Shown here in pieces: positions 1 through 64,000 of a DNA stretch of 64,000 nucleotides (position 1 is the first letter of the stretch; every line of letters starts with the position of its first letter). Where the stretch lies: assembly GCF_003646465.1 (NCBI RefSeq), contig NZ_QZEX01000003.1:124001-188000 (forward strand), in the 5' to 3' direction. Origin of the DNA: Chachezhania antarctica. Its GTDB lineage: Bacteria; Pseudomonadota; Alphaproteobacteria; Rhodobacterales; Rhodobacteraceae. Under the pieces are notes generated by a model, which did no database searches, was not told the DNA's origin, and saw only the letters and a list, made by a program, of their open reading frames with translations. A program made the position numbers and the translations under genes.

Positions 1-679
1 CCGGCGTGCCGAGCGCGCCACCCTTGCTCGCGCCCTGCCCCGTTGCCGAAAGCGCGGCCGATCCGTCGATGGTGACGATGATCGCCCCCGCGTCGCTGCC
101 GTCCACGGCACCCTGCGTGAAGTTGTCGATATCGTTGTTCTGCCAGTTGTCCTGACCGGGCGCCAGATAGCCGTCGGTTCCGACCGAGCCGACCCACAAC
201 GCACCGGGCACCGGGCCGCCCCCCGTGATGCCGGTGGCCGACAGGCTGTCCGTGCCTGCCGAACCGGTCGGCGTTCCCATCGTGACCGTGATGTCACCGG
301 CATCGAAAGCGGTCTCCGTTGCCTGCGGGGTCGAGCCTGTCGACAGGTACTGAACCACGCCATTCGACGGATCGACCGTCGGCAGCCCGTCCAGGGAAAG
401 CGCCCCGGTGATCTGCCCAATGATCGACCAGTCGTTATCGGTCTCGAGGATGACGGGGACAATGCCACCGCCGCTGACGGTTGACGTGACACGCGGCATG
501 TCACCGTCCGGAGTGTTCACCCCACCCTGCGATGGCGGAGCCACGATCTCTCCCGCGGCCACGCCTGCCCAGCCCACGAGGATAAGGCCCGAAGCGGCGA
601 GGAGGGGGCCGGAACGGCCGGCCATGTTGCTGGATTTGCCTTTGAGCGACGGCGGCGAAAACGCATCACGGGTCGACAT
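1..679 (-). CDS. Secreted/surface protein, 5' part only (runs off left edge)
   Basis: An uninterrupted frame of 226 codons runs leftward from an ATG at 679 and is still open at base 1. The N-terminus has a hydrophobic stretch (around residues 25-42, GPLLAASGLILVGWAGVAAG) that fits a signal peptide. A second ATG about 18 codons further in would place it closer to the N-terminus. The mature part is rich in Gly, Thr, Ser, Asp and Asn with short beta-type repeats and no cysteine, as in large autotransporter or adhesin passenger domains. The C-terminus that would settle the secretion type lies outside the window. Function is not recognised; the surface-protein reading is inference from composition and the signal peptide. 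Confidence 0.6.
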   Translation of the reverse strand, partial: MSTRDAFSPPSLKGKSSNMAGRSGPLLAASGLILVGWAGVAAGEIVAPPSQGGVNTPDGDMPRVTSTVSGGGIVPVILETDNDWSIIGQITGALSLDGLPTVDPSNGVVQYLSTGSTPQATETAFDAGDITVTMGTPTGSAGTDSLSATGITGGGPVPGALWVGSVGTDGYLAPGQDNWQNNDIDNFTQGAVDGSDAGAIIVTIDGSAALSATGQGASKGGALGTP

Positions 680-852
680 CTGCCTGGCACCAACCTGACC
701 ATGTAAGGACCCAGATCTGTCGGTGTTCTTTCGAAACTTGCTACGATCTCGTAATCGGCCCGGATCGATTTCCACGCCGATGTGGCGCCGCGGTTACAGT
801 ACCAGTGGGATTGCCAGCGGCCTTGCGAAACGCTGCCACAGGTTCCACGCAG

Positions 853-1161
853 CTACCTGTTCCCGTCGATCCAGCGCGACATCAGCCCCTTGTCGCGAAA
901 GCACTCTCCGGGGATCGAGCGCCGTTTGATACGGGCGAGCCTTTCGGCGAAGGCGACCTGTTTCGAGGTCGGTCGCCCGTCGCCCGCAGTGTCGCCGGAG
1001 TACATTGGCTTCAACTTGGCCTGCGCTTCGATCCAGCTGCTGAGCGCGCGGCGGTCGTGCTGGATTTCTTCGGGCAGGAGCGTCTGATTACGAAGCGCCA
1101 GAGACCGGGCATAGGCGATCTGCTTTTGCGTGGCGGGAAGAAATTCGGCTGTTTTTTCCAT
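853..1161 (-). CDS. Small protein with a duplicated ~40-residue module
   Basis: A 102-residue protein. Two copies of the same module follow each other: residues ~9-50 (ATQKQIAYARSLA ... RRALSSWIEAQ) and ~60-101 (TSKQVAFAERLA ... KGLMSRWIDGNR). Each begins with T/S-x-K-Q-[IV]-A-[YF]-A and ends with a Trp-Ile pair after a short charged linker, which suggests two small helical units. I recall similar modules as tails of DNA-acting enzymes in alphaproteobacteria but cannot name the family. An upstream ATG at 1218 would add 19 residues unlike the rest, so the ATG at 1161 is preferred, although neither start has a convincing ribosome site. It stands alone next to broken mobile-element debris. Confidence 0.5.
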   Translation of the reverse strand: MEKTAEFLPATQKQIAYARSLALRNQTLLPEEIQHDRRALSSWIEAQAKLKPMYSGDTAGDGRPTSKQVAFAERLARIKRRSIPGECFRDKGLMSRWIDGNR

Positions 1162-1484
1162 CTGAAGACACCATGTGTTGCCTGCCCTCAATATAGAACA
1201 AATTGAGAACACTTTCAAGATGGCCGCGCGAAACCGGCGTAACGAATGCGGATCTTCGGGGAGGAAACTTCACGAAATTCAATGCCTCGGATCGGTCACT
1301 TCGGCACGGTTCGCATCGACCCGACCCGGCCGTCCTGCGGCCTGAAGAGGTCGAGTCCACGGCCATCCTGCACATCCGGACGCGTGATCGGGACATGACC
1401 CGGGGCGACATTGCCCGGACAGCGATGGAGGCGGCTTACGGCACTGACTGAGGCCGGGGGCGGCAAATCCTGCCTATCTTCAGG
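1162..1484. other. Non-coding stretch before the truncated IS
   Basis: About 320 bases with no gene I can support. A short open frame ending at 1451 has an ordinary composition but no recognisable domain, start signal or neighbour that would explain it. The stretch ends where sequence typical of an insertion-sequence terminus begins. Confidence 0.4.
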
Positions 1485-2117
1485 TAGTGTCCCGTCGGGT
1501 GGTGTAGGAGGTCGCGCGCGAAGCCCTTGGCGTAGCGCAGCGCGCGGCCGGGCTGGCGGCCACCGCGCTTCTTCGTAGTCTGAGGTTGTTCGAAGACCGA
1601 CGACAACGAAGGAGAGCACGATGACCGAGACCATGATTGACCTTCCGGGCGTGATCGCCAAGAGCGATGACGCGGATTTTCTGCGAGAGCTGATCCAGAT
1701 TGCCGCGCAGCGGCTGATGGATATCGAGGTGGCCGCCGTTTGCGGTGCGGGCCATGGCGAGCGTAATTCCGACCGGGAGAACCAGCGGAACGGCTACCGG
1801 CCGCGGCAATGGGATACCCGGGCGGGGACCATCGGCCTGAACATCCCGAAGCTGCGCAAGGGCAATTATTTCCCGACCTTCCTGGAGCCGCGCAAGACGG
1901 CTGAGAAGGCGCTGATGGCTGTGATACAGGAAGCCTACATCCACGGGGTCTCGACCCGCGCCGTCGATGACTTGGTGCGGGCCATGGGGCTGACGGGCAC
2001 CTCGAAGGTGCGGCTGTGCGAGGAAATCTACGAGCGGGTGCAGGCGTTCCTGAACCGGCCGCTGGAGGGTGACTGGCCCTTTCTCTGGCTGGATGCCACC
2101 TACGTGAAGGCCCGATG
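1485..2117 (+). mobile_element. Truncated IS256-family (Mutator) insertion sequence, left part only
   Basis: The element keeps its left end (a TAGTGTCCC-type terminus near 1485) and the first 165 codons of the transposase. The right half, including the right inverted repeat, is missing. The break lies at about 2113-2118, where transposase sequence gives way to an unrelated hydrolase fragment. The boundary on the left is approximate because there is no right end to compare with. The element cannot move on its own. Confidence 0.75.
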
Positions 2118-2118
2118 A
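1621..2118 (+). pseudogene. IS256-family transposase, N-terminal 165 residues
   Basis: The protein begins with the typical opening of Mutator/IS256 transposases ([17 protein letters not shown], then a QIAAQRLMD-x-E segment) and keeps the conserved block [25 protein letters not shown]. It reaches [10 protein letters not shown], which is the first catalytic-Asp region (DAT), and then stops. Intact members have about 400 residues and two further acidic residues, so this copy is inactive. A good Shine-Dalgarno (AAGGAGAG) precedes the ATG. The stop is created by the junction with the next gene fragment, not by a point mutation within transposase sequence. Confidence 0.85.
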
Positions 2119-2371
2119 GCCTCGACCGCCTTCAGGCCGGGCTGCTCCAGGTGGCGGCGCGCACTCGGGCGCAGGGCATGCGCCTGATCCGTGGCACCCT
2201 GCCGCCCTTCGCAGGCGCGCTCCCGGATACGCCCTTGGAAGAACCCTACTGGACCGCCGAAAAGGACGCCCTGCGCCGTGACCTGAATTACTGGATACGT
2301 GGGGCAGACTTCCACGATGGCCTCGTAGACTTCGACCGTCTGCTTGCCGCGCCGGGCGACGACATGCGTCT
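2115..2371 (+). pseudogene. Internal fragment of an SGNH/GDSL-type hydrolase
   Basis: About 85 residues resemble the C-terminal third of bacterial SGNH (GDSL) lipases/esterases. The run SLDRLQAGLLQVAARTRA is followed by GTLPPFAGA (matching the usual GATLTPFxGA strand), then the DALRRDLNYWIR helix and DGLVDFDRLLAAP. The GDS nucleophile block and the final DxxH catalytic block are both absent. The fragment is joined on the left to the broken transposase and on the right to SDR sequence in another frame. It is a remnant with no expected activity. The family call rests on pattern memory of conserved blocks. Confidence 0.6.
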
Positions 2372-2372
2372 G

Positions 2373-2857
2373 ACTTGGAATGGGACCGGCACTGGCAGGT
2401 CAACGTGATGAGCGCCATGCGCCTGAGCCGCGCGCTGGCACCCGCCATGGTCCGGCGCGGCTGGGGCCGGATCGTCATGCTAGGTTCGGAATCGTCGTTC
2501 AACATTCCCGCCGACATGATCCACTACGGTGTCAGGAAGGCGGCCGACGTGGCCCTTGCGCGCGGGTTGGCCAAGCGTCTCGCAGGTACGGGCGTCACGG
2601 TCAATTCGGTGCTGCCCGGCCCGACGCTCAGCGACGGCCTGCGCGACATGCTCGCCGATCGCGTGACCCAGACCGGGAGGGACATCGAAGACGTCGCCGC
2701 CGAATTCGTCGTGGAAGCGCGGCCGAGTTCCCTCATCCGCCGCGCCGCGAACGTGAAGGAAGTCGCCCACATGATCGTCTACGCCTACTCGCCCCAGGCC
2801 TCGGCCACGACCGGCGCCAGCCTGCGGGTAGATGGCGGCGTGGTGGAGACGCTGTAG
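2373..2857 (+). pseudogene. Short-chain dehydrogenase/reductase, C-terminal two thirds
   Basis: The 160-residue frame starts inside an SDR fold at the helix before the active site (WDRHWQVNVMSAMRLSRAL). It contains the catalytic Ser in MLGSESS, the Tyr-x3-Lys pair in YGVRKAA and the C-terminal DGGV strand. The N-terminal NAD(P)-binding TGxxxGxG half is missing, cut at the junction near 2372 with the hydrolase fragment. A reinitiation ATG at 2408 exists, but the product could not bind cofactor normally. The length is about 160 against a usual 240-270 residues. Confidence 0.75.
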
Positions 2858-3008
2858 ACGGATCTGCACCGGAAGGCTTGGCCATCTTTGCGGGATCGGG
2901 TTCGGGTTGTCGACCCGGTCCGCCATCGGCAAACTGGCCGTGCGCTGCGCGGGCGGTGTCATACAAGACCGGTCGGGGAAAGGCGCGCCGCAACTGGCAA
3001 AGAGCAAA

Positions 3009-3227
3009 TCAGGAAGACCTTCCGGCAAACCCATCGCGGAGAAGATTTCGAAGCGCGGCGACCGGGGCGGCGCCTTTCTTCGCGGGTTTCGAGGCGACAG
3101 CCGATTGCCGCTGCGCAAGGAAAGCGGCTTCGATCTCCTTGTCGGTGGTCGACTGCGCTTGCCTTTCAGTGCTGGTCCAGGGACCCAGGCGCAGGGCGAG
3201 AAGGGTTGCGTGGTCATAGTGGCTCAT
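3009..3227 (-). CDS. Small hypothetical protein, divergent from WYL regulator
   Basis: A 72-residue protein starting MSHYDHATLLALRLGPW. The ATG at 3227 has a clear AGGAGA Shine-Dalgarno seven bases upstream. The C-terminal half is basic and Ala-rich (KPAKKGAAPVAALRNLLRDGF). No domain is recognised. It shares a 111-bp promoter region with the WYL-family regulator, and the operator-like repeats between them suggest that the regulator controls it. Confidence 0.55.
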   Translation of the reverse strand: MSHYDHATLLALRLGPWTSTERQAQSTTDKEIEAAFLAQRQSAVASKPAKKGAAPVAALRNLLRDGFAGRSS

Positions 3228-3271
3228 CGACGGCTCTCCTGATTTCGGCTGGGGAACCATCGCCGATCGCT

Positions 3272-3312
3272 CCTGACATGACGTTGTCAGGGGATACGCA
3301 TATGGTGTCAGG
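3272..3312. promoter_or_regulatory. Operator-like repeats TGTCAGG between divergent genes
   Basis: A perfect inverted repeat CCTGACA-N6-TGTCAGG occupies 3272-3291, and a third half-site TGTCAGG follows at 3306-3312. It sits between the small gene at 3009-3227 and the WYL regulator at 3339. WYL/YafY-type repressors are known to bind such repeats at their own divergent promoters; the link here is inference from position. Confidence 0.5.
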
Positions 3313-3338
3313 AGCCTCCACCTGATCGAATGCTTCCC

Positions 3339-4061
3339 ATGACGAAATCGAACCGCCTTTTCGAATTGATCCAGATCTTTCGCGCTGCCGATGGCCCGGT
3401 TCGGGCAGACGACCTGGCGGCGCGCCTCGAGGTATCGGTCCGCACCGTCTATCGCGATATCGCCGCGCTTCAGGCCATGCGCACACCGATCGAGGGCGCG
3501 CCCGGGATCGGTTATGTCATGCGTCGGGGCTATGACCTGCCGCCGCTCAACTTCGATGAAGAGGAGGTGGAGGCGCTTCGCGTCGGGCTCTGCATGCTCA
3601 GCAGGTCGGGCGACCGGGCGCTGCGTCGGGCAGCAGACCGCATTTCGGCCAAGATCGATGCGCTTCATGCGCCGGCGGACTGGCTTCAGGTGTCGCCCTG
3701 GGGTGCCCCGGATGATGACCCGGAACTGGGCTGCGTTTCGAAAGCGATGCTGCGCGCGGCTGTGCGGGAAGAACGGGTACTGCGGATCGATTACCAGGAT
3801 GCGTCAGGCCAGCGGACGACGCGCACCATCCGGCCCATCGCCGTCGTCTATCACATCAACGCTGTCCTGCTGGCGGCATGGTGCGAACTTCGCGGCGGCC
3901 TTCGTCATTTTCGCACCGACCGCATCTATGCCTGCGAGACGACGGGCGCGTCTTTCACCGGTCAGGGAGAGATCCTGCGCCAGATCTGGTCAGAGCAGAA
4001 CCGCTGGGACCTGGGCGGCGAGGATTTCCTGAGCGAGGAGGTTCCAGCCGCGCCCACATAG
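3339..4061 (+). CDS. YafY-family transcriptional regulator (HTH + WYL domain)
   Basis: A 240-residue DNA-binding regulator. Residues 1-60 form a DeoR/HTH_11-type helix-turn-helix (SNRLFELIQIFR ... LEVSVRTVYRDIAAL). The C-terminal half is a WYL ligand-sensing domain, with VLRIDYQDASG, the TIRPIAVVYHINAVLLAAWC strand pair that carries the WYL-equivalent region, and LRHFRTDRI. Length and order fit the family. An ATG nine bases upstream (3330) is also possible; neither start has a strong ribosome site. It is transcribed away from the small gene at 3009-3227 and probably autoregulates through the TGTCAGG repeats. The ligand is unknown. Confidence 0.88.
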   Translation: MTKSNRLFELIQIFRAADGPVRADDLAARLEVSVRTVYRDIAALQAMRTPIEGAPGIGYVMRRGYDLPPLNFDEEEVEALRVGLCMLSRSGDRALRRAADRISAKIDALHAPADWLQVSPWGAPDDDPELGCVSKAMLRAAVREERVLRIDYQDASGQRTTRTIRPIAVVYHINAVLLAAWCELRGGLRHFRTDRIYACETTGASFTGQGEILRQIWSEQNRWDLGGEDFLSEEVPAAPT

Positions 4062-4100
4062 ACAACCGACGGACACGTACAGAAACCTGCGCGTGCCGCT

Positions 4101-4283
4101 TTGGAAAGGGCTTCAGCCCAACCGCAAACGTACGGCATTGTCACCGAACTTGCGGATGTCCGAAACGGGCCCGTGCTCTTCCCGACGCCTGCCGTCGATG
4201 TCGTCTGCACTGCGGACCTCAGGCGCGCCGGATACGAGGCGCGCAGTTGGAACGATCTCTATTGGAAAACCGACGCGAGATGA
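4101..4283 (+). CDS. Possible small ORF or gene remnant (60 residues)
   Basis: A 60-codon frame starting MERASAQPQTYGIVTEL with gene-like codon use and ending ARSWNDLYWKTDAR. It overlaps the 3' end of the convergent phosphoesterase gene by 25 bases. No domain is recognised. It could be a fragment of a larger gene or a chance frame. Confidence 0.25.
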   Translation: MERASAQPQTYGIVTELADVRNGPVLFPTPAVDVVCTADLRRAGYEARSWNDLYWKTDAR

Positions 4284-5641
4284 TCGGCGATGACAGCCTT
4301 AAGCTCAAGGCCCTCGACATCCTCGAACGGCAAATCAGTCGTGCCCAGATACGCGGTCTGATTGGTTGCCGTCCAGGCATTCACCGCAAGACGATAGGTG
4401 CGCGATCCATCGATATCCACGTCACGCACATGGACATAATCGCCGGTCCGGCCGTCCAGGGTTTTCGCGGCGAACTGATTTGCGCGCGAAAGCATCTGCC
4501 GCAGGGTCTCACCGGACACCTCGGCCACTTTCAAGCCGCCGCCAAAACGCACGAAGGCGTCGAAGTCGTAATTGGTCAGCGGACCGGCCGCCAGGGGCGC
4601 GCCGAACGTGGTATGCCCGATCAGGGCGACATCTGCTTCTGTTGCCAGGCGCATTGCGTCGGTCGCGACAAGAATGGACTGGTGCATATCCAGCGGCTCG
4701 GGGATAACCGCAACAATGGCGCGGTCCTCATCTGTCAGATGTTCGGCCTTCTGGCCTTCGATCACATCCGCCAGTTCTGCATCGCCACCACCCGGCGCGA
4801 TATCGACCGTCTGGTAGGCCGTCTGCACTGTGTCGCCCGCATGTGTCAGGGACAGCATCCCGATATGCGATCCCCAGCTCCCGCCATGGAAATAGCGAAC
4901 CTCGTTGTGGTTCATGTCGATGTTCAGGTGGTCATGCGCGCCCTGCATCACCGTACCGGCCGGCAAAGCATCGATGAAGGTCTTGTCCGGTGACACGCCC
5001 GCGTGGCTCATGATCACGTTGAGATCGGCACCTGCTGCGGTGTCCTCGAACGCATCGGCCACGAACTGCGTGGTGTCGAGGAAGGTCAGGGTCTCACGAA
5101 CATTCGGGCGGTAGACAAACGGATTGGTGGCCGCAAGGCCGAGAAGCGAAATATCCATGCCGCCAAGCCCGAGCCGTTCCGAGACCGGCGCAAAGAAGCG
5201 CCCGGTCCGGCGGTCTACGAGGTTCGAGACGACCTGTATTCCCGCCTGGTCAGCCCGTGCTACGAAGGTCGACATGTCGTCCAGGATCGCCGTCTCGTGA
5301 TTGCCGAGGTTCACGACAACAGGCATTTCCTTGGCAACGGCGGACAGGAACGCCCAATCCGCCGCTCCACCGGACCGCTGGCAGACCACGTTGCCACGCT
5401 CGAAGATGTCACCGTTAACAAGCAGGGCGGTCGGAACACCAACCTCGGCCTTTTGCTTGCGGATCGCATCCAGCAGCGCGGGCAAACGGGCATACGGCGC
5501 ATGCAGATCAGCGATCGTAAAGACGACGGCATCCGGGCGACCTTGGGCACGAACCGCGGGTCCCGCCACGATTCCCGCAATCGTCGCAGCGCCACCCTTC
5601 AGAACCAGGCGTCGGTCCAGTACGTAACTTCCAATCGTCAT
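4259..5641 (-). CDS. Tat-exported 5'-nucleotidase-like metallophosphoesterase
   Basis: A 460-residue periplasmic enzyme of the 5'-nucleotidase/2',3'-cyclic phosphodiesterase superfamily. The twin arginine in DRRLVLKGG (residues 9-17) and the hydrophobic stretch to RAQG form a Tat signal peptide, as expected for a metalloenzyme folded in the cytoplasm. Metal-binding blocks are DLHA (45-48), NGDIFERG (about 76-83), NLGNHE (111-116), SHAG and GAHDH. A 5'-nucleotidase C-terminal domain covers roughly the last 170 residues. The start at 5641 follows GGGGGATCACC; a longer frame upstream adds sequence with no family likeness. The substrate (nucleotide or other phosphoester) cannot be told from sequence. 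It is a single gene with a 1-kb non-coding region upstream. Confidence 0.85.
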   Translation of the reverse strand: MTIGSYVLDRRLVLKGGAATIAGIVAGPAVRAQGRPDAVVFTIADLHAPYARLPALLDAIRKQKAEVGVPTALLVNGDIFERGNVVCQRSGGAADWAFLSAVAKEMPVVVNLGNHETAILDDMSTFVARADQAGIQVVSNLVDRRTGRFFAPVSERLGLGGMDISLLGLAATNPFVYRPNVRETLTFLDTTQFVADAFEDTAAGADLNVIMSHAGVSPDKTFIDALPAGTVMQGAHDHLNIDMNHNEVRYFHGGSWGSHIGMLSLTHAGDTVQTAYQTVDIAPGGGDAELADVIEGQKAEHLTDEDRAIVAVIPEPLDMHQSILVATDAMRLATEADVALIGHTTFGAPLAAGPLTNYDFDAFVRFGGGLKVAEVSGETLRQMLSRANQFAAKTLDGRTGDYVHVRDVDIDGSRTYRLAVNAWTATNQTAYLGTTDLPFEDVEGLELKAVIADHLASVFQ

Positions 5642-6639
5642 GGTGATCCCCCAAAAGTACCGGATTTTGCGACCGGTTAGATGGCTGATGTTACACTGTC
5701 GTGACAAAATGCGGATGCAAATCTGACGGTCGGACCTTGGTACAAGTCCGACGCATCCAGAGCGCCACTTCCCGGAGACAGAAACGATGTTTCTTGACTG
5801 CCTGGTTCCGGAACGCCTGGCACGCGATGGCAAAGCTCGGTCATACGGGTATGTTTGCTGAAACCGGCACATTCCCGGCGGACGCTGCCGACAAGAGCCA
5901 TGTCTGGGACGTTTCCACTGTTATGCTTAGTCCATCCGCCGGAAGAGGCCCTCAAATCGCGAAACGAACCCGGCGTCGTCGAGATCAATCAACGCTTCAG
6001 GGCGAAGTGCCCAAGAGAGACCGCGCATCTTTCAGAAACCGCTTGGCCGCGTCCAGATCATTTTGCCTGCTTGCTTGCCGGGGCCGAAATATCGGGTACT
6101 CGACCAGCCTCGCGGCTGCGCCTAAAGTTACATGCGCTCTGGGCCGTAGTTGATCTGACCTGCGCTCAGGGACTCGGCGGGTGTGGATAGACAACAAACT
6201 GGACGATGAACTCCGTTTCTCGTAGGTTTTTTCCTGAAGCGAGTAGAGGTCTGACCAGCGGGATCACCGATCGGCAATAAATGATGTCTGGTTTCAATGG
6301 AAACACCTGCCATTGTGGCATCACATAGGAAGCCCATGCACTGCAGCTTGCTGCGTAATGTGTGAAAACAATTCTGAGCCCCAAAGGGACCAAACGGGAA
6401 CTGCGGCGGCCCGGCGGTGTCTCGGCAAACCAAGCTGCCTGTCGCTTTCGGCCCAATAGCGGCCTCTCCAGTCAGTTGCGCAGAATGACCGGTTTCCAGA
6501 ATAACCCCAGAGGACCGCAAGATCGCTTTGATCCAGTGCGCACCGACCGCAGGGGAAGCGAGATCGTCGTTCTGCGTAGCATCGTCCCCGACAGACCGGC
6601 ACCATGATCGGCGGTTGGCCCGCCTTCAAAGGCGGACTG
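5642..6639. other. ~1 kb intergenic region without recognisable genes
   Basis: This stretch is less G+C-rich than its surroundings. Open frames on both strands here lack recognisable domains, ribosome sites and the third-position bias of neighbouring genes. It holds the promoter of the phosphoesterase gene. Near 5690-5705 the minus strand reads TTGTCACGACAGTGTAAC, a weak two-fold element. The right end carries a hairpin after the DUF3833 gene. It could contain a decayed gene that I do not recognise. Confidence 0.4.
6619..6635 (-). terminator. Hairpin after DUF3833 gene (weak terminator candidate)
   Basis: Arms CCGCCTT (6620-6626) and AAGGCGG (6629-6635) pair perfectly just 3' of the DUF3833 stop codon. 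No T-run follows on the minus strand, so intrinsic termination is uncertain. Confidence 0.35.
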
Positions 6640-7176
6640 TTATCGGATCACGAAGCGGACAGCTGCTACGGGGACGCCCTTGCGAGTGACAATTCCATCG
6701 TTCACCAGCGTCCCATCAGGCTGCTGATAGATAAGGTCCGAGAACCCCAGCCGCGTGACGGCATCGAGTGATTTGAAATCAGCCGTGTAGGTCAAGCGGA
6801 TCGTGCCGTCTTTCTCGATCACGGTGGCCTTACCTACCGTGTCCTCCCGCTTGCCGGACCATCGACCCGGGCCCGTTTCACGGAAAACCCAGGTCAGTCG
6901 ATCCTGCTGACCATCGTCAAAGGCGAAGTCCTCGACAACTGTAAGCGTTCTCTGTCCCGGGGGACCTGTGACGCGGCCGTTAAGCCGTGCGGTGAAGCGT
7001 CTTTCTGAACCGGTAAGCCAGATACGGAACAGCCCCTTGCCGGTTCGCTTTCCCTCGAACGCCGACACAAGAGTGACAGGCTCGGTCGGGCCAACAGGAG
7101 AAACCGGGGTGGAGGAACACGCGGCGAGGCCGAGCGTGACCGCTCCGGCGAGGAAAAGGCGTCGGGTGACGTGCAT
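6640..7176 (-). CDS. DUF3833-family lipoprotein
   Basis: A 178-residue protein. The N-terminus MHVTRRLFLAGAVTLGLAAC is a lipoprotein signal peptide with lipobox LAAC, so the mature protein should be lipid-anchored in the cell envelope. The rest matches DUF3833 (FEGKRTGKGLFRIWLTGSERRF, LTVVEDFAFDDG, TWVFRETGPGRWSG, DLIYQQPDGTLVNDG). The ATG at 7176 follows CAGGAACATACC. In Rhodobacteraceae this family is often found in stress operons controlled by an ECF sigma factor/ChrR pair. Here it lies 118 bases after the fasciclin gene on the same strand, so the two may be co-transcribed. Molecular function is unknown. Confidence 0.82.
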   Translation of the reverse strand: MHVTRRLFLAGAVTLGLAACSSTPVSPVGPTEPVTLVSAFEGKRTGKGLFRIWLTGSERRFTARLNGRVTGPPGQRTLTVVEDFAFDDGQQDRLTWVFRETGPGRWSGKREDTVGKATVIEKDGTIRLTYTADFKSLDAVTRLGFSDLIYQQPDGTLVNDGIVTRKGVPVAAVRFVIR

Positions 7177-7242
7177 GGTATGTTCCTGACTTGACGCGTC
7201 TTCCGGCACCGGCGGTGGATCGTCCGGCATTGAACAGGAATT

Positions 7243-7276
7243 GGCGCGGCCACCCGATGGTCAGGGCAGCCGCGCC
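7243..7276 (-). terminator. Hairpin downstream of fasciclin gene
   Basis: Arms GGCGCGGC (7243-7250) and GCCGCGCC (7269-7276) pair perfectly around an 18-base loop, between the fasciclin stop and the DUF3833 start. On the minus strand AATTCC follows, so it may attenuate transcription rather than end it. Confidence 0.4.
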
Positions 7277-7294
7277 GTGATCTTAGCCGTGAAC

Positions 7295-7777
7295 TTACAT
7301 GCTCGGCATGATCACGGTGTCGATGACATGGATGACGCCGTTAGAGGCTTCGATGTCGGCTTGCGTCACCTTCGCCCCGTCCACCATCACCTCGGGGTCC
7401 GTCTTCACGGTGACCTCGGAGCCTTCCACGGTCTTCGCCATCATCCCGTCGCTCAGGTCGGACGACATCACGGCGCCCGGAACGACGTGGTAGGTGAGAA
7501 TCCCGACCAGCTTGTCCTTGTTCTCCGGCTTCAGCAGATCGTCCACGGTGCCGTCGGGCAGCTTCGCGAAGGCCGCGTCGGTGGGCGCGAAGACGGTGAA
7601 CGGGCCTTCGCCCTTCAGGGTCTCGACGAGCCCGGCAGCCTGAACGGCGGCAACGAGAGTGGTGAAGCTACCGGCATCGACGGCGGTGTCGACGATGTCC
7701 TTGTCGGCTGCGTGTGCCGGCGCAGATGCAAGTGCACTCACCGCGACCGCGGTTGCGAGGAAAGTCCTTCTCAGCAT
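7295..7777 (-). CDS. Fasciclin (FAS1) domain secreted protein
   Basis: A 160-residue protein with a Sec signal peptide ([23 protein letters not shown], cleavage near residue 23) followed by a single FAS1 domain of about 135 residues. Typical FAS1 blocks are [45 protein letters not shown] and [13 protein letters not shown]. Such proteins are periplasmic or surface-attached and linked to adhesion or stress. The ATG at 7777 has GGGAGA at good distance. A candidate ECF-type promoter lies 44-73 bases upstream of the start. DUF3833 follows downstream and an MFS carrier lies upstream on the same strand. Confidence 0.92.
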
Positions 7778-7820
7778 TGTATCATCTCCCTTTTTGTGAA
7801 CCCCTCGTCGGGGTATGCGT

Positions 7821-7850
7821 TGTATACGGCGCAGGTCGGATGCTGGATCA
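7821..7850 (-). promoter_or_regulatory. Candidate ECF (RpoE/ChrR-type) promoter of fasciclin gene
   Basis: On the minus strand TGATCC (7850-7845) is followed after 18 bases by TATACA (7826-7821). The R. sphaeroides RpoE (ChrR-controlled) promoter is TGATC-N18-TAAG-like. The -35 and spacing match and the -10 only partly. Confidence 0.35.
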
Positions 7851-7971
7851 GTCGGGGGATCGCGAAGGAAATCGGGCAGCAGGAACCGGCTCATGGCGCA
7901 AGGCTGCGCCGGTCCGATGGCTTCACGCGCACGTCCCGCCCCTCCCAACCGAGCCCGCGCGCGTCGAGCGT

Positions 7972-9240
7972 TCAACCGCGGGCTGTGACGGCAGGCGCAT
8001 CGAGCGCCGCCAACTCCGTCGAGGACACCAGCAGCCAGAGCGCTATCAGCTTCAACGCGCAGGGCAGCACGGCATAGAGCAGGGTCAAGGTGATCAGCGC
8101 GCCCTCGCCGGCCTGACGGTCGGAAGACAGGCCGGCCATGTCGAGCGCCGGGAGAACCGTCACCGCCGCGAAGGCCAGCGTGAATTTCGACACGAAGTTC
8201 CACAACCCGAAGGCCTGCCCCGGATTGCCGGAGCCCGCGGCCACATGTGTCGAGAAGGCCGCCGGCAGGAGCGTCATGTCGGCGCCGAGCGCCGCGCCGG
8301 ACGCAAGGCAAACCAGCGCAAAGGGCACCACGTCCCCGGCCCCGAGGAAGGCGGCGCCGGTGAAGGTGACAATGGCAAGGACCATGCCCGACAGCATTGC
8401 GCGGCGCAGCCCGTAGCGTGTGGCCGCCCGCCCCCAGAGCGGCGCGCTGATGGCCGCGGCGACGAAGAAGAGAAGCAGCAACGGTCCTTCCAGGCCGGGC
8501 GCCTCCAGCCGGTATTCGACGAAGAACAGGAACAGGGTCGAGGTGACGGCGACCGGCGCTGCATTGGCGAAGGCGATCCAGAGCAACCGCCGCGACCCGG
8601 GATCTGCGAGAATCGCCCGGAAGGCCGGTCGCGTGTCCGCCCCGGTCGCCCGCCATTCGGAACGCATCGCCACGACGGCTGCGATGGCTGCGACGGCGAA
8701 GAAAACCGCGAAAATGGTGAATGGACGGGGCGAGAAAACAGCCAGCAGCGTCGGCGCCACCGCCGCAAGGCAGACGCCGATCAGCGCGCCGGTCTCCCGC
8801 CAGGACGCCAGCCGCACATGTCCCATGCCGGGCGCGCGGCCGGCCTTTTCGACACCCTGCGCGTAGAAGGTGATCGTCAGGAAACTGAACGCGGTGAACA
8901 GCAGTCCGAGGGTCAGGGCAAACCACGCCAGCGGCGCGAACGGCGGGGCGATGGCGAAAAGGCAGACCATCGCCGCGGCCATGACCGTGCCCACCAGTGC
9001 CACGGCGACCCTCCGCTTCCGCTCCAGCACACCGGACAGCCACCCGAGAACCGGGTCCTGGATCACGTCGAACAAGCGCAGCCCGAAGAGAACCGACCCG
9101 AGCGCGCCGAGACTGACGCCGTACTGGTCGAAGAAGAACTTCGGCGCGTGCAGGTAGATCGGCAGGCCAGCCGCCGCCAGCACCCCGGCGAAGAGAGCAT
9201 AGGCGGGCAAGCGGTCTCCGCTCCCTGGATTGGCTGACAC
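7972..9240 (-). CDS. MFS transporter, GPH (MelB-like) family
   Basis: A 422-residue inner-membrane carrier with about 12 hydrophobic segments. The segment [17 protein letters not shown] is the loop 2-3 signature of glycoside-pentoside-hexuronide:cation symporters (D at the cation site in MelB). The GTG start at 9240 ([18 protein letters not shown]) is chosen because GAGGAG lies six bases upstream; a longer frame to 9384 has no family likeness. MelB-like carriers appear in RpoE/ChrR-regulated operons of Rhodobacter, which fits the fasciclin and DUF3833 genes beside it. The substrate is unknown. An AraC-type regulator is transcribed divergently from 9505. Confidence 0.82.
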
Positions 9241-9504
9241 TCGAAACTCCTCGGTCACGGGCGCGGTGCCGCGCCTGATGTCATTACGCGGAGAGGCAGG
9301 CCTTGGACCACTCCGGACGCCGGGAACCGGACCGAAGCCGCGCTTCAGACCCCACGCCCCATCGCCCAAGACGTATCGCGTCAACGCCCGGGCGCAACAT
9401 CATCGACAACCCGCGCCGGACGGTACACCATCGTTGCACCGGATGCGGCAGAGTCGCGTACACGCGGTCCGCATGGGCTGCACCGACGAGAAAGAGGACA
9501 CCGC

Positions 9505-10521
9505 TTGACCACCGCCCTGCTTTCGCCCCGGCCTTGCAGCCTGACGCGCAACGGCGAGGACCTGCGCGCGGCGCTTGGTGCGGCGAGCACGGTTGAACAC
9601 GCCGGGCCGGGATCCGTGCGGCTGCGTCTCGCGCCGCCGGCAGGCACGGGCACCATCGAGTTTTTCGAGTTCGACCCGTCGTTCACCATGATCCTCAGCG
9701 ACTGTTTCTGGGAAACCTCCGGCACGCTCAACTATGCTGGCGAGGACTGGATCCGTTTCAATTTCTGTTTCGACGCCCATGCCGTTTTCGATTTCGGACA
9801 TGCCGGGCGCTTTGACCTGATCGGGCAGGAGCTGCGCTATTTCCATCAACCTGCCGGTGTCCTCTGCGGGCACGTCATCCAGGGTGGCGCGCGCTCCGTC
9901 TGCACGACGATCTCGATCAAGCGGGCCTATCTGGAACGGATCTGCGGCCTCGACGCCACCGGCGATGCCGAAGCGGGCCTGCCTGCGGACACAAGCGGGT
10001 TCTTTTTCCGTCGCCACGAAATGAGCGCGGCCTGTATCCGTGCCGCGGCCGATCTGCTCGCCATGACGCATGAGGGCCCTTTGCGCCTGCTCTACGCCCG
10101 CGCAAAAGCCGAAGAACTGCTGGTCAGTGCGCTGGCCGCGTCCGAACGGAGCATTTCGGGGGGGTGCATCGCCTTGAGCGCGCGCGATCTGGTGCGGCTG
10201 ACGGAGGTCCGGCAGTGTCTCGAAGCCAATCTTTCCCGAACGCCCCCGGTCGCCGAGCTTTCGCGCCGCTTCGCGATGAACCGCACCAAACTTGCCTACG
10301 GATTTCGTCAGCTGCATGGCTGCACGATGCGGGAGTTCATCAGTCGCACGCGGCTGGAGACGGCGATGACCCTGCTTCGGGACGCCGATCTCAGCATCGA
10401 TCAGATCGCCGCCGAGGTGGGCTTCAGCCATGCCTCGAGCTTTTCGGCCGCCTTCAAGAAACGCTACCGCGTCTCGCCGCGGCGTTTCCGAGGGTCCAGA
10501 CGCCCGGTCTCGCGGCCTTAA
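9505..10521 (+). CDS. AraC-family transcriptional regulator
   Basis: A 338-residue regulator. The N-terminal ~220 residues form a beta-rich sensing domain (FEFDPSFTMILSDCFWE, DWIRFNFCFDAHAVF). The C-terminal ~100 residues carry the double helix-turn-helix of AraC/XylS (VAELSRRFAMNRTKLAYGFRQLHGCTMREFISRTRL, then IDQIAAEVGFSHASSFSAAFKKRYRVSPRRFR). The start is TTG at 9505 with GAGGA seven bases upstream. It lies between the divergent MFS gene and the downstream hydrolase/amidase pair and may control either. In related siderophore-type AraC proteins the inducer is a ferric siderophore, but nothing here proves that. Confidence 0.88.
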   Translation: MTTALLSPRPCSLTRNGEDLRAALGAASTVEHAGPGSVRLRLAPPAGTGTIEFFEFDPSFTMILSDCFWETSGTLNYAGEDWIRFNFCFDAHAVFDFGHAGRFDLIGQELRYFHQPAGVLCGHVIQGGARSVCTTISIKRAYLERICGLDATGDAEAGLPADTSGFFFRRHEMSAACIRAAADLLAMTHEGPLRLLYARAKAEELLVSALAASERSISGGCIALSARDLVRLTEVRQCLEANLSRTPPVAELSRRFAMNRTKLAYGFRQLHGCTMREFISRTRLETAMTLLRDADLSIDQIAAEVGFSHASSFSAAFKKRYRVSPRRFRGSRRPVSRP

Positions 10522-10617
10522 CCGAAAGTGATACCGGGCTAAAACACCGTGACACGTGCCTAAGACGCGATCCGCCATCCGCGGCATCTTTCAACCGACG
10601 GATCAACCGGATCGGGG

Positions 10618-11367
10618 ATGCAACCAATGGTTACAAACGATACACTCTGTTTTGTTCTTGTGCACGGCTCATGGCATGACGGCGCCTGTTGGCGGCATGT
10701 GGAGGCCTGCCTGCACGCGGCGGGCCACACGACCCTTGCACCAACGCTGCAGACAGGTGTGGGCGCGGGGCCGTCGTCGGTCACGTTCCAAGGCATCGTC
10801 GACGGCCTTGTAAAAGACATCGAAGCGGCAGGTCTGGAGCGTTTCGTGCTGGTGGGCCACAGCGCGGGCGGTTCATTCATCCGCAAGGCGGCCGAACAAC
10901 TCGAAGACCGGATCGCGCGAATGGTCTACATCTCGCCGCTGCTGGCCGAAAGCGGCGCGCCGACCGTGGCCGCGGCGCCGCCCGATCACCGCGCGCTTTT
11001 CGAACAGATGGCCGCCCAATCGCCCGACAACACCGTCTTTCCGCCGTGGCCCGTCTGGCGCGACGGGTTCATGGGCGATGCCGATGAGGCCACGGCCAAG
11101 GCCGCCTTCGACGCGTTGCGCCCGGAGCCCTTCGCCCCGCTGACGGAACCTGTCGATCTCTCGGTTTTCCAGACCCTTCAGATCCCGGCAAGCTACATCA
11201 ACCCGACCGAGGACATCGTCTTTCCGATCGGCGAGTGGGGCTTTTTTCCGCGGATGTACCAGGCGGTGGCGCCCTGTCGGCTGATCCAGATGCCCGGCGG
11301 ACACGAGGTGATGTATTCCGCGCCTCGGGCGCTCGCCGAGGCGCTCGTCGCCGCTGGCCGGCCGTGA
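10618..11367 (+). CDS. Alpha/beta-fold hydrolase
   Basis: A 249-residue cytoplasmic hydrolase of the EstC/methylesterase-like group. The oxyanion segment is LVHGSWHDGACW (about 14-25), the nucleophile elbow is G-H-S-A-G with Ser82, and the catalytic His is likely in PGGHEVMYSAP near residue 233. The cap region is short. No signal peptide is present. The amidase follows 59 bases downstream on the same strand, so an operon is likely and the two may act on one ester- or amide-containing substrate. The exact substrate cannot be read from sequence. Confidence 0.85.
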   Translation: MQPMVTNDTLCFVLVHGSWHDGACWRHVEACLHAAGHTTLAPTLQTGVGAGPSSVTFQGIVDGLVKDIEAAGLERFVLVGHSAGGSFIRKAAEQLEDRIARMVYISPLLAESGAPTVAAAPPDHRALFEQMAAQSPDNTVFPPWPVWRDGFMGDADEATAKAAFDALRPEPFAPLTEPVDLSVFQTLQIPASYINPTEDIVFPIGEWGFFPRMYQAVAPCRLIQMPGGHEVMYSAPRALAEALVAAGRP

Positions 11368-11426
11368 CGCGACCGTGCTGAACATCGTGACCGGGGGCGG
11401 CGTCACGGCACCGGGGGGCTGAACAC

Positions 11427-12842
11427 ATGCTGACACGCGAGGAATGGATCGGCAGGGACATGGTGGCCCTGGCCGCGCTGGTCGCAGAGGGCGAAGTGAC
11501 CCCGCGCGAGCTTCTGGAAACCGCGATCCGCGAGATCGAGGCGCAGAACCCGCGCGTGAATGCCGTCGTCGTGACCCGGTTCGAAGAGGCGCTGAACGCC
11601 TGTGAGGCCCCGGGCCAAGGGCCCCGGTTCTCGGGCGTGCCCTACCTGATCAAGGATCTGCACGCGCCGGTAAAGGGCCTGCCGCTGTCAAACGGGTCCA
11701 AGCGGTTCCGCGGCACAGTCTTCGACTTCGACTCGACCCTCGTCGGACGGCTGCGCGCCGCCGGTTTCGGCATCCTTGGGCGCAGTGCCTCGGCAGAGTT
11801 CGGTTTGTCGCTGGAAACCGACAGTGCCGCGTGGGGCACGACACGCAACCCGTGGAATACGAATGTCGGGGCAGGCGGATCGAGCGGCGGCGCCGGGGCT
11901 GCGGTGGCATCCGGCATGATGCCTGCAGCCCACGCAACCGACAGCGCCGGGTCGATCCGCATTCCGGCTGCATACAACGGTTTGGTCGGGTTGAAGCCAA
12001 GCCGCGCGCTGAACCCCTTCGGGCCGCACCGGGGCGACCCGAACCACGGGATCAGCCACGAACATGCGGTGACGGTCAGCGTGCGGGACAGTGCCGCGCT
12101 CCTCGACGTGACGGCCGGCCCGGATGTCGGCGCGCCCTACTTTACCCCCAGACCCACGGAAGCTTACGAGACGCTGATCGCCCGCCCGCCCGAAAAGTTG
12201 CGGATCGGGCTGGTGACAACGCAGTTCGATGGCGCGCCCGTCGATGCGGTCTGCGCCGAAGCTGCCGCACTGACAGGTCTACTGCTGGCGGACCTTGGCC
12301 ACGAGGTCGAAGAGGCGATGCCCGACTTCGACGTTCACGCCCTGACCCATGCGATGATCCGCGTTCTGCTCGCCTCGCTCGCCGGACTGTTCCCGGGCGC
12401 GGGCGATCTTGACGGCGCCGACCTGTCCGGGCTCGAGCCGATGACCCGCACCGCGCTCCGCTATGCGCGTACCGTGGCGCTGTCGGATCATTTCCAGCGC
12501 ACCGCGGTGATCAATCGGGAGGTGCGCAGGCTGGCGGCCTATTTCGATCGGTTCGATCTGCTGATCACGCCCGCCACGGCCACCCCGGCACTGCCGCACA
12601 AATCGCTGCCGATGACATCGACCGATCTCGATGTGTTTCTGGACAAGCTCTTCGCCTTCAGCCCGTTCCTTGCCCCCTTCAACGCCAGCGGGATGCCTGC
12701 GATCGTTCTGCCTGTCCACCAGACGCCCGAAGGCTTGCCGGTCGCGGCGCAGCTCGTCGGTCCACTGGCGGACGATGCGTTGGTGTTGCGCACCGCGCGA
12801 CAGCTGGAAGAGGCACGGCCGTTTAGGCCGCGCCCCTTATGA
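11427..12842 (+). CDS. Amidase signature family enzyme
   Basis: A 471-residue amidohydrolase. The Ser-cisSer-Lys triad is visible: Lys76 in LIKDLHAPVKG, the cis-Ser in the Gly/Ser-rich loop GAGGSSGGAGAAVASG (about 148-163) and the nucleophile Ser176 in TDSAGSIRIPAAYNGLVGLK. The family usually has DxGGSIRxPA, so Ser-Ala replaces Gly-Gly-type residues just before the nucleophile, as in some 6-aminohexanoate-cyclic-dimer hydrolase relatives. The length fits that subgroup (about 470-490). It is cytoplasmic and probably co-transcribed with the upstream alpha/beta hydrolase. It converges on the molybdenum hydroxylase operon with a strong hairpin between. Confidence 0.88.
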   Translation: MLTREEWIGRDMVALAALVAEGEVTPRELLETAIREIEAQNPRVNAVVVTRFEEALNACEAPGQGPRFSGVPYLIKDLHAPVKGLPLSNGSKRFRGTVFDFDSTLVGRLRAAGFGILGRSASAEFGLSLETDSAAWGTTRNPWNTNVGAGGSSGGAGAAVASGMMPAAHATDSAGSIRIPAAYNGLVGLKPSRALNPFGPHRGDPNHGISHEHAVTVSVRDSAALLDVTAGPDVGAPYFTPRPTEAYETLIARPPEKLRIGLVTTQFDGAPVDAVCAEAAALTGLLLADLGHEVEEAMPDFDVHALTHAMIRVLLASLAGLFPGAGDLDGADLSGLEPMTRTALRYARTVALSDHFQRTAVINREVRRLAAYFDRFDLLITPATATPALPHKSLPMTSTDLDVFLDKLFAFSPFLAPFNASGMPAIVLPVHQTPEGLPVAAQLVGPLADDALVLRTARQLEEARPFRPRPL

Positions 12843-13042
12843 CTTGGCGGGCGCGAAACAGGTTCAGGGGTTCTGCGCGCCGGTCGGTGGTTCATGGCCA
12901 GCCTCGGAACCGGCAACGCGGTCTGCCCGGTTCCGATCTGCCATATCCTGCTCGGCATCGGGCTGACCCTCGTGTTCACCACGCCCAGGACCGCAGCCGG
13001 CAAACGCTGGCGGTAGGGGGGCGCACGCCAAAGGCAGGTCCG

Positions 13043-13073
13043 CGCACCGGCCCCATGGCAGGGGGCCGGTGCG
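13043..13073. terminator. Bidirectional hairpin between convergent amidase and Mo-hydroxylase operons
   Basis: GCACCGGCCCC (13044-13054) pairs perfectly with GGGGCCGGTGC (13062-13072) around a 7-base loop, and a further C-G pair extends the stem. It lies 5 bases from the stop of the convergent large-subunit gene. There is no long T-run on either side. Confidence 0.6.
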
Positions 13074-13077
13074 TCTG

Positions 13078-15348
13078 TCAGGCGGTCAGCAGGTCCTCGA
13101 TCCGGATCGGGAAACGGCGGATGCGGTGGCCGGTGGCGTGCCGGATCGCGTTGCCGATGGCTCCCACCGTGCCCACGATCCCGATCTCGCCCACGCCCTT
13201 GATGCCCAGCGGGTTCACGAAGGGATCGTCCTCGTGCACCGTCACCACCTCCAGCCCGCAGACATCGGCATTCACCGGCACATGGTAGCCCGCGAAATCC
13301 GCGTTCAGGATGCGGCCCGTGCGGGGATCGTGCTTTGCTTCCTCGTGCAGCGCAAAGCCGATGCCCCAGATCATGCCGCCCATCAGCTGGCTTTCAGCCA
13401 GTTTCGGGTTGATGATCCGCCCCGCCGCGAAAGCGCCGACCAGACGGCTGACACGCATCTGGCACAGCTCGGGATCCACCTTCACCTCGGCGAAGACGGC
13501 GCCGTGTGAATACATCGCGTGCCGTTGACCGGCCTCGGGCGGGCGGGCGGCCTTGCCGCTGCCGATCAGCTCAGGCACCCCGGCGCGGGACAGGATGTCG
13601 GTGAAACTTTCGCCCCGCCCCGGATCGCCTTCAACGAAAAGCCGCCCGTGCTGCGCCACAAGGCTGGCATTCCCCGCACCATATAGGGGCGAGGCAGGAT
13701 CGCCCGCCGCGAGCTCTCCCAGCTGGCGGATCGTATCGCGGCCCGCCGCGTGCAGCGCGCCGCCTGCGGTGGCGGTGTGGCCGGACCCACCGGCAACGCC
13801 CCCGTCCGGCAGGGAGGAATGCCCGGCATGGAATTCGAGCTGGTCCATCGACAGGCCAAGACTGTCGGCCGCGATCTGGGCGAGCGAGGTCCACGACCCC
13901 TGCCCCATATCCGCCGCCGAAGTTTCCACCAAAGCCGAGCCATCGGCCCGCAGCGTCGCGCGCGCCTCGGCCGCGAACATCGGCGCAGGGAAAAGCGCGG
14001 TGCCCATGCCCCAGCCGGTCAGCAGGCCGTCTTCGTCCTGCATCTGGCGCGGGGCCATGGGGCGACCGGCCCACCCGAAGCGCTCGGCCCCTTGCAGGTA
14101 GCAGTCGCGCAGGGCTTTCGAGGAATAGGGCTTGCCGGTGCCCGGCTCTGTCTCGGCATAGTTCTTCAGGCGGAACTCCAGCGGGTCCATACCTGCGGCC
14201 TCGGCCATTTCGTCCATCGCGCATTCCAGCGCGGCCGCGCCCGATGCCTCGCCCGGCGCGCGCATCGGCCCCGGCGTGCCGATATCCAGCCGCACGCCCC
14301 GATGCGACGACCGGATGGCCCCGGCAGCATAAAGCCCCTGCGAGGCATTGGCCGCAGGTTCATGGAAATCGTCGAAGGTCGAGGTTTCGGACAGGCTGTC
14401 ATGGTCCAGAACGGTCAGCGCGGCATCGTCGCCGATCCCCAGCCGCAGCCGCTGGCGCGTGGCGCCACGGTGGGCGACGGGGCCGAACATCTGTTGCCGT
14501 GTCAGCATCAGCTTCACCGGCCGACCAGACGCGCGGGCCGCAAGGATCGCCAGCACGCTGGGCCCGACAGGTATCGCCTTCGACCCGAAGCCGCCGCCCA
14601 GATAGGGGCTGCGGACGGTCACGTTTTCCACCGGGATCCCGAAGAAATAGGCATAGGCCGCGCAGGTCATGTTCAGCGCCTGCGTGGGCACGTCGAGCAG
14701 CAGCTGATCGCCGTCCCATTGCGCCACGATGGCGTGGGTCTCCATCGCGTTGTGGTATTGCGAGGCGGTCCGGTAGGTCACGTCGATGGCTTTCGCCGCC
14801 GCCGCGTGGCCCGCGTCGATGTCGCCATGGGTCGTGCCCGCGGGCCGCCCGAACCCGCCCGGTTCGACGTCGAAGGGATCGCCATCGTCCAGCCCGGTGC
14901 GGGGGGTCTGCATGTCGTAGTCCGGGTTCAACAGCCGCGCACCTTCGGTCGCGGCTTCCAGCGTTTCGCCCAGCACCAGCGCGATGGGCTGGCCGGCATA
15001 GCGGACGGTATCGTCCTGCAGGACCTCAATCCGGAAGGAAAACATGGTGGGCTTGTCGTCCGGATCACCCTGCAAAGGCGGGCGGTTTTCCGGCGTGTAG
15101 ACCGCAACCACGCCGGGATGGGCGCGGGCCGCGTCGACGTCCAGCTTTGTCACCCGGCCCCGCGCGATGGTGGCGGGCAGGTAGACGGCGTGCAGCAGTC
15201 CGTCCGGCAGGTTGTCGGCCGCGAAGGTCGCCGTGCCGGTCACCTTCGCGATCCCGTCGCGGCGGGTCAGCGGCTGCCCGGCATTGGAACCGAAGCGGAT
15301 CGAACGATCTAGAACATCAGACATGGGTTCAGACATGGGTTCAGACAT
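13078..15348 (-). CDS. Molybdenum hydroxylase large (Mo-cofactor) subunit, xanthine dehydrogenase family
   Basis: A 756-residue catalytic subunit. Family blocks include the N-terminal TRRDGIAKVTGTATFAAD, the Mo-pterin loop YLGGGFGSKA, the segment GGSGHTATAGGA and the catalytic glutamate Glu721 in KGVGEIGIVG. The first ATG at 15348 (GGAGA eight bases upstream) gives MSEPMSEPMSD; three ATGs arise from a 12-base direct repeat. It overlaps the FAD-subunit gene by 8 bases (ATGTCTGA), so translation is coupled. The closest layout known to me is the paoABC/yagTSR aldehyde oxidase; isoquinoline- or CO-dehydrogenase-like enzymes share the fold. No Tat signal was seen on the small subunit, so the complex is probably cytoplasmic. 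Substrate unknown. Confidence 0.9.
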   Translation of the reverse strand: MSEPMSEPMSDVLDRSIRFGSNAGQPLTRRDGIAKVTGTATFAADNLPDGLLHAVYLPATIARGRVTKLDVDAARAHPGVVAVYTPENRPPLQGDPDDKPTMFSFRIEVLQDDTVRYAGQPIALVLGETLEAATEGARLLNPDYDMQTPRTGLDDGDPFDVEPGGFGRPAGTTHGDIDAGHAAAAKAIDVTYRTASQYHNAMETHAIVAQWDGDQLLLDVPTQALNMTCAAYAYFFGIPVENVTVRSPYLGGGFGSKAIPVGPSVLAILAARASGRPVKLMLTRQQMFGPVAHRGATRQRLRLGIGDDAALTVLDHDSLSETSTFDDFHEPAANASQGLYAAGAIRSSHRGVRLDIGTPGPMRAPGEASGAAALECAMDEMAEAAGMDPLEFRLKNYAETEPGTGKPYSSKALRDCYLQGAERFGWAGRPMAPRQMQDEDGLLTGWGMGTALFPAPMFAAEARATLRADGSALVETSAADMGQGSWTSLAQIAADSLGLSMDQLEFHAGHSSLPDGGVAGGSGHTATAGGALHAAGRDTIRQLGELAAGDPASPLYGAGNASLVAQHGRLFVEGDPGRGESFTDILSRAGVPELIGSGKAARPPEAGQRHAMYSHGAVFAEVKVDPELCQMRVSRLVGAFAAGRIINPKLAESQLMGGMIWGIGFALHEEAKHDPRTGRILNADFAGYHVPVNADVCGLEVVTVHEDDPFVNPLGIKGVGEIGIVGTVGAIGNAIRHATGHRIRRFPIRIEDLLTA

Positions 15349-16348
15349 GGGCAAGGTCTCCGGTCTGGTTTCCGAAAGGAGAGGCAGGAAGTGCGGGCAT
15401 GTCAGCCGGCGTTCCCGCGGCGGCCATGGCAAGCGCGCGGGCCGCCGTGCGACGGGCCAGTTCGATCTTCCACCCGTTTCCACCGACAGGTTGCGCGCCG
15501 GCCATTGCCGCATCGGCTGCGCGGGCAAAAAGATCGGCGCCCGGGGCCTGGCCTTTCAGCAGCGCTTCCGCCTCGGCCACGCGCCAGGGTTTCGGGGCCA
15601 CGGCGCCAAGCGACAGGCGGGCTTCGGCGATATGCGGGCCGTCCATCCGCAGGCTTGCCGCGGCCGAGGCCATGGCGAAGGCAAAGGACGTCCGGTCGCG
15701 CACCTTCAGATAGCGGCAGTTGGCCCGGAATTCGGCGGCCGCAGCCGGAAGGCGCAGGGCAGTGACAAGCTCTCCGGGTATCAGCGTGGTGCGGGGTTCG
15801 CCCGGTTGATACAGGTCGGCCAGCGCGATTTCGCGGGGGCCGTCGGGGCCAAGGATCTCGACCACGGCGTCCAGCGCCACCAGCGGAACGCAGAAATCCG
15901 ACGGGTGAACGGTGACGGGCTCGCCGCCCGCGCCCAGCACGGACAGGCTGCTGGCATCCGCCATGGGATCCGGTTCCGGGCCCGGGAAATAGGCGTCGCG
16001 CGGGTATTGCATCAGGTTCCCTGCCACCGTCGCCGCATTGCGCAACTGGCCCGAAGCACCGGAAAGCAAAGCCTCGGCCACCATGGGGTAGCGGCCGGCG
16101 AACGCGGGATCACCCGCCAGATCCGCGTTTCGGACCAGTGCGCCGATGCGGGTGGCGCCGTCGTCCAGCTCGTCAATCCCGGCAAGCCCCGGCAGACGGC
16201 TGATGTCGATCAGCTTGGCGGGCTGCACCGCGCCGGTTTTCATCAGGTCGACAAGGTTCGTGCCGCCGCCCAGCCAGGCTGCACCCGGCTCCCATGCGCC
16301 GATGGCCTCGTCCAGGGTCGCGGGCTGGGCAAAATCGAACATCTTCAT
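15341..16348 (-). CDS. Molybdenum hydroxylase FAD-binding (medium) subunit
   Basis: A 335-residue subunit. The N-terminal KMFDFAQPATLDEAIGAW and WLGGGTNLVDLMKTG match the FAD pyrophosphate loop, and ASGQLRNAATVAGNLMQ is the second FAD signature. It ends with a CO-dehydrogenase flavoprotein C-terminal domain. The insertion that carries a 4Fe-4S cluster in E. coli PaoB lacks cysteines here (NLMQYPRDAYFPGPEPDP), so only FAD is expected. The ATG at 16348 overlaps the stop of the 2Fe-2S gene (ATGA). It passes electrons between the 2Fe-2S subunit and its acceptor. Confidence 0.9.
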   Translation of the reverse strand: MKMFDFAQPATLDEAIGAWEPGAAWLGGGTNLVDLMKTGAVQPAKLIDISRLPGLAGIDELDDGATRIGALVRNADLAGDPAFAGRYPMVAEALLSGASGQLRNAATVAGNLMQYPRDAYFPGPEPDPMADASSLSVLGAGGEPVTVHPSDFCVPLVALDAVVEILGPDGPREIALADLYQPGEPRTTLIPGELVTALRLPAAAAEFRANCRYLKVRDRTSFAFAMASAAASLRMDGPHIAEARLSLGAVAPKPWRVAEAEALLKGQAPGADLFARAADAAMAGAQPVGGNGWKIELARRTAARALAMAAAGTPADMPALPASPFGNQTGDLAHV

Positions 16349-16842
16349 GCCGCGTCCTCCCTGGCAGCCGCGTTCATGCGGCGGGTGGCGTCCTGCACGG
16401 CCTGCGTGATGCCGTGATAGGCGGCGCAACGGCAAAGATTGCCGCTCATCCCCTCGCGGATGCGTTCGGGATCATCCCCGGCACTTCCTTCGGCGATCAG
16501 GCCCACGGCCGACATGATCTGGCCCGGCGTGCAATAGCCGCACTGGAACCCGTCATGTTCGACAAAGGCCGCCTGCACGGGATGCAGGTCGCCCCCCTGG
16601 GCCAGCCCTTCGATGGTGGTGACCTGCGCGCCGTCCAGCGTCGCCGCCAGCGTCAGGCAGGAATTGATCCGGCGGCCGTCCACAAGAACCGTGCAGGCCC
16701 CGCACTGGCCACGATCGCAGCCCTTCTTGGTGCCCGGCATCGCCAGGCGTTCGCGCAACAGGTCCAGAAGCGTCACGCGCGGATCATCGAGCGCCACGTC
16801 ACGTTCGGTCCCGTTGATGGACAGGTGAATGGAGAGTGACAT
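16345..16842 (-). CDS. Molybdenum hydroxylase 2Fe-2S (small) subunit
   Basis: A 165-residue protein with two [2Fe-2S] domains: a plant-ferredoxin-type N-terminal cluster with Cys42, Cys47, Cys50 and Cys62 (GCDRGQCGACTV ... NSC) and a helical C-terminal cluster with Cys101, Cys104, Cys137 and Cys139 (QCGYCTPGQ ... GNLCRCAAY). The ATG at 16842 follows AAGGGGGGA. It is the first gene of the operon. No twin-arginine signal precedes the first domain, unlike periplasmic PaoA. The divergent TetR regulator and its palindrome lie immediately upstream. Confidence 0.93.
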   Translation of the reverse strand: MSLSIHLSINGTERDVALDDPRVTLLDLLRERLAMPGTKKGCDRGQCGACTVLVDGRRINSCLTLAATLDGAQVTTIEGLAQGGDLHPVQAAFVEHDGFQCGYCTPGQIMSAVGLIAEGSAGDDPERIREGMSGNLCRCAAYHGITQAVQDATRRMNAAAREDAA

Positions 16843-16953
16843 GCGTCCCCCCTTCATATGATTTTGTGCTGAAAAGCCCGGCCTCGCGCCCGGGCTGATA
16901 TGTCGGTATGGTCTTCCGAAAAGGGGCCGTCGGCGCCCTCATGTGTGATATAT

Positions 16954-16970
16954 ACGGAGGGTGCCTCCGT
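16954..16970. promoter_or_regulatory. Palindromic operator between TetR gene and Mo-hydroxylase operon
   Basis: ACGGAGG-GTG-CCTCCGT is a perfect 7-bp inverted repeat around 3 bases, in the 153-bp gap between the divergent genes and next to the A/T-rich TATATA. Size and position fit a TetR-family operator; binding is inferred. Confidence 0.6.
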
Positions 16971-16995
16971 TTTGCAAGCAAAAGGTGGACTTCGG

Positions 16996-17565
16996 GTGGA
17001 ATCGCAGAAGCGCAAGCCGCGTGCCGACGCTGTCAGGAACCGCGAATTGCTGATCTCGGCGGCGCGGGACGTGTTGAAAACCGGTGGCCCGAATGCCAGC
17101 CTGGAGGCCGTCGCGCGCGAGGCGGGCGTTGGGATCGGCACGCTCTATCGCCATTTCCCGACGCGCGAGGCGCTGTTTCACGCGGTGTTCAGCCGCGATC
17201 TGGAAGACATCGTGGTTCTTGCCGAAGGACAGGAAACCGCCGCCGATCCGGTGGCGGCCCTGCGCAGTTGGTTGCACGCCAACGTGGCGCTGGTGGAAAC
17301 CAAGCGCGGGATGCTGGGCGCCCTGTCGGTTGTGATGACCCCGGAATCTAAAGAAGCCTATTCCGGCGACATGCAACGTATCAAGGCGGCCGTAGACCGG
17401 CTGCTGGAGCGTGCCGCAGAGGCCGGCCAGATCCGCGACGGCGTCACGTCGGAAGACCTTCTCCAGACGATGTATGCGCTGTGCTACGCGCGCGAGCCGG
17501 GCCCTGACTGGCGCGAGAAGGTCCTGAAGCTGCTGGATATCTTTCTGGACGGCCTGAAGCTTTAA
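16996..17565 (+). CDS. TetR-family transcriptional regulator
   Basis: A 189-residue repressor. The helix-turn-helix is near residues 15-60 (NRELLISAARDVL ... ASLEAVAREAGVGIGTLYRHFPTREALFHAVF), and the C-terminal helical domain (YSGDMQRIKAAVDRLLERAAEAGQIRDGVTSEDL) matches the SbtR-like group. The GTG at 16996 is preferred because AAAGGTGG precedes it and because a longer frame from 16900 would run through the operator. It is divergent from the molybdenum hydroxylase operon and likely represses it. Confidence 0.88.
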   Translation: MESQKRKPRADAVRNRELLISAARDVLKTGGPNASLEAVAREAGVGIGTLYRHFPTREALFHAVFSRDLEDIVVLAEGQETAADPVAALRSWLHANVALVETKRGMLGALSVVMTPESKEAYSGDMQRIKAAVDRLLERAAEAGQIRDGVTSEDLLQTMYALCYAREPGPDWREKVLKLLDIFLDGLKL

Positions 17566-17972
17566 CCCGCGCGCGGCGGCATGATGCCCGGATTGGCAAG
17601 GTCCGGGACAAATCCGGCGCAAGGGCAAGCCAGCAGGACTGCCCACGCTGCCAGGCGGTTTCTGTCCGTCCACCTCCGTCCGGAACCACCGCATATCTCC
17701 GAAATCTTGCCGCCACGCCCGGGCCAACGCCTTCAGCCTGCGGAACGGCTGTGCTGTTCAACTGGCCGAATGATCGTCACGTTTGTTTTGGTGACGCCAC
17801 GCAGGAACAGACTGCCAAAGCCGCCGGACATGAATGTCAGGTCTGGACGGCCCCCACCTCGCGCTCGGGGATCTCGGCCAGGGGGCACACCTGACCCGTC
17901 TGAAAGGCTCCCTGTCGCTTCACCCCAAACGCGGCGGCTGTGGCAAGGCGGACCTGCTCATGAGGCGAAGGG
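17566..17972. other. ~400 bp intergenic region, nothing recognised
   Basis: The stretch lies between the end of the TetR gene and the 3' end of the MetE-like gene, which converges on it. Short frames exist on both strands, but none has a start signal, domain or convincing codon use. Confidence 0.4.
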
Positions 17973-18995
17973 TCACGACAGCTCGGCCCGGACGATCGCC
18001 GCCCCCTGCGCCATGGATTGCATCTTGCCGAAGGCCACGTCACGCGGCAGGTATTTCAGACCGCAATCCGGCGCCACGACGATCTTGTCGGCGTCCACGT
18101 AGGGCAGCGCCCGGCGAATGCGGGCGGCAATCGCCTCGGGCGTTTCGGCGGTCTGATCCGACAGGTCCAGCACGCCAAGAATGACCGTCTTGCCACGGAT
18201 TTCTTCAAGGACCGAGGTGTCGAGATTGCTTTGCGCCGTTTCGATGGAGATCTGGTCGCACAGGCAATCCTTCATCTGCGGCAGGAAGGAATAGCCATCC
18301 GGGCGTTTCTTGGTCAGCGCCGCATAGCCGAAGCAGATGTGAACCGCGGTTGTCCCCGCCGCCCCGTCCAGCGCGGCGTTCAGGGCCGCCAGCCCATATT
18401 CCTCGGCCGGTTCCGGGCGGGCCTGCATCCACGGTTCGTCCAGCTGCACCACGTCGGCCCCGGCGGCGAATAGGTCCGCAATCTCCTCGCGCACCGCTTC
18501 GGCATAGCCCATCGCGGCCTTGGCCGGGTCGCCGTAATATTCGTCGACGGCCTGCTGGCTCATCGTGAAGGGTCCGGGCAGCGTGATCTTGATCTGACGG
18601 TCGGTATGGGCGCGCAGGAACTTCAGGTCCTCGACCTCCACGGGGCGTTCCCGGGTGATCGGCCCCACGATCCGCGGCACCGGCACCGGCTGGCCCGACC
18701 GGGTCATGACCGTACCGTAATTGTCCAGATCCAGCCCGCCAAGTGCTGTGGCCAGCCGGTTGGAATAGCTCTCGCGCCGGATCTCGCCATCGGTGATGAT
18801 GTCGAGCCCCGCTTCCTCCTGATCGCGGATGGCGATGCGCGTGGCATCGTCCTGCGCTTCCCTCAGATGGTCTTCAGGGATGCGCCACAGCTCCTTCGCG
18901 CGGGTGCGGGGCGGGAACTGGCCTTTCAGCTTCTCGCGGTCGATCAGCCAGTCGGGCTGGCAGTAGCTTCCGACAAGGGACGTGGGAAACAGCAT
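17973..18995 (-). CDS. MetE-like (cobalamin-independent methionine synthase fold) zinc methyltransferase
   Basis: A 340-residue single-domain homologue of the C-terminal half of MetE. Zinc-site residues are kept: His219 and Cys221 (AVHICFGY), a Glu near 252 (ISIETAQSNLD) and Cys311 (VVAPDCGLKYL). The folate-binding N-terminal half of true MetE is missing. Proteins of this size include epoxyalkane:CoM transferases and uncharacterised methyltransferases in catabolic clusters. It is the last gene of a four-gene operon with an amidohydrolase, an IclR regulator and an intradiol dioxygenase, so I infer a methyl- or alkyl-transfer step on the pathway substrate rather than methionine synthesis. The ATG at 18995 follows GAGAGG. 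Confidence 0.82.
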   Translation of the reverse strand: MLFPTSLVGSYCQPDWLIDREKLKGQFPPRTRAKELWRIPEDHLREAQDDATRIAIRDQEEAGLDIITDGEIRRESYSNRLATALGGLDLDNYGTVMTRSGQPVPVPRIVGPITRERPVEVEDLKFLRAHTDRQIKITLPGPFTMSQQAVDEYYGDPAKAAMGYAEAVREEIADLFAAGADVVQLDEPWMQARPEPAEEYGLAALNAALDGAAGTTAVHICFGYAALTKKRPDGYSFLPQMKDCLCDQISIETAQSNLDTSVLEEIRGKTVILGVLDLSDQTAETPEAIAARIRRALPYVDADKIVVAPDCGLKYLPRDVAFGKMQSMAQGAAIVRAELS

Positions 18996-19049
18996 GGTGA
19001 AACCTCTCGTTCTGTTGCCGGTCGGACCAGCCACGGGCCCGACCAGGGG

Positions 19050-20528
19050 TCACGCGAACAGGTCCTGTTCGATGCCCGCCTTTTCGAAGATGTAATCGCG
19101 GCTGGCGGCCAGTTCGGCGCCCAGCTTGGCCATGTCATGGCCCAGAAGCTGGCCCTGCCATTTCCGGATCTGCCCGGCGACCATCACGGTATCAACGTTC
19201 GACCGGTCCATCAGCGTCACCACCGCGCCCGGCACGTTGTTCAGCGGCGCGACATTGATCGCCTCGGCATCCAGAAGGACGATGTCGGCCTCCTTTCCCG
19301 GCGTCAGCGATCCTGTCTTGTGATCCAGCCTGAGGCCCCTTGCGCCTTCGATGGTGGCATGCCGGATCGCATCCATGCAGCGCATCAGGGCCGGAACCTC
19401 GGCCTCCCCGCCAAGGGCCGCGTCGTTCACGTTCATCCGCTGAAGCGTGATCAGACCGCGCATCTGGGTGAAGAAATCCGCCGACATGGTGCATTCCACG
19501 TCGGACGACAGCGACATCCCCATGCCAAGGTCGATGGCCCGCTGGATCGGCGGCTGGCCGTGGCGCATGTGCATTTCGATGGGGACCGACAGCGACACGT
19601 GCGCCCCCGCATCGGCGGCGGTCTGCCACGCGAAATCGGACATGCCGGTCATGTGGATGAAGATGTTGTCGGGCCCGAATGCGCCCGACTTGGCCAGTTC
19701 GTCGAAGGTCGGCGCCATGCCGAAGGTGCCCACGACATGAAGCGCGATCTGCAGATCCAGCTCCCGGCCCACCTTCCAGGCGTCCTCGTAGCCGGGAATG
19801 TAGATCTCTCCGCCCATGACCATCGTGACAAGTTGATCGTCGGAGGAGAAGTGATCCGACCGCAGCCGCACCGCATCGCCGGGGTACTGGTTGCCCTCCC
19901 ACCAGCCTTCGAAATATCCGAAGACGGCGCGGCGCCCGGCGTCCTGCAGGCCCTTGACCACGGCGTCGGAATGTTCGGGCGAATGGTGGATCTGGCTCAC
20001 GTCCATCACCGTCGTCACGCCGGCATCCAGCTGCGCCAGACCGCCGTAGAGTTCGTTGATGTACACATCCTCGGGACGGTAATGCTGGGAATAGTTCTGC
20101 AACATCGTCTCGTAATAGTTCACGACGTTCTCGGGCTGACCGTCAGGGACAAGGATCGCGTTCGACAGGGAGGACCGGAGGCCGGTTTCGAACTGGTGGT
20201 GGTGCGTGTCGATGAAGCCCGGCATCACGATCTTGCCCGCGGCGTCGATCACGGCGGCATCGCCCGGGTCGATTTGGGCCGCGATCTGGACGATCTTGTG
20301 GCCTTCGATCAGCACGTCGCCCTTCACGTAATTGCCCACCGCCGGATCCATCGACAGGACGGCACCGCCCTTGATCAGAACCCGCCGCCCCGGCTGGCCC
20401 GCCGACAGCGGCAGTGTTTCCGGGCTTGTCGCAGGTTTACCGGTGGGCGCGTCCGCGGGATTGCGCACGACGGGATTGTTCGCGCGGCACATGTTGGCCG
20501 GGGTCGCCGGTCCACAAAGCTGACACAT
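19050..20528 (-). CDS. Amidohydrolase (TRZ/ATZ-like) with N-terminal CxxC extension
   Basis: A 492-residue metal-dependent hydrolase. The beta-barrel metal site is visible as DTHHHQFET (His109, His111), then ALHVVGTFG, IFIHMTGMS and the Asp in SLSSDVECTM, followed by the C-terminal GSLTPGKEADIVLLD. This fits cytosine-deaminase/atrazine-hydrolase-type enzymes that remove amino or other groups from heterocycles. The first 48 residues are extra: MCQLC followed by a third Cys at 14 and a Pro-rich linker, which may bind metal. It lies between the MetE-like gene and the IclR gene in one operon. The substrate is unknown. Confidence 0.85.
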   Translation of the reverse strand: MCQLCGPATPANMCRANNPVVRNPADAPTGKPATSPETLPLSAGQPGRRVLIKGGAVLSMDPAVGNYVKGDVLIEGHKIVQIAAQIDPGDAAVIDAAGKIVMPGFIDTHHHQFETGLRSSLSNAILVPDGQPENVVNYYETMLQNYSQHYRPEDVYINELYGGLAQLDAGVTTVMDVSQIHHSPEHSDAVVKGLQDAGRRAVFGYFEGWWEGNQYPGDAVRLRSDHFSSDDQLVTMVMGGEIYIPGYEDAWKVGRELDLQIALHVVGTFGMAPTFDELAKSGAFGPDNIFIHMTGMSDFAWQTAADAGAHVSLSVPIEMHMRHGQPPIQRAIDLGMGMSLSSDVECTMSADFFTQMRGLITLQRMNVNDAALGGEAEVPALMRCMDAIRHATIEGARGLRLDHKTGSLTPGKEADIVLLDAEAINVAPLNNVPGAVVTLMDRSNVDTVMVAGQIRKWQGQLLGHDMAKLGAELAASRDYIFEKAGIEQDLFA

Positions 20529-20570
20529 GATGGTCTCCTCCCAGAGATTTCTTGCCGTTTCGCAAGTTTT

Positions 20571-21371
20571 TCAGTCGCCCAGCACGGTCTGCAGGACGGG
20601 ATAGCGCGCAATCTGGTGCGCGATATGCGAGGCGGTTTCCCGCAGGGCCGGCAGACGCTCGGCAATCAATGTCTCGACCGTGAGCATCCCGGTGTAGCCC
20701 GAGCTGTTGACGGCCGCGATCGTGGCACCCGATGGATCGCGGATCGGCACCGCCAGCGCCGTGATCCCGTAATCCAGCTGGTCGACCGTCGTGGCATAGC
20801 CGTCCTGCCGGACGCGCTGCAGGTCCTCCCTCAGCTGGCAGGGATCGGTGCAGGTCTGCGCGGTCAGCGGCTCCATCGTGACGCCCGCCAGGTAGGTTTC
20901 CAGCGCGTCATCGGGCAGCGATGCCAGCAGCACCCGGCCCATCGACGTGGCATAGGCCGGGTAACGTGCGCCGATAACCGCCGTGGCCCGCCGCGCGCGC
21001 TGCACGGAATGGTGCGCGACATAGATCACGTCGCCGCCGTCCAGCGTACCCACCGATGACGCATCGCCGAACCGGCCGACAAGCTGGCGCAGGTCGGGCT
21101 GCATCAGTTCGTCGATCCGGGCCGAGGAATAGAACGACGTGCCCAGCGTCATGATCTTGGGCCGCAGGTGAAAGCGTTTGTCCTTTTGCCCGACATATCC
21201 CAGCGTCGACAGCGTGATCAGCGACCGCCGCGCCGCCGCCGGGGACAGGCCGACGCGCCGCGCCAGTTCCGAAAGCGTCATCTCGGGATGATCCGCATCG
21301 AAGGATTCGAGGATCGCCAGCCCCTTGGCCAGCCCTTCGACGAATTCCGGGGGTCTGTCGCGGTCGGACAT
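20571..21371 (-). CDS. IclR-family regulator (PcaR/PobR-like subgroup)
   Basis: A 266-residue regulator. The N-terminal winged helix (EGLAKGLAILESFDADHPEMTLSELARRVGLSPAAARRSLITL) is followed by an IclR effector domain (SMGRVLLASLP ... GITALAVPIRDPSGATIAAVNSS). The FVEGLAKGLAILE opening and R-SL-TL recognition helix are typical of aromatic-acid regulators of the PcaR/PcaU/PobR group. It lies 3 bases after the intradiol dioxygenase gene. I infer that it controls the two divergent catabolic operons through the palindrome at 22336-22352. Confidence 0.88.
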   Translation of the reverse strand: MSDRDRPPEFVEGLAKGLAILESFDADHPEMTLSELARRVGLSPAAARRSLITLSTLGYVGQKDKRFHLRPKIMTLGTSFYSSARIDELMQPDLRQLVGRFGDASSVGTLDGGDVIYVAHHSVQRARRATAVIGARYPAYATSMGRVLLASLPDDALETYLAGVTMEPLTAQTCTDPCQLREDLQRVRQDGYATTVDQLDYGITALAVPIRDPSGATIAAVNSSGYTGMLTVETLIAERLPALRETASHIAHQIARYPVLQTVLGD

Positions 21372-21374
21372 GGC

Positions 21375-22238
21375 TTAACCTTCGGGGGCCAGGACGAAGT
21401 CGAATTCGAACATCGCGTCCGGCTCTTTCTCCAGCTCGAACCCAAGGGCCGAGATATCCTTCATCGGCTGGATCTTCGCGATCAGCGACCGGCGCACGCC
21501 GAAGACGGCATCGTTGTCGATGTATTCGGTATTCTCGAAGAACACTTCCGTGGTGATCGAGGTCATGCCCGGCGCCCGCACCATGTAATGCAGATGTGCC
21601 GCCCGCCACGCATGGCGGTTGCCGGCGCGCAGAAGGTCGCCCACGGGGCCGTCATAGGGAACGGTGTAGGGCTTGGGCAGCACGGTTGTGTAATAGTACC
21701 GCCCTTCGGCATCGGTCTCGAAGACGCCGCGCAGGTCGTACTTGTCCTGGCCCTTCTCCTGCTCCTGGATCGGATAGGTGCCCGCCGCATCCGCCTGCCA
21801 CGTGTCGACGATGGCGCCGCGCAGCGGGTTGTGGAGCGAATCCGTGACCTTGCCATGCACCAGCACCGTCACCCCGTCGCGGTTGTCGGCCAGGTCCGAC
21901 CCCAGTGCCTTGCGCGGAGAGTTGTCGAGGTAGAACGGCCCAAGGTTCGATCCTTCGGTCGCGCCGCCCTTGGTGTTGATCATGTCGACCAGCGCGGAAA
22001 AGCCCAGCACGTCCGACAGCAGGATGAATTCGTGGCGTTCCGGGGTCGAGATCTGGCCGCAATCATAAAGGAAGTTCAGCACGCCCATCCACTCTTCGTG
22101 AGTGATATTATGTTCGCGGGTGTAATCGTGAAGGTGGTCGATCAGCCCCTGAAGAAGCTGTTCGAACCGGCTGCCCGGCTGGGTCTTGAAAGATTCTTTC
22201 ACCGCCTTGGTGACCGTGAACTGGTTGATATCGCGCAT
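21375..22238 (-). CDS. Intradiol ring-cleavage dioxygenase (hydroxyquinol/catechol 1,2-dioxygenase family)
   Basis: A 287-residue Fe(III) dioxygenase that opens aromatic rings between two hydroxyls. It has the N-terminal dimerisation domain (about 1-95) and the catalytic domain with the likely iron ligands Tyr155 (AAGTYP), Tyr191 (KPYTVPYDGPVG), His215 and His217 (NRHAWRAAHLHYMV). EGSNLGPFY is the family block ahead of the barrel. Architecture and length match hydroxyquinol 1,2-dioxygenases (about 290) better than protocatechuate dioxygenases. The ATG at 22238 follows GGGAGGACAGAG. It is the first gene of the leftward operon. No maleylacetate reductase or muconate cycloisomerase is nearby, which is unusual. 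Confidence 0.9.
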   Translation of the reverse strand: MRDINQFTVTKAVKESFKTQPGSRFEQLLQGLIDHLHDYTREHNITHEEWMGVLNFLYDCGQISTPERHEFILLSDVLGFSALVDMINTKGGATEGSNLGPFYLDNSPRKALGSDLADNRDGVTVLVHGKVTDSLHNPLRGAIVDTWQADAAGTYPIQEQEKGQDKYDLRGVFETDAEGRYYYTTVLPKPYTVPYDGPVGDLLRAGNRHAWRAAHLHYMVRAPGMTSITTEVFFENTEYIDNDAVFGVRRSLIAKIQPMKDISALGFELEKEPDAMFEFDFVLAPEG

Positions 22239-22335
22239 CTCTGTCCTCCCCTGCGAACCGCGCCCTCCCGTAGCCGCGGCATTTTCCCTTGACGGCAACC
22301 TTAGGCCCGGTCGATAATTTCGACAAGAGAAAATC

Positions 22336-22352
22336 TTTTCGGTATCCGAAAA
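22336..22352. promoter_or_regulatory. 17-bp palindrome in shared promoter of divergent catabolic operons
   Basis: TTTTCGG-TAT-CCGAAAA has perfect 7-bp arms. It sits 16 bases before the citryl-CoA lyase-like gene and 97 bases before the dioxygenase gene. It is the best candidate site for the IclR regulator of the cluster. Confidence 0.6.
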
Positions 22353-22368
22353 CTGTCAGGAGATACCC

Positions 22369-23181
22369 ATGCGAATTGGCAAACAGGATCAGGCATTCAC
22401 CGCGATCGCCACGTCCGATGCAACCTCCATCACGGTCCGCGGTCACGATCTGTGCGACGACCTGATCGGCCACATCAACTTCACCGATTACCTGTGGCTG
22501 CTGGTGCTTGGGGAAAAGCCGACGCCCGAGCAGCGCCAGATGATGGATGCCTGCCTCGTGGCCATCGCAGAACACGGGCTGGTGCCATCGGTGCAGGCCG
22601 CGCGCATGACGCTGGCCGCCGGACCCGAGGCCTGGCAGGGCGCGATGGCGGCGGGGCTTCTGGGCATGGGCAGCGTCGTTGCCGGCAGTTCCGAAGCCGC
22701 CGGGCAGTACCTGGCCGCGCTGGTGGACAAGGCCGAAGCCGATGGCACCGACCTGGAAGAGGTCGTGATCGCCAGCCTGAAGGACCACAAGGAACACCGC
22801 CGCAAGGTGGCGGGCATGGGTCATCCCCAGCACAGCAGCGGCGATCCCCGCGCCGACCGGCTGCTTCAGATTTCCGACGATCTGGGCGTGACGGGCACGT
22901 ATGTCGGCGCGCTGCGGCTGGTGGACAAGCACGCGACCGAAATCATCGGGCGGCCGCTGCCGATCAACGTCTCGGGCGCGATCCCGGCCACGATCATGGA
23001 TGCCGGCTGGCCCACCGACGCGATCAAGGCCGTGCCATTGATCGCCCGCGCCGCCGGCCTGTCGGCGCACCTGTTCGAGGAAGCGCAGCGGTCGATCGGG
23101 TTCATCATGTCGAACAAGGCGGACCAGGCCATCGCGTATGATGGCAAGACGGTCCCGGCCCGCGACAAGGCGGCAGAGTGA
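22369..23181 (+). CDS. Citryl-CoA lyase-like protein (short citrate synthase family)
   Basis: A 270-residue protein of the citrate-synthase superfamily in the short form seen in citryl-CoA lyases (CitE-independent CCL type) and the C-terminal domain of ATP-citrate lyase. Recognisable blocks are GHDLCDDLIGHINFTDYLWLLVLGEKPTPEQ, the active-site His in MGHPQHSSGDPRADRLL and the C-terminal GLSAHLFEEAQRSIG (Arg-containing CoA/citrate segment). Such enzymes cleave citryl-CoA-like thioesters to acetyl-CoA plus a 2-oxo acid. Its stop overlaps the CoA-transferase start (GTGA), so the pair probably works in sequence: activation, then C-C cleavage. Confidence 0.85.
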   Translation: MRIGKQDQAFTAIATSDATSITVRGHDLCDDLIGHINFTDYLWLLVLGEKPTPEQRQMMDACLVAIAEHGLVPSVQAARMTLAAGPEAWQGAMAAGLLGMGSVVAGSSEAAGQYLAALVDKAEADGTDLEEVVIASLKDHKEHRRKVAGMGHPQHSSGDPRADRLLQISDDLGVTGTYVGALRLVDKHATEIIGRPLPINVSGAIPATIMDAGWPTDAIKAVPLIARAAGLSAHLFEEAQRSIGFIMSNKADQAIAYDGKTVPARDKAAE

Positions 23182-24329
23182 CCATGGTCAAGATCCTGAA
23201 AGACATCCGCGTCGTCGAGCTGGGCACCTACATCACCGGCCCCGCCGCAGGCATGCACCTGGCCGATCTGGGTGCCGAGGTGATCAAGGTGGAACGCCCC
23301 GAAACCGGCGATCCGTTCCGCGCGTTCAAGGGCGGGCTCTACAGCCCGCATTTCCAGACCTACAACCGCAACAAGCGCTCCATCGCGCTGAACACCAAGG
23401 ATCCCGACGATCTGGCGGTGTTCATGGACCTGATCAAGGACGCCGATGTCTTCATCCAGAACTTCCGCCCCGGCGTCGCCGAAAAGCTGGGCGTGGGCGA
23501 AGACGATCTGCGCAAGGTAGCGCCGAACATCGTCTATTGCGCGATCTCGGGCTTTGGCCAGTCCGGCCCGTCCCGCGACCGCCCCGCCTATGACACCGTC
23601 GCGCAGGCCGCCAGCGGGTACCTGCGGCTTCTGACCCCGCCCGACAATCCGCGCGTGATCGGCCCGGCCATCGCCGATGCCGTCACCGGCCAGTACGCGG
23701 CCCTTGCCTGCCTCGCGGCCCTTCTGGAACGCGCGACATCGGGCAAAGGCCGCCGCATCGACATCTCGATGCTGGAGGCGATGAGCCATTTCAACCTCGA
23801 CAGCTTCACCCACTTCTATTCGGAAGGCGAGGTCATGGGCCCGCTGTCGCGCCCGGTCGTGTCCCAAAGCTACACGTTCGAATGCAGCGACGGGAAATGG
23901 ATAGCAATCCACATGTCGTCGCCCACGAAGTTCTGGACGGGGTTTCTGGAAGCCACCGGCCAGACCGAACTGGCCAAGGATCCCCGCTTTGCCGAACGGC
24001 TGGACCGAATCGACCATCAGGACGACCTGATCGACATCTTCACCCCGATCTTCCGCACCAAAACGCGCGACGACTGGTGCGCGCTGATGCTGGAACACGA
24101 GGTCCCGCATGCGCCCGCCTACGATGCGGACGAAGCGCTGGAGGATCCGCAGGCGCAGCATCTGGGGCTGAAAGTGTCGATGCCGCACGAGGGCCTTGGC
24201 ACCTACACCACCGTGCGCGCGCCCTATTCCTTTGACGGGGCGCCCGACCGGGATATCGCGCCGCCGCCGTACCTCGACGAACACGGCGCGGCGATCCGCG
24301 AGGAACTGAAGAGCAGACAGGCCGGATAA
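23178..24329 (+). CDS. Family III CoA-transferase (CaiB/BaiF)
   Basis: A 383-residue enzyme that moves CoA between carboxylic acids. Family blocks are RVVELGTYITGPAAGMHLADLGAEVIKVERPETGDPFR, the RNKRSIALN strand, FIQNFRPGVAEKLG and ISGFGQSGP. The catalytic aspartate is Asp167 in GPAIADAVTGQYAA. Start is GTG at 23178, overlapping the lyase stop by 4 bases; an ATG at 23184 is also possible. It sits between a citryl-CoA lyase-like gene and a YciI-like gene, which points to CoA activation of a polycarboxylic ring-cleavage product or a citrate analogue. Confidence 0.9.
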   Translation: MTMVKILKDIRVVELGTYITGPAAGMHLADLGAEVIKVERPETGDPFRAFKGGLYSPHFQTYNRNKRSIALNTKDPDDLAVFMDLIKDADVFIQNFRPGVAEKLGVGEDDLRKVAPNIVYCAISGFGQSGPSRDRPAYDTVAQAASGYLRLLTPPDNPRVIGPAIADAVTGQYAALACLAALLERATSGKGRRIDISMLEAMSHFNLDSFTHFYSEGEVMGPLSRPVVSQSYTFECSDGKWIAIHMSSPTKFWTGFLEATGQTELAKDPRFAERLDRIDHQDDLIDIFTPIFRTKTRDDWCALMLEHEVPHAPAYDADEALEDPQAQHLGLKVSMPHEGLGTYTTVRAPYSFDGAPDRDIAPPPYLDEHGAAIREELKSRQAG

Positions 24330-24358
24330 GGCCCTGCGCTGATTTGGGAGGATCGGCC

Positions 24359-24763
24359 ATGAGCGACGAAGACAACCCGACATCGGTGCCCGCCGCCGGT
24401 GTTCTGGAAGCAAGCCAGGGCATGCTGCAAAAGCAGCTCTATGCGATCTTCACCCGGCCCGTGAACGGTCTGGGCCCGGTCTTCGCCAATATCGAAGAAC
24501 ATCTGAAATTCCAGGTGGGACTGGAAGAACGGGGCATCATGTTCGCCGCAGGCCCCCTGTGGACCGACGACGAACAAAGCTGGGAAGGGGAAGGCATGGT
24601 GATCGTCCGCGCGGGCTCGCGGGACGAGGCTGTGGCCATCGCCGAAAGCGATCCGATGCACAAGGCCGGTGCGCGCAGCTTCACGGTGCGTCCGTGGCTG
24701 ATCAACGAAGGGTCGATCACCATCCGTGTCGATTTTTCGGCGCAGCGCGCAACGGTCGGCTGA
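24359..24763 (+). CDS. YciI-like (YCII superfamily) protein
   Basis: A 134-residue protein with a ferredoxin-like YCII domain: QLYAIFTRPV at the first strand, HLKFQVGLEERGIMFAAGPLW with the conserved His and Gly-Pro-Leu, and AIAESDPMHKAGARSFTVRPW with the Asp-Pro pair. Members include isomerase- and dehydrochlorinase-type enzymes; TftG of the 2,4,5-T pathway acts just before a hydroxyquinol 1,2-dioxygenase. Start is the ATG at 24359 with GGGAGGATC upstream. Pairing with the intradiol dioxygenase of the divergent operon makes a small-ring or muconolactone-type step plausible. Confidence 0.85.
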   Translation: MSDEDNPTSVPAAGVLEASQGMLQKQLYAIFTRPVNGLGPVFANIEEHLKFQVGLEERGIMFAAGPLWTDDEQSWEGEGMVIVRAGSRDEAVAIAESDPMHKAGARSFTVRPWLINEGSITIRVDFSAQRATVG

Positions 24764-24789
24764 AAAAAGAAACCTAGGGAGGAACCACA

Positions 24790-25884
24790 ATGAAACCGCT
24801 GCTTGGGAAAAAGCTGCTTGGCATGCTTGCAACCGCGACACTGATCGCGCCGGGGGCCGTCACGGCCCAGGAAACGATAAACCTGACGGTGGCATCCAGC
24901 CACCCGACCGTGGTGCCATGGGTCGGCATGATCGAGACGGTTTTCATGGCCCGCACGGACGAGATCCTGGCCGAAACCGGCAATTACGAGATCGAATGGA
25001 ACGAAGCCTTCGGCGGCCAGCTTTACAAGGCCAACGCGACGCTGACCTCGGTCGAGGAAGGCATCACCGATATCGGCTGGGTGTTCTCGTTCCTCGAAGC
25101 GGCGAAACTGCCGCTCAGCCAGGCGTCGTCGAACGCGCCCTTCGCCACCGCCAACCCCCCGGCCCTGCTGGAGACGATGCAGGACCTGCTCGAAACCAAC
25201 GAGGCGTTTCTTGACGAATGGGAAAGCCACAACCTGAAGGTGCTGGGGCTGACGGCGACGGATCTTTACGACATCTACCTGAAAGAAGAGATCGACAGCA
25301 TCGACGATATCGACGGGCTGAAACTGTCTGCCCCCGGCGTGCTGGGCAACTGGCTGCGCGGGACGGGTGCCAATGCCGTCGACGGCGCGCTGCCGACCTT
25401 CTACACCGACGTGCAGACCGGGGTGTCCGACGGGGTGCTGACGCTGGCGCTTGGGGCCCTGCCGATCAAGCTGTACGAGGTCGCGCCCTATATCCACCGC
25501 TTCGATGCGGGCGCCGCGTTCTCGGGCGCTGTCGCGATCAACCGCGACACGTGGGACAGCCTGCCCGACGAGGTGCAGGAAGCCATGATCCAGGCGGGCA
25601 AGGATTACACCAAAGCCCACGGCCAGGACCTTGTCGAACGTCATGAATTCGCGCTGAACAAGATGGTCGAACTGGGGGCGGATCAAAACACGCCCGTCAA
25701 GATCATCCCGATGCCGCCCGAGGAACGCGCCAAGTGGGTGAACGCCCTGCCCGCACTGGCCGCCGACTGGGCCGCGGAACTGGAAGCGCGCGGCGTGCCT
25801 GCGAAGGAATTCATGGGCCAGTACATGAACGGCCTTAGGGATCGGGGCGAAACGCCGATCCGCGACTGGGACAACGAGCTCTGA
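24790..25884 (+). CDS. TRAP transporter solute-binding protein (DctP family), system 1
   Basis: A 364-residue periplasmic binding protein with a Sec signal peptide (MKPLLGKKLLGMLATATLIAPGAVTAQ). The mature part follows the DctP fold: ASSHPTVVPWVGMIE, WNEAFGGQLYKANATLTSVEEGITDIGW, and DGLKLSAPGVLGNWLRGTGANAV near the substrate-carboxylate Arg region, then LPTFYTDVQTGVSDG. It delivers a carboxylate to the DctQM membrane pair encoded next. It starts 27 bases after the YciI gene with GGGAGGAA upstream, and so belongs to the catabolic operon and probably imports its substrate. Confidence 0.9.
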   Translation: MKPLLGKKLLGMLATATLIAPGAVTAQETINLTVASSHPTVVPWVGMIETVFMARTDEILAETGNYEIEWNEAFGGQLYKANATLTSVEEGITDIGWVFSFLEAAKLPLSQASSNAPFATANPPALLETMQDLLETNEAFLDEWESHNLKVLGLTATDLYDIYLKEEIDSIDDIDGLKLSAPGVLGNWLRGTGANAVDGALPTFYTDVQTGVSDGVLTLALGALPIKLYEVAPYIHRFDAGAAFSGAVAINRDTWDSLPDEVQEAMIQAGKDYTKAHGQDLVERHEFALNKMVELGADQNTPVKIIPMPPEERAKWVNALPALAADWAAELEARGVPAKEFMGQYMNGLRDRGETPIRDWDNEL

Positions 25885-25899
25885 CCGGAGCATCCTGAC

Positions 25900-26460
25900 G
25901 TGACCCTGAACTCTGAACCGAACGCCCCCGACACGGGGCGTTCGCGCCATCCCCTGGTGCGCGCCTGGTCGTGGATCGTGGAAGGGCTGGCCGCGCTGGG
26001 AACCGTGCTGATCGCGGTTCTCATGCTGATCATCTGCGCCGATATCGTGGCGCGGAACACGATGGGCGCCTCGCTGCCGCTGATCTCTGAACTGGGGGCG
26101 CTGACGCTGGTGATGATTGTCTACCTCCAGCTTGCCGCCACCATCCGGGCGAACCGGCTGGCCCGGACGGAAATCTGGCTGCCCGGCTTCTGCGAACGCC
26201 ATCCCCGCGCCGGGGCGGTCCTGACCGGCCTCTTCGATCTGACGGCCGCGGCCCTTCTGGGCCTGATCGCTTGGTCGTCGCTGCGCATCATCGGCAAGGA
26301 TTACGACGCGGGCGAATATATCGGCGTGACCGGCATCGCAACGCTGGTCGTCTGGCCCTTCCGGGTGATGATCCTGATCGGCGTGGCCGCCGCCGCGCTG
26401 GAGGCGCTCTTCCGCACGATCGCCGCCTTCCGCTCAGCCGCCCGGGGGAGACCGGCATGA
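25900..26460 (+). CDS. TRAP transporter small permease (DctQ family), system 1
   Basis: A 186-residue inner-membrane protein with four hydrophobic segments (around residues 30-50, 65-85, 105-130 and 140-165 by inspection), the DctQ layout. LLIAVLMLIICADIVARN is the typical first-helix end. The start is GTG at 25900, 15 bases after the binding-protein stop, and the end overlaps the DctM start (ATGA). Confidence 0.9.
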   Translation: MTLNSEPNAPDTGRSRHPLVRAWSWIVEGLAALGTVLIAVLMLIICADIVARNTMGASLPLISELGALTLVMIVYLQLAATIRANRLARTEIWLPGFCERHPRAGAVLTGLFDLTAAALLGLIAWSSLRIIGKDYDAGEYIGVTGIATLVVWPFRVMILIGVAAAALEALFRTIAAFRSAARGRPA

Positions 26461-27770
26461 GCCCCATGGAAATCGGCTTTCTGGCCATTGGCGGGCTGCT
26501 TGTCCTGATCTTCGTGGGCATGCCCATCGGCGTGTCGATGCTGGGCGTCTCCTTCGTGGGCGTGGCCTTCATCCGCAACGATCTGGTCGCCACCCGCATG
26601 ATCGCCGCCGTCGCCAATGACGCGCTCGAAGAATACCTGTTCGCCGTCGTGCCCCTCTTCGTGCTGATGGGGCTTCTGGTGACCGTCTCGAATGTCGGGC
26701 GGGACACGTTCGAGGTGTTCGAACGATTGCTCAGGCGCGTGACCGCAGGCCTTGGCGTCGCCACCGTCTTCGCCAATGCCGTCTTCGCGTCGATCACCGG
26801 CATCTCCATCGCCTCGGCCACCGTCTTCGCGCGCGTGGCGGTGCCCGAGATGACGCGCCACGGCTACACAAGGAAGTTCGCCACCGGCGTCGTCGCCGGG
26901 TCATCGGTCCTGGGCATGATGATCCCGCCGTCGCTCCTGATGATCGTCTATGCGGTACTGGCCGAGGAATCGGTGGGCCGCATGTTCCTGGCCGGAATCG
27001 GGCCGGGGTTGCTGCTGTCGGCGATGTTCATGCTCACCATCTTCCTGCTGGCCCGAACGCGGCCAGACTTCGTCTTCACCGACACATCCGACACGGCGGA
27101 GTATGAAACGCTGAGCGCAGGCACGCTGATCCGCAAGGCCGTGCCGATCTTGGTTTTGATGACGCTGGTTCTGGGCGGGCTCTATGGCGGGTTCTTCAAC
27201 CCGACCGAGGCCGGCGCCGCAGGGGCCGCCGGTGCGCTGGTGATCGCCCTTCTGCGCAAGTCCCTGACGGGCAGCGCGCTGTGGAAGCTCTTGGTCGAAA
27301 CCGGGCAGATCACCGTGTCGGTCCTGTTCCTGATCATGGCCGCGACCTTCTTCAGCCGGATGCTGGCGCTGTCGGGCGTGCCCCGGGAGCTGGCAGAATT
27401 TTTCCTGTCCGGCCCCATCGGTCCCGCCGGGTTCCTGATCCTGTTTCTTGGGCTGGTGATCCTGCTCGGCTGCCTGATCGACTCGATCTCGATCATGCTG
27501 ATCCTTCTGCCCATCGCGCTGCCGGTGGCCGAAGCCGCGGGGTTCGATCTGATCTGGTTCGGTGTCCTCACGGTCGTCGCCGTCGAAATGGGCCTGCTGA
27601 CCCCACCGTTCGGCCTGTCGGTCTACACGATCAAATCCGCCATGACCGATCCCGACCTGAAGGTCGGCGATATCTTCCGCGGTGCGTTCCCCTTCGTCCT
27701 TGCGATGCTGGCCAGCCTCGTGATCCTTGCGCTGTTCCCGTCCATCGCGACGTGGCTCGCCCGCCTCTGA
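26457..27770 (+). CDS. TRAP transporter large permease (DctM family), system 1
   Basis: A 437-residue polytopic membrane protein with about 12-13 helices. Family signatures are VGMPIGVSMLG, the cytoplasmic RRVTAGLGVATVFANAVFASITG block, GVVAGSSVLGMMIPPSLLMIVYAV and the C-terminal VEMGLLTPPFGLSVY. It uses a sodium gradient to move the solute delivered by the DctP protein. Start ATG at 26457 overlaps the DctQ stop. An FMN reductase gene follows after 18 bases. Confidence 0.92.
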   Translation: MSPMEIGFLAIGGLLVLIFVGMPIGVSMLGVSFVGVAFIRNDLVATRMIAAVANDALEEYLFAVVPLFVLMGLLVTVSNVGRDTFEVFERLLRRVTAGLGVATVFANAVFASITGISIASATVFARVAVPEMTRHGYTRKFATGVVAGSSVLGMMIPPSLLMIVYAVLAEESVGRMFLAGIGPGLLLSAMFMLTIFLLARTRPDFVFTDTSDTAEYETLSAGTLIRKAVPILVLMTLVLGGLYGGFFNPTEAGAAGAAGALVIALLRKSLTGSALWKLLVETGQITVSVLFLIMAATFFSRMLALSGVPRELAEFFLSGPIGPAGFLILFLGLVILLGCLIDSISIMLILLPIALPVAEAAGFDLIWFGVLTVVAVEMGLLTPPFGLSVYTIKSAMTDPDLKVGDIFRGAFPFVLAMLASLVILALFPSIATWLARL

Positions 27771-27788
27771 CAGATCCAGGAGATCCCC

Positions 27789-28319
27789 ATGCCCCGTCTA
27801 CTTTTTGTCTCCGGCAGCCTGCGCGCCGCGTCCTCCTCGCGCGCCGTGATCCGCGCGCTGATCGACCGCATCGGCACCCGGGCCGACTGTATCATCGCCG
27901 ATCCCGGCGCCCTGCCCCACTACAACGCCGATGTGCAGGACGATCCCACGGTCGCCGCATTCATCGGTGAGGTCGAACAGGCCGACGGTGTCGTCTTCGT
28001 CACGCCGGAATACAATTACAGCGTGCCGGGCGTCCTGAAGAACGCCATCGACTGGGCCTCGCGCCCGGCCTATGCCTCGGTGTTTCTGGACAAGCCCTGT
28101 TTCGTGATCACGGTTTCGGGCGGGGTCATGGGCGGCGTGCGGGCGCAGGCGCATCTGAAGTACATCCTGAACGGGATGCTCGCGCAGACCTTTGCCTGCA
28201 AGGAAGTGGTGGTACCGCAATCCAATGCCACCGTGACCGACGGCGTGTTCAAGAACGACGACGTGCTCGACTTCGCCCTGGCGAACCTTGCCGATTTCAT
28301 GGCGACACTGGACAGCTGA
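27789..28319 (+). CDS. NAD(P)H-dependent FMN reductase
   Basis: A 176-residue flavodoxin-fold reductase. VSGSLRAASSSRAV is the phosphate-binding loop for FMN and PEYNYSVPGVLKNAIDW is the hallmark of the SsuE/ArsH/chromate-reductase group. AGGAGATCCCC precedes the ATG. It may supply reduced flavin or reduce a quinone or azo-type intermediate of the pathway. No flavin monooxygenase partner is encoded within this operon. Confidence 0.88.
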   Translation: MPRLLFVSGSLRAASSSRAVIRALIDRIGTRADCIIADPGALPHYNADVQDDPTVAAFIGEVEQADGVVFVTPEYNYSVPGVLKNAIDWASRPAYASVFLDKPCFVITVSGGVMGGVRAQAHLKYILNGMLAQTFACKEVVVPQSNATVTDGVFKNDDVLDFALANLADFMATLDS

Positions 28320-28361
28320 CGCGCCCGGGCGCGCACAAGACGACAAAACGGAGAAGCAGAC

Positions 28362-29210
28362 ATGCGATTGGTATCCTTCACGAAACCCGACGGCACCGCG
28401 TCCTATGGCACCGCGACCGATGATCAGGTGTTCGACGCGGGCGCGGCCCTTGGCGCCGAATTTCCCACCCTGCGCAGCGTGCTGACGGCGGGCGCCACGG
28501 ACCGGTTGGACGGCACGGGCGAGGCCATCGCAATGGCGGATGTCACGCTCCTCCCCCCGATCCCCGAGCCGGAAAAGATCCTGTGCATCGGGCTGAACTA
28601 CCTGCCCCACATCCTTGAATCGGGCCGTCCGCATCCCGAATACCCGTCGATCTTCACCCGCTATCCCCGGTCGCTGGTGGGCCACAACGTGCCCATCGAA
28701 CGGCCCGAGGCCAGCCGCGAATTCGACTACGAAGGCGAACTGGCGCTGGTGATCGGCAAGGCCGGGCGTCACATCGCGGCGGAAGACGCGTGGGATCACA
28801 TCGCGGGCTACTCCTGCTTCAACGAAGGCTCGATCCGGGATTACCAGAACCACACCACCCAGTTCTGGCCGGGCAAGAGCTTCGAGCGGTCGGGCTCCAT
28901 GGGCCCGTGGATCGTGACATCGGACGAGGTCGGCGATATCCGCGAACAGTCCCTGACGACGCGGGTCAACGGCAATGTCGAACAGCACACGCCGATCAGC
29001 GATCTGGCCATCGGCATCCCCGAGCTTATCGCCTATGCCTCGACCGTCCTGACGCTGGTGCCGGGCGACGTGATCGCCACCGGCACGCCCGGCGGCGTCG
29101 GCCGCTATCGCAAGCCGCAGCTGTTCCTTGAACCCGGCATGAACGTCGAGGTCGAGATCACCGGCGTGGGAACGCTGGTGAACCCGGTCATCGCAGAAAC
29201 CTCCGGCTGA
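28362..29210 (+). CDS. Fumarylacetoacetate hydrolase family protein
   Basis: A 282-residue enzyme of the FAH superfamily: N-terminal segment MRLVSFTKPDGTASYG, then KILCIGLNYLPHILESG, metal-site Glu pair in FDYEGELALVIGKAGRHI, GYSCFNEGSIRDYQ and the C-terminal GDVIATGTPGGVG. Members hydrolyse or hydrate/decarboxylate acyl-pyruvates and 2-oxo-acid ring-fission products. It is the last gene of the rightward operon (42 bases after the FMN reductase), followed by a hairpin that overlaps its stop. It could process the 2-oxo acid released by the lyase-like protein. Confidence 0.9.
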   Translation: MRLVSFTKPDGTASYGTATDDQVFDAGAALGAEFPTLRSVLTAGATDRLDGTGEAIAMADVTLLPPIPEPEKILCIGLNYLPHILESGRPHPEYPSIFTRYPRSLVGHNVPIERPEASREFDYEGELALVIGKAGRHIAAEDAWDHIAGYSCFNEGSIRDYQNHTTQFWPGKSFERSGSMGPWIVTSDEVGDIREQSLTTRVNGNVEQHTPISDLAIGIPELIAYASTVLTLVPGDVIATGTPGGVGRYRKPQLFLEPGMNVEVEITGVGTLVNPVIAETSG

Positions 29211-29234
29211 GACAGGCGCGGCGGGGCCTGTCTC
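29209..29234 (+). terminator. Hairpin overlapping the FAH-family stop codon
   Basis: GAGACAGGC (29209-29217) pairs perfectly with GCCTGTCTC (29226-29234). The 5' arm begins within the TGA stop. It likely ends the catabolic operon, although no T-run follows. Confidence 0.55.
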
Positions 29235-29252
29235 GAACTCTGCCGGTATGGT

Positions 29253-29459
29253 CTATCGCCCATCGCAACCTGTCGATGCGGTCCGAACGACGATTTCTTT
29301 CAAAGGTGCGCAGGTCTGGGCGGGAACCAACCGGCGCACATGCAGATACGGGCAGCCTCGCGTGGGATGCCCGTTCACGATCTGCGCGGGACTTGCCGCG
29401 CAGACAGCACGAATGATCGCCCTCTGACCCACGCAGAGGTTCGCGACGGAACCCGTCAC
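29253..29459 (-). CDS. Possible small Cys-rich ORF downstream of LysR gene
   Basis: A 68-codon frame whose GTG start overlaps the stop of the LysR gene. It contains five cysteines (LCVGQ, VCAAS, GCPYL, QTCAP, GCDGR) and gene-like codons, but no domain or Shine-Dalgarno is recognised. It may be a chance frame in the 245-bp gap. Confidence 0.2.
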   Translation of the reverse strand: MTGSVANLCVGQRAIIRAVCAASPAQIVNGHPTRGCPYLHVRRLVPAQTCAPLKEIVVRTASTGCDGR

Positions 29460-30334
29460 AGTTCATTCCCGTCGGCCAGCCGTTCCGAAAGTCGCCTGAG
29501 CAGCGGATGCGGAAATGTCCGGGGGGCGGTGACCGCGTAGAAACTCTCGACGACGTCAAGCTGGAATGGCGCGGTTGCCAACACGCCCTGTGCCAGCTCG
29601 TCCGCAAGAACGACCGCCGGCGTGACCGCCAAACCGAAATCTTCTCTGGCCAGCAGGCGGATCATGGCCATGTCGTCGACCGTGGCGGCAATCCTTGGCG
29701 TCACCCCCAATCGCGCGACGAGGCTGTTGAACCCCGTCAGGATCGAGCTTTCGGTCGGCAGGATCACCGGCTGTGACCGCAGGAGATCGGTGAGCGTGTC
29801 ATGCGCAAGCCGGTGCGGTCGTCCGTGCAAGCCCACCTGCTGCTCGGCAATACGGTGGGCGACAAGGTCGGGAAAGGACTCCCGTGGCGGCGGATCTGTC
29901 AGCAGCACCACGTCAAGCGCCAGCGTCTCGAGCGCGCGCAGCAAGGTCTGGCTGTTGCCGGACGACAGGACCAGTTCCACACCGTCCGCGAAGGCCGGAC
30001 GCAGGAAGCGAAGCTGGAAGTTGCGGGACAAGGTGGACAGCGCGCCGACCCGCAAAGGGGTCTTTGCCGAACCGCCCGCGGTCAGCGTGGCGACAAGATC
30101 GTCGCCGACATCGAAGATGCGCTGTGCATGATCAAGTGCGATCTGGCCCGCTTCGGTCAGGGTCATTGCCCGTCCCGTGCGGTCGAACAGAACGTGCCCC
30201 AGTTGCTCTTCCAGATTGCGGATCTGCGTGGACAGCGCGGATTGCGACAGGTTCAGCCGCGCCGCGGCGCGGGTCAGGTTCCCTTCAAGGGCCACCTCCT
30301 GAAAATAGCGCAAGTGACGATAGTTGAGTCTCAT
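29456..30334 (-). CDS. LysR-family transcriptional regulator
   Basis: A 292-residue regulator with the LysR winged helix at residues 1-60 (NYRHLRYFQEVALEGNLTRAAARLNLSQSALSTQIRNLEEQLG) and a type-2 periplasmic-binding-like effector domain. A GTG nine bases upstream is an alternative start. The opening is like NhaR (LNYxHLxYF), a LysR group whose members regulate ion-transport genes. It is divergent from dabB-dabA across about 98 bases with GAACG-AAA-CGTTC (30351-30363) between them, so it probably controls the inorganic-carbon system. Confidence 0.9.
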   Translation of the reverse strand: MRLNYRHLRYFQEVALEGNLTRAAARLNLSQSALSTQIRNLEEQLGHVLFDRTGRAMTLTEAGQIALDHAQRIFDVGDDLVATLTAGGSAKTPLRVGALSTLSRNFQLRFLRPAFADGVELVLSSGNSQTLLRALETLALDVVLLTDPPPRESFPDLVAHRIAEQQVGLHGRPHRLAHDTLTDLLRSQPVILPTESSILTGFNSLVARLGVTPRIAATVDDMAMIRLLAREDFGLAVTPAVVLADELAQGVLATAPFQLDVVESFYAVTAPRTFPHPLLRRLSERLADGNEL

Positions 30335-30432
30335 GGCGTTCACTTAAATAGAACGAAACGTTCCAAACAATGTATTTTTCTTAAAGTCCACGGGGATCTA
30401 CACCGTCCGGCAACCAAGTCCGGAGATATTCA

Positions 30433-31992
30433 ATGAGTTTTCTGCTCCTGTTCGCCCCGCTTGCCATGGCCGCATCGGCCGTGGCGATGCATCTTCGCCC
30501 GCCCGCCCGTGCGCATTGGTTCTTCCGCCTGCCAGAGCTCTCGGCGCTCGCCGCGCTAGGTGTCGGGGCGCTCGCGACCGTGGAGCTCGTTCTTTCCGGG
30601 CCATCGACGAGCCCGCTTCTGGGCGTGGCTCCTGTCGGATTATCCGCGCGTATCGACATCGTGAGCGTCGCGATGACACTGACGGTGGCTTTCGTCGGCT
30701 GGGTGGTCCTGCGGTTTTCGCGCGTGGCGCTCGACGGCGAGGCGCGGCAACCCGCCTTCATGGTCTGGATGGCCGCGACGATTGCCTGCGTTTTGCTGCT
30801 GGTCGGCGCGGGAAATGTCGTGCAGCTTGCCGTCGGCTGGGTGGCGACCGGCGTGACCCTGCATCGCCTGCTGCTGTTCTATCCCGACAGGCCCCGCGCG
30901 CGGCGCGCCGCCCGGAAGAAGGCGCTGAGCGGGATTGTCTCCAGCGCGGCGCTTATCGCCGCCGCCGGCCTGCTGATCGCGGGCTTCGGCACCTCCGACA
31001 TCGCCACCATCGACGCTGCGGCCCGGGCCGGTGACCATGTCGGCCCTCTCTGGCTGGCCGCGCTGCTTCTCGCGGTCGCCGCAATCTTCAAGTCCGCGCT
31101 GGTGCCCGTGCATGGCTGGCTGACCGAGGTGATGGAGGCGCCGACACCGGTATCTGCCCTGCTGCACGCCGGGGTGGTGAACGCGGGCGGTTTCCTTCTG
31201 ATCCGCTTCGCAGATGTCCTGATTGCGACGCCCGGCGTCCTGGCCGCGCTGGCCCTTATCGGCGGGTTCAGCGCGCTTGTTGGCGCGGCGATCGCGCTGA
31301 CGCAACCGGCAGTCAAGACGGCGCTGGCCTGGTCCACCTGCGCGCAGATGGGCTTCATGGTGCTGCAATGCGGGCTGGCGCTGTTCCCGCTGGCATTGCT
31401 GCATATCGTGGCGCACTCGCTTTACAAGGCGCACGCGTTCCTTGCTTCAGGCGATGCCGTGCGCGAGGTCAGGTCGATCCGTCGGCCGGGGCCGGTCGCG
31501 GTGCCAAGCCTGCCCGCCGTTGCGCGGTCCTTCGGCCTCGCGCTTGCGCTCTACGTCATTGTCGGGCTGGCCTTCGGGCTTGCGTCGAAATCGCCGCAGG
31601 CCATCGCACTCGGCGCGATCCTGATCTTCGGGGTGGTCTACCTGATCGCGCAGGGCCTTGCCGATCTCGCGCCGCGCGCGCTGGCCTGGCGCACGGTCGC
31701 GCTCTCGGTCGGTGCAACCGTCGCCTATTTCACCTTGCAGCACGCCGCGACATGGGTCTCGGCGGGCACCCTGCCGCCCCCGCCGCCGCCCGACGGACTG
31801 ATCTGGACGACCATCGTCCTTGCCCTCGCAAGCTTTGCCGTCGCCGCGGTGGCGCAGACGACCTTCCCGCTCTGGGCCGGACATCCGGCGGCGGCGGGAC
31901 TGCGCGTGCACCTGATGAACGGCCTCTACATCAACGCGGTCCATGATCGGCTCTCGGGCCGGTGGACCCCCAGGACCGGAGCGATCCAATGA
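30433..31992 (+). CDS. dabB: DAB inorganic carbon system, membrane subunit (NuoL/MrpA-like)
   Basis: A 519-residue membrane protein related to the proton-pumping subunits of complex I. Antiporter-like blocks include the Lys in AAIFKSALVPVHGWLTEVMEAPTPVSALLHAGVVNAGGFLLIRF and the HIVAHSLYKAHAFLASG helix with its conserved His and Lys. It lacks the long NuoL C-terminal arm. In DAB systems this subunit couples the cation gradient to the cytoplasmic DabA protein for unidirectional CO2 hydration to bicarbonate. Its stop overlaps the dabA start (ATGA). The pairing with a DUF2309 protein makes the assignment firm; without dabA it would be called a NuoL paralogue. Confidence 0.9.
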   Translation: MSFLLLFAPLAMAASAVAMHLRPPARAHWFFRLPELSALAALGVGALATVELVLSGPSTSPLLGVAPVGLSARIDIVSVAMTLTVAFVGWVVLRFSRVALDGEARQPAFMVWMAATIACVLLLVGAGNVVQLAVGWVATGVTLHRLLLFYPDRPRARRAARKKALSGIVSSAALIAAAGLLIAGFGTSDIATIDAAARAGDHVGPLWLAALLLAVAAIFKSALVPVHGWLTEVMEAPTPVSALLHAGVVNAGGFLLIRFADVLIATPGVLAALALIGGFSALVGAAIALTQPAVKTALAWSTCAQMGFMVLQCGLALFPLALLHIVAHSLYKAHAFLASGDAVREVRSIRRPGPVAVPSLPAVARSFGLALALYVIVGLAFGLASKSPQAIALGAILIFGVVYLIAQGLADLAPRALAWRTVALSVGATVAYFTLQHAATWVSAGTLPPPPPPDGLIWTTIVLALASFAVAAVAQTTFPLWAGHPAAAGLRVHLMNGLYINAVHDRLSGRWTPRTGAIQ

Positions 31993-34355
31993 ACATGCAT
32001 GCCTCCTGGCACGGACAGGCACTCGAACTTTTCGCAGCCGCGGAAGATGCCATGCGGCAGATCCCTCCGGCCTTCCCTCTCGAAGCGACCGTCGCGGTCA
32101 ATCCGTGGCTGGGCCAGTCGGGCCAAGACCGCACCGTCGCGGCCGCCCGGATGGCCAGGGTTGGCGGCGGCCGGATGTTCCTGCCGCGCGGCACCGTGGC
32201 CGCGAAGATGGCGGCGGGCGATGTGACGCCCGAAGATGTCGCCGCGGCGGCGGCGGCGCATGGCCTCGATCCGCACGCCCTGGTCCGCGCCGCGACCAAG
32301 CCTGCCGATCTGCCCGCCCCGCTTCCCACGATTGCGGATCTGGCGCAGCAGGACGATGGCATCGACTGGCCCGGCTTCATCGAGGACCGGATCGGTCACT
32401 GGGCGGCTGTGCAGTTCGACCGCGGGCAAGCCTTCTGGCCGGCGCCCGCCGCCGGAGCCTGGGCATCGTGGCGGGCCTATGCCAGCCGCGACCTGACCCC
32501 GGATATCGCGGGCATGTCCGGCTTTGCCGCGCGTGTCGTGGCGATGCCGACAGACGCACGGTCCGCCTTCGTCCACGCCTGCCATGCGCTGGATCTCACG
32601 CCCGGGGCGGCGCCGCTTTTCTTCCACCGCTTGCTCACGACCCTGTCGGGCTGGGCGCAATATGCGCGCCATCTGTCCTGGGTCGCCGAACGCGACAGGG
32701 GGCGGGACGACACGCTGTTCGAACTGATGGCCGTCCGCCTCGCGTGGGAGGTCGCCCTGCTCGAACAAGGCGGGGCCGCGCGCAAGGAGGATTGGGAAAG
32801 GGCAAAGGCCGATTACGCCCGCCCCGTCGAACCCGACCGCGAACTGCGGTTCGATGCCGCCCTTCAGGAGGCTGTCGACCGCAGCGCCGAACGGTGTCTT
32901 GCCGAAACGCTCTCGGGCGGCACCAAGACCCACGCGGCAGACAATCCCGCGATCCAGGCGGCGTTCTGTATCGACGTGCGGTCCGAACGTCTGCGTCGCG
33001 CGATCGAGACCGCCGATGCGGGGATCCGGACGACCGGCTTCGCCGGCTTCTTCGGGCTGCCGGTCCGGCACCGCCCCCGCGCCTCGGACATCGTCGAGGC
33101 GCGGGCGCCGATCCTGTTGTCCCCCGCGATCCGGACGCGGGCGGCAGACGATGCCGATGTCGACACCGCTGAACGGGTCAGGCTTCGCACGATCCGCGCC
33201 TGGGGTCGGTTCAAGCGGGCGGCCGTTTCGGCCTTCGCCTTTGTCGAGGCGGCGGGCCCTCTCTACGTGGGCAAGCTCGTGCGCGACGGCCTTGGCCTGA
33301 AAGGACCGTCGCAGGCCGATACGGGCCCCGAATTCGACCTGCCGCTGGCCGACAGGATCACGGCCGCGGAAAGCGTGCTTCGCGCCATGTCCCTGACCCG
33401 GGGCTTTGCCCCGCTCGTGCTGGTCTGCGGTCACGGGGCGACGGTCACCAACGCGCCCCATGCCAGCGCGCTGCAATGCGGGGCCTGCGGCGGGTTCGCG
33501 GGCGACGTCAACGCGCGCCTTCTGGCCGGGCTTCTGAACGACGAAGAGGTGCGGACCGGGCTTGGCGCCAGGGGCATCGCGATCCCCGCCGGAACGCATT
33601 TCGTCGCCGGCCTGCACGACACCGTCTCGGATGAGGTCCGGATATTCGAAGATCGGGCGCCAGCCAGCCATCGGGCAAAGATCGACCGTCTGCGCGCGGC
33701 GTTTTCGCTGGCGGCAACGCTGACCCGGACAGAACGCGCCGGAACACTGCCCCGGGGATCGGAAGCGACATTGGCGCGGCGGGGCAGCGACTGGTCGGAA
33801 CTTCGGCCGGAATGGGGGCTCGCCGGATGCAGCGGCTTCATCGCCGCGCCCCGCGAACGGACGTTGGGCCGCGATCTGGACGGTCGGGTCTTCCTGCACG
33901 ACTACGACTGGCGGCAGGACCCGGACGCCGCGACGCTCGAACTGATCCTGAGCGCCCCGGTCGTCGTGGCAAGCTGGATCGCGCTCCAATATCACGGATC
34001 GGCGGTCGCGCCCGACACGTTCGGGGCGGGCAACAAGCTGCTTCACAACGTCATTGGCGGGATCGGCGTGCTTGAGGGCAACGGCGGCGCGCTCCGCCCC
34101 GGGTTGCCGTGGCAATCCGTGCACGACGGCGACGCGCTGCGCCATGTGCCAAGCCGGCTGGTCGTCGCGGTCGAGGCCCCGGAGGAGATGATCTCCGGCG
34201 TTCTCGCGCGACAGCCACAGGTCAGGGCGCTCTTCGACAACGGCTGGCTGACGCTCGTGGCGTTGGACGACGCCGGGACGATCACCCGCCGCTACGAAAA
34301 CGGATCCTGGGCGGATCGTCCCGACGGCGATCCGGGGGTCGCGGCCGCGGCGTGA
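31989..34355 (+). CDS. dabA: DAB inorganic carbon system, DUF2309 carbonic-anhydrase-like subunit
   Basis: A 788-residue cytoplasmic or membrane-attached protein of DUF2309 (PF10070). The zinc-site residues defined for Halothiobacillus DabA (Cys, Asp, His, Cys) are present: Cys327 and Asp329 in FCIDVRSERLRRAIE, His482 in VCGHGATVTNAPH and Cys497 in ALQCGACGGFAG. The 15-residue spacing between His and the last Cys is the same. The N-terminal FPLEATVAVNPWLG and the late LPWQSVHDG are further family blocks. With DabB it should trap CO2 as bicarbonate. No Rubisco or carboxysome genes are in view, so the likely use is anaplerotic carboxylation. Confidence 0.93.
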   Translation: MNMHASWHGQALELFAAAEDAMRQIPPAFPLEATVAVNPWLGQSGQDRTVAAARMARVGGGRMFLPRGTVAAKMAAGDVTPEDVAAAAAAHGLDPHALVRAATKPADLPAPLPTIADLAQQDDGIDWPGFIEDRIGHWAAVQFDRGQAFWPAPAAGAWASWRAYASRDLTPDIAGMSGFAARVVAMPTDARSAFVHACHALDLTPGAAPLFFHRLLTTLSGWAQYARHLSWVAERDRGRDDTLFELMAVRLAWEVALLEQGGAARKEDWERAKADYARPVEPDRELRFDAALQEAVDRSAERCLAETLSGGTKTHAADNPAIQAAFCIDVRSERLRRAIETADAGIRTTGFAGFFGLPVRHRPRASDIVEARAPILLSPAIRTRAADDADVDTAERVRLRTIRAWGRFKRAAVSAFAFVEAAGPLYVGKLVRDGLGLKGPSQADTGPEFDLPLADRITAAESVLRAMSLTRGFAPLVLVCGHGATVTNAPHASALQCGACGGFAGDVNARLLAGLLNDEEVRTGLGARGIAIPAGTHFVAGLHDTVSDEVRIFEDRAPASHRAKIDRLRAAFSLAATLTRTERAGTLPRGSEATLARRGSDWSELRPEWGLAGCSGFIAAPRERTLGRDLDGRVFLHDYDWRQDPDAATLELILSAPVVVASWIALQYHGSAVAPDTFGAGNKLLHNVIGGIGVLEGNGGALRPGLPWQSVHDGDALRHVPSRLVVAVEAPEEMISGVLARQPQVRALFDNGWLTLVALDDAGTITRRYENGSWADRPDGDPGVAAAA

Positions 34356-34451
34356 CACCCGAAGATCTCAGGGGGGACAATCCGCGCTGTCCAGGAGCCA
34401 GGGCAAGGCGCTGCGACGCCGAAGGGGCAAGCCGTCCGGCAATAACCGGAT

Positions 34452-34473
34452 CTGTCGGCTCAACCGCCGACAG
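34452..34473 (+). terminator. Hairpin after dabA (weak terminator candidate)
   Basis: CTGTCGGC (34452-34459) pairs perfectly with GCCGACAG (34466-34473) around TCAACC, about 97 bases past the dabA stop and before the 3' end of the convergent regulator gene. No T-run follows. Confidence 0.4.
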
Positions 34474-34634
34474 GGGCTGTCAATGACGTCACCCGGAAGG
34501 ACCTGGCCGCGGCAAGGCCCGGGACGCCGGGCCACGTGCGGGGATCTACCTTGCCGGTTTCGCCCCTCGCGGCGCGGCGGGTGCTGTCCTGATCGCAGGT
34601 CGCGGGTTGGCGGCGGGGATAGCCCTGTCGGGCC

Positions 34635-36230
34635 TCATTTCCCTGCCGCAGGCATTGCCGCCGCGCCCTGTTCCGCGGGACGGATCGTCAGCCCCGCCTT
34701 GCGCCACGCGGCCAGCGCGCGGTCGCGCAGGGTATCGTAACAATCGACGCTCAGCTCGGCATGCGCGCGCTCTTCGAACGTCGGGTAAAGCGCCAGCATC
34801 GCCGCAGCCTCTTCGCGTGCCGCCGACATGTGTCCCAGCTCCACCTCGAACCACGCCGCGTGGGCGTGATACCAGAAGAAACCCGGCATCGGGAAACGGT
34901 TGATCTCGACAAGCGCGTCTTCGAACCGGCCGGCATTGGCCAGCCGCCAGCAATGCGCGAAATGATACCAGCCGGGATGCACCGGGCTGACCGCGATGGC
35001 GCGGTCGAGAAGGGCGATGGCGCGCTCCTCCTCACCGATGAAGGCAAAGCAATGGCCGATCTCGGCCAGCACGTCGGCGTGTCCGTCGTTGAGGTCCAGC
35101 GCCCGCTCGGCGGCGTCCCGGAACCCCGGCAGATCCTTGCGATAAAACCTGCACAGCGCCAGCGCCGTCTGCGCGAAGGCATCCTGCGGATCGGCCCGCA
35201 CGGCCTGTCGCGCGGCGTCGTGGGCAAGCGCCAGAGCGTCGACGTCGGGCCGGGCGTTCATGTAATAGCGGTATTCTTCCAGCAGGATCATCGCGTAGGC
35301 CGACCAGCCCTGCGACGATTGCGGATCCTTTTCCAGCGCCCGGGGGAATGCATCCCGCAGCGTGGCGTGGATCTCGGGATCGTAGCCGACATAGTAATCG
35401 TGAAACTGCGTCAGCAGCCGGTAGGTGTCCCAGCTATGCGTGCCGCCGGCGCGCGGCACGCGCCCGATGTGATCCGCGACCGCCCCGTAACGGCTGGCCA
35501 CGCGTCCCGCGATCAGCCGCGCCAGTTCGTCCTGGATGTCGATCAGGCCGTCGATGCTGTCGTCGCGGTCGAACTGTTCCGTCAGCAGAAGCTCCCCGCT
35601 GGCCGTGGCACTGACCTGCACGGTGACCCGCAGGCGCGGCGACGCCCGGCGCACGCTGCCTTCGACAAGGTAGTCGACACCGGGATCGAGCCGCAGTTCG
35701 CCCGGGCGCGCGCCGTCTTCGGCCATCTGCGTCGTCGTCCGGCGGGAAAACACGAACAGGTCGCGAAAGCGCGACAGGTTGACGATGGTCTGTTCCGTCA
35801 GACCGTCGGCGATGAACCCGTCTTCGGGCGTGGCACCCAGGACCCGGAAGGGCAAAACGGCGATGGACGGCCGGCTGTCCCGGATGATGCCCGACCGCGC
35901 CTCCTGCGGTTCCGCATCGGCGTTCACGTCGGCCACGAACCGGAAACCGTGGCCGTGCATCGTCTTGATCGTGTGCTGGGTCCGCCCGTTGTCGCCTATG
36001 GCCTGACGGACTTCCTTGATCGCCGTCGACAGGCTGGCGTCCGAGATGATGCGATCCCCCCAGACCTTGGCGATCAGCTCGTCCTTGCCGACAACCCGAT
36101 GGCGGTTCCGGATCAGGTGATCGAGGATACGCAAGGTCTGCGGGGTCAGCGAACGCACATGACCGCCCCGCTCGACCCGGGCCAGGTCGCTCTCCAGCAC
36201 GCAATCCCGAAACTGAACTTTCATCTCCAT
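34635..36230 (-). CDS. CadC/ToxR-like winged-helix regulator with TPR-rich C-terminus
   Basis: A 531-residue regulator. Residues 1-105 are an OmpR-type winged helix (SLTPQTLRILDHLIRNRHRVVGKDELIAKVWGDRIISDASLSTAIKEVRQAIGD ... GHGFRFVADV). Residues about 120-245 form the adenylate-cyclase-associated TolB-like domain common in this group (RPSIAVLPFRVLGATPEDGFIADGLTEQTIVNLSRF). The last ~230 residues have TPR-like helices (AYAMILLEEYRYY, AQTALALCRFYRKDLPGFRDAAERALDLNDGHADVLAEIGHCFAFIGEEERAIALLDRAIAVSP). No membrane segment is seen, unlike CadC. It is divergent from the sulfur-related operon, and the phased CTCAGA repeats between them are its likely target. Confidence 0.85.
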   Translation of the reverse strand: MEMKVQFRDCVLESDLARVERGGHVRSLTPQTLRILDHLIRNRHRVVGKDELIAKVWGDRIISDASLSTAIKEVRQAIGDNGRTQHTIKTMHGHGFRFVADVNADAEPQEARSGIIRDSRPSIAVLPFRVLGATPEDGFIADGLTEQTIVNLSRFRDLFVFSRRTTTQMAEDGARPGELRLDPGVDYLVEGSVRRASPRLRVTVQVSATASGELLLTEQFDRDDSIDGLIDIQDELARLIAGRVASRYGAVADHIGRVPRAGGTHSWDTYRLLTQFHDYYVGYDPEIHATLRDAFPRALEKDPQSSQGWSAYAMILLEEYRYYMNARPDVDALALAHDAARQAVRADPQDAFAQTALALCRFYRKDLPGFRDAAERALDLNDGHADVLAEIGHCFAFIGEEERAIALLDRAIAVSPVHPGWYHFAHCWRLANAGRFEDALVEINRFPMPGFFWYHAHAAWFEVELGHMSAAREEAAAMLALYPTFEERAHAELSVDCYDTLRDRALAAWRKAGLTIRPAEQGAAAMPAAGK

Positions 36231-36282
36231 AGCCCCCTGCTACGGCATCATTGACCATCATACAGCCTGTTTCCGACATTTG

Positions 36283-36320
36283 CTCAGACAGTCTCAGGAA
36301 TTTCTCAGATCCGGCTCAAG
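36283..36320. promoter_or_regulatory. Four helically phased CTCAGA-type direct repeats
   Basis: CTCAGA (36283), CTCAGG (36293), CTCAGA (36304) and CTCAAG (36315) recur at 10, 11 and 11 bp. OmpR/PhoB-type winged-helix proteins bind head-to-tail repeats one helical turn apart. The repeats lie between the CadC-like gene and the homocysteine S-methyltransferase gene. Confidence 0.6.
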
Positions 36321-36398
36321 CCTGGCATCTGCCGGCGCTCTATCCCCCTTTCAGCAGCCACGGCGCGTGTTGCCGGGCCAGGAAAATGGATCAGAGAC

Positions 36399-37340
36399 AT
36401 GAAATACCGAAACGCACTTCCCCAGTTGAACGGCCACAAGATGCTGACCGAAGCCGGGCTGGAAACCATCCTGGTGTTCCACGAAGGCATCGATCTGCCG
36501 CTCTTCGCCGCCTTCACCGCGCTGGAGACCGAAGCCGGCGCCGCGGCCATCGAACGCTACATGCACCGGCTGGCACAGATCGCCCTTCAGACCGGGCGTG
36601 GCTTCATCATGGACACGCCGACATGGCGGGCAAGCTCCAAGTGGGGGGCCGAACTGGGCCTCACCGCCGCCGACCTGAAGGAGATCCACCGCGAGGCGAT
36701 CGCGATGCAGCTTGGCCTGCGCGACCGGTTCGAAACCCCCGCCTCGCCCTTCGTGATCAACGGAGTCCTTGGCCCGCATGGCGACGGATACGCTCCCGAA
36801 AGCCATCTGAGCGCGGCGCAGGCGCACGCCTACTACGCCGAGCAGGTCGACTGGTTCGCCGAACTGGGCGCCGACATGGTGTCGGGGCTGACGATCACCT
36901 CCGCCTCCGAAGGCACGGGCATTGCCCTGGCCGCCCGCGATGCGGCGATCCCCGGGGTCGTGTCCTTCACGCTGGAAACCGACGGGCGCCTGCCGTCAGG
37001 CGAACCCCTGAAGGACGCGATCCGGTCGGTCGACGACGCGACGGGCGGGGCCGCGGCCTACTTCATGATCAACTGTGCGCACCCCGATCACTTCCGCACG
37101 GTTCTTCGGGACGGCGGCGACTGGACCCGGCGCATCGGCGGCGTGCGCGCCAATGCCTCGCGGCTGTCGCACGCCGAACTCGACGTGGCCGAGGAACTGG
37201 ACGACGGCGATCCGGCCGAACTGGGCGGGCTCTACCGCGGGCTGTCTGCGCACCTGCCGAACCTCTCTGTCGTCGGCGGATGCTGCGGCACGGATCACCG
37301 TCATCTCGAAGAAATCTGCCGGTCGCTGGACGCGGCCTGA
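36399..37340 (+). CDS. Homocysteine S-methyltransferase family protein
   Basis: A 313-residue zinc-dependent methyltransferase. Zinc ligands are Cys226 (MINCAHP) and Cys295/Cys296 (VVGGCCGTD), as in MmuM and betaine:homocysteine methyltransferases. GLETILVFHEGIDLPLFAAF replaces the usual DGGxxTxL N-terminal block, so it belongs to a divergent subgroup. In the family, methyl donors are S-methylmethionine, betaine or dimethylsulfonium compounds and the acceptor is homocysteine or another thiol. It is the first gene of a possible operon with DUF1127, MddA-like, monooxygenase and MATE genes, which points to methylated sulfur metabolism. Confidence 0.88.
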   Translation: MKYRNALPQLNGHKMLTEAGLETILVFHEGIDLPLFAAFTALETEAGAAAIERYMHRLAQIALQTGRGFIMDTPTWRASSKWGAELGLTAADLKEIHREAIAMQLGLRDRFETPASPFVINGVLGPHGDGYAPESHLSAAQAHAYYAEQVDWFAELGADMVSGLTITSASEGTGIALAARDAAIPGVVSFTLETDGRLPSGEPLKDAIRSVDDATGGAAAYFMINCAHPDHFRTVLRDGGDWTRRIGGVRANASRLSHAELDVAEELDDGDPAELGGLYRGLSAHLPNLSVVGGCCGTDHRHLEEICRSLDAA

Positions 37341-37398
37341 ACCGGCGGCGCGCCTTGCGCGCGCCCCGGACCACACCACCGAAAACGGAAAACAGAAA

Positions 37399-37581
37399 AT
37401 GAGACCGGGTACTTACATTCACCGCCTGCGAGAGGCGTTCCGCCGCAACAGGCACCGTGCGCGGCGCCGGAAGATGCACCGCGCCACCTTCAGCGGCCTT
37501 TCCCACCTGTCCAGCCGGGACCTGAACGACATCGGCGTCTGGCGCGACAGGGAATGGTTCGGAACCGACGCGGATTACTGA
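37399..37581 (+). CDS. DUF1127 small basic protein
   Basis: A 60-residue Arg-rich protein. The C-terminal block LSHLSSRDLNDIGVWRDREW is the DUF1127 signature (L-L-D-R-x-L-x-D-I-G-[IL]-x-R). Members in alphaproteobacteria affect RNA or phosphate/carbon metabolism, and short forms bind RNA. The ATG at 37399 lies 58 bases after the methyltransferase stop. An in-frame extension further upstream is chance sequence overlapping the previous gene. Confidence 0.85.
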   Translation: MRPGTYIHRLREAFRRNRHRARRRKMHRATFSGLSHLSSRDLNDIGVWRDREWFGTDADY

Positions 37582-37741
37582 CCGCGTCGCGCCCTTCCCC
37601 CCCTCAATCAACGGATCCCAGGGGCACTTTCCACCGCCGCCCACGTGCAGGTTTTCGCGGTGCGGCCCCCCCCGCGCGGGGCGCGATCTTCTGCGCGGTC
37701 CCGCGCCCCCTTTCCCATCCCGTGACCCCGAAAGCCCACCC

Positions 37742-38491
37742 ATGAAACGTCTTATCCTTGTCTATGCCCTGGCCAGCTACGCCCTGTTCGGCGCGGTCTT
37801 CGTGTGGCTCGCCGCCTTCCTTCTGAACCTCGGCGACATGCGCGGACTGGCAACGCGTCCGCTGCCCGAGGCGGTGGCCATCAACCTGTCCCTCATCGCG
37901 CTGTTCGGCGTCGTGCACAGCGTCATGGCGCGCCCGGGCTTCAAGCGTGTCTGGACGAAGATCATCCCGCCCGCGTCGGAACGCGCAACCTACGTGCTGC
38001 AATCCTCGCTGCTGCTGGGCCTGATCATCTGGCAATGGCAGCCGATCCCGACGGTCATCTGGCAGGTCGACGGCCCGGCCGTCTGGCCGATCCACGGCGC
38101 GTTCATTCTTGGCGCCCTGACCGTCCTGACCGCCACATTCCTGCTGGGGCATTTCGAATTCGTGGGCCTGTCCCAGGCCTGGAACAACCTGCGCGGCGCC
38201 CCTGTGCCGTCCGCCGCGTTCCGCACGCCGATGCTGTACCAGATCGTGCGCCACCCGCTGCAACTGGGCCTGCTGATCATGATGATCGCCACCCCGGTGA
38301 TGACGCTGGGCCACCTGATCTTCGTCGCGTCCATGGCGCTTTATATCGCCATCGGCCTGCGGTTCGAGGAACGCGCGCTGCTGCGCGAGTTCGGCGCGGC
38401 CTACGCGGCCTACCAGCGCGACGTGCCGATGCTGTTCCCGCGCCCGTTCCGCCGCCTTCGGACCGCGTCCGGCGGTCAGCGGGCAGACTGA
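37742..38491 (+). CDS. MddA-like methanethiol S-methyltransferase (NnrU/ICMT fold)
   Basis: A 249-residue membrane methyltransferase with about five to six helices. VVHSVMARPGFKRVWTKIIPPASERATYVLQSSLLLGLIIWQWQP matches the hallmark region of MddA (Q/VHSxMARxxFK, ERxTYVL), which methylates methanethiol to dimethyl sulfide with S-adenosylmethionine. The C-terminal IVRHPLQLGLLIMMIATPVMTLGH and RFEERALLREFGAAYAAYQRDVPM are the SAM-binding ICMT/PEMT-type blocks. Family membership is clear; the specific MddA function is likely but unproven because NnrU-type relatives share much of the fold. The neighbour with homocysteine methyltransferase similarity supports a role in methylated sulfur. Confidence 0.75.
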   Translation: MKRLILVYALASYALFGAVFVWLAAFLLNLGDMRGLATRPLPEAVAINLSLIALFGVVHSVMARPGFKRVWTKIIPPASERATYVLQSSLLLGLIIWQWQPIPTVIWQVDGPAVWPIHGAFILGALTVLTATFLLGHFEFVGLSQAWNNLRGAPVPSAAFRTPMLYQIVRHPLQLGLLIMMIATPVMTLGHLIFVASMALYIAIGLRFEERALLREFGAAYAAYQRDVPMLFPRPFRRLRTASGGQRAD

Positions 38492-38524
38492 TCCCCCCCT
38501 TCCAACCCGAAGAAAGACAGAACC

Positions 38525-39724
38525 ATGCAACCCACCCCTGAAAACGTTCTCATCATCGGCGCGGGCCTGTCGGGCCTTGCCGCCGCCGAAGCCCTTCAGC
38601 GTCACGGCATCCCCGTCACCATACTGGAGGCGCAGGACCGCGTGGCCGGGCCCTGGCGCGCGCGGCATCCTGCGCTGCGGCTGAACATCCACCGCCATTT
38701 CGCCAGGCTGCCGGGTCTGACCCCGCCGCGCGAAGATGGCAGCTACCTGCGGCGTGACAGCGTCGTCGACTACCTGTCGCGCTACGCCGACCATATCGGG
38801 GCCGACATCCGCTTCGGTACGAAGGTCATGGCCATGGCCCGCGATGCCGGTGGCTGGCAGGTCGATACCACGGCCGGCACGTTCAACGCCGCGCATGTCG
38901 TCATTGCCACCGGGCGCGACAGCGTTCCGCATATACCTGACTGGCCGGGCAAGGACGCGTTTGAAGGCCAGCTGCTGCACGCCGCCGATCTGGGGGACGT
39001 ATCCCGTTTCGATGGCAAGCGGGTGCTGGTGGTGGGCGCGGGAAATTCGGGCTCCGACGTGCTGAACCACCTTGCGCGGCATCACCCGGCAGAGGTCATG
39101 ATCTCGGTCCGCCACGGCCCCGCGATTGTCCCCAACCGCGTGTTCGGCTTCCCGCTTCATCGCGCCGCGCGCCTGTTTCAGGCCATGCCCCTGCCCGTGG
39201 TCGACCGCGCCTTCGCGCTGACCCAGCGGCTGTTCTTCGGCGATCTGGCGCGCCACGGCCTGCCCTCGCACCCTATGGGCGGCGGCACCCGCCTTGCGCA
39301 GGACGGCACCGCCTTCGCCATCGACGACGGCTTCGTCGCGGCCTTAAAAAGCGGTCGTTTCAGAATCGTTCCGGTGATCAGCCGGTTCGGCCGTGATCGT
39401 GTCAATTTCGAAGGACCACCAGACTTTGCCGCCGACGTGGTGATCTGCGCGACGGGATACCGGACGGGGCTTGAACCACTGGTCGGTCCGCTTGGCGTTC
39501 TGGACAACCGGGGCAATCCGCACTTCCCGGCGGGAGAGCCGGACCCGGCCCATCCCGGGCTCTGGTTCGCGGGCTACAAGCCCCAGTTCACCGGCTACTT
39601 CGACGCCGCCCGCACGGCGGCCAACCGCATCGGCAGGGCCATCGCCGCCGACCTGCACCATAGCCGGCATCCCGCCGGCCCATCCGCCCCGCCCAACAGG
39701 ATGCCCCAGCCGGTGAAAGGCTGA
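38525..39724 (+). CDS. Flavin-containing monooxygenase
   Basis: A 399-residue single-component flavoprotein. The FAD-binding GAGLSG is at residues 12-17 and the NADPH-binding VVGAGNSGSD near 179. Between them is LNIHRHFARLPG, and ICATGYRTGLEP is the late ATG motif common to FMO-type enzymes. The FMO fingerprint FxGxxxHxxx(Y/F) is represented by FEGQLLHAADLGD, which suggests a YUCCA-like or sulfide/amine-oxidising FMO. In this neighbourhood oxidation of a methylated sulfide (for example dimethyl sulfide) is an attractive guess. It starts 33 bases after the MddA-like gene. Confidence 0.85.
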   Translation: MQPTPENVLIIGAGLSGLAAAEALQRHGIPVTILEAQDRVAGPWRARHPALRLNIHRHFARLPGLTPPREDGSYLRRDSVVDYLSRYADHIGADIRFGTKVMAMARDAGGWQVDTTAGTFNAAHVVIATGRDSVPHIPDWPGKDAFEGQLLHAADLGDVSRFDGKRVLVVGAGNSGSDVLNHLARHHPAEVMISVRHGPAIVPNRVFGFPLHRAARLFQAMPLPVVDRAFALTQRLFFGDLARHGLPSHPMGGGTRLAQDGTAFAIDDGFVAALKSGRFRIVPVISRFGRDRVNFEGPPDFAADVVICATGYRTGLEPLVGPLGVLDNRGNPHFPAGEPDPAHPGLWFAGYKPQFTGYFDAARTAANRIGRAIAADLHHSRHPAGPSAPPNRMPQPVKG

Positions 39725-39782
39725 CGGCACCGCCCATGCGCCCCCCTGACACGGTCAGGCGGGGCCTCCAAGGACAAGACCC

Positions 39783-41165
39783 ATGACATCGATCGACATC
39801 CCACGGCCCCGACGGGGCCGTTTCAAACGCGTGGGGCACCACGCCAGCCGCGCCGAAACCCGGGCGCTCGTGCGCCTTGCCGCGCCGCTGACCTGCCTGG
39901 CGCTGGTGAACATGGCGATGAGCGTGACCGATACCCTGATGTCGGCCGCCTTCGGGGTCGAAGCCCTGGCGGCCGTGGCGGTGGGGAGCGATTTCTATTC
40001 GATCTTCTTCTACCTTGCCATCGGTTGCATCGGCGGGCTTGCGCCGCTCTATTCGGCGGCCCACGCAGCCGGCGATACCGCGCGCCTGGCCCGGCTTCGC
40101 ACGGCGGGGGCGGTCACCTGTACCCTGCTGGCCCTGCCGATCTGCGCCCTGCTGTGGCATGCCCCTTCGGTCCTGCACCTCTTGGGCATCGATCCGCGCC
40201 TCGTGGACGCCGGGGCCGGCTACACACGGGCGATGGCCCTGACGGCGATCCCGATGCTGGCGGTCGGCGTCCTGCGCACCCGGCTGACGGCCATCGAGCG
40301 TCCGGGCGTGATGCTGCGGATTACCCTGTGCGCCGTACCGCTGAACGCGCTGTTCAACCACGCCCTGATGCATGGCGCCATGGGGCTGCCCGGGCTTGGC
40401 GTGACGGGGGCGGGCGTGTCCTCCCTTCTCGTCGGGACCCTGACGCTTGCCGCGCTCGGGGTCGAGGCAAGACGCGCGGGCGACAGCGGGCTGGGCCGCG
40501 CAAGCCCGGCCGATGTGGCAGAGATCTTCCGCATCGGCGTGCCCATCGGCATCGCGACGCTGGCCGAAGTCGGGATCTATCTTGGCGCCACGCTTTATGC
40601 CGCCTCGCTTTCGGTGACGGATGCCGCGGCGCATTCCCTTGCGATCCGCCTGGCAGGGATCGGCTACGCCTTCTATTTCGGGCTGCAACAGGCCTCCATG
40701 ACCCGGCTTGCGCGCGTGGGCCTGGCGCCCGGTTACAGTCGCGAGGTGATCGGCAGCGCGATGGTCCTCGGCTGGGCTGCCGGAATGTGCCTTTGCCTGA
40801 CGCTTCTCGCCGTAGCGGCACCCCTGGCGCAGGCCATGCTGCAAGCCTCGGCCCCCGCTGCCGTTCAGGTCGCCACGCTGGTGATCTGCGCCCTTGCGAT
40901 GGCCGAACTCTCCGGCCCCGCGGGCGCCTGCGCCGCGGGTCTCCTGCGCGGCATCAAGGTCACGCGCCCGGTGATGGTCTACTCGCTGATCGGAAACTGG
41001 CTGATCGCGGCGCCGTTGGTCGCGATCGCGACGCTGGTCTTCGACATGGGGGCGGTGGGCATATGGATCGGCATGGCCACCGGAACCGCCGCCTATTCCG
41101 CGCTGAGCATGCTGGCCCTTTGGCGGCACACCCGTGTCGTTGCGGCTGGCGCCCCAACACCCTGA
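39783..41165 (+). CDS. MATE-family efflux transporter
   Basis: A 460-residue membrane protein with about 12 helices in two MatE repeats (LVRLAAPLTCLALVNMAMSVTDTLM in the first; EIFRIGVPIGIATLAEVGIYLGATLYAASL in the second). The family exports cationic drugs or metabolites in exchange for Na+ or H+. The first ~25 residues are basic and cytoplasmic. AAGGA precedes the ATG, and it lies 58 bases after the monooxygenase, so it may export a product of that operon. A strong hairpin follows the stop. Confidence 0.9.
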   Translation: MTSIDIPRPRRGRFKRVGHHASRAETRALVRLAAPLTCLALVNMAMSVTDTLMSAAFGVEALAAVAVGSDFYSIFFYLAIGCIGGLAPLYSAAHAAGDTARLARLRTAGAVTCTLLALPICALLWHAPSVLHLLGIDPRLVDAGAGYTRAMALTAIPMLAVGVLRTRLTAIERPGVMLRITLCAVPLNALFNHALMHGAMGLPGLGVTGAGVSSLLVGTLTLAALGVEARRAGDSGLGRASPADVAEIFRIGVPIGIATLAEVGIYLGATLYAASLSVTDAAAHSLAIRLAGIGYAFYFGLQQASMTRLARVGLAPGYSREVIGSAMVLGWAAGMCLCLTLLAVAAPLAQAMLQASAPAAVQVATLVICALAMAELSGPAGACAAGLLRGIKVTRPVMVYSLIGNWLIAAPLVAIATLVFDMGAVGIWIGMATGTAAYSALSMLALWRHTRVVAAGAPTP

Positions 41166-41172
41166 CGGGGTG

Positions 41173-41210
41173 CCGGCGGTTTCGGGCGTTGATGGCCCCC
41201 GAACCGCCGG
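41173..41210 (+). terminator. Hairpin downstream of MATE gene
   Basis: CCGGCGGTTTCGGG pairs with CCCGAACCGCCGG (one unpaired base) around a 9-11-base loop, starting 8 bases after the MATE stop. It is a plausible end of the 36.4-41.2 kb operon and separates it from the replication region. Confidence 0.55.
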
Positions 41211-41538
41211 GCCTTGCAGACCCCGGACCTGTCCGATAAAATTTGTATCTCCGCGATCAGCCCATCACGGCAACCAGGTAGCCGCGACCGGTCAACCGGA
41301 CGCGACAGGATGCGCTCAACCGATGTCAGGCGCTGGCCTGTGCCACCATGCCCCCTGCCCTGCGGACCGGACACGCCGCAAAAAATGACCCTGTGCCGTG
41401 TGACACGCTCTCTGCCCCCGAAGCTTATACCGTTGCGAAACATAGAAAATACTTGCGCAAGATCAGTGTCGCGGCAATAGTCACGGAAAATAGCGGATAA
41501 ACGCGAAGAACCGTGAACACGGCGCAAGGGCAGAAGCG
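41211..41538. promoter_or_regulatory. Leader region upstream of repA
   Basis: About 330 bases with lower G+C content than the flanks and no gene. It should contain the repA promoter. Two short two-fold elements are present: CTTGCGCAAG (41452-41461) and CCGTG-AA-CACGG (41511-41522), the latter 16 bases before the repA start and a candidate RepA/RepB operator for autoregulation. Confidence 0.45.
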
Positions 41539-42723
41539 ATGAACTCCTCCGAGCAGGAAGACCTGAATACGGTCATCCGTCAACATTCCGAATGGCTGGC
41601 GAACCAGTTGCACGCGCAGCGGGAATCCCTCTTTCCCCCCGACGCGTCCAAGGCCATGCGCCGGTTTTCCTCGGGCGAGGCCGCGCGCCTTCTGGGCGTG
41701 AACGACAGCTACCTGCGCAAGCTGCACCTCGATGGCAAGGGCCCGTCGCCCGAATTGTCGCCGGGGAACCGTCGCCTCTATTCCGTGCAGGATATCAACG
41801 ACTTGCGGCACCTTCTTGAACAGACGGCCCGCAAATCCGGCGATTACCTGCCCGGCCGGCGCGACGGCGACAGGCTCCAGATCATCGGTGTGATGAACTT
41901 CAAGGGCGGCTCCGGCAAGACGACCACCTCCGCCCATCTCGCCCAGCACCTGGCGCTGCATGGCTACCGCGTTCTGGCCATCGACCTCGACCCGCAGGCC
42001 TCGCTCACCGCGCTCTACGGTGTGCAGCCCGAAGTCGACCTGCCCGATGGCGGCACGCTCTACGATGCGATTCGGTACGAAGATCCCTGCCCCATCGCCG
42101 ACGTGATCCAGAAGACCTATATTCCCGGGCTCGACCTGATTCCCGGCAACCTCGAACTGATGGAATTCGAACACGAAACCCCCCGCGTGCTGGCGCAGGG
42201 CAATGCCGGGCTGTTCTTCTACCGGGTCAAGGACGCGCTGAACCAGGTCGACGATCAGTACGACGTGGTGGTCATCGACTGCCCGCCGCAGCTGGGCTTC
42301 CTGACGATGTCGGCGCTCTCCGCCGCAACCGGCGTGCTGGTAACGATCCACCCCGAAATGCTCGACCTCATGTCAATGTCGCAGTTCCTGCGGATGACGG
42401 CCGACCTGATGGACGTGATCGCCGAAAGCGGCGCCGACATGAGCCATGACTGGATGCGCTACCTGCTCACCCGGTACGAGCCCACGGACGCGCCGCAGAA
42501 CCGCATCGTCGCCTTCCTGCGCACGATGTACGGCGACAAGGTTCTGAACGCGCCGATGCTGAAATCCACCGCGATTTCCGACGCCGGGCTGACGAAGCAG
42601 ACATTGTACGAAGTCGAACGATCTGCCTTCACCCGCACGACCTATGATCGTGCCATCGAAAGCCTGAACGCGGTCAATGACGAGATCGCGGCCTTGATCC
42701 AGAAAACCTGGGGGCGCACATGA
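41539..42723 (+). CDS. repA: Plasmid partition ATPase RepA (ParA family)
   Basis: A 394-residue ParA-type ATPase. The N-terminal ~100 residues carry a MerR-like helix-turn-helix (FSSGEAARLLGVNDSYLRKLHLDGKGPSPELSPGNRRLY) used for autorepression. The deviant Walker A is NFKGGSGKTTTS (about 120-131), and DLDPQASL (149-156) and VIDCPPQLGF are the remaining ATPase motifs. The protein drives segregation with RepB and the parS sites. Its stop overlaps the repB start (ATGA). Gene order and lengths are those of alphaproteobacterial repABC replicons. Confidence 0.96.
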   Translation: MNSSEQEDLNTVIRQHSEWLANQLHAQRESLFPPDASKAMRRFSSGEAARLLGVNDSYLRKLHLDGKGPSPELSPGNRRLYSVQDINDLRHLLEQTARKSGDYLPGRRDGDRLQIIGVMNFKGGSGKTTTSAHLAQHLALHGYRVLAIDLDPQASLTALYGVQPEVDLPDGGTLYDAIRYEDPCPIADVIQKTYIPGLDLIPGNLELMEFEHETPRVLAQGNAGLFFYRVKDALNQVDDQYDVVVIDCPPQLGFLTMSALSAATGVLVTIHPEMLDLMSMSQFLRMTADLMDVIAESGADMSHDWMRYLLTRYEPTDAPQNRIVAFLRTMYGDKVLNAPMLKSTAISDAGLTKQTLYEVERSAFTRTTYDRAIESLNAVNDEIAALIQKTWGRT

Positions 42724-43718
42724 GCGACAGCAAGAAACGCCGCATGTCCATGCTCGACACGCTGGCCGCCTCGGGCGGTCCGCCCACGGCCGGGTCGATG
42801 ATGTCCACGAACCGCGCCCTGCGGTCCGCCCGTGACGCCGTCGACAGCCACCACGTGTGGGAGCTTGACCCCGACGTGATCGACGACACCCGGATTGCCG
42901 ACCGTCTTGATCCCGCCGACGTGCTCGACCTGCGCGACGCGATCGAGGCGAACGGCCAGGCCGTGCCAATCCTTGTCCGCCGCAATCCTGACCATGCCGA
43001 CCGCTACCTGCTCGTCTACGGGCGCCGGCGGCTGGAGGCGATCCGCGGCTCCGACAAGGTGACGAAGGTCCGCGCATTGGTCGCCACGCTGGACGACAGC
43101 GCCGCGGTGCGCACCCAGATTTCCGAAAACATGGCCCGGCGCGATCTGACCTTCATCGAAAAGGCGCTGTTTGCGCAGGAACTGGTGGAAACGGGCTTCG
43201 GCAACCAGACGCAGGTGGCCGAGGTGCTGACCGTCACCAAATCCTCCGTCTCCATGGCCATCGCCATCGCGGGCGCCGTGGGGGCGGATCTGGCCCGCGC
43301 CATCGGCCCCGCGCCGGGCATCGGTCGTCCGCGGTGGGAAGCGCTGGCAAAGGCCGTCGAGGAACGCGGCGCAGACCGTGAGAAACTGATCGAAATCGCC
43401 CACGACGTGCATTCCAAGGCCGATGTGGCGGTCCTGATCGAAGCGCCGGAGGAAGGCTATGATCCCTCCCTGCAGGCGTTCGAGGCGGTGATGGACGCCG
43501 CCACCCCTGCCCCGAAACCGCAGGCCAGGCCGGCCCCCGCCCGGCCCGCACCCACGGTTCTGGCCGTCGAGGGCAAGCGTGCCGGAACCGTCAAGAGGAC
43601 GGCCAAGGCGCTGACGATAAACATTGAAAATGGCGAATTCGCCGATTGGATCGAGGCCGAAGCGCAGGATCTGATCGCGGATCTTCACGCGCGCTGGAAG
43701 ACGCGCGGCGAAGACTGA
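42720..43718 (+). CDS. repB: Plasmid partition protein RepB (ParB family)
   Basis: A 332-residue centromere-binding protein. The ParB nuclease-like domain lies at about 40-130 (DRLDPADVLDLRDAIEANGQAVPILVRRNPDHADRYLLVYGRRRLEAIR), followed by a helix-turn-helix (QTQVAEVLTVTKSSVSMAIAIAGAV) and a Pro/Ala linker leading to the dimerisation tail. VRTQISENMARRDLTFIEKALFAQELVE is a strong family block. It should bind the parS-like palindromes after repC. Start ATG overlaps the repA stop. Confidence 0.95.
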   Translation: MSDSKKRRMSMLDTLAASGGPPTAGSMMSTNRALRSARDAVDSHHVWELDPDVIDDTRIADRLDPADVLDLRDAIEANGQAVPILVRRNPDHADRYLLVYGRRRLEAIRGSDKVTKVRALVATLDDSAAVRTQISENMARRDLTFIEKALFAQELVETGFGNQTQVAEVLTVTKSSVSMAIAIAGAVGADLARAIGPAPGIGRPRWEALAKAVEERGADREKLIEIAHDVHSKADVAVLIEAPEEGYDPSLQAFEAVMDAATPAPKPQARPAPARPAPTVLAVEGKRAGTVKRTAKALTINIENGEFADWIEAEAQDLIADLHARWKTRGED

Positions 43719-43761
43719 GGCAACGTAAACGTAAACAGGCAAGAAAAGGAGGCACGAGCAG

Positions 43762-43802
43762 ACAAAAGAAAAGGTCCCGCAAAGACGGTGCTTCACGAGA
43801 CC
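43762..43802 (-). terminator. Intrinsic terminator of the predicted ctRNA
   Basis: Minus-strand stem GGTCTCG (43802-43796) pairs with CGGGACC (43779-43773) with one G-T pair, and is followed directly by TTTTCTTTT. It is the clearest Rho-independent terminator in the window. Confidence 0.7.
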
Positions 43803-43818
43803 CTGACTTGTTTTTCGC
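43763..43818 (-). ncRNA. Predicted counter-transcribed RNA (ctRNA) between repB and repC
   Basis: On the minus strand a -35-like TTGCGG (43853-43848) and -10-like TAGCTT (43830-43825) are 17 bases apart. Transcription from about 43818 would give a ~55-nt RNA ending in a terminator stem followed by TTTTCTTTT. In repABC replicons an antisense RNA of about this size, encoded in this interval, represses repC and sets copy number and incompatibility. The RNA is predicted from these signals, not observed. Confidence 0.65.
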
Positions 43819-43824
43819 ACTCTC

Positions 43825-43853
43825 AAGCTAGGGAAATGAAACCCGCTCCGCAA
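43825..43853 (-). promoter_or_regulatory. Predicted ctRNA promoter
   Basis: TTGCGG and TAGCTT on the minus strand, spaced by 17 bases, point away from repC toward repB. A shifted reading with TTGGAC as -35 gives a worse -10. Confidence 0.45.
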
Positions 43854-43891
43854 GTCCAAAGTGATTCGCGGGACAGCTAAATTTTGTCTTC

Positions 43892-45112
43892 GTGACAGTT
43901 ATGACAGGATACACCCCCGTAACGCCGTTTCGGCGACCGATGGCGGCTGTCCGGACGAAACCCGTTCCCGCGGGTGACGTGCCGGCCGTCGACAAATGGC
44001 AGGTCCTGCGCGACCTCGCGACCGCACGCCAGGCCTATGGCCTGTCCGACCGTGATCTTGGCGTGCTGCAGGCCCTGATCTCGTTCCATCCCGGTGCGGA
44101 TCTGGGCGGCGCGTCGCTTGTCGTCCACCCGTCGAACCGGTCGATCTGCGATCGCCTGAACGGCATGCCCAATTCCACCATGCGGCGCCACGTGGCCCGG
44201 CTGGTCGATGCCGGCATCGTGGTTCGCCGCGACAGCCCCAACGGCAAACGCTATGCCCGCCGCTACGGCGACGAAAAGATCGCCTACGGTTTCGATCTCT
44301 CGCCGCTCGCCCGCCGTGCGGTGGAGTTCCGGGACGCCGCCGAACAGGCCCGCGCCGACGCCGCCCGCCTGAAGCGCCTGCGGGAAGAGGCCAGCCTGAT
44401 GCGCCGCGACCTTGAAGCGCTCGCCGTCGAAGGCCGGTCCCTCGCGCCCTCTGCGGCCCCGTGGGACGCCTATTCCGACATGGCCGCCCTCACGGCCCGC
44501 GCCCAGCGCCGGAAGCTCTCGGCCGACGAAACAGCAGCCCTGCGCGACCGCCTGTCCGAAGCCCTGACCGAGGTGAAACAGGCGCTGGATCTTGTGGAAA
44601 ACCCAGGCGCCGAAACAGAAGAATTGAGCACCGGACCCGCTGAAAATGAGCAGCACATACAGAGTTCAAATAAGGACTTTAAGGAATCTGAACCCTGTGG
44701 ATCCACGTCCTTGCGCGTGGTTCCAGGACGCGACCGTACGCAGTGCAAAGAAGATGTTAACGTGCCCGGGCCAGAGTGCCCGACGTCCGACGGCAGTCCC
44801 GATCTGCGGGCGGTGCTAAGCCAGTGCAAGGAAGTACAGACCTTCCATGACGGGCCGATCAGATCCTGGCCGGACCTTGTTCGCGCAGCCGGAACCGTCG
44901 CGCCGATGATGGGTATCACGGTCGGCGTATGGAACGAAGCGGTCCGCGACATGGGGGCAGGGCAGGCGGCCGCGGTCGTCGCCGCGATGCTGGAACGGTT
45001 CGACCGGATCCAGTCACCCGGCGGCTATTTGCGGTCCCTCAGCCGGAAGGCGGCAGCGCAGCAGTTCAGCTGCCGGAAGATGATCGCCGCCTTGGAGGCC
45101 CGGGCGGCATGA
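43892..45112 (+). CDS. repC: Plasmid replication initiator RepC
   Basis: A 406-residue initiator if the GTG at 43892 is used; an ATG at 43901 gives 403. The N-terminal two thirds hold the winged-helix DNA-binding region (KWQVLRDLATARQAYGLSDRDLGVLQALISFHPG, NRSICDRLNGMPNSTMRRHVARLVDAGIVVRRDSPNGKRYARR). This is followed by a coiled stretch and a divergent linker rich in Ser/Glu, and the family C-terminal block SWPDLVRAAGTVAPMMGITVGVWNEAVRDMG. In this family the origin lies inside repC. No clear Shine-Dalgarno precedes it, in line with control by RNA structure and the ctRNA. Confidence 0.93.
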   Translation: MTVMTGYTPVTPFRRPMAAVRTKPVPAGDVPAVDKWQVLRDLATARQAYGLSDRDLGVLQALISFHPGADLGGASLVVHPSNRSICDRLNGMPNSTMRRHVARLVDAGIVVRRDSPNGKRYARRYGDEKIAYGFDLSPLARRAVEFRDAAEQARADAARLKRLREEASLMRRDLEALAVEGRSLAPSAAPWDAYSDMAALTARAQRRKLSADETAALRDRLSEALTEVKQALDLVENPGAETEELSTGPAENEQHIQSSNKDFKESEPCGSTSLRVVPGRDRTQCKEDVNVPGPECPTSDGSPDLRAVLSQCKEVQTFHDGPIRSWPDLVRAAGTVAPMMGITVGVWNEAVRDMGAGQAAAVVAAMLERFDRIQSPGGYLRSLSRKAAAQQFSCRKMIAALEARAA

Positions 45113-45113
45113 G

Positions 45114-45129
45114 GTTCACAGTTGTGAAC
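45114..45129. repeat. parS-like centromere site 1
   Basis: GTTCACAGTTGTGAAC: 7-bp inverted arms around GT, two bases after the repC stop. It matches the rhizobial repABC parS consensus GTTnnCnGCnGnnAAC at 9 of 10 fixed positions. Likely RepB binding site. Confidence 0.7.
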
Positions 45130-45139
45130 AGATAGCTGA

Positions 45140-45155
45140 GTTCACAACTGTGAAC
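45140..45155. repeat. parS-like centromere site 2
   Basis: GTTCACAACTGTGAAC: the reverse complement of site 1, 26 bp away centre to centre. With one more base on each side the arms are 8 bp. It again matches 9 of 10 fixed positions of the repABC parS consensus. Confidence 0.7.
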
Positions 45156-45405
45156 TGCCCCGGAACGTCTCGCGAACGAGCCCACGGCAAGAACTGATCG
45201 TGACCGGGTCGTTCGCGCCAACAAGACAGGAGGCCTGACCGGCTCGCGCCAAGAACAGAAGTGACCGTACTCTGAAACGAATTTCGGCCAATTCGCGCGC
45301 ATCGTCCTGAACGGGAAGCAAAACAAGGCGACGGTAGCCCACGTGCAGCCGAAAAACCTCTCCCGAGCGAATGGCGGCCAAGGGCATTGCAACAGGTTCG
45401 TTCAT
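45142..45405 (-). CDS. Small conserved-looking ORF converging on repC
   Basis: An 87-residue frame from an ATG at 45405 (MNEPVAMPLAAIRSGEVFRL) ending CRGLVRETFRGSSQL. It has balanced codons, regular beta-like hydrophobic spacing (VGYRRLVLLPVQDDARELAEIRFRVRSLLFLAR) and no low-complexity runs, so it may be real. An ATG at 45414 adds three residues. G+C at third positions is lower than in neighbouring genes. Its stop codon lies inside parS site 2. No domain is recognised, and expression toward repC is unusual. Confidence 0.4.
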   Translation of the reverse strand: MNEPVAMPLAAIRSGEVFRLHVGYRRLVLLPVQDDARELAEIRFRVRSLLFLARAGQASCLVGANDPVTISSCRGLVRETFRGSSQL

Positions 45406-45722
45406 CGTGACCATCAATGACGGCGCACACCGATGTTCTGGCACCCCACGTCCAAGAACCTTTTTAGGGGGGGCGGCCAGGTGACCGCATCGCTCGACCT
45501 CCGCGCACCGCGGGCCATACGCACCATGGTTCAAGGTGAGGCTTCGGGTTCCGCAGTTGTTCTGGAGGTAGGTTTGCCAAGAGTATTGAAGCGCTCCCAA
45601 GCCCCGAACCCGTTGAGCGGTACATTATCGGACATAAAATGATGCCGACACAAGCGGCGGTTGGCAGACTGACGGTAATGATAAGCGCCGCCACCAGACC
45701 GGACCTTGCCCGCCTGTCAGGG
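45406..45722. other. Intergenic region between replication locus and acyl-CoA region
   Basis: About 320 bases, more A+T-rich than the flanks, with only short frames lacking domains or start signals. It may separate the replication module from the catabolic cargo. Confidence 0.4.
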
Positions 45723-46559
45723 TCACGGCGTCGGCCCTTTGCGGGGCGGTCGGCCGGAATGGGTCCAGTCCGGTGTCACAGGCTCGCGCGGGGCGGTCAG
45801 GGCCTCTTCCGACAGGTACTTGGTCGCGGTCCAGCCGCCGTCTACCGCGAGGATCTGGCCGTTGATCCAGCCCGACGCGGGCGAGGACAGGAACCAGATT
45901 GCCTGGGCCACGTCCTCGGGCCGGCCCCAGCGGGCGGCGGGGGTCATGTCGTGGTTCATGCGGCGGAAGGCTTCGACCTCCAGCCGGTGTTCGGTCATGG
46001 GCGTGGGGATTACGCCCGGCGCCACGGCGTTGGACCGGATGCCCGCCGCGCCGTATTGCGCCGCCATGTGCAGGGTCAGGCCGTTCAGCCCCGCCTTTGC
46101 CGCGGAATAGGCGCCGCCGCGCAGGCCGCCGAGGATGGCATAAGTCGACGAGATGTTGACGATCGTCGCCTCGTCGCCAAAGGCCGTCAGCGCCTCGCGC
46201 GCCAGCCGGAACGGGGCGCGGAGCATGATGTCGAGGAACATGTCCAGCGTCGCGTCGTCGGTTTCGTGGACGGGGGAGGGGCTGCCGATGCCCGCGTTGT
46301 TGACGAGGTGATCGAGCCTACCGAACCTGTCCATCGCGTGGGCCACGGCTTTCGCGGGCGCGTCGTCGGCCGTGATGTCTACCGCCAGCGGGGCGAAGGG
46401 GGCGGGGAGCCCGGCCAGTTCCTCCGCGGCCTTGTCGAGCTTTGCCGGGTCACGCCCGATGCCCACGACGGCCACGCCGTTCTGTAGGAAGGTCCGGGCG
46501 GTGACGAGGCCGATGCCGCTGGAGGCGCCGGTGATCAGGGCCACGCGCTGGTCGGTCAT
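45723..46559 (-). CDS. Short-chain dehydrogenase/reductase (FabG-like)
   Basis: A 278-residue NAD(P)-dependent oxidoreductase. Cofactor motif TGASSGIG at 10-17, NNAG in LVNNAGIGSPSP, catalytic Ser in NISSTYA, and Tyr/Lys in YSAAKAG; C-terminal INGQILAVDGGW. A ~25-residue tail after the usual end (TAPREPVTPDWTHSGRPP) is extra. The ATG at 46559 overlaps the stop of the upstream acyl-CoA dehydrogenase gene. It is the last gene of a leftward operon; oxidation of a 3-hydroxyacyl-CoA is a plausible role. Confidence 0.9.
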   Translation of the reverse strand: MTDQRVALITGASSGIGLVTARTFLQNGVAVVGIGRDPAKLDKAAEELAGLPAPFAPLAVDITADDAPAKAVAHAMDRFGRLDHLVNNAGIGSPSPVHETDDATLDMFLDIMLRAPFRLAREALTAFGDEATIVNISSTYAILGGLRGGAYSAAKAGLNGLTLHMAAQYGAAGIRSNAVAPGVIPTPMTEHRLEVEAFRRMNHDMTPAARWGRPEDVAQAIWFLSSPASGWINGQILAVDGGWTATKYLSEEALTAPREPVTPDWTHSGRPPRKGPTP

Positions 46560-47542
46560 GCCGGTTGCCTTTCGAAAGGCGCCATGGGCGCGGGGAGGGA
46601 GAGCAGATCGCCGGCCAACAGGCAATGGCGCAGGACATGCGCCTGTTTCAGGTACAGCTGCGCGTCCGCTTCGGCGGAAAAGCCGATACCGCCGTGGATC
46701 TGGATGCCGGTCCGGGCGTTTTCCAGCGCGATGCGCGGGGCAAGGCAGGCGAGGGCTGCGATCTGGAAGGCGGCGTCATCCGCGCCGTCGCGGGCGGCGA
46801 TGGCGGCCATGTCGAGCTGGGCCGACAGCATCTCCACCCCGATGGCCATGTCGGCGCAATGGTGCTTGATCGCCTGGAAACTGCCGATGGGCCGCCCGAA
46901 CTGTTCGCGCGTCATGGCGTAATCGACCGCCAGATCGCGGGCGCCGGTGGCGATGCCCAGAAGCTGGGCGGCGCAGAGCAGGGTGTGGAGGCGCGCGGTT
47001 TCCACCTTGGCCCTAAGATCGGTCGACGGATCGGGCAGGGCGGTCAGCCGTGTCATGGATCGCCCGTGGCCCATGGAGGTGACGGGCGCCTGTGTTGCGC
47101 CGTCCAGCGGGCGCAGGGTCAGGCCGTCATCCGCCACGACCAGCGCATAGGTGGTGCCGGCCGGTTCACATAGCAGCGGGCCGTCCGGGGCGGCGATGGC
47201 GGTGCAGACGGTGATCTGTCCCCCGCCGATCCCGGCGGCGAGGTCATCGCGCCCGGCGTCCAGCGCGATCCGCGCGGCGATGGCCATGGCAAGCGCCGAG
47301 GGCGAGACGAGGTGCCGCCCGAAGGAGACATGGAGGAGCGCTTCCTCGACCACGGAAAAACCCGCGCCGCCCGCATCTTCGGGGAGGGCAAGAAGGAAGG
47401 TACCGAATTCGGCCAGGGGTTCCATCGGATCGGTCTGGCCGTCCGTGCGCAGGCGCGCGACGGGGTAGTGCGTGTCCAGCATGGTTTGCGCGGCGTCCAG
47501 GATCTGGCGCAGGTCGTCCGTTGGCGTCAGGTCGAAGCTCAT
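46556..47542 (-). CDS. Acyl-CoA dehydrogenase, small partner subunit (pair A)
   Basis: A 328-residue member of the acyl-CoA dehydrogenase fold, shorter than the usual 380. The C-terminal domain is clear (MTREQFGRPIGSFQAIKHHCADMAIGVEMLSAQLDMAA; IQIHGGIGFSAEADAQLYLKQAHVLR). The middle beta-domain is poorly conserved, as in the non-catalytic or flavin-sharing partner of heteromeric ACADs known from steroid side-chain degradation. It overlaps both neighbours by 4 bases, consistent with tight stoichiometry with the large subunit encoded just upstream. Confidence 0.85.
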   Translation of the reverse strand: MSFDLTPTDDLRQILDAAQTMLDTHYPVARLRTDGQTDPMEPLAEFGTFLLALPEDAGGAGFSVVEEALLHVSFGRHLVSPSALAMAIAARIALDAGRDDLAAGIGGGQITVCTAIAAPDGPLLCEPAGTTYALVVADDGLTLRPLDGATQAPVTSMGHGRSMTRLTALPDPSTDLRAKVETARLHTLLCAAQLLGIATGARDLAVDYAMTREQFGRPIGSFQAIKHHCADMAIGVEMLSAQLDMAAIAARDGADDAAFQIAALACLAPRIALENARTGIQIHGGIGFSAEADAQLYLKQAHVLRHCLLAGDLLSLPAPMAPFERQPA

Positions 47543-48669
47543 GCGCGCGGCTCCCTTGGCAGGCCCAGCATCCGCTCGGCGATGATGTTGCGCTGGATCT
47601 CGGCGGTGCCGCCGGCGATGGTTTCGGAATAGCTTTCCAGATACTCGTGCACCCATTGGCCGTCGGTCAACGCGTCCGGGCCAAGGACATCCATCGCAGC
47701 GCGGTGGATACGCTGCGCCAGTTCCGCGAAGGCCAGCCGCACGACCGAGCCGTCGAAGGGCGTGGCAGGCTCGCGGAGCGCGGTGCGGTAGGACATGGCG
47801 CGGATCGCCGCGGCTTCGGCCCGCAGATCCGCCAGCCGGTCGGCCATGGCCGATCCCGGGGCAGGGGCGGCGCGGGCGATCAGGTCTTCGATCCTTACCG
47901 ACAGTTCCAGTTGCAGCGCCATCGCCGCGGTGCGCCGTTCGAAGCCCAGCGTCGTCATCGCGGTGGTCCAGCCATCGTGGAGGCCGCCCACGACCTGCGT
48001 AAGCGGGATGCGCACGTCGTCATAGAAGACTTCGGCGAAGTGGCTGACGCCGGCCATGTTCCGGATCGGCCGGACGGTGATGCCCGGCAGGGACATGTCG
48101 CAGATCACCCAGCTGAGACCCTTGTGGCGTTTCGATCCCGGTTCGGTGCGGATCAGCAGCTCCTGATAATCCGCTATATCGGCGAAGCTGGACCAGATCT
48201 TCTGACCGTTGATCACGAGGTCGCAGCCATCGACCCGGCCCGTTGTCTTCAGCGACGCCAGATCCGACCCGGCGCCGGGTTCGGAGAAGCCCTGGCACCA
48301 GATCGACCGGCCTTCGAGGATGCGCGGCAGGTGGAAGGCCTTCTGGTCTTCGGTGCCGCAGGCGATCAGCGTGGGGCCGGCGTGGTTCAGCGCGACGAAG
48401 GTACAATCCAGCGTCGAAGGCGCGCGGGCGCGGACGTATTCCTCGTACCACGTCAGCAGGCGACCGGGGGTCAGGCCCTTGCCGCCATAGGCCTCGGGCC
48501 ACGCGAGCCCCGACCAGCCGCCGGCATGCAGCTTTGCCAGCCAGTCCAGCGCGTAGGCACGGGAGGCCTGGCCATCCGGCGGGGCGGGGGCGTGGGGGAC
48601 GTTGCCGGCCAGCCATGTGCGGGCCTTCTGGCGGAAGTCCAGATCCGCGGCGCCTGGGTCCAGTCTCAT
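47539..48669 (-). CDS. Acyl-CoA dehydrogenase, large subunit (pair A)
   Basis: A 376-residue acyl-CoA dehydrogenase. The FAD/substrate loop is IWCQGFSEPGAGSDLASL, followed by DLVINGQKIWSSFADIADY and the C-terminal ETIAGGTAEIQRNIIAERMLGLPR. The canonical YEGT catalytic Glu is replaced by AGGT, as in many heteromeric ACAD subunits where the base lies elsewhere. The start is uncertain: ATG at 48669 or 48693 (MEHTAQAG), neither with a strong ribosome site. It is the first gene of the leftward operon and mirrors the rightward ACAD pair from 48878. Confidence 0.88.
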   Translation of the reverse strand: MRLDPGAADLDFRQKARTWLAGNVPHAPAPPDGQASRAYALDWLAKLHAGGWSGLAWPEAYGGKGLTPGRLLTWYEEYVRARAPSTLDCTFVALNHAGPTLIACGTEDQKAFHLPRILEGRSIWCQGFSEPGAGSDLASLKTTGRVDGCDLVINGQKIWSSFADIADYQELLIRTEPGSKRHKGLSWVICDMSLPGITVRPIRNMAGVSHFAEVFYDDVRIPLTQVVGGLHDGWTTAMTTLGFERRTAAMALQLELSVRIEDLIARAAPAPGSAMADRLADLRAEAAAIRAMSYRTALREPATPFDGSVVRLAFAELAQRIHRAAMDVLGPDALTDGQWVHEYLESYSETIAGGTAEIQRNIIAERMLGLPREPRA

Positions 48670-48849
48670 GCCGGCCTGCGCAGTGTGTTCCATATATTGG
48701 TACGGTGCTCTACCATGATCCTGCGCTCCCCTCGCCCGTCGATGGTGTTCGTTTCCGAGGATATACTTGTGCAATCCATCGGGTCAAGCACGGCGGAGTT
48801 GACAGGCCCATGGCAGATGGTCATGTTCGCGGGGAATTTTGGAGGAGAT

Positions 48850-48867
48850 TGTCCCGACATATGGGAC
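48850..48867. promoter_or_regulatory. TCCC-N8-GGA element upstream of rightward ACAD operon
   Basis: TGTCCCGACATATGGGAC contains the inverted repeat GTCCC-N7-GGGAC and ends 11 bases before the start codon at 48878. The same TCCC-N8-GGA layout recurs at 55462, 57497 and 57684. Confidence 0.5.
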
Positions 48868-48877
48868 GAGTGAGTGA

Positions 48878-50029
48878 ATGGACTTTACCTGGACCGAAGA
48901 CGACGCGGCCTATCGCGCCCGCATCAAGGATTTCCTGGCCCGCGAGCTTCCCGCGAACTGGGACGAAATCGCCCGCCATGGCCCCGGCTCTCCCGAGCAG
49001 ACGGAGTTCAGCCTTGAATTCTGCCCCAAGCTGGCCGCCGAAGGTCTGCTGATCCCGCACTGGCCGGAAGAATGGGGCGGCGCGGCGCGACCCCCGTGGG
49101 AGCATTTCATCCTGGGCGAGGAGATGTGGCGCGCGGGCGAGCCCCGGGGAGGGCAGTACATGAACGTGAACTGGATCGGCCCGGTGCTGATGAAGTACGG
49201 ATCGGCCGAGCAGCAGGCGCAGTACATTCCGCCGATGGCTGAAGGCAAAGCGATCTGGTGCCAGGGGTTTTCCGAACCGGGCGCCGGATCGGACCTGGCC
49301 TCGCTGCGCACCCGTGCGGTGCGGGAGGGCGACGACTATGTCATCAACGGGCAGAAGATCTGGACGTCCTATGCCGGGCTGGCGTCGACCTGTTTCCTGC
49401 TGGCGCAGACGGGCGGGGCCGAGGGCGGGCGGTCGGGCATCGCGATCTTCCTTGTGCCGATGGACACGCCCGGCATCGAGGTGCGCGCGATCCCCAGCCT
49501 GATCGGTCATGGCGACATTCACGAGGTGTTCTTTACCGACGTCCGCATCCCCGTCTCGACCCGCCTGGGCGAGGAAGGGGAGGGGTGGACGATCATTTCC
49601 TACGCGCTGGCCAATGAACGCGTGGGCATTCCGCGCTACGAGATGGGCAGTGCCGAGCTGGATTCCATGGTGGCGGAACTGCAGCGCCGCGGGCAGTTTT
49701 CCGACAGCGTGGTGCGCAGCCGGGCGGCGGCGGCGGCCGCGGCGTGCGAGGCGGCGCGCCTGCAGGTCTATCGCGTGGTCGACGGACGCGCGCGGGGGGC
49801 GGCGCCGGGCAATGAATCGAACCTTGCGCGGGTCGCCGTTGTGGCCGCCGAACAGGCCGTGACGGATTTCGGGATGGATTTCCTGCCGGACGGGTTCTCG
49901 GGCTCGGATCACATGTCGATGCTGTCGCATCACGAACGGGCCATCGTCACCGGCATCGCCGCGGGCGCGGCCGAGATCCAGCTGAACCTTGTGGCCCGGC
50001 GCCATCTGAACCTGCCGAAGGGGGCCTGA
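48878..50029 (+). CDS. Acyl-CoA dehydrogenase, large subunit (pair B)
   Basis: A 383-residue acyl-CoA dehydrogenase very similar in layout to the large subunit of pair A: IWCQGFSEPGAGSDLASL, YVINGQKIWTSYAGLAST, and C-terminal TGIAAGAAEIQLNLVARRHLNLP. The YEGT catalytic Glu is again absent (AAGA). It is the first gene of a rightward operon of five overlapping or near-touching genes. A TCCC-N8-GGA element lies just upstream. It probably forms a heteromer with the next gene product and introduces an alpha-beta double bond into a CoA-bound substrate. Confidence 0.9.
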   Translation: MDFTWTEDDAAYRARIKDFLARELPANWDEIARHGPGSPEQTEFSLEFCPKLAAEGLLIPHWPEEWGGAARPPWEHFILGEEMWRAGEPRGGQYMNVNWIGPVLMKYGSAEQQAQYIPPMAEGKAIWCQGFSEPGAGSDLASLRTRAVREGDDYVINGQKIWTSYAGLASTCFLLAQTGGAEGGRSGIAIFLVPMDTPGIEVRAIPSLIGHGDIHEVFFTDVRIPVSTRLGEEGEGWTIISYALANERVGIPRYEMGSAELDSMVAELQRRGQFSDSVVRSRAAAAAAACEAARLQVYRVVDGRARGAAPGNESNLARVAVVAAEQAVTDFGMDFLPDGFSGSDHMSMLSHHERAIVTGIAAGAAEIQLNLVARRHLNLPKGA

Positions 50030-50030
50030 C

Positions 50031-50951
50031 ATGCGGTTCGACCTGAACGAAGACCAGTCCACCTACGCGACCTTCCTGGAACAGATGCTGGCCGCGCCCG
50101 ACACCGGGTTCCAGCCCGTCGAAGGCTGGGGGCGGTACGATTACGGCACGGCGCTGGACGCGCAGCTGGACGAGAACGGCTTCTTCGACGCGGCGCGGGA
50201 GGAAGAGCTGGGCAGCGTCACCGCAGCCCTGATGGTGTACGAGGCCGCACAGGTGCCGGTGTGCATCGAATGCGCGGCATCGGCCCTGATCCGGCCGTTC
50301 CTGGGGCGCGATGTGTCGCGGCCCTTGGCCGTGGTCGTCGACGACGCGCCGGGGGCGATCCGGTATCTGCCGCAGGCGAAGGGGCTGGTGTCGATCACCG
50401 CCACGGGCGTGCGCTATGCCGATCTGCCCGAGGGGGCGGTGCAGCCTGTCGAAAGCCTTTATGCATACCCGATGGGCACCGTTGACCGGGATGCGCTGGA
50501 CTGGACCGCGCTGGACGTGGACACAGGTGACCTGCGCACGCTGTGGCAGGTGGCGGTGGCCGCGGAACTGGCGGGCGTGCTGAAGGCGGGGATGGATGCG
50601 GTGATAGACCACGTGCGCGAACGGCGGCAATTCGGCCAGCCCCTGGGTGCGTTCCAGGGGGTGCAGCACCGGCTGGCGACGGCGGCGGTCGAGATCGAAG
50701 GCGCCAGGTTGCAGATGCTGAAGGCGGCGCAAAGCCGGTCGGCGCAGGATGCCGCCGCCGCTCTGGGCTATGTGCAGGGGGTCGCCACGCGGATCACCTA
50801 TGACCTGCACCAGTTCATGGGCGCGATGGGCCTGACGCTGGAACATCCGCTGCACCGCTGGTCCTACCGGGCCAAGCTTTTGCGGGCGGATCTTGGCGGG
50901 TCGTCGGCATCGTACCTTGCCTATGCCACCGAACGCTGGGGCGCGGCATGA
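50031..50951 (+). CDS. Acyl-CoA dehydrogenase, small partner subunit (pair B)
   Basis: A 306-residue shortened acyl-CoA dehydrogenase. RRQFGQPLGAFQGVQHRLATAAVEIEGARLQM in the C-terminal domain is the conserved ACAD helix, and HQFMGAMGLTLEHPLHRWSYRAKLL stands where IHGGIG is usual. The N-terminal and middle domains are reduced. It starts one base after the large-subunit stop and overlaps the hydratase gene by 4 bases. It is the counterpart of the small subunit of pair A. Confidence 0.85.
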   Translation: MRFDLNEDQSTYATFLEQMLAAPDTGFQPVEGWGRYDYGTALDAQLDENGFFDAAREEELGSVTAALMVYEAAQVPVCIECAASALIRPFLGRDVSRPLAVVVDDAPGAIRYLPQAKGLVSITATGVRYADLPEGAVQPVESLYAYPMGTVDRDALDWTALDVDTGDLRTLWQVAVAAELAGVLKAGMDAVIDHVRERRQFGQPLGAFQGVQHRLATAAVEIEGARLQMLKAAQSRSAQDAAAALGYVQGVATRITYDLHQFMGAMGLTLEHPLHRWSYRAKLLRADLGGSSASYLAYATERWGAA

Positions 50952-51736
50952 CACGGCTGCCGGATTTTGAAACCCTGCTGCTGGAGCGGAAGGGGCGGCG
51001 GCTGACCATCACGATGGACCAGCCCGAAACGCTGAACGCCTTCGGCGGCAAGATGCATGTCGAGATCGAACAGGCGCTGGCCTTCGCCGGGCAGGACGAT
51101 GGGTCGGACGTGATCGTCGTCACCGGGGCGGGGCGGGCCTTTTCCGCGGGCGGCGATATCGCCCGGATGCAGCATTTCGTGGACCACCCCGACGATTTCG
51201 AGGAGGAAGTGCAGGGTGCCAAGCGGCTGATCTTCACGCTTCTCGACATCGAAAAGCCGGTGATCGCGCGGATCAACGGGCCTGCCGTGGGGCTGGGGGC
51301 GACGATCGCGCTGTTCTGCGACGTGACGATCGCATCGGACACTGCCCGGATCGGCGATCCGCATGTCGCCATCGGGCTGGTCGCGGGCGATGGCGGGGCG
51401 GTGATCTGGCCGCAACTGGTGGGCTTTCACCGTGCCAAGGAATTCCTGCTGACGGGCGAGATCCTGACCGCCGCCAGGGCCGCCGAGATCGGGCTGGTCA
51501 ACCACGTCGTGCCCGAGGCCGAGCTGGACGCCGCCGTCGATGCCCTGTGCGACCGCCTGCTGAAAGGCGCGCAACAGGCGATCCGGTGGACCAAGGTCAC
51601 CATCAATATAGAACTGAAGCGCATCGCGCATGCGCTGATGGATCCGGGCCTGGCATATGAATCGCTCTCCGTCCGCACGGATGAACATGCCGAGCGCGTG
51701 AAGGCCTTTGTCGAGCGGGCGGAGAAGAAGCGATGA
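50948..51736 (+). CDS. Enoyl-CoA hydratase/isomerase family protein
   Basis: A 262-residue crotonase-fold enzyme. GAGRAFSAGGDIARM and PVIARINGPAVGLGATIALFCDVTIAS form the oxyanion hole and CoA-binding core. At the usual catalytic Glu positions the segment reads HVAIGLVAGDGGAV, with Asp in place of one Glu, so hydration, isomerisation or another crotonase reaction are all possible. Coupled by 4-base overlaps to the ACAD upstream and the acyl-CoA synthetase downstream. Confidence 0.9.
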   Translation: MTRLPDFETLLLERKGRRLTITMDQPETLNAFGGKMHVEIEQALAFAGQDDGSDVIVVTGAGRAFSAGGDIARMQHFVDHPDDFEEEVQGAKRLIFTLLDIEKPVIARINGPAVGLGATIALFCDVTIASDTARIGDPHVAIGLVAGDGGAVIWPQLVGFHRAKEFLLTGEILTAARAAEIGLVNHVVPEAELDAAVDALCDRLLKGAQQAIRWTKVTINIELKRIAHALMDPGLAYESLSVRTDEHAERVKAFVERAEKKR

Positions 51737-53325
51737 CCCGCGACCGGTTCGCTGGCCGGTTTTCTGGCCGGCTGGCCCAGCTTCAGGCCGCCGGACGGTT
51801 CCGGGCCGAGCCTGGGCCCGGGCTGGGGGCCATTGCGCTGGCGCTGACGGCGGAAGATCCCGACCGCGTCGTCATCAGCCAGGACGGCCGCGACATCACC
51901 CGCTGGGACATGGTCGCCATGGCCCGCCGGCTGGGCGGCGCCTTGCAGGCGCGGGGGTTGACGCCGGGTGCCGTCGTGGCGTTCCAGTTGCCGAACTGGT
52001 GGGAAGCGACGGTCATCAACATGGCCTGTGCGCTGTTCGGCTGGCGGATCGTGCCGCTGCTGCCGATCTACCGCGCGGCGGAACTGGGAACGATCCTGCC
52101 CGCCTGCGGGGTCGATGCGATCTTCGTGCCGCCGGCCTCTCCCAAGGTGGATTACCGCGCGACGGTCGAAGGGCTTGCCCACGTGCCCGGCACCATCGTC
52201 ACCGTGCGGGGGGAGGGCTGCGAATTCGCGGGCCTGCTGGAAAGTGCGCCTGCCACGCCGCAACTGCCGCCCTCGACCGATGCCAAGATGATCATCTTCA
52301 CCTCGGGCAGCACCGGGCGGCCCAAGGGGGTGATCCACACCCATGCCTCGCTGGATGCCGTGGTGCGGCGGACGGGCGAGTTCTGGGGGATGGGGGAAGA
52401 TGACGTGCTTTATGTCCCGTCGCCCATCGCCCATATCGGCGGGTCGATCTATGCGTTCGAATTCCCGTGGATCACCGGCTGCCGGACGATCCTTGAAGAC
52501 GGCTGGGACCCGGCCCGCGCCGTGAGGCAGATGGATGCTGAAGGCGTGACCTTCATGGCCGGCGCCACGCCGTTCCTGCGCGGTCTGCTGGACGCGGCGA
52601 AGGCGGCGGGCACCAACCTGCCGGGCCTGCGCCGCTTCATCTGCGGGGGTGCCAGCGTGCCGCCGGAGCTTGTCCGCGATGCGTTGGAGGCGTTCCCCAA
52701 CGCCATCGTTTCGCGCGCCTATGGATCGACCGAGGTGCCGCTGGCCTTCCCCGGCATCCGTGACCGGGCAGGCGCCCGGGCCCATGCCGATACAGATGGC
52801 GAAAGGGCCGTTTCGGTGCGTCTGCTGGACCCGGACCCGACCGGCGCGGGAGAGATCGCCGTGCAGGGGCCGCAGATGTTCGTGGGCTATCTGGACCCGG
52901 AGGACGATGCGGGCAGCTTCACCGAGGACGGGTTCTTCATGATGGGCGATCTGGGCCGCATGGTCGACGACAGCTTCGTCGCGATCACCGGGCGGACCAA
53001 GGACATCATCATCCGCAAGGGCGAAAACATCAGCCCGCTGGAGATCGAGAACGCCTTGCAGCAACACCCGGGCGTGGCGGCCGTGTCCATCGTCGGCGCG
53101 CCCGATCCCGAACGCGGCGAGATGGTCGTGGCCTTCGTTGTCCCGGCACCGGGCGCGGCGTTCGACTTCGCGCAGATGGTGGCGCACCTGGAACAGGCGG
53201 GGTTCGCCCGGCAGAAATTCCCCGAGCGGCTGGAGCTGGTGGATGCCCTGCCGATGAACGCCGTCGGCAAGGTACAGAAACCCGAACTGCGCCGGATCGC
53301 GGCCAACACAGGATCCACGACATGA
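51733..53325 (+). CDS. AMP-forming acyl-CoA synthetase
   Basis: A 530-residue adenylate-forming ligase. The phosphate loop is IFTSGSTGRPKGVIHTHAS (about 188-206), the A5-type motif is SRAYGSTEVPLAF, and the C-terminal hinge and lysine region is GRTKDIIIRKGENISPLEIE ending in NAVGKVQK with the catalytic Lys. The substrate pocket cannot be read with certainty. It likely activates the carboxylate imported by a TRAP system before the ACAD and hydratase steps. Overlaps both neighbours by 4 bases. Confidence 0.93.
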   Translation: MTRDRFAGRFSGRLAQLQAAGRFRAEPGPGLGAIALALTAEDPDRVVISQDGRDITRWDMVAMARRLGGALQARGLTPGAVVAFQLPNWWEATVINMACALFGWRIVPLLPIYRAAELGTILPACGVDAIFVPPASPKVDYRATVEGLAHVPGTIVTVRGEGCEFAGLLESAPATPQLPPSTDAKMIIFTSGSTGRPKGVIHTHASLDAVVRRTGEFWGMGEDDVLYVPSPIAHIGGSIYAFEFPWITGCRTILEDGWDPARAVRQMDAEGVTFMAGATPFLRGLLDAAKAAGTNLPGLRRFICGGASVPPELVRDALEAFPNAIVSRAYGSTEVPLAFPGIRDRAGARAHADTDGERAVSVRLLDPDPTGAGEIAVQGPQMFVGYLDPEDDAGSFTEDGFFMMGDLGRMVDDSFVAITGRTKDIIIRKGENISPLEIENALQQHPGVAAVSIVGAPDPERGEMVVAFVVPAPGAAFDFAQMVAHLEQAGFARQKFPERLELVDALPMNAVGKVQKPELRRIAANTGSTT

Positions 53326-55451
53326 CCCGAGCCCCCTATACCCGCGATGACCTGCTGCCGCTTTACGATCCGAAAAGCGTGGCGGTGATCGGCGCGTCGC
53401 CGCGGCCCGGATCCTTCGGCGGGCGCACGATTGAAAATCTTGGCGGGTTCGATGGCACCGTCTACCCGGTGAACGAGAAATACGACGAGATCGGCGGCCA
53501 CCGCTGCTACCCCTCGCTTGCGGCGCTGCCCACGGTGCCGGACCTTGTTGTGCTGACCACGCCGGCGGCGAGTATCGAGCCGCTGTTGGAAGATTGCATC
53601 GCGGCGGGCGTGTCTTCGGTGATGGTCTATGCCTCGGGCTTTTCCGAGGTCGCGACCGAGGAAGGGCAGGCCGCGCAGGCGCGCATGGCCAGCCGCGCGG
53701 CCGAGGCCGGTGTGCGGCTTCTGGGGCCGAATTGCGTGGGCCTTCTGAACTACACCAGCGGCGCGCGGATCACCTTCGCCGGCACGCCGGAAGGGCGGCT
53801 GGAGGGCGGTCCGGCCATCGGGCTTGTGTGCCAGTCGGGCGCCCTGGGCTTCGCGCTGGTACAGGCGATGGAACGGGGCGTTGGGTTCTCGCACGTGGTC
53901 AGCTGCGGGAACTCGTCCGACGTGGACGTGGCCGACTGGGTTTCGGCGCTGGCCGCCGAACCCACCTGTTCGGCCATCGCCTGCGCCTTCGAAGGCGTGG
54001 CCGACCCGCGGAAGTTCCTTGCCGCGGCGGAAGCGGCGTGGGCGGCGGACAAGCCGCTGATCGTCTACAAGATGGCGGTGGGCGAAGAAGGCGCTGCGGC
54101 GGCGATGTCGCATACCGCGTCGCTTGCCGGATCGGCGGTGTTGTGGGAGGCCGTCTTCGACAAGGGCGGCGCGGTGTCGGTGCAGGATTTCGACGCGCTG
54201 ATCGAAACCGCGTGGTTCTTCGCCAAGGCGCCTGCCGCGAAGGGCGACGGGGCGGCGATGCTTTCAGGCTCGGGCGGGGCCGCGATCATGTCGGCGGATT
54301 TTGCCGAGATCGTGGGCGTGCCCATGCCCCAGCCTGCCCCCGACGTCGTGGCGCGGCTGGAGGATCTGATCCCCCCCTTCGTGCCGGCGCGCAACCCCTG
54401 CGACGTGACGGCGGGCGTGATCAACGACATGGACACGCTGCTGAACTGCGCCGACGCGCTGCTGGGCGATCCGCACTACGCGACGCTGATCTACGGCTAT
54501 GCCTACGCCTACGAGACGGCAACCAAACGCCAGCCGCGCCTGAGCGAACTGGCGGCCAAGCACGGCAAGCCGATCACCTATGTCTGGCTGACCCAGCTGC
54601 TGGAAGGCCCGGGCCGCGTGCAGGCAGAACGCGATCCGAACGTTGCGGTCATAGGTTCGATGCGCCGCGCTTTCGAGATCATCCGGGCCTGGACCGACCG
54701 TGCCAAACGGCGCGCGGCGACCGCGGCGGTCGGGGCCGGGCAGCCCACGAACCGGGACGCGGCGGCGAAGCTTCTGGCCGCGGCGACGGGCCGGGCGCTG
54801 GGGGAGCAGGCGTCGAAATCCATTCTGGCCGAATACGGCATTCCCGTCCCGCAGGAACGCCTTGTGCAAAGCGCGGCAGAGGCGGCAGAGGCCGCGACGG
54901 CGTTCGGATTGACGCTGGCCCTGAAGGTGGACAGCGCGGACATCCTGCACAAGAGCGACGCGGGCGGCGTGGTGCTGAACGTGCAGGGGCCGGATGCGGC
55001 GGGCGCGGCCTACGACCGGATCATGGCCGCCTGCCGGCGCGCCCATCCCGATGCGACGATCGACGGGGTGCTTGTGCAGGAGATGGTCCCGGCGGGGCTT
55101 GAGATCATTGCCGGATTCCGCAACGCTGAAGGGTTCGGACCGGTTCTGACCTGCGGTCTGGGCGGTGTCCTGACCGAGGTGCTGGCCGACACGGTATCGG
55201 CGCTGGCCCCCGTCTCGGTCGACGAGGCGGAGGGGATGCTGAGATCCCTTCGCGGCGCGCGGCTCTTCGATGGCTATCGCGGGGCGCCCGCGGTCGATCT
55301 GCGGGCCGTGGCCGGGGCGGTTGCCGCCCTGTCGCAGATCGCCATGGATTTCCCCGATGACCTTGCCGAATTCGACGTGAACCCGCTGATCTGCCTGCCC
55401 GACCGCTGCGTCGCGGTCGACGGGCTTGCGGTGCTGGCGGGACGGGATTAG
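53322..55451 (+). CDS. NDP-forming acyl-CoA synthetase (acetyl-CoA synthetase ADP-forming type)
   Basis: A 709-residue fused alpha-beta enzyme. Residues about 10-110 are the CoA-binding Rossmann domain (SVAVIGASPRPGSFGG). A succinyl-CoA-synthetase-like middle region carries the phospho-histidine His264 in AMSHTASLAGS. From about residue 480 an ATP-grasp domain follows (SILAEYGIPVPQERLV, LALKVDSADILHKSDAGGVVLNV). It can make acyl-CoA with ATP giving ADP and phosphate, or run in reverse to conserve energy. Having it directly after an AMP-forming ligase is notable. Last gene of the rightward operon. Confidence 0.92.
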   Translation: MTRAPYTRDDLLPLYDPKSVAVIGASPRPGSFGGRTIENLGGFDGTVYPVNEKYDEIGGHRCYPSLAALPTVPDLVVLTTPAASIEPLLEDCIAAGVSSVMVYASGFSEVATEEGQAAQARMASRAAEAGVRLLGPNCVGLLNYTSGARITFAGTPEGRLEGGPAIGLVCQSGALGFALVQAMERGVGFSHVVSCGNSSDVDVADWVSALAAEPTCSAIACAFEGVADPRKFLAAAEAAWAADKPLIVYKMAVGEEGAAAAMSHTASLAGSAVLWEAVFDKGGAVSVQDFDALIETAWFFAKAPAAKGDGAAMLSGSGGAAIMSADFAEIVGVPMPQPAPDVVARLEDLIPPFVPARNPCDVTAGVINDMDTLLNCADALLGDPHYATLIYGYAYAYETATKRQPRLSELAAKHGKPITYVWLTQLLEGPGRVQAERDPNVAVIGSMRRAFEIIRAWTDRAKRRAATAAVGAGQPTNRDAAAKLLAAATGRALGEQASKSILAEYGIPVPQERLVQSAAEAAEAATAFGLTLALKVDSADILHKSDAGGVVLNVQGPDAAGAAYDRIMAACRRAHPDATIDGVLVQEMVPAGLEIIAGFRNAEGFGPVLTCGLGGVLTEVLADTVSALAPVSVDEAEGMLRSLRGARLFDGYRGAPAVDLRAVAGAVAALSQIAMDFPDDLAEFDVNPLICLPDRCVAVDGLAVLAGRD

Positions 55452-55461
55452 GCGCCATACC

Positions 55462-55476
55462 TCCCACGTTTCGGGA
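55462..55476. promoter_or_regulatory. TCCC-N8-GGA element upstream of IclR gene
   Basis: TCCCACGTTTCGGGA lies between the synthetase stop and the IclR start and has the same TCCC-N8-GGA layout as the sites at 48852, 57497 and 57684. It fits autoregulation. Confidence 0.5.
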
Positions 55477-55530
55477 TGCGGGGGGCGTGGCTTCCCACTA
55501 TGCTGACGGGAGCGTGGACGCGAGGCGAGG

Positions 55531-56307
55531 ATGACGATGAACCAGGATGGAACCCAGGCGATCCGGCGGGCGGCCGCCATTCTGCAGCGCATCGCGCATG
55601 TCACGGAGGACGAGCCCACCAGCCTGCGCCGGATCTCGGAATCCGTGGGCCTGCCCCGATCCACCGCGCACCGCATCCTGAAATGCCTGACCGATACCGG
55701 GCTGGCGCATTACGATCAGAAGACCCGGCGCTACGAGATCGGGATGCTGAGCTATGAACTGGGGCTCGCGGTGACGGACCGGGTGCTGCAACTGGCCCCA
55801 TGGGCCGGTGCGGTGGACCGGGTGGCGCAGCGGGCCAACGTGACCACCTACCTGATGCGCCGGTCGGGGATGGAGGCGGTCTGCGTCCACAAGGCCGAAG
55901 GCCGGCAGGTGATCCGGGTGATCCCGGTAGACGTGGGCCAGCGCCGGTATCTTGGCGTGGGCGCAGGGGCCACGGCCCTGCTGGCCGGGCTGCCCGACGA
56001 CACGGTCGAACGGGTGATCGCCGTGGTCACGCCGGAGCTTGATGCCTATTCCGACCTGACGCCCGAGCGGATCCGCGAGGCGGTGGCCGCGACGCGGGCA
56101 TCGGGGTTCGCGGAAAGCCAGGGCCGGGCCTATCGGTCGATCTACGGGCTGGGCGTGGGGGTCCGCGCCCATGCGCCCGACCCGGACATCGCCATTTCCA
56201 TCGCCGCCCACGCGCCCGAGGTCGATGACCGCCGGATCGCGGAATGGAAGGACATCATAACCGAGGAAATCGCGACCACCCAGAAACGGCTGGCCGCAGG
56301 CGCCTGA
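55531..56307 (+). CDS. IclR-family transcriptional regulator
   Basis: A 258-residue regulator with an N-terminal winged helix (AIRRAAAILQRIAHVTEDEPTSLRRISESVGLPRSTAHRILKCLTDTG) and an IclR ligand domain (AVCVHKAEGRQVIRVIPVDVGQRRYLGVGAGATALLAGLPDD). It is placed 79 bases after the acyl-CoA operon. Elements with the same half-site spacing precede its own gene, the ACAD operon and the TRAP operon at 57.8 kb, so it is the best candidate for the regulator of the whole acyl-CoA region. Confidence 0.9.
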   Translation: MTMNQDGTQAIRRAAAILQRIAHVTEDEPTSLRRISESVGLPRSTAHRILKCLTDTGLAHYDQKTRRYEIGMLSYELGLAVTDRVLQLAPWAGAVDRVAQRANVTTYLMRRSGMEAVCVHKAEGRQVIRVIPVDVGQRRYLGVGAGATALLAGLPDDTVERVIAVVTPELDAYSDLTPERIREAVAATRASGFAESQGRAYRSIYGLGVGVRAHAPDPDIAISIAAHAPEVDDRRIAEWKDIITEEIATTQKRLAAGA

Positions 56308-56361
56308 GGGGACCGGCCGGGGCGGGCCCGGCCCGGTCGCCCGCCCGCACGGGGCGCGCTC

Positions 56362-57237
56362 TCAGGACACGGTGTCGTGCAGCTTGCCTTCGGCTTTCAG
56401 GCGCGCGCGTCTGGCGAGGGTCATCACGTCTTCGCCGGACCGGCGCGGAACGATGCGGTAGATGGCCTCGACCGCGTTTTCGACCGCGAAGCCGATCAGC
56501 CCGAGTGCGAGCACGCCCAGAAGGATCCGCCCGTAGGCCACGGACCGCACCTGGTCCAGCGCCTCGCCCACGCCGCCGGCTTGCTGCGGATCGGTCGTCA
56601 GGCCCGCGACCACGATGGTCGCCCCGATGATGCCCACGACGATGCCTTCTGCGATGCAGCCGAACTTCATCACCGGGTCCAGCCGGCTGGCCGTGGGGGT
56701 CACCCGGATGTATTCCTTGTAGCGTTCCTGGACGCCCTTGATCACGTAATAGACCCCGGCGCCGATGGTCGCGAGACCGACCCCGACGACGATCCAAGGA
56801 CCATAGGGCATCTGCATCAGTTGCTGCGTGGCACTTTCCGCGCCCCCGCCACCGCCGCTACCGCCACTGCCGTTTCCCGACCCCATGGCCAGCCGTCCCA
56901 CGGACACGCCGATTGCGGCGTGGATCAGGCCCGTGACCACGAGACCGATCCGCGCCATGACGCCCTTGGCGTCATTTCCGTAATTGTCGAGGTCGAGCGC
57001 GGCGTCGATCAGCCGCCAGACGGCGTAGCATACAAGACCCACGGCGATCACCCACAGCGCCGCGAGGCCCCAGGGCACGCCGCGCAACTGGGCAAGCGCG
57101 TCGGTCGTGCCTTCGGCCTGCCCTCCTTGCCAGGCCGCCACAACTGCCAGGCCCCCGACGATGAGATAGACGGCGGCGCGGGCCGCGTAACCGGCGCGCA
57201 TGACGGGAACCACCCAGGCGGGAGCTTTATCTGACAA
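56362..57237 (-). CDS. DUF1206 membrane protein
   Basis: A 291-residue inner-membrane protein with six hydrophobic segments arranged as three repeats of about 75-90 residues, each with two helices. Repeat openings are alike: VMRAGYAARAAVYLIVGGLAV, VMARIGLVVTGLIHAAIGVS and VMKFGCIAEGIVVGIIGATIV. A Gly/Ser run (about 120-132) lies in the linker before the fourth helix. This is the DUF1206 architecture; function is unknown. It stands alone between the IclR gene and the TRAP operon, on the opposite strand. Confidence 0.85.
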   Translation of the reverse strand: MSDKAPAWVVPVMRAGYAARAAVYLIVGGLAVVAAWQGGQAEGTTDALAQLRGVPWGLAALWVIAVGLVCYAVWRLIDAALDLDNYGNDAKGVMARIGLVVTGLIHAAIGVSVGRLAMGSGNGSGGSGGGGGAESATQQLMQMPYGPWIVVGVGLATIGAGVYYVIKGVQERYKEYIRVTPTASRLDPVMKFGCIAEGIVVGIIGATIVVAGLTTDPQQAGGVGEALDQVRSVAYGRILLGVLALGLIGFAVENAVEAIYRIVPRRSGEDVMTLARRARLKAEGKLHDTVS

Positions 57238-57494
57238 GGGAAACCTCTTTTGCTGATTGGAGGTACAGCGCGCGAGATCGTGTTTTGGTTCCGAAGAAAA
57301 AGGGCCGGCGGTGCAGACGCCCCCGATGACGGTTCCGTGCGGGCCAGGCTGCCGGTCGGTCGTCGGGGCTGGCGATGGCGGTTGCGATGGTCATCCGGTC
57401 CGCGATTGCGCCGGACCTGCCCCGTGCCGCGAACAGCCGTGCGGCCGGGATCGGATGACCACGTGGTGAGACGAAACGCCGTCGCCCGGCCATG

Positions 57495-57514
57495 TATCCC
57501 ATATAGTAGGATAT
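57495..57514. promoter_or_regulatory. TCCC-N8-GGA element, copy 1 upstream of TRAP system 2
   Basis: TATCCCATATAGTAGGATAT, an imperfect palindrome (TATCC...GGATA), 263 bases before the binding-protein start. It is identical to copy 2 at 15 of 20 positions. Confidence 0.55.
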
Positions 57515-57681
57515 AGTTTCAGAATGTGGACATGGGACGTAGGGCTGAAAGGTGGCGGCCTTCCCGCGCAGATCCTTGCCGTAGTGTAGAAGAACAAGGG
57601 TTTTCACCTGTTATCAGCCCGGTTGTCGCTCTTTGTGGTCCGGGATGGCCTCTGGAATTGGCAAACCTGTTGAGAAATTCT

Positions 57682-57701
57682 TGTCCCACAAAGTAGGAGA
57701 T
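57682..57701. promoter_or_regulatory. TCCC-N8-GGA element, copy 2 upstream of TRAP system 2
   Basis: TGTCCCACAAAGTAGGAGAT, 76 bases before the binding-protein start, matching copy 1 as TnTCCCAnAnAGTAGGAnAT. Confidence 0.55.
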
Positions 57702-57776
57702 GCTAGCGTCCGCGCAGGACAGGAGGGTCCGACCGGATCAATCAAGGTTGCCGCGTGCGGCAAAGGGGAGGATGAC

Positions 57777-58997
57777 ATGGCATCGAATGGAATTCTGACA
57801 CGGGTTTCCGCAGTGGCGTTCGTGGCCGCGGCGGGGCTGATGTCGACGACGGCGCTGGCGCAGGCCGACTGGCTGGACGACCTGGAACCCCGGACGCTGA
57901 AGCTGGCGGATTTCTCGGGCGACCAGACGGCGAATTTCGGCAAGGCGATGGTGGCCTGGGAAGAGGCGATCACCGATTTCACCGACGGCAAGATCACGTT
58001 TGAAAACTACTGGTCGTCGTCGCTTCTGGGGGCGCTCGACACGCTGGACGGCGTGGGCGACGGGGTGGCCGATATCGGCCTGATCATCCCGTCCTACATG
58101 CCGCAGAAACTGCCCGTTGCGTCGTGGATGTTCGGCATGGGCGCGGACCTGTCGGGATCGACCGTGCACGACGTGGCCGCAGGCGGCGCCGCGGCGCTGG
58201 AAACGCTGCTGACCTACCAGCCGGTGATCGACGAATACGCCCGCCACAACACGGTGATCCTGCAGGCCACGGCGACGCCGGCCTACAACCTGCTGTGCAA
58301 CACGCCCATCGCGTCGCTGGACGACGCGCAAGGCAAGCGCGCCCGGGCCATCGGCGCGGTCTGGTCCACCACGGTGGAAGCCCTGGGGATGACGCCGCTC
58401 AGCATCGCGTGGGGGGAATCCTACGAAGGTCTGCAGCGCGGCGTGTTCGATTGCATGGTCATCAACCCGAACCAGTATGCCGACGGTCTGGTCCTGAAGG
58501 ACGTTGCGCCGGAATACGTGCCGGTGACGCTGGCGCAGCTGCAGGCATCGACCTGGGTGATGAACAAGGATGTCTGGGACAGCTTCCCGGTGGAACTGCA
58601 GAACTTCATCATCGAGCAGAACGTCAAGGCCGCCTATGACATCTGGGCCGGCTATCTCGAGATCGAGGCCAAGGCCGGCGACCTGATCGCCGCGGGCGAG
58701 GAGATCCATACCAACGATATATCGGCGCTGGAGCCGGTCGCCGCCGAACAGCGCGCGGCCTTCATCGCGGCGCTGCCGGACTCTGCGCCCGGGCAGGTCG
58801 AGAACCCGCAGGACTTCGTGACCGCCTACAAGGACCGGATCGACTACTGGACCAAGGTGCTGGAAGATCAGGGCTATACGGTGGCCGAACGCACGCCCGA
58901 AGCGATCATGGAAGCCTTTGCCGGCCTGCGCGATGTCGATCTGTCGGACTTCTACGCGAAGTTCGATGCCGAGGTCACACCGGGCCTGAAGAAGTAA
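57777..58997 (+). CDS. TRAP transporter solute-binding protein (DctP family), system 2
   Basis: A 406-residue periplasmic protein with a signal peptide (ILTRVSAVAFVAAAGLMSTTALAQ). The DctP-type core includes ITFENYWSSSLLGALDTLDGVGDGVADIG, SLDDAQGKRARAIGAVWSTTVEALGMTPLSIAWGESYEGLQRGVFDC and ASTWVMNKDVWDSFP. The Arg in KRARAIG is the expected carboxylate ligand. The ATG at 57777 is chosen for its AAAGGGGAGG ribosome site and because the signal peptide begins there; an in-frame extension upstream runs over operator copy 2. Likely imports the acid used by the adjacent acyl-CoA operon. Confidence 0.9.
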   Translation: MASNGILTRVSAVAFVAAAGLMSTTALAQADWLDDLEPRTLKLADFSGDQTANFGKAMVAWEEAITDFTDGKITFENYWSSSLLGALDTLDGVGDGVADIGLIIPSYMPQKLPVASWMFGMGADLSGSTVHDVAAGGAAALETLLTYQPVIDEYARHNTVILQATATPAYNLLCNTPIASLDDAQGKRARAIGAVWSTTVEALGMTPLSIAWGESYEGLQRGVFDCMVINPNQYADGLVLKDVAPEYVPVTLAQLQASTWVMNKDVWDSFPVELQNFIIEQNVKAAYDIWAGYLEIEAKAGDLIAAGEEIHTNDISALEPVAAEQRAAFIAALPDSAPGQVENPQDFVTAYKDRIDYWTKVLEDQGYTVAERTPEAIMEAFAGLRDVDLSDFYAKFDAEVTPGLKK

Positions 58998-59006
58998 CCA
59001 TCCTTC

Positions 59007-59618
59007 ATGCCGTCCCGGCCCGCCGCTGACCTTCGCGGCGGACCGGTCCATGCAGTGAACGACATGCCGGACCGCACCCGCCCCATGAAAGATCCCGCCC
59101 TTCTGCGCGCCATCGACAGGCTGGCCCTTGGTCTGGCCCTGCTGGCGGCCGTGGCCCTTGTGCTGCTGGCGCTGAACGTCTTCGTCGACGTTCTGGGCCG
59201 GGCGTTCCTGAAACAGCCGTTCCCCGGCACGCTGGAAATGACGGCGCAGTGGTGGATGCCGACGCTGACGCTGCTGGCCTTCGCCTATACCGAGAAGCGG
59301 CAGGAGCATATCAAGGTCACCATCCTGCTGGACGCACTGCCCCCGCGGATGCGGCAGCTGGTCGAAGGCTGCTTCGGGCTGATCGCGACGGCCCTGCTGG
59401 TGGCCCTTGCCTGGTACGCCCTGGCGGAGGCGCTGGAGAGTTTCGGCTACGGGGAGACGACGTCCTCCCGCCCGCCGGTGGCGATCTGGCCGTTCAAGTT
59501 CGTGGCCGTTCTGGGCGTGGGCGCGCTGGCGCTGCAATCGGCGGCGACCTCGTGGCGCTATTTCACGGGCCGTCTGCCCCTTGGCGCGGCTGATACCCAT
59601 GAAGGTGAGGCGGTATGA
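59007..59618 (+). CDS. TRAP transporter small permease (DctQ family), system 2
   Basis: A 203-residue membrane protein with four hydrophobic segments (ALGLALLAAVALVLLALNVFVDVLGRAF; TLTLLAFAYTEKRQEHIKV; FGLIATALLVALAWYALAEAL; FKFVAVLGVGALALQSAA). ATGs at 59064 and 59085 are alternative starts that remove a polar N-terminus. It ends in a 4-base overlap with the DctM gene. Confidence 0.88.
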   Translation: MPSRPAADLRGGPVHAVNDMPDRTRPMKDPALLRAIDRLALGLALLAAVALVLLALNVFVDVLGRAFLKQPFPGTLEMTAQWWMPTLTLLAFAYTEKRQEHIKVTILLDALPPRMRQLVEGCFGLIATALLVALAWYALAEALESFGYGETTSSRPPVAIWPFKFVAVLGVGALALQSAATSWRYFTGRLPLGAADTHEGEAV

Positions 59619-61081
59619 GCGCGACCTTGGCCCAGAATCGGAAACACGGGCTTGGCATCATCATCTTCGTGATCGGCCTGATCATCGCCATCGGCGCCAG
59701 CGGCGCGATGCTGTGGGGCGATCTGCCGAAGCAGGTGGTGGGCCTGCTGACCGTGTTGCTGTCGATCGTCCTGTTGCTGATGGGCATTCCCGTGGGCGTC
59801 GCCATGTTCGGCGCGGCGCTTCTGGGGCTGTATTCCCTGTCCGGCCTGCGCGTCGTCACCTCGACCATGGAAGGCGTGGCCTATGATGCGACCGCGTCAT
59901 GGTCGCTGTCGGTCATCCCGATGTTCATCCTGATGGGCATGATCATGTGGAAGACCGGGCTGACGTCATCGGCGTTCGAGGCCGCGCGCCGCTGGCTGGG
60001 CTGGATGCCGGGCGGGCTGGCCGTGGCCACGAATTTCGCGGGCGCAGCACTGGCGGCGTCGAGCGGCAGTACCATCGGGATCACCTATGCGCTTGGCCGC
60101 GTGTCGATCCCCGAGATGCTGAAATCGGGGTACCATCCGCAACTGGCCGTGGGCTCGGTCGCGGCGGCGGGGACGCTGGGGCAGATCATACCGCCCAGCC
60201 TGCTGCTGGTGGTCTATGCGGGCGCCGCGTCGCTGCCCGTGGGGCAGCAATTGCTGGCGGGCGTCGTGCCGGGCCTTTTGCTGGCGGTGGCGTTCGGCGC
60301 GATGATCGTGGGGCAGGCGATGCTGCGCCCGGGCCTTGCCCCCCGCGTCGACATGAGCGACGTGACATGGGCCCTGCGGCTGCGGTCGCTTCTGGGCGTG
60401 CTGCCCATCGCCATCGTGATCCTGACTGTCATCGGCGGCCTGTTCGCCGGTATCTTCACCGCGACCGAGGCCGGCGTCTTCGGCATGATCGCGGCGCTGT
60501 TCTTCGGCGTGCTGCATCAGCTGAGTTCGGGCACCGGCTGGCGCGAGATCGGGGGCATGATCCGCGAAAGCCTGATCGGGACGCTGACCGGAACGGCGTC
60601 GGTCTTCCTGCTGATCATCGGCGTGGCGGTCCTGACCCGCGCCATGGCGCTGAGCCAGGTTCCCAATTTCATCGCCAGCGAAGTGGCCGAGCTGGGGCTG
60701 GGCCGGATCGAGCTTCTGCTGATGCTGATCGTGGCCTACCTGATCCTGGGCATGTTCATGGACACGCTGGCCATGATGCTGCTGACGATCCCGGTTCTGC
60801 TGGGCCCGCTGCAATCGGTGGGCGTCGATCCCCTGTGGTTCGGCGTGTTCCTTGTGGTGATGGCCGAGGTCGGGCTGCTGACGCCCCCCCTGGGCATCCT
60901 GACCTTCATCGTCCACCGCATCGCGGCGGACCCGGAGGCCAACCTGGGCCGCGAGATCAGCCTTGGCACCGTGTTCCTTGGCGTCCTGCCGTTCGCGCTG
61001 ACGGCAATTGCGGTGGTGTTGTTGCTGATCTTCTTCCCGGGCATCGTCACCTGGCTGCCGGGCAGCAGCGCGAGCCTTTAG
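59615..61081 (+). CDS. TRAP transporter large permease (DctM family), system 2
   Basis: A 488-residue polytopic membrane protein, about 50 residues longer than system 1 because of an extra N-terminal hydrophobic segment (GIIIFVIGLIIAIGASGAML). Core blocks are LLMGIPVGVAMFG, RRWLGWMPGGLAVATNFAGAALAASSGSTIG, AAGTLGQIIPPSLLLVVYAG and EVGLLTPPLGILTFIVHRIA. Followed by a hairpin and a dispersed repeat. Confidence 0.92.
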   Translation: MSATLAQNRKHGLGIIIFVIGLIIAIGASGAMLWGDLPKQVVGLLTVLLSIVLLLMGIPVGVAMFGAALLGLYSLSGLRVVTSTMEGVAYDATASWSLSVIPMFILMGMIMWKTGLTSSAFEAARRWLGWMPGGLAVATNFAGAALAASSGSTIGITYALGRVSIPEMLKSGYHPQLAVGSVAAAGTLGQIIPPSLLLVVYAGAASLPVGQQLLAGVVPGLLLAVAFGAMIVGQAMLRPGLAPRVDMSDVTWALRLRSLLGVLPIAIVILTVIGGLFAGIFTATEAGVFGMIAALFFGVLHQLSSGTGWREIGGMIRESLIGTLTGTASVFLLIIGVAVLTRAMALSQVPNFIASEVAELGLGRIELLLMLIVAYLILGMFMDTLAMMLLTIPVLLGPLQSVGVDPLWFGVFLVVMAEVGLLTPPLGILTFIVHRIAADPEANLGREISLGTVFLGVLPFALTAIAVVLLLIFFPGIVTWLPGSSASL

Positions 61082-61087
61082 GGTGGC

Positions 61088-61108
61088 GGTGCGTGCAGAG
61101 CACGCACC
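61088..61108 (+). terminator. Hairpin after TRAP system 2
   Basis: GGTGCGTGC-AGA-GCACGCACC has perfect 9-bp arms and starts 7 bases after the DctM stop. Similar GGGTGCGTGC...GCACGCACCC palindromes occur in many Rhodobacteraceae intergenic regions, so it may be a mobile palindromic repeat acting as terminator. Confidence 0.55.
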
Positions 61109-61168
61109 CTACGGCAGCCCGCCCCGCGCCTCCGGGTTCTGCCGCTGCGGGCGTGTCGGAGTCAGCCC

Positions 61169-61202
61169 GGCCTCCGGCGGGAGTATTTGGGAAGAGAAGA
61201 AA
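61169..61202. repeat. Dispersed intergenic repeat typical of Rhodobacteraceae
   Basis: The segment reads GGCCTCCGGCGGGAGTATTT followed by GGGAAGAGAAGAAA. I recall close variants (GCCTCCGGCGGGxxTATTT...AGAAGAA) as abundant intergenic repeats in Rhodobacteraceae genomes. Only this copy was noticed in the window. Confidence 0.5.
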
Positions 61203-61334
61203 CCGGGGGCGCGCCCTTTTGGTGCCGGGTCTCGGAATATCCCGGTAGATTCGCGCCGGGGATGCGGCCGGGGCAGCGCCCCCGTTTCCGCACGTGGCCG
61301 GGTGTGACACGCCGCAGGTCGTGGCCCGTTGCGC

Positions 61335-62141
61335 CTAGGCGCCGCGGTTTTTCGCCACCCGTCGCATGTAGGCCAGATGACCAATGGCGATGCGGCTGCC
61401 GCCGTTGACGGGGATGGTGATGCCCGACACCCATTCCGCTTCGTCGCTGGCCAGGTAGACGCAGGCCGAGGCGATGTCGTGCGGCTGGCCCAGGCGGCCC
61501 ATGGGGACCGAATCGATCTGCTTCTGCGCGCGGTCGCCGGACAGGACGGCCGAGGTTTCCTCTGTCACCACGACACCCGGCGCGACGGCGTTCACGCGGA
61601 TGCCCATGTGGCCCCACTCAACCGCCATCGTCATCGTCAGGTTCTCGACCCCTGCCTTCGCGGCGCCGTACTGGCCCGTCATCGGGTTGGGGTGCGAGCC
61701 CGAGCGCGAGGTGATGTTGATGATCGACCCGCGGCCCTGATCCCGCATCGCCCGGGCTGCTGCCTGCGCCGCGAAGAAGGCGGATTTCATGTTCAGGTCC
61801 ACGACCCGGTCCCACTGGCCTTCGTCGATGTCGATCAGCGCCCCCACGTCGCCCCGGGCGGCGCTTCCGGCGTTGTTTACCCAGGTATCCATGCTTCCGA
61901 ATGCCTCCTGCGCGCGCGCCACCAACAGCGGCGGGGTGGCCATGTCGGTGATGTCGGCCGGGACCGCGACGGCCCGTCCGCCGGCGGCCTCGATCTCGGC
62001 CACGGTCTCCTCCAGCGGCGCGGCATTTCGGCCCGAACAAACCACGTTCGCCCCGGCCGCCGCCATCGCCACGCTGATGCCCCGCCCGATGCCGCGGCCC
62101 CCGCCGGTGACGACGACGGTCTTCCCTTTCAGGTTGAACAT
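61335..62141 (-). CDS. Short-chain dehydrogenase/reductase
   Basis: A 268-residue NAD(P)-dependent oxidoreductase of the classical SDR type. TGGGRGIG at 13-20, WVNNAGSAARGD, catalytic Ser in NITSRSG and Tyr/Lys in YGAAKAG are present, with IPVNGGSRI at the C-terminal strand. It is divergent from TRAP system 3 across 130 bases that hold a 19-bp direct repeat, so both may answer to the same regulator. The substrate is unknown. Confidence 0.92.
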   Translation of the reverse strand: MFNLKGKTVVVTGGGRGIGRGISVAMAAAGANVVCSGRNAAPLEETVAEIEAAGGRAVAVPADITDMATPPLLVARAQEAFGSMDTWVNNAGSAARGDVGALIDIDEGQWDRVVDLNMKSAFFAAQAAARAMRDQGRGSIINITSRSGSHPNPMTGQYGAAKAGVENLTMTMAVEWGHMGIRVNAVAPGVVVTEETSAVLSGDRAQKQIDSVPMGRLGQPHDIASACVYLASDEAEWVSGITIPVNGGSRIAIGHLAYMRRVAKNRGA

Positions 62142-62170
62142 GTTTCCCCTCCTTCGTTCTTTACTTTGGC

Positions 62171-62218
62171 TTGCTGTCCGGTTAGCGAATGGATGTCGCT
62201 TGCTCGCCAGTTAGCGAA
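62171..62218. repeat. 19-bp direct repeat in divergent promoter of SDR and TRAP system 3
   Basis: TTGCTnnCCnGTTAGCGAA occurs at 62171-62189 and 62200-62218 (16 of 19 positions identical), 29 bp apart. It looks like a pair of regulator sites, and is unlike the TCCC-N8-GGA element of the neighbouring genes. Confidence 0.55.
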
Positions 62219-62271
62219 ACTTTTCAAGGGAAGGCAATCGCCGGAATGCGCGTTGCCGAAGGGAGGACTTC

Positions 62272-63405
62272 ATGACGATTTCACGCACCAGCGTTTCGCT
62301 GGCCGGCGCCTGCACGATTGCCGCCAGCCTGACCATCGCCCTGCCGGGCGCCGCCGCGGCCGAGGAGCTGCGCGTGGCCACCGGGACGGCCTCGCAGAAC
62401 GGGCTGAACAGCGGCGTGGTGGCCTTTGCCGAGGCGTTCGAGGCGCTGACCGACGGCAAGTACACGACCGAGGTCTATCCCGGCACGCTGCTGAAATTCG
62501 CCGAGATGACGAACGGTGTCCGCGACGGGATCGTCGATATCGCCTACACCATCCCGGCCTACAGCCGCGCCGAATTCCCCTATACCAACATGGTGACGGA
62601 TGTGGTGACGGCATCGCCCGACGTGGTGGTGATGACCGGCGTGATCAGCGATTACGTCCTGAACGAATGCGAGCCCTGCCGGGACGAGTTCCGCGCGCAG
62701 AACCAGCTGAACCTGGGCTTCAGCGCCGTCGGCCCCTACTACCTGATGTCGCAGGAAAAGATCGCGTCGATGGACGACTTCGCCGGCAAGACGATGCGCG
62801 GCGTGGGGGCCTTCGGGCGCTATGTCGAGGCGATGGGCGCCAAGGCCGTCGTGATCCCGTCGGGCGATATCTACGAGTCGCTGAACCAGGGGACGCTGGA
62901 CGGCAATACCCAAGGCCTGGACACGCTGAAATCGCTCTCGTACGGCGACGTGGTGGATTACGTGCTGAACGTGCCGATCGGCCTTTACCTGGGCTCGTCC
63001 GTGTTCACCGTGAACCGCGACCTGTGGGACGGGATGACCGAGGAAGACAAGGCCGCGATGCTGGAAGCCGCGGCCCTTGGCCATGCCCACGTGACCGTCA
63101 CCTATTACGGCGAAAACCAGGCCTACCTGCAGGACCCCGCGCTGGGGGGCGCCGAAACGGTTGAACCCGACGCCGCCCTGCAGGAAGCGACCGAGGAGTT
63201 CTACAAGACCGAGATCGAAACCGTGGCCCGGCTTGCGGTCGAGAAGTACGGCCAGGAGGACGCGCCGGACCGGATCGACGCCATCGTGGCGCTTGTCGAC
63301 AAGTGGGAAGCGGCGTTCGAAGGCGTGGACACCACCGATGTCGATGCCGTGGCGCAGGTCTACTATGACCAGCTGTTCGGCAAGCTTGACCCCAACGCCC
63401 TGTAA
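62272..63405 (+). CDS. TRAP transporter solute-binding protein (DctP family), system 3
   Basis: A 377-residue periplasmic protein with a signal peptide (VSLAGACTIAASLTIALPGAAAAEE). Core blocks are YPGTLLKFAEMTNGVRDGIVDIAYTIPAYS, SMDDFAGKTMRGVGAFGRYVEAMGAKAVVIPSGDIYESLNQGTLDG and SSVFTVNRDLWDGM. The Arg in KTMRGVG is the expected substrate-carboxylate ligand. A pair of cysteines (NECEPCRDEF) suggests a disulfide in the periplasm. GGGAGG precedes the ATG. It begins the last operon in the window. Confidence 0.9.
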   Translation: MTISRTSVSLAGACTIAASLTIALPGAAAAEELRVATGTASQNGLNSGVVAFAEAFEALTDGKYTTEVYPGTLLKFAEMTNGVRDGIVDIAYTIPAYSRAEFPYTNMVTDVVTASPDVVVMTGVISDYVLNECEPCRDEFRAQNQLNLGFSAVGPYYLMSQEKIASMDDFAGKTMRGVGAFGRYVEAMGAKAVVIPSGDIYESLNQGTLDGNTQGLDTLKSLSYGDVVDYVLNVPIGLYLGSSVFTVNRDLWDGMTEEDKAAMLEAAALGHAHVTVTYYGENQAYLQDPALGGAETVEPDAALQEATEEFYKTEIETVARLAVEKYGQEDAPDRIDAIVALVDKWEAAFEGVDTTDVDAVAQVYYDQLFGKLDPNAL

Positions 63406-63414
63406 GGAGCCGAC

Positions 63415-63972
63415 ATGCGCCTGATCGGAGTGATCCTTAACCGCCTGGCCAACGGGTTCGCCCTGATCGGCGCGGCCTGTGTCGTGCTGATGATGGTCCA
63501 GGTGACGGCCGATGTGCTGCTGAAGAACCTCTTCACACTTCGCATCCCGTTCACCCAGGCGCTTGTCACCAACTGGTACATGGTCGCGGTGGCCTTCATG
63601 CCGCTGGGCCTGACCGAAATCCTCGACCGGCATATTTCGGTCGAGGTGCTGTACCAGACGTTGGGGGCCGGCGTGCGCCGCGTGCTGGGCGGCGCCGTCT
63701 GCCTGTTTGCCGCGCTGATCGCCGGAATCATCACCGTGCCCCTGTGGGACGAGGCGATGAAGAAGCTCCACGCCGGGGCCTTCGTGACCGAGAACGGCCA
63801 GGATATCTCGATCTGGGGCGGCTATTTCTTTCCGCCGGTGGGCTTTGCCCTGCTGGTGGTGATCCTGCTCTACCGTGTCGTCGTCCTGTGGACCCCGCTG
63901 CAAAGCGGGATGGGCGAAGTGCCGGTGGACCGTATCGACGATGTGCGCGACGCGATGCGCGAAGGGGTCTGA
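63415..63972 (+). CDS. TRAP transporter small permease (DctQ family), system 3
   Basis: A 185-residue membrane protein with four hydrophobic segments: NRLANGFALIGAACVVLMMVQVTADVL, TNWYMVAVAFMPLGLTEI, VLGGAVCLFAALIAGIITVPLW and FFPPVGFALLVVILLYRVVVL. It starts 9 bases after the binding-protein stop with AAGGAG upstream. Confidence 0.9.
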   Translation: MRLIGVILNRLANGFALIGAACVVLMMVQVTADVLLKNLFTLRIPFTQALVTNWYMVAVAFMPLGLTEILDRHISVEVLYQTLGAGVRRVLGGAVCLFAALIAGIITVPLWDEAMKKLHAGAFVTENGQDISIWGGYFFPPVGFALLVVILLYRVVVLWTPLQSGMGEVPVDRIDDVRDAMREGV

Positions 63973-63976
63973 GGCC

Positions 63977-64000
63977 ATGGAACGCGAAATTGTCGGCCTG
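63977..64000 (+). CDS. Start of the next gene, probably DctM of TRAP system 3 (cut by right edge)
   Basis: ATG at 63977 opens a frame (MEREIVGL) that runs off the window, four bases after the DctQ stop. Position and operon order predict the DctM large permease; only eight codons are visible, so this rests on context. Confidence 0.55.

Follow-up and report, generated by a model that had tools for sequence, protein, structure and literature searches.

We analysed a 64,000-nucleotide stretch of Chachezhania antarctica DNA (the window), in which five plus-strand genes follow one another in series, encoding a PF02574-family enzyme (here HMT), a DUF1127-like protein, an MddA-type membrane methyltransferase, a flavin-binding monooxygenase-like protein (FMO), and a MATE exporter (Table 1). 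A first-pass annotation had described five same-strand genes with short gaps; we confirmed the positions of all genes, and the module also recurs in other genomes. The intergenic gaps along the set are 58, 160, 33, and 58 bp, and a 168-bp gap separates the first gene from the divergent regulator gene, which is transcribed away from the operon. The five genes are likely co-transcribed, as predicted from the terminator-like sites on the plus strand between 35500 and 42500, every one of which is intragenic, and from the same strand and interval yielding no sigma-70-like promoter, compared with 0.8 in shuffled sequences. No structured leader or terminator was found in the 160-bp gap before the MddA-type gene (fold z-score -0.34, 37583-37741). 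The operon adjoins the replication genes of a plasmid of this marine bacterium, with 373 bp between the end of the MATE gene and the start of repA. The repABC genes are the immediate 3' context of the five-gene set and lie outside the cassette.

Table 1 Features of the operon and its flanks, in window coordinates.
Feature	Position	Strand	Evidence
CadC/HilA-type regulator: N-terminal OmpR-like winged helix and TPR region	34635-36230	-	Trans_reg_C 56 bits (cut-off 26.2)
Probable operator, CTCAG-type repeats at 36283, 36293, 36304, 36315	36283-36319	+	Spacings 10, 11, 11
PF02574-family Zn methyltransferase (HMT), of the kind annotated "homocysteine S-methyltransferase family protein"	36399-37340	+	S-methyl_trans 106 bits (cut-off 22)
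Small Arg-rich DUF1127-like protein, 60 aa	37399-37581	+	PF06568 18.8 bits (under cut-off 23.3)
MddA-type integral membrane methyltransferase (methanethiol S-methyltransferase-like)	37742-38491	+	NF045656 245 bits; NnrU Pfam 26.2
Flavin-binding monooxygenase-like protein (FMO), 399 aa	38525-39724	+	PF00743 75.8 bits (cut-off 22)
MATE-family exporter	39783-41165	+	MatE 89 bits (cut-off 24.9)
repA, repB, repC (replication and partition)	41539-45112	+	TIGR03453 637 bits; ParB_N 30 bits; RP-C 184 bits

That the set has a CadC-like regulator of its own, as first proposed, was borne out, and the divergent promoter region also holds a conserved repeat. Relatives of the regulator with 49-64% identity are divergent from an HMT gene in L034, L099, L100, and L101, and in the last three loci MddA is absent beside the pair and no FMO exceeds 29% identity. 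The two-repeat core, CTCAG-N6-CTCAG (36293-36308), is an 11-bp direct repeat present in all five divergent HMT/regulator regions with a regulator identity of at least 49%. It is missing from L105, where a regulator relative of 27% identity is divergent from the HMT. In the window alone the core is not significant, with 15 of 100 shuffles giving at least one match.

The HMT belongs to the same family as MmuM and BHMT and has all three zinc cysteines, with C226, C295, and C296 kept in 42/42 aligned rows of its subfamily (rows no longer than 250 aa, or duplicating residues 21-100 of an earlier row, were left out). The subfamily differs from both enzymes in lacking their Glu, which is replaced by Leu, Ile, Val, Met, Phe, or Ala in all 42 rows and by L164 in the window protein. 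The Glu is present at the equivalent site in MmuM, in two PF02574 relatives from the window's own genome, and, by alignment, in BHMT structures as E159, which we take to be the homocysteine contact site. The HMT also scores far under the NCBIfam equivalog cut-offs for MmuM (50 against 215) and BHMT (47 against 338). Used as a single query against PDB sequences, the HMT gave no match at E <= 0.001; a search with the HMT alignment recovered MmuM and BHMT. The substrate is probably a small thiol (or selenol), with homocysteine unlikely; the part of PMC4516251 drawn on here describes thiol or selenol substrates as activated through zinc by PF02574 enzymes. We considered whether the HMT could mark the module and rejected this: the subfamily is common beyond the module, and FMO, MddA, and MATE are all absent from each of eight more HMT loci (L103-L110).

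The resemblance of the third gene product to MddA also held. The protein aligns over nearly the full length of the MddA equivalog model (NF045656), is 39-46% identical to 13 members above the cut-off, and falls within the MddA clade of our tree; it differs from MddA in its score, about 245.6 bits against a cut-off of 270, and in residing in an operon. The over-cut-off L177 shares a 12-row fork with the module proteins, and L176 lies just outside (fork 91/89, drawn open). The NnrU or isoprenylcysteine grouping that the first-pass annotation had set against an MddA identity was rejected by tree position, as a 21-row distant ICMT-like group stands apart from the MddA clade, the split having a support of only 82/70 (unstarred). 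Four members of the distant group gave no match in a Pfam scan, and the group is hence not proven to be NnrU. The NnrU Pfam match of the window protein is weak (26.2 against a cut-off of 24.7), and L177 matches the same model; the isoprenylcysteine score is under the cut-off (22 of 160). Around the 13 over-cut-off MddA genes, unlike around the window gene, tblastn (E <= 1e-5) recognised no module gene within 1.5 kb, which speaks against MddA being linked to the module in general. Among the seven MddA-type genes of at least 39% identity in the family set, three have an HMT nearby (window, G055, and G231); around the remaining four (G125, G213, G064, and G182), the stretch examined shows no HMT, no FMO, and no Rv2258c-like gene.

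The FMO shares the FMO-like family with Tmm, the FMO of DMS and trimethylamine, and with ArsO. It reaches neither cut-off, scoring 58 of 675 bits against the Tmm model (NF058570) and 168 of 425 bits against the ArsO model (NF040505), its best NCBIfam match. FxGxxxH, part of what we take to be the FMO fingerprint FxGxxxHxxx(Y/F), is present in 46/49 FMO rows including the window, where the final fingerprint position is Leu. In the FMO tree, the window protein clusters with the FMOs of G055, L111, and L128 (99/96, starred), all of which have an HMT upstream, and in these same four clusters MddA adjoins the FMO.

The module genes are linked beyond chance, because the same genes recur together elsewhere. 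G055 has all five in the same order with two extra genes inserted, one encoding a secreted and the other a MauG-like protein; the identities are 51% (HMT), 79% (MddA), 73% (FMO), and 74% (MATE, downstream of the FMO), with none given for the DUF1127-like protein. Two Roseobacter genomes carry the HMT (79%), MddA (67-69%), and FMO (72%) together, and a Sulfitobacter plasmid carries the regulator, HMT, and MddA. Another gene of that plasmid (Q230) has a 54% relative within a Pseudosulfitobacter FMO cluster. In G215, the single further congener among the 248 genomes, no MddA was detected at E <= 0.001; its HMT match reached only 1.2e-7, and its top FMO match stood at 36%.

A scan anchored on FMO relatives covered 47 loci, several cut by contig ends, and indicates that the window set represents one version of a broader cluster found mainly in alphaproteobacteria. 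By family assignment, its core is a regulator, a first-slot methyltransferase (PF02574 or Rv2258c-like), DUF1127, and the FMO; optional parts are MddA, a secreted allene-oxide-cyclase-like barrel, a MauG-like dihaem protein, and a MATE or LysE exporter. An HMT (19 loci) or an Rv2258c-like methyltransferase (23) lies upstream in the same-strand run of the FMO in 41/47, one locus having both; an HMT of L114 on the other strand 6.4 kb away and a 27% Rv2258c-like match in L149 were not counted. Since six loci have neither methyltransferase, methylation is not obligatory for these clusters. The two methyltransferases switch at least six times on the FMO tree in a two-state count from which L145, which has both, and the six loci lacking them were omitted. 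The Rv2258c relative (Pfam PF21320; 347 bits to PDB 5f8c) fills the first slot, and no Rv2258c orthologue was found in the window or its genome (best 26 bits). MddA adjoins the FMO in only two loci, and the other 45 have none in the stretch scanned, a 25% match on the opposite strand in L130 not being counted. DUF1127-like matches occur at 16 loci, MATE at seven, and LysE-type exporters at four; G055 has both exporter types (PF01810 for the one LysE-type protein scanned). Annotated DUF1127 genes adjoin the FMO in L206 and the HMT in L208, and L112 and L113 are GlxA-FMO-MATE versions. We coined the name GlxA/methyltransferase/FMO cluster for sets in which an FMO of this clade shares its run with a first-slot methyltransferase; the window has both, with a CadC-type regulator in place of the GlxA-type. 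Gene content differs widely from cluster to cluster: some have several methyltransferases, and some have neighbours of detoxification kind (GST, DHFR/RibD_C-like, and RidA-like). In a Foldseek comparison, the secreted barrel of other clusters fell among the allene oxide cyclases, dirigent proteins, and Diels-Alderases. Both it and the MauG-like protein are missing from the window version; they would also be compatible with biosynthesis and weigh against our preferred reading. Our literature search found no title or abstract opening describing the cluster, which is widespread and seemingly undescribed.

We tentatively read the set, with confidence somewhat short of even, as an inducible and horizontally mobile detoxification or tailoring cassette that is predicted to methylate, oxygenate, and export a small compound, probably a thiol. 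The CadC-type regulator would bind the direct repeats between its own gene and the first gene and so switch on the operon. The PF02574 enzyme would then methylate its small thiol or selenol, and the MddA-type enzyme may methylate a thiol that is volatile or lipophilic. The FMO could oxygenate the methylated product or a related compound, the order of these reactions being provisional, and the MATE pump would export the result, with the DUF1127-like protein as a putative small accessory. The shared synteny, the first-slot methyltransferases at most FMO loci and their switches, the conserved repeat, the HMT active-site pattern, and the detoxification-type neighbours and exporters of some clusters support this reading; the FMO loci with neither methyltransferase, the GlxA-FMO-MATE versions, the rarity of MddA beside the FMO, and the HMT genes and regulator/HMT pairs outside the module weigh against it. 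The idea of detoxifying by thiol methylation is shared with the MddM1/MddM2/MddH systems, described in the portion of PMC12904073 used here as methylating H2S and methanethiol; these belong to other protein families, and that portion mentions no FMO/exporter cluster for them.

Two alternatives are unlikely but deserve weight. The first-pass annotation had suggested a methanethiol-to-DMS-to-DMSO route, in which MddA would make DMS, the FMO would oxidise it to DMSO, PF02574 would recycle methyl groups, and the pump would be incidental or export the products. The recurrent module with its own regulator and an MddA-clade protein beside the FMO stand in its favour, as do the absence of SBP56-family methanethiol oxidase matches from the host genome (E <= 0.001) and the oxidation of DMS by Tmm, a different FMO, in the part of PMC13352529 consulted. 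A dedicated route is not supported: MddA is absent beside the FMO in nearly all loci, which weakens a methanethiol-only module, the over-cut-off MddA genes lack module neighbours, the HMT subfamily lacks the homocysteine-methyltransferase Glu, and the MddA-type protein and, by far, the FMO score below their cut-offs. Neither methionine gamma-lyase nor Tmm was found above cut-off in the host genome, and DMSO would presumably need no dedicated exporter. Of similarly low probability, the genes may be the tailoring part of small-molecule biosynthesis, with methyltransferases, FMO, barrel, MauG-like protein, and MATE making and exporting a metabolite. The Foldseek grouping and the multiple methyltransferases of some clusters fit this; no backbone-building enzyme appears among the annotated neighbours (a minority of ORFs), the window lacks the barrel and MauG-like protein, and the variation between clusters is large.

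Less probable is that the mutually unrelated PF02574 subfamily, Rv2258c-like, and MddA-type enzymes are S-methyltransferases for thiols or sulfides in one modular defence, two of them freely swapped in one slot, with the FMO oxidising the methyl sulfide and the pump removing it. Detoxification of metalloids, selenium, or tellurium by selenol or arsenical methylation, oxidation, and MATE efflux is improbable; the best FMO match being ArsO and the zinc activation of selenols (PMC4516251, in part) favour it, against an ArsO score below the cut-off and annotated neighbours with no metalloid resistance gene. Least credible is an ordinary methionine-salvage homocysteine methyltransferase with unrelated genes collected near a plasmid origin, which has the PF02574 membership, the adjoining repABC, and the HMT genes and regulator/HMT pairs found without MddA or a close FMO on its side, and the missing Glu and scores below both equivalog cut-offs against it, its "unrelated genes" half being refuted by synteny across several genomes.

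Under automatic annotation the first gene is labelled a homocysteine S-methyltransferase family protein, and the cluster would be assigned to methionine or DMSP metabolism. Three features indicate that the cluster is probably something else: the Glu is missing, the enzyme is repeatedly exchanged for an unrelated SAM methyltransferase, and an FMO recurs as its partner. A single assay panel could find the substrate shared by a concrete enzyme set that can now be named (PF02574 subfamily, Rv2258c-like, and FMO). Marine surveys should hesitate before scoring MddA-type and HMT genes of this sort as ordinary genes of DMS or methionine metabolism. If true, the modular defence would be a new inducible, plasmid-borne route for detoxifying sulfide and thiol toxins, and for DMS/DMSO formation, in marine alphaproteobacteria.

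The five plus-strand genes that the first-pass annotation placed behind a divergent regulator are all present as claimed, with intergenic gaps of 58, 160, 33, and 58 bp. They encode a PF02574-family "homocysteine S-methyltransferase" protein (HMT), a DUF1127-like protein, a membrane enzyme resembling the methanethiol S-methyltransferase MddA, a flavin-binding monooxygenase-like protein (FMO), and a MATE pump. Within the window, we found no terminator-like site on the plus strand in these gaps and no sigma-70-like promoter for the run. The start of RepA lies 373 bp beyond it (TIGR03453, 637 bits), with RepB and RepC next, which puts the set alongside the repABC replication module of its replicon, a contig of 419,688 bases. 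Immediately upstream of the regulator is an inorganic carbon transporter, a proton-antiporter-type (DabB-like) subunit followed by DabA. The window also carries a stand-alone MetE catalytic domain protein, with the MetE N-terminal domain not above its cut-off, and a piece of a Mutator-family transposase.

Features of the window (bare coordinates) and of loci taken from other genomes or plasmids (L-numbers)
Feature	Position	Strand	Remark
Mutator-family transposase, piece	1621-2118	+	PF00872; 165 aa of 379-position model
Stand-alone MetE catalytic domain protein	17973-19034	-	PF01717, 131 bits
DabB-like subunit, then DabA	30433-34355	+	PF00361, 138.5 bits; PF10070, 777.8 bits
Regulator, CadC/HilA-type winged helix + TPR	34635-36230	-	divergent from five-gene run
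PF02574 family protein (HMT)	36399-37340	+	first gene of run
DUF1127-like protein, 60 residues	37399-37581	+	PF06568 18.8 bits, below cut-off 23.3
MddA-type membrane methyltransferase	37742-38491	+	NCBI MddA model 245 bits
FMO	38525-39724	+	FMO-like Pfam model passed
MATE pump	39783-41165	+	last gene of run
AAA/BTAD regulator	L104:6160-9783	-	divergent from HMT paralogue
AAA/BTAD regulator	L106:10680-14276	+	divergent from HMT paralogue
AAA/BTAD regulator	L107:470-4069	-	divergent from HMT paralogue
AAA/BTAD regulator	L108:10735-14169	+	divergent from HMT paralogue
One-ORF regulator	L098:7592-9724	+	near FMO and HMT
Secreted barrel	L091:11958-12536	-	allene oxide cyclase/dirigent-type barrel
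Secreted barrel	L092:7948-8553	+	allene oxide cyclase/dirigent-type barrel
Secreted barrel	L101:10764-11327	+	allene oxide cyclase/dirigent-type barrel
Protein with apparent signal peptide	L144:13073-13825	+	after MauG-like dihaem protein

The linkage of the module genes exceeds chance. One compared genome, G055, carries on one strand and in order HMT (51%), a DUF1127-like ORF, a secreted protein, a MauG-like dihaem protein, MddA (79%), FMO (73%), and MATE (74%). Two Roseobacter genomes (L111 and L128) have HMT (79%), a MauG-like protein, a 261-residue protein with an apparent signal peptide, MddA (69 and 67%), and FMO (72%), with further genes separating HMT from FMO. A Sulfitobacter mediterraneus plasmid encodes the regulator (64%), HMT (73%), an ECF sigma factor, a transposase, two hypothetical proteins, and MddA (56%); one of the hypothetical proteins has a 54% relative within a Pseudosulfitobacter FMO cluster. 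Genome G231 has HMT (53%), a secreted protein, a Lipoprotein_15 protein, and MddA (60%). The linkage is not universal. FMO, MddA, and MATE are all absent from another eight loci with HMT (L103-L110), and the regulator/HMT pairs of L099, L100, and L101 are without MddA or any FMO above 29%. Of the 248 genomes in the family set, one other belongs to the genus, G215; in it, MddA gives no match at E ≤ 0.001, a close HMT is lacking, and the FMO match is only 36%.

A single scan of genome contigs, made with the FMO alignment, yielded 47 FMO loci, several of them truncated where a contig ends. In 42 of the 47, a GlxA-type AraC regulator lies divergent. On the same strand upstream of FMO, the methyltransferase position, or first slot, holds HMT in 19 loci and an unrelated Rv2258c-like SAM methyltransferase in 23, with one locus having both and six having neither (L112, L113, L129, L132, L141, L156). 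Other matches are DUF1127-like proteins (16 loci), MauG-like proteins (12), a secreted barrel (11), a second methyltransferase (10), and MATE (7). On an FMO tree of 49 rows (the 47 loci, the window, and G055), at least six changes of first-slot enzyme are needed across the 42 rows with exactly one type, so either the two unrelated families have repeatedly replaced each other or recombination has exchanged them. In G303, from another family, MddA follows the Rv2258c-like enzyme: GlxA (46%), Rv2258c-like (51%), and MddA (39%) genes adjoin. The theme recurs on annotated plasmids. The Pseudosulfitobacter plasmid pSMR1-5 carries a methyltransferase, DUF1127, FMO, two hypothetical proteins, a GST, a methyltransferase, and a DHFR-like protein, and one of Ruegeria sp. 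YS9 has a divergent regulator, then a methyltransferase and FMO. An Aureimonas plasmid encodes a 41% FMO without any such cluster neighbours. The L144 protein belongs to a family of 240-261 residues with an apparent signal peptide and has relatives in L111, L128, L140, L141, L142, L146, and L151; the one member scanned had no Pfam match. It is possibly a substrate of the MauG-like enzyme.

The secreted barrel, a family with no Pfam or NCBIfam match, marks the wider cluster and has no match in the window or its genome. Among the 248 family genomes it occurs seven times in six genomes, each time at most about 0.5 kb from HMT (7/7; HMT is partial in G184). The 11 barrel-bearing FMO loci have HMT in five cases and the Rv2258c-like enzyme in six. 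The fold predicted for it (pLDDT 79) resembles those of allene oxide cyclases, dirigent proteins, and pyocyanin demethylase (best E 1e-5, TM-scores about 0.5), so it may have an extracytoplasmic role, with a small hydrophobic molecule as its target.

More than one type of regulator seems to accompany the HMT subfamily. Close relatives of the window's regulator (49-64%) are divergent from HMT in four other genomes or plasmids (L034, L099, L100, L101). All five divergent regions, the window's included, share CTCAG-N6-CTCAG, an 11-bp direct repeat with the spacing expected for an OmpR/PhoB-type winged helix. Over 1.38 Mb (the window and the long loci), CTCAG repeats at this spacing occur 10 times against 3.2 expected from base composition, and other spacings from 2 to 15 occur 0 to 3 times each. 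Five of the ten are the regulator/HMT promoters; the remaining five lie elsewhere. Taken by itself, the window gives no significant match (15 of 100 shuffles also matched), and the repeat is missing beside a 27% regulator relative that is divergent from HMT in L105. Large AAA/BTAD regulators are divergent from other HMT paralogues in four of the eight L103-L110 loci. At L098, a single ORF joins a guanylate-cyclase-like domain, an OmpR-type winged helix, and TPRs.

The zinc cysteines of HMT (C226, C295, and C296) are kept in 42 of 42 aligned subfamily rows. At one site E. coli MmuM has a Glu, as do two PF02574 relatives encoded by the window's genome, where every one of the 42 subfamily rows has L, I, V, M, F, or A instead. 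When the profile is aligned with solved structures, this column falls on the Glu of MmuM and on Glu159 of BHMT, which holds homocysteine. The window's HMT shares the zinc cysteines with MmuM and BHMT but differs by the replaced Glu, and it falls far below both equivalog cut-offs. Taken together, these features suggest that zinc-activated thiol or selenol chemistry is likely kept and that homocysteine is doubtful as the acceptor. The literature includes work on zinc use in PF02574 enzymes (PMC4516251) and on roseobacter methionine synthases (PMC12366255).

The membrane enzyme misses the cut-off of the NCBI MddA model (NF045656), with 245 bits against 270. A search of 190 genomes of the class gave 13 matches over the cut-off, scores of 243-246 for the window, G055, and G303, one more at 172, and at most 79 for the rest among the matches listed. 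In a 47-protein tree, the six MddA-type proteins of the module group in a single clade (97/98) among the over-cut-off members, and 21 ICMT-like proteins (23-34% identity) stand apart from the MddA group, with a split support of only 82/70. The likeness to MddA proposed in the first-pass annotation, as against an ICMT-type grouping, is thus upheld by the tree, and we call the enzyme MddA-type rather than MddA. MddA, MddH, and MddM are among the subjects of PMC12904073.

The FMO falls below the cut-offs of both the ArsO and the Tmm model, and the closest matches among solved structures are the small bacterial FMOs 4usq and 4usr. In the window's genome, SBP56 has no match, Tmm and methionine gamma-lyase stay below their cut-offs (best 72 of 675 and 411 of 549.7, respectively), and there is no Rv2258c-like orthologue. 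Tmm and DMS are among the subjects of PMC13352529.

We found no published description of this cluster, judging by titles and the beginnings of abstracts. A route from methanethiol through DMS to DMSO, as first proposed for these genes, is possible for the window's version, but it is not what the wider family does, since MddA lies on the FMO's strand in only 2 of 47 loci. The most economical account is a mobile, regulated cassette that would methylate, oxygenate, and export one class of small molecule. A sulfur compound is the favoured substrate class, as sulfur methyltransferases make up two of the three methyltransferase families involved.
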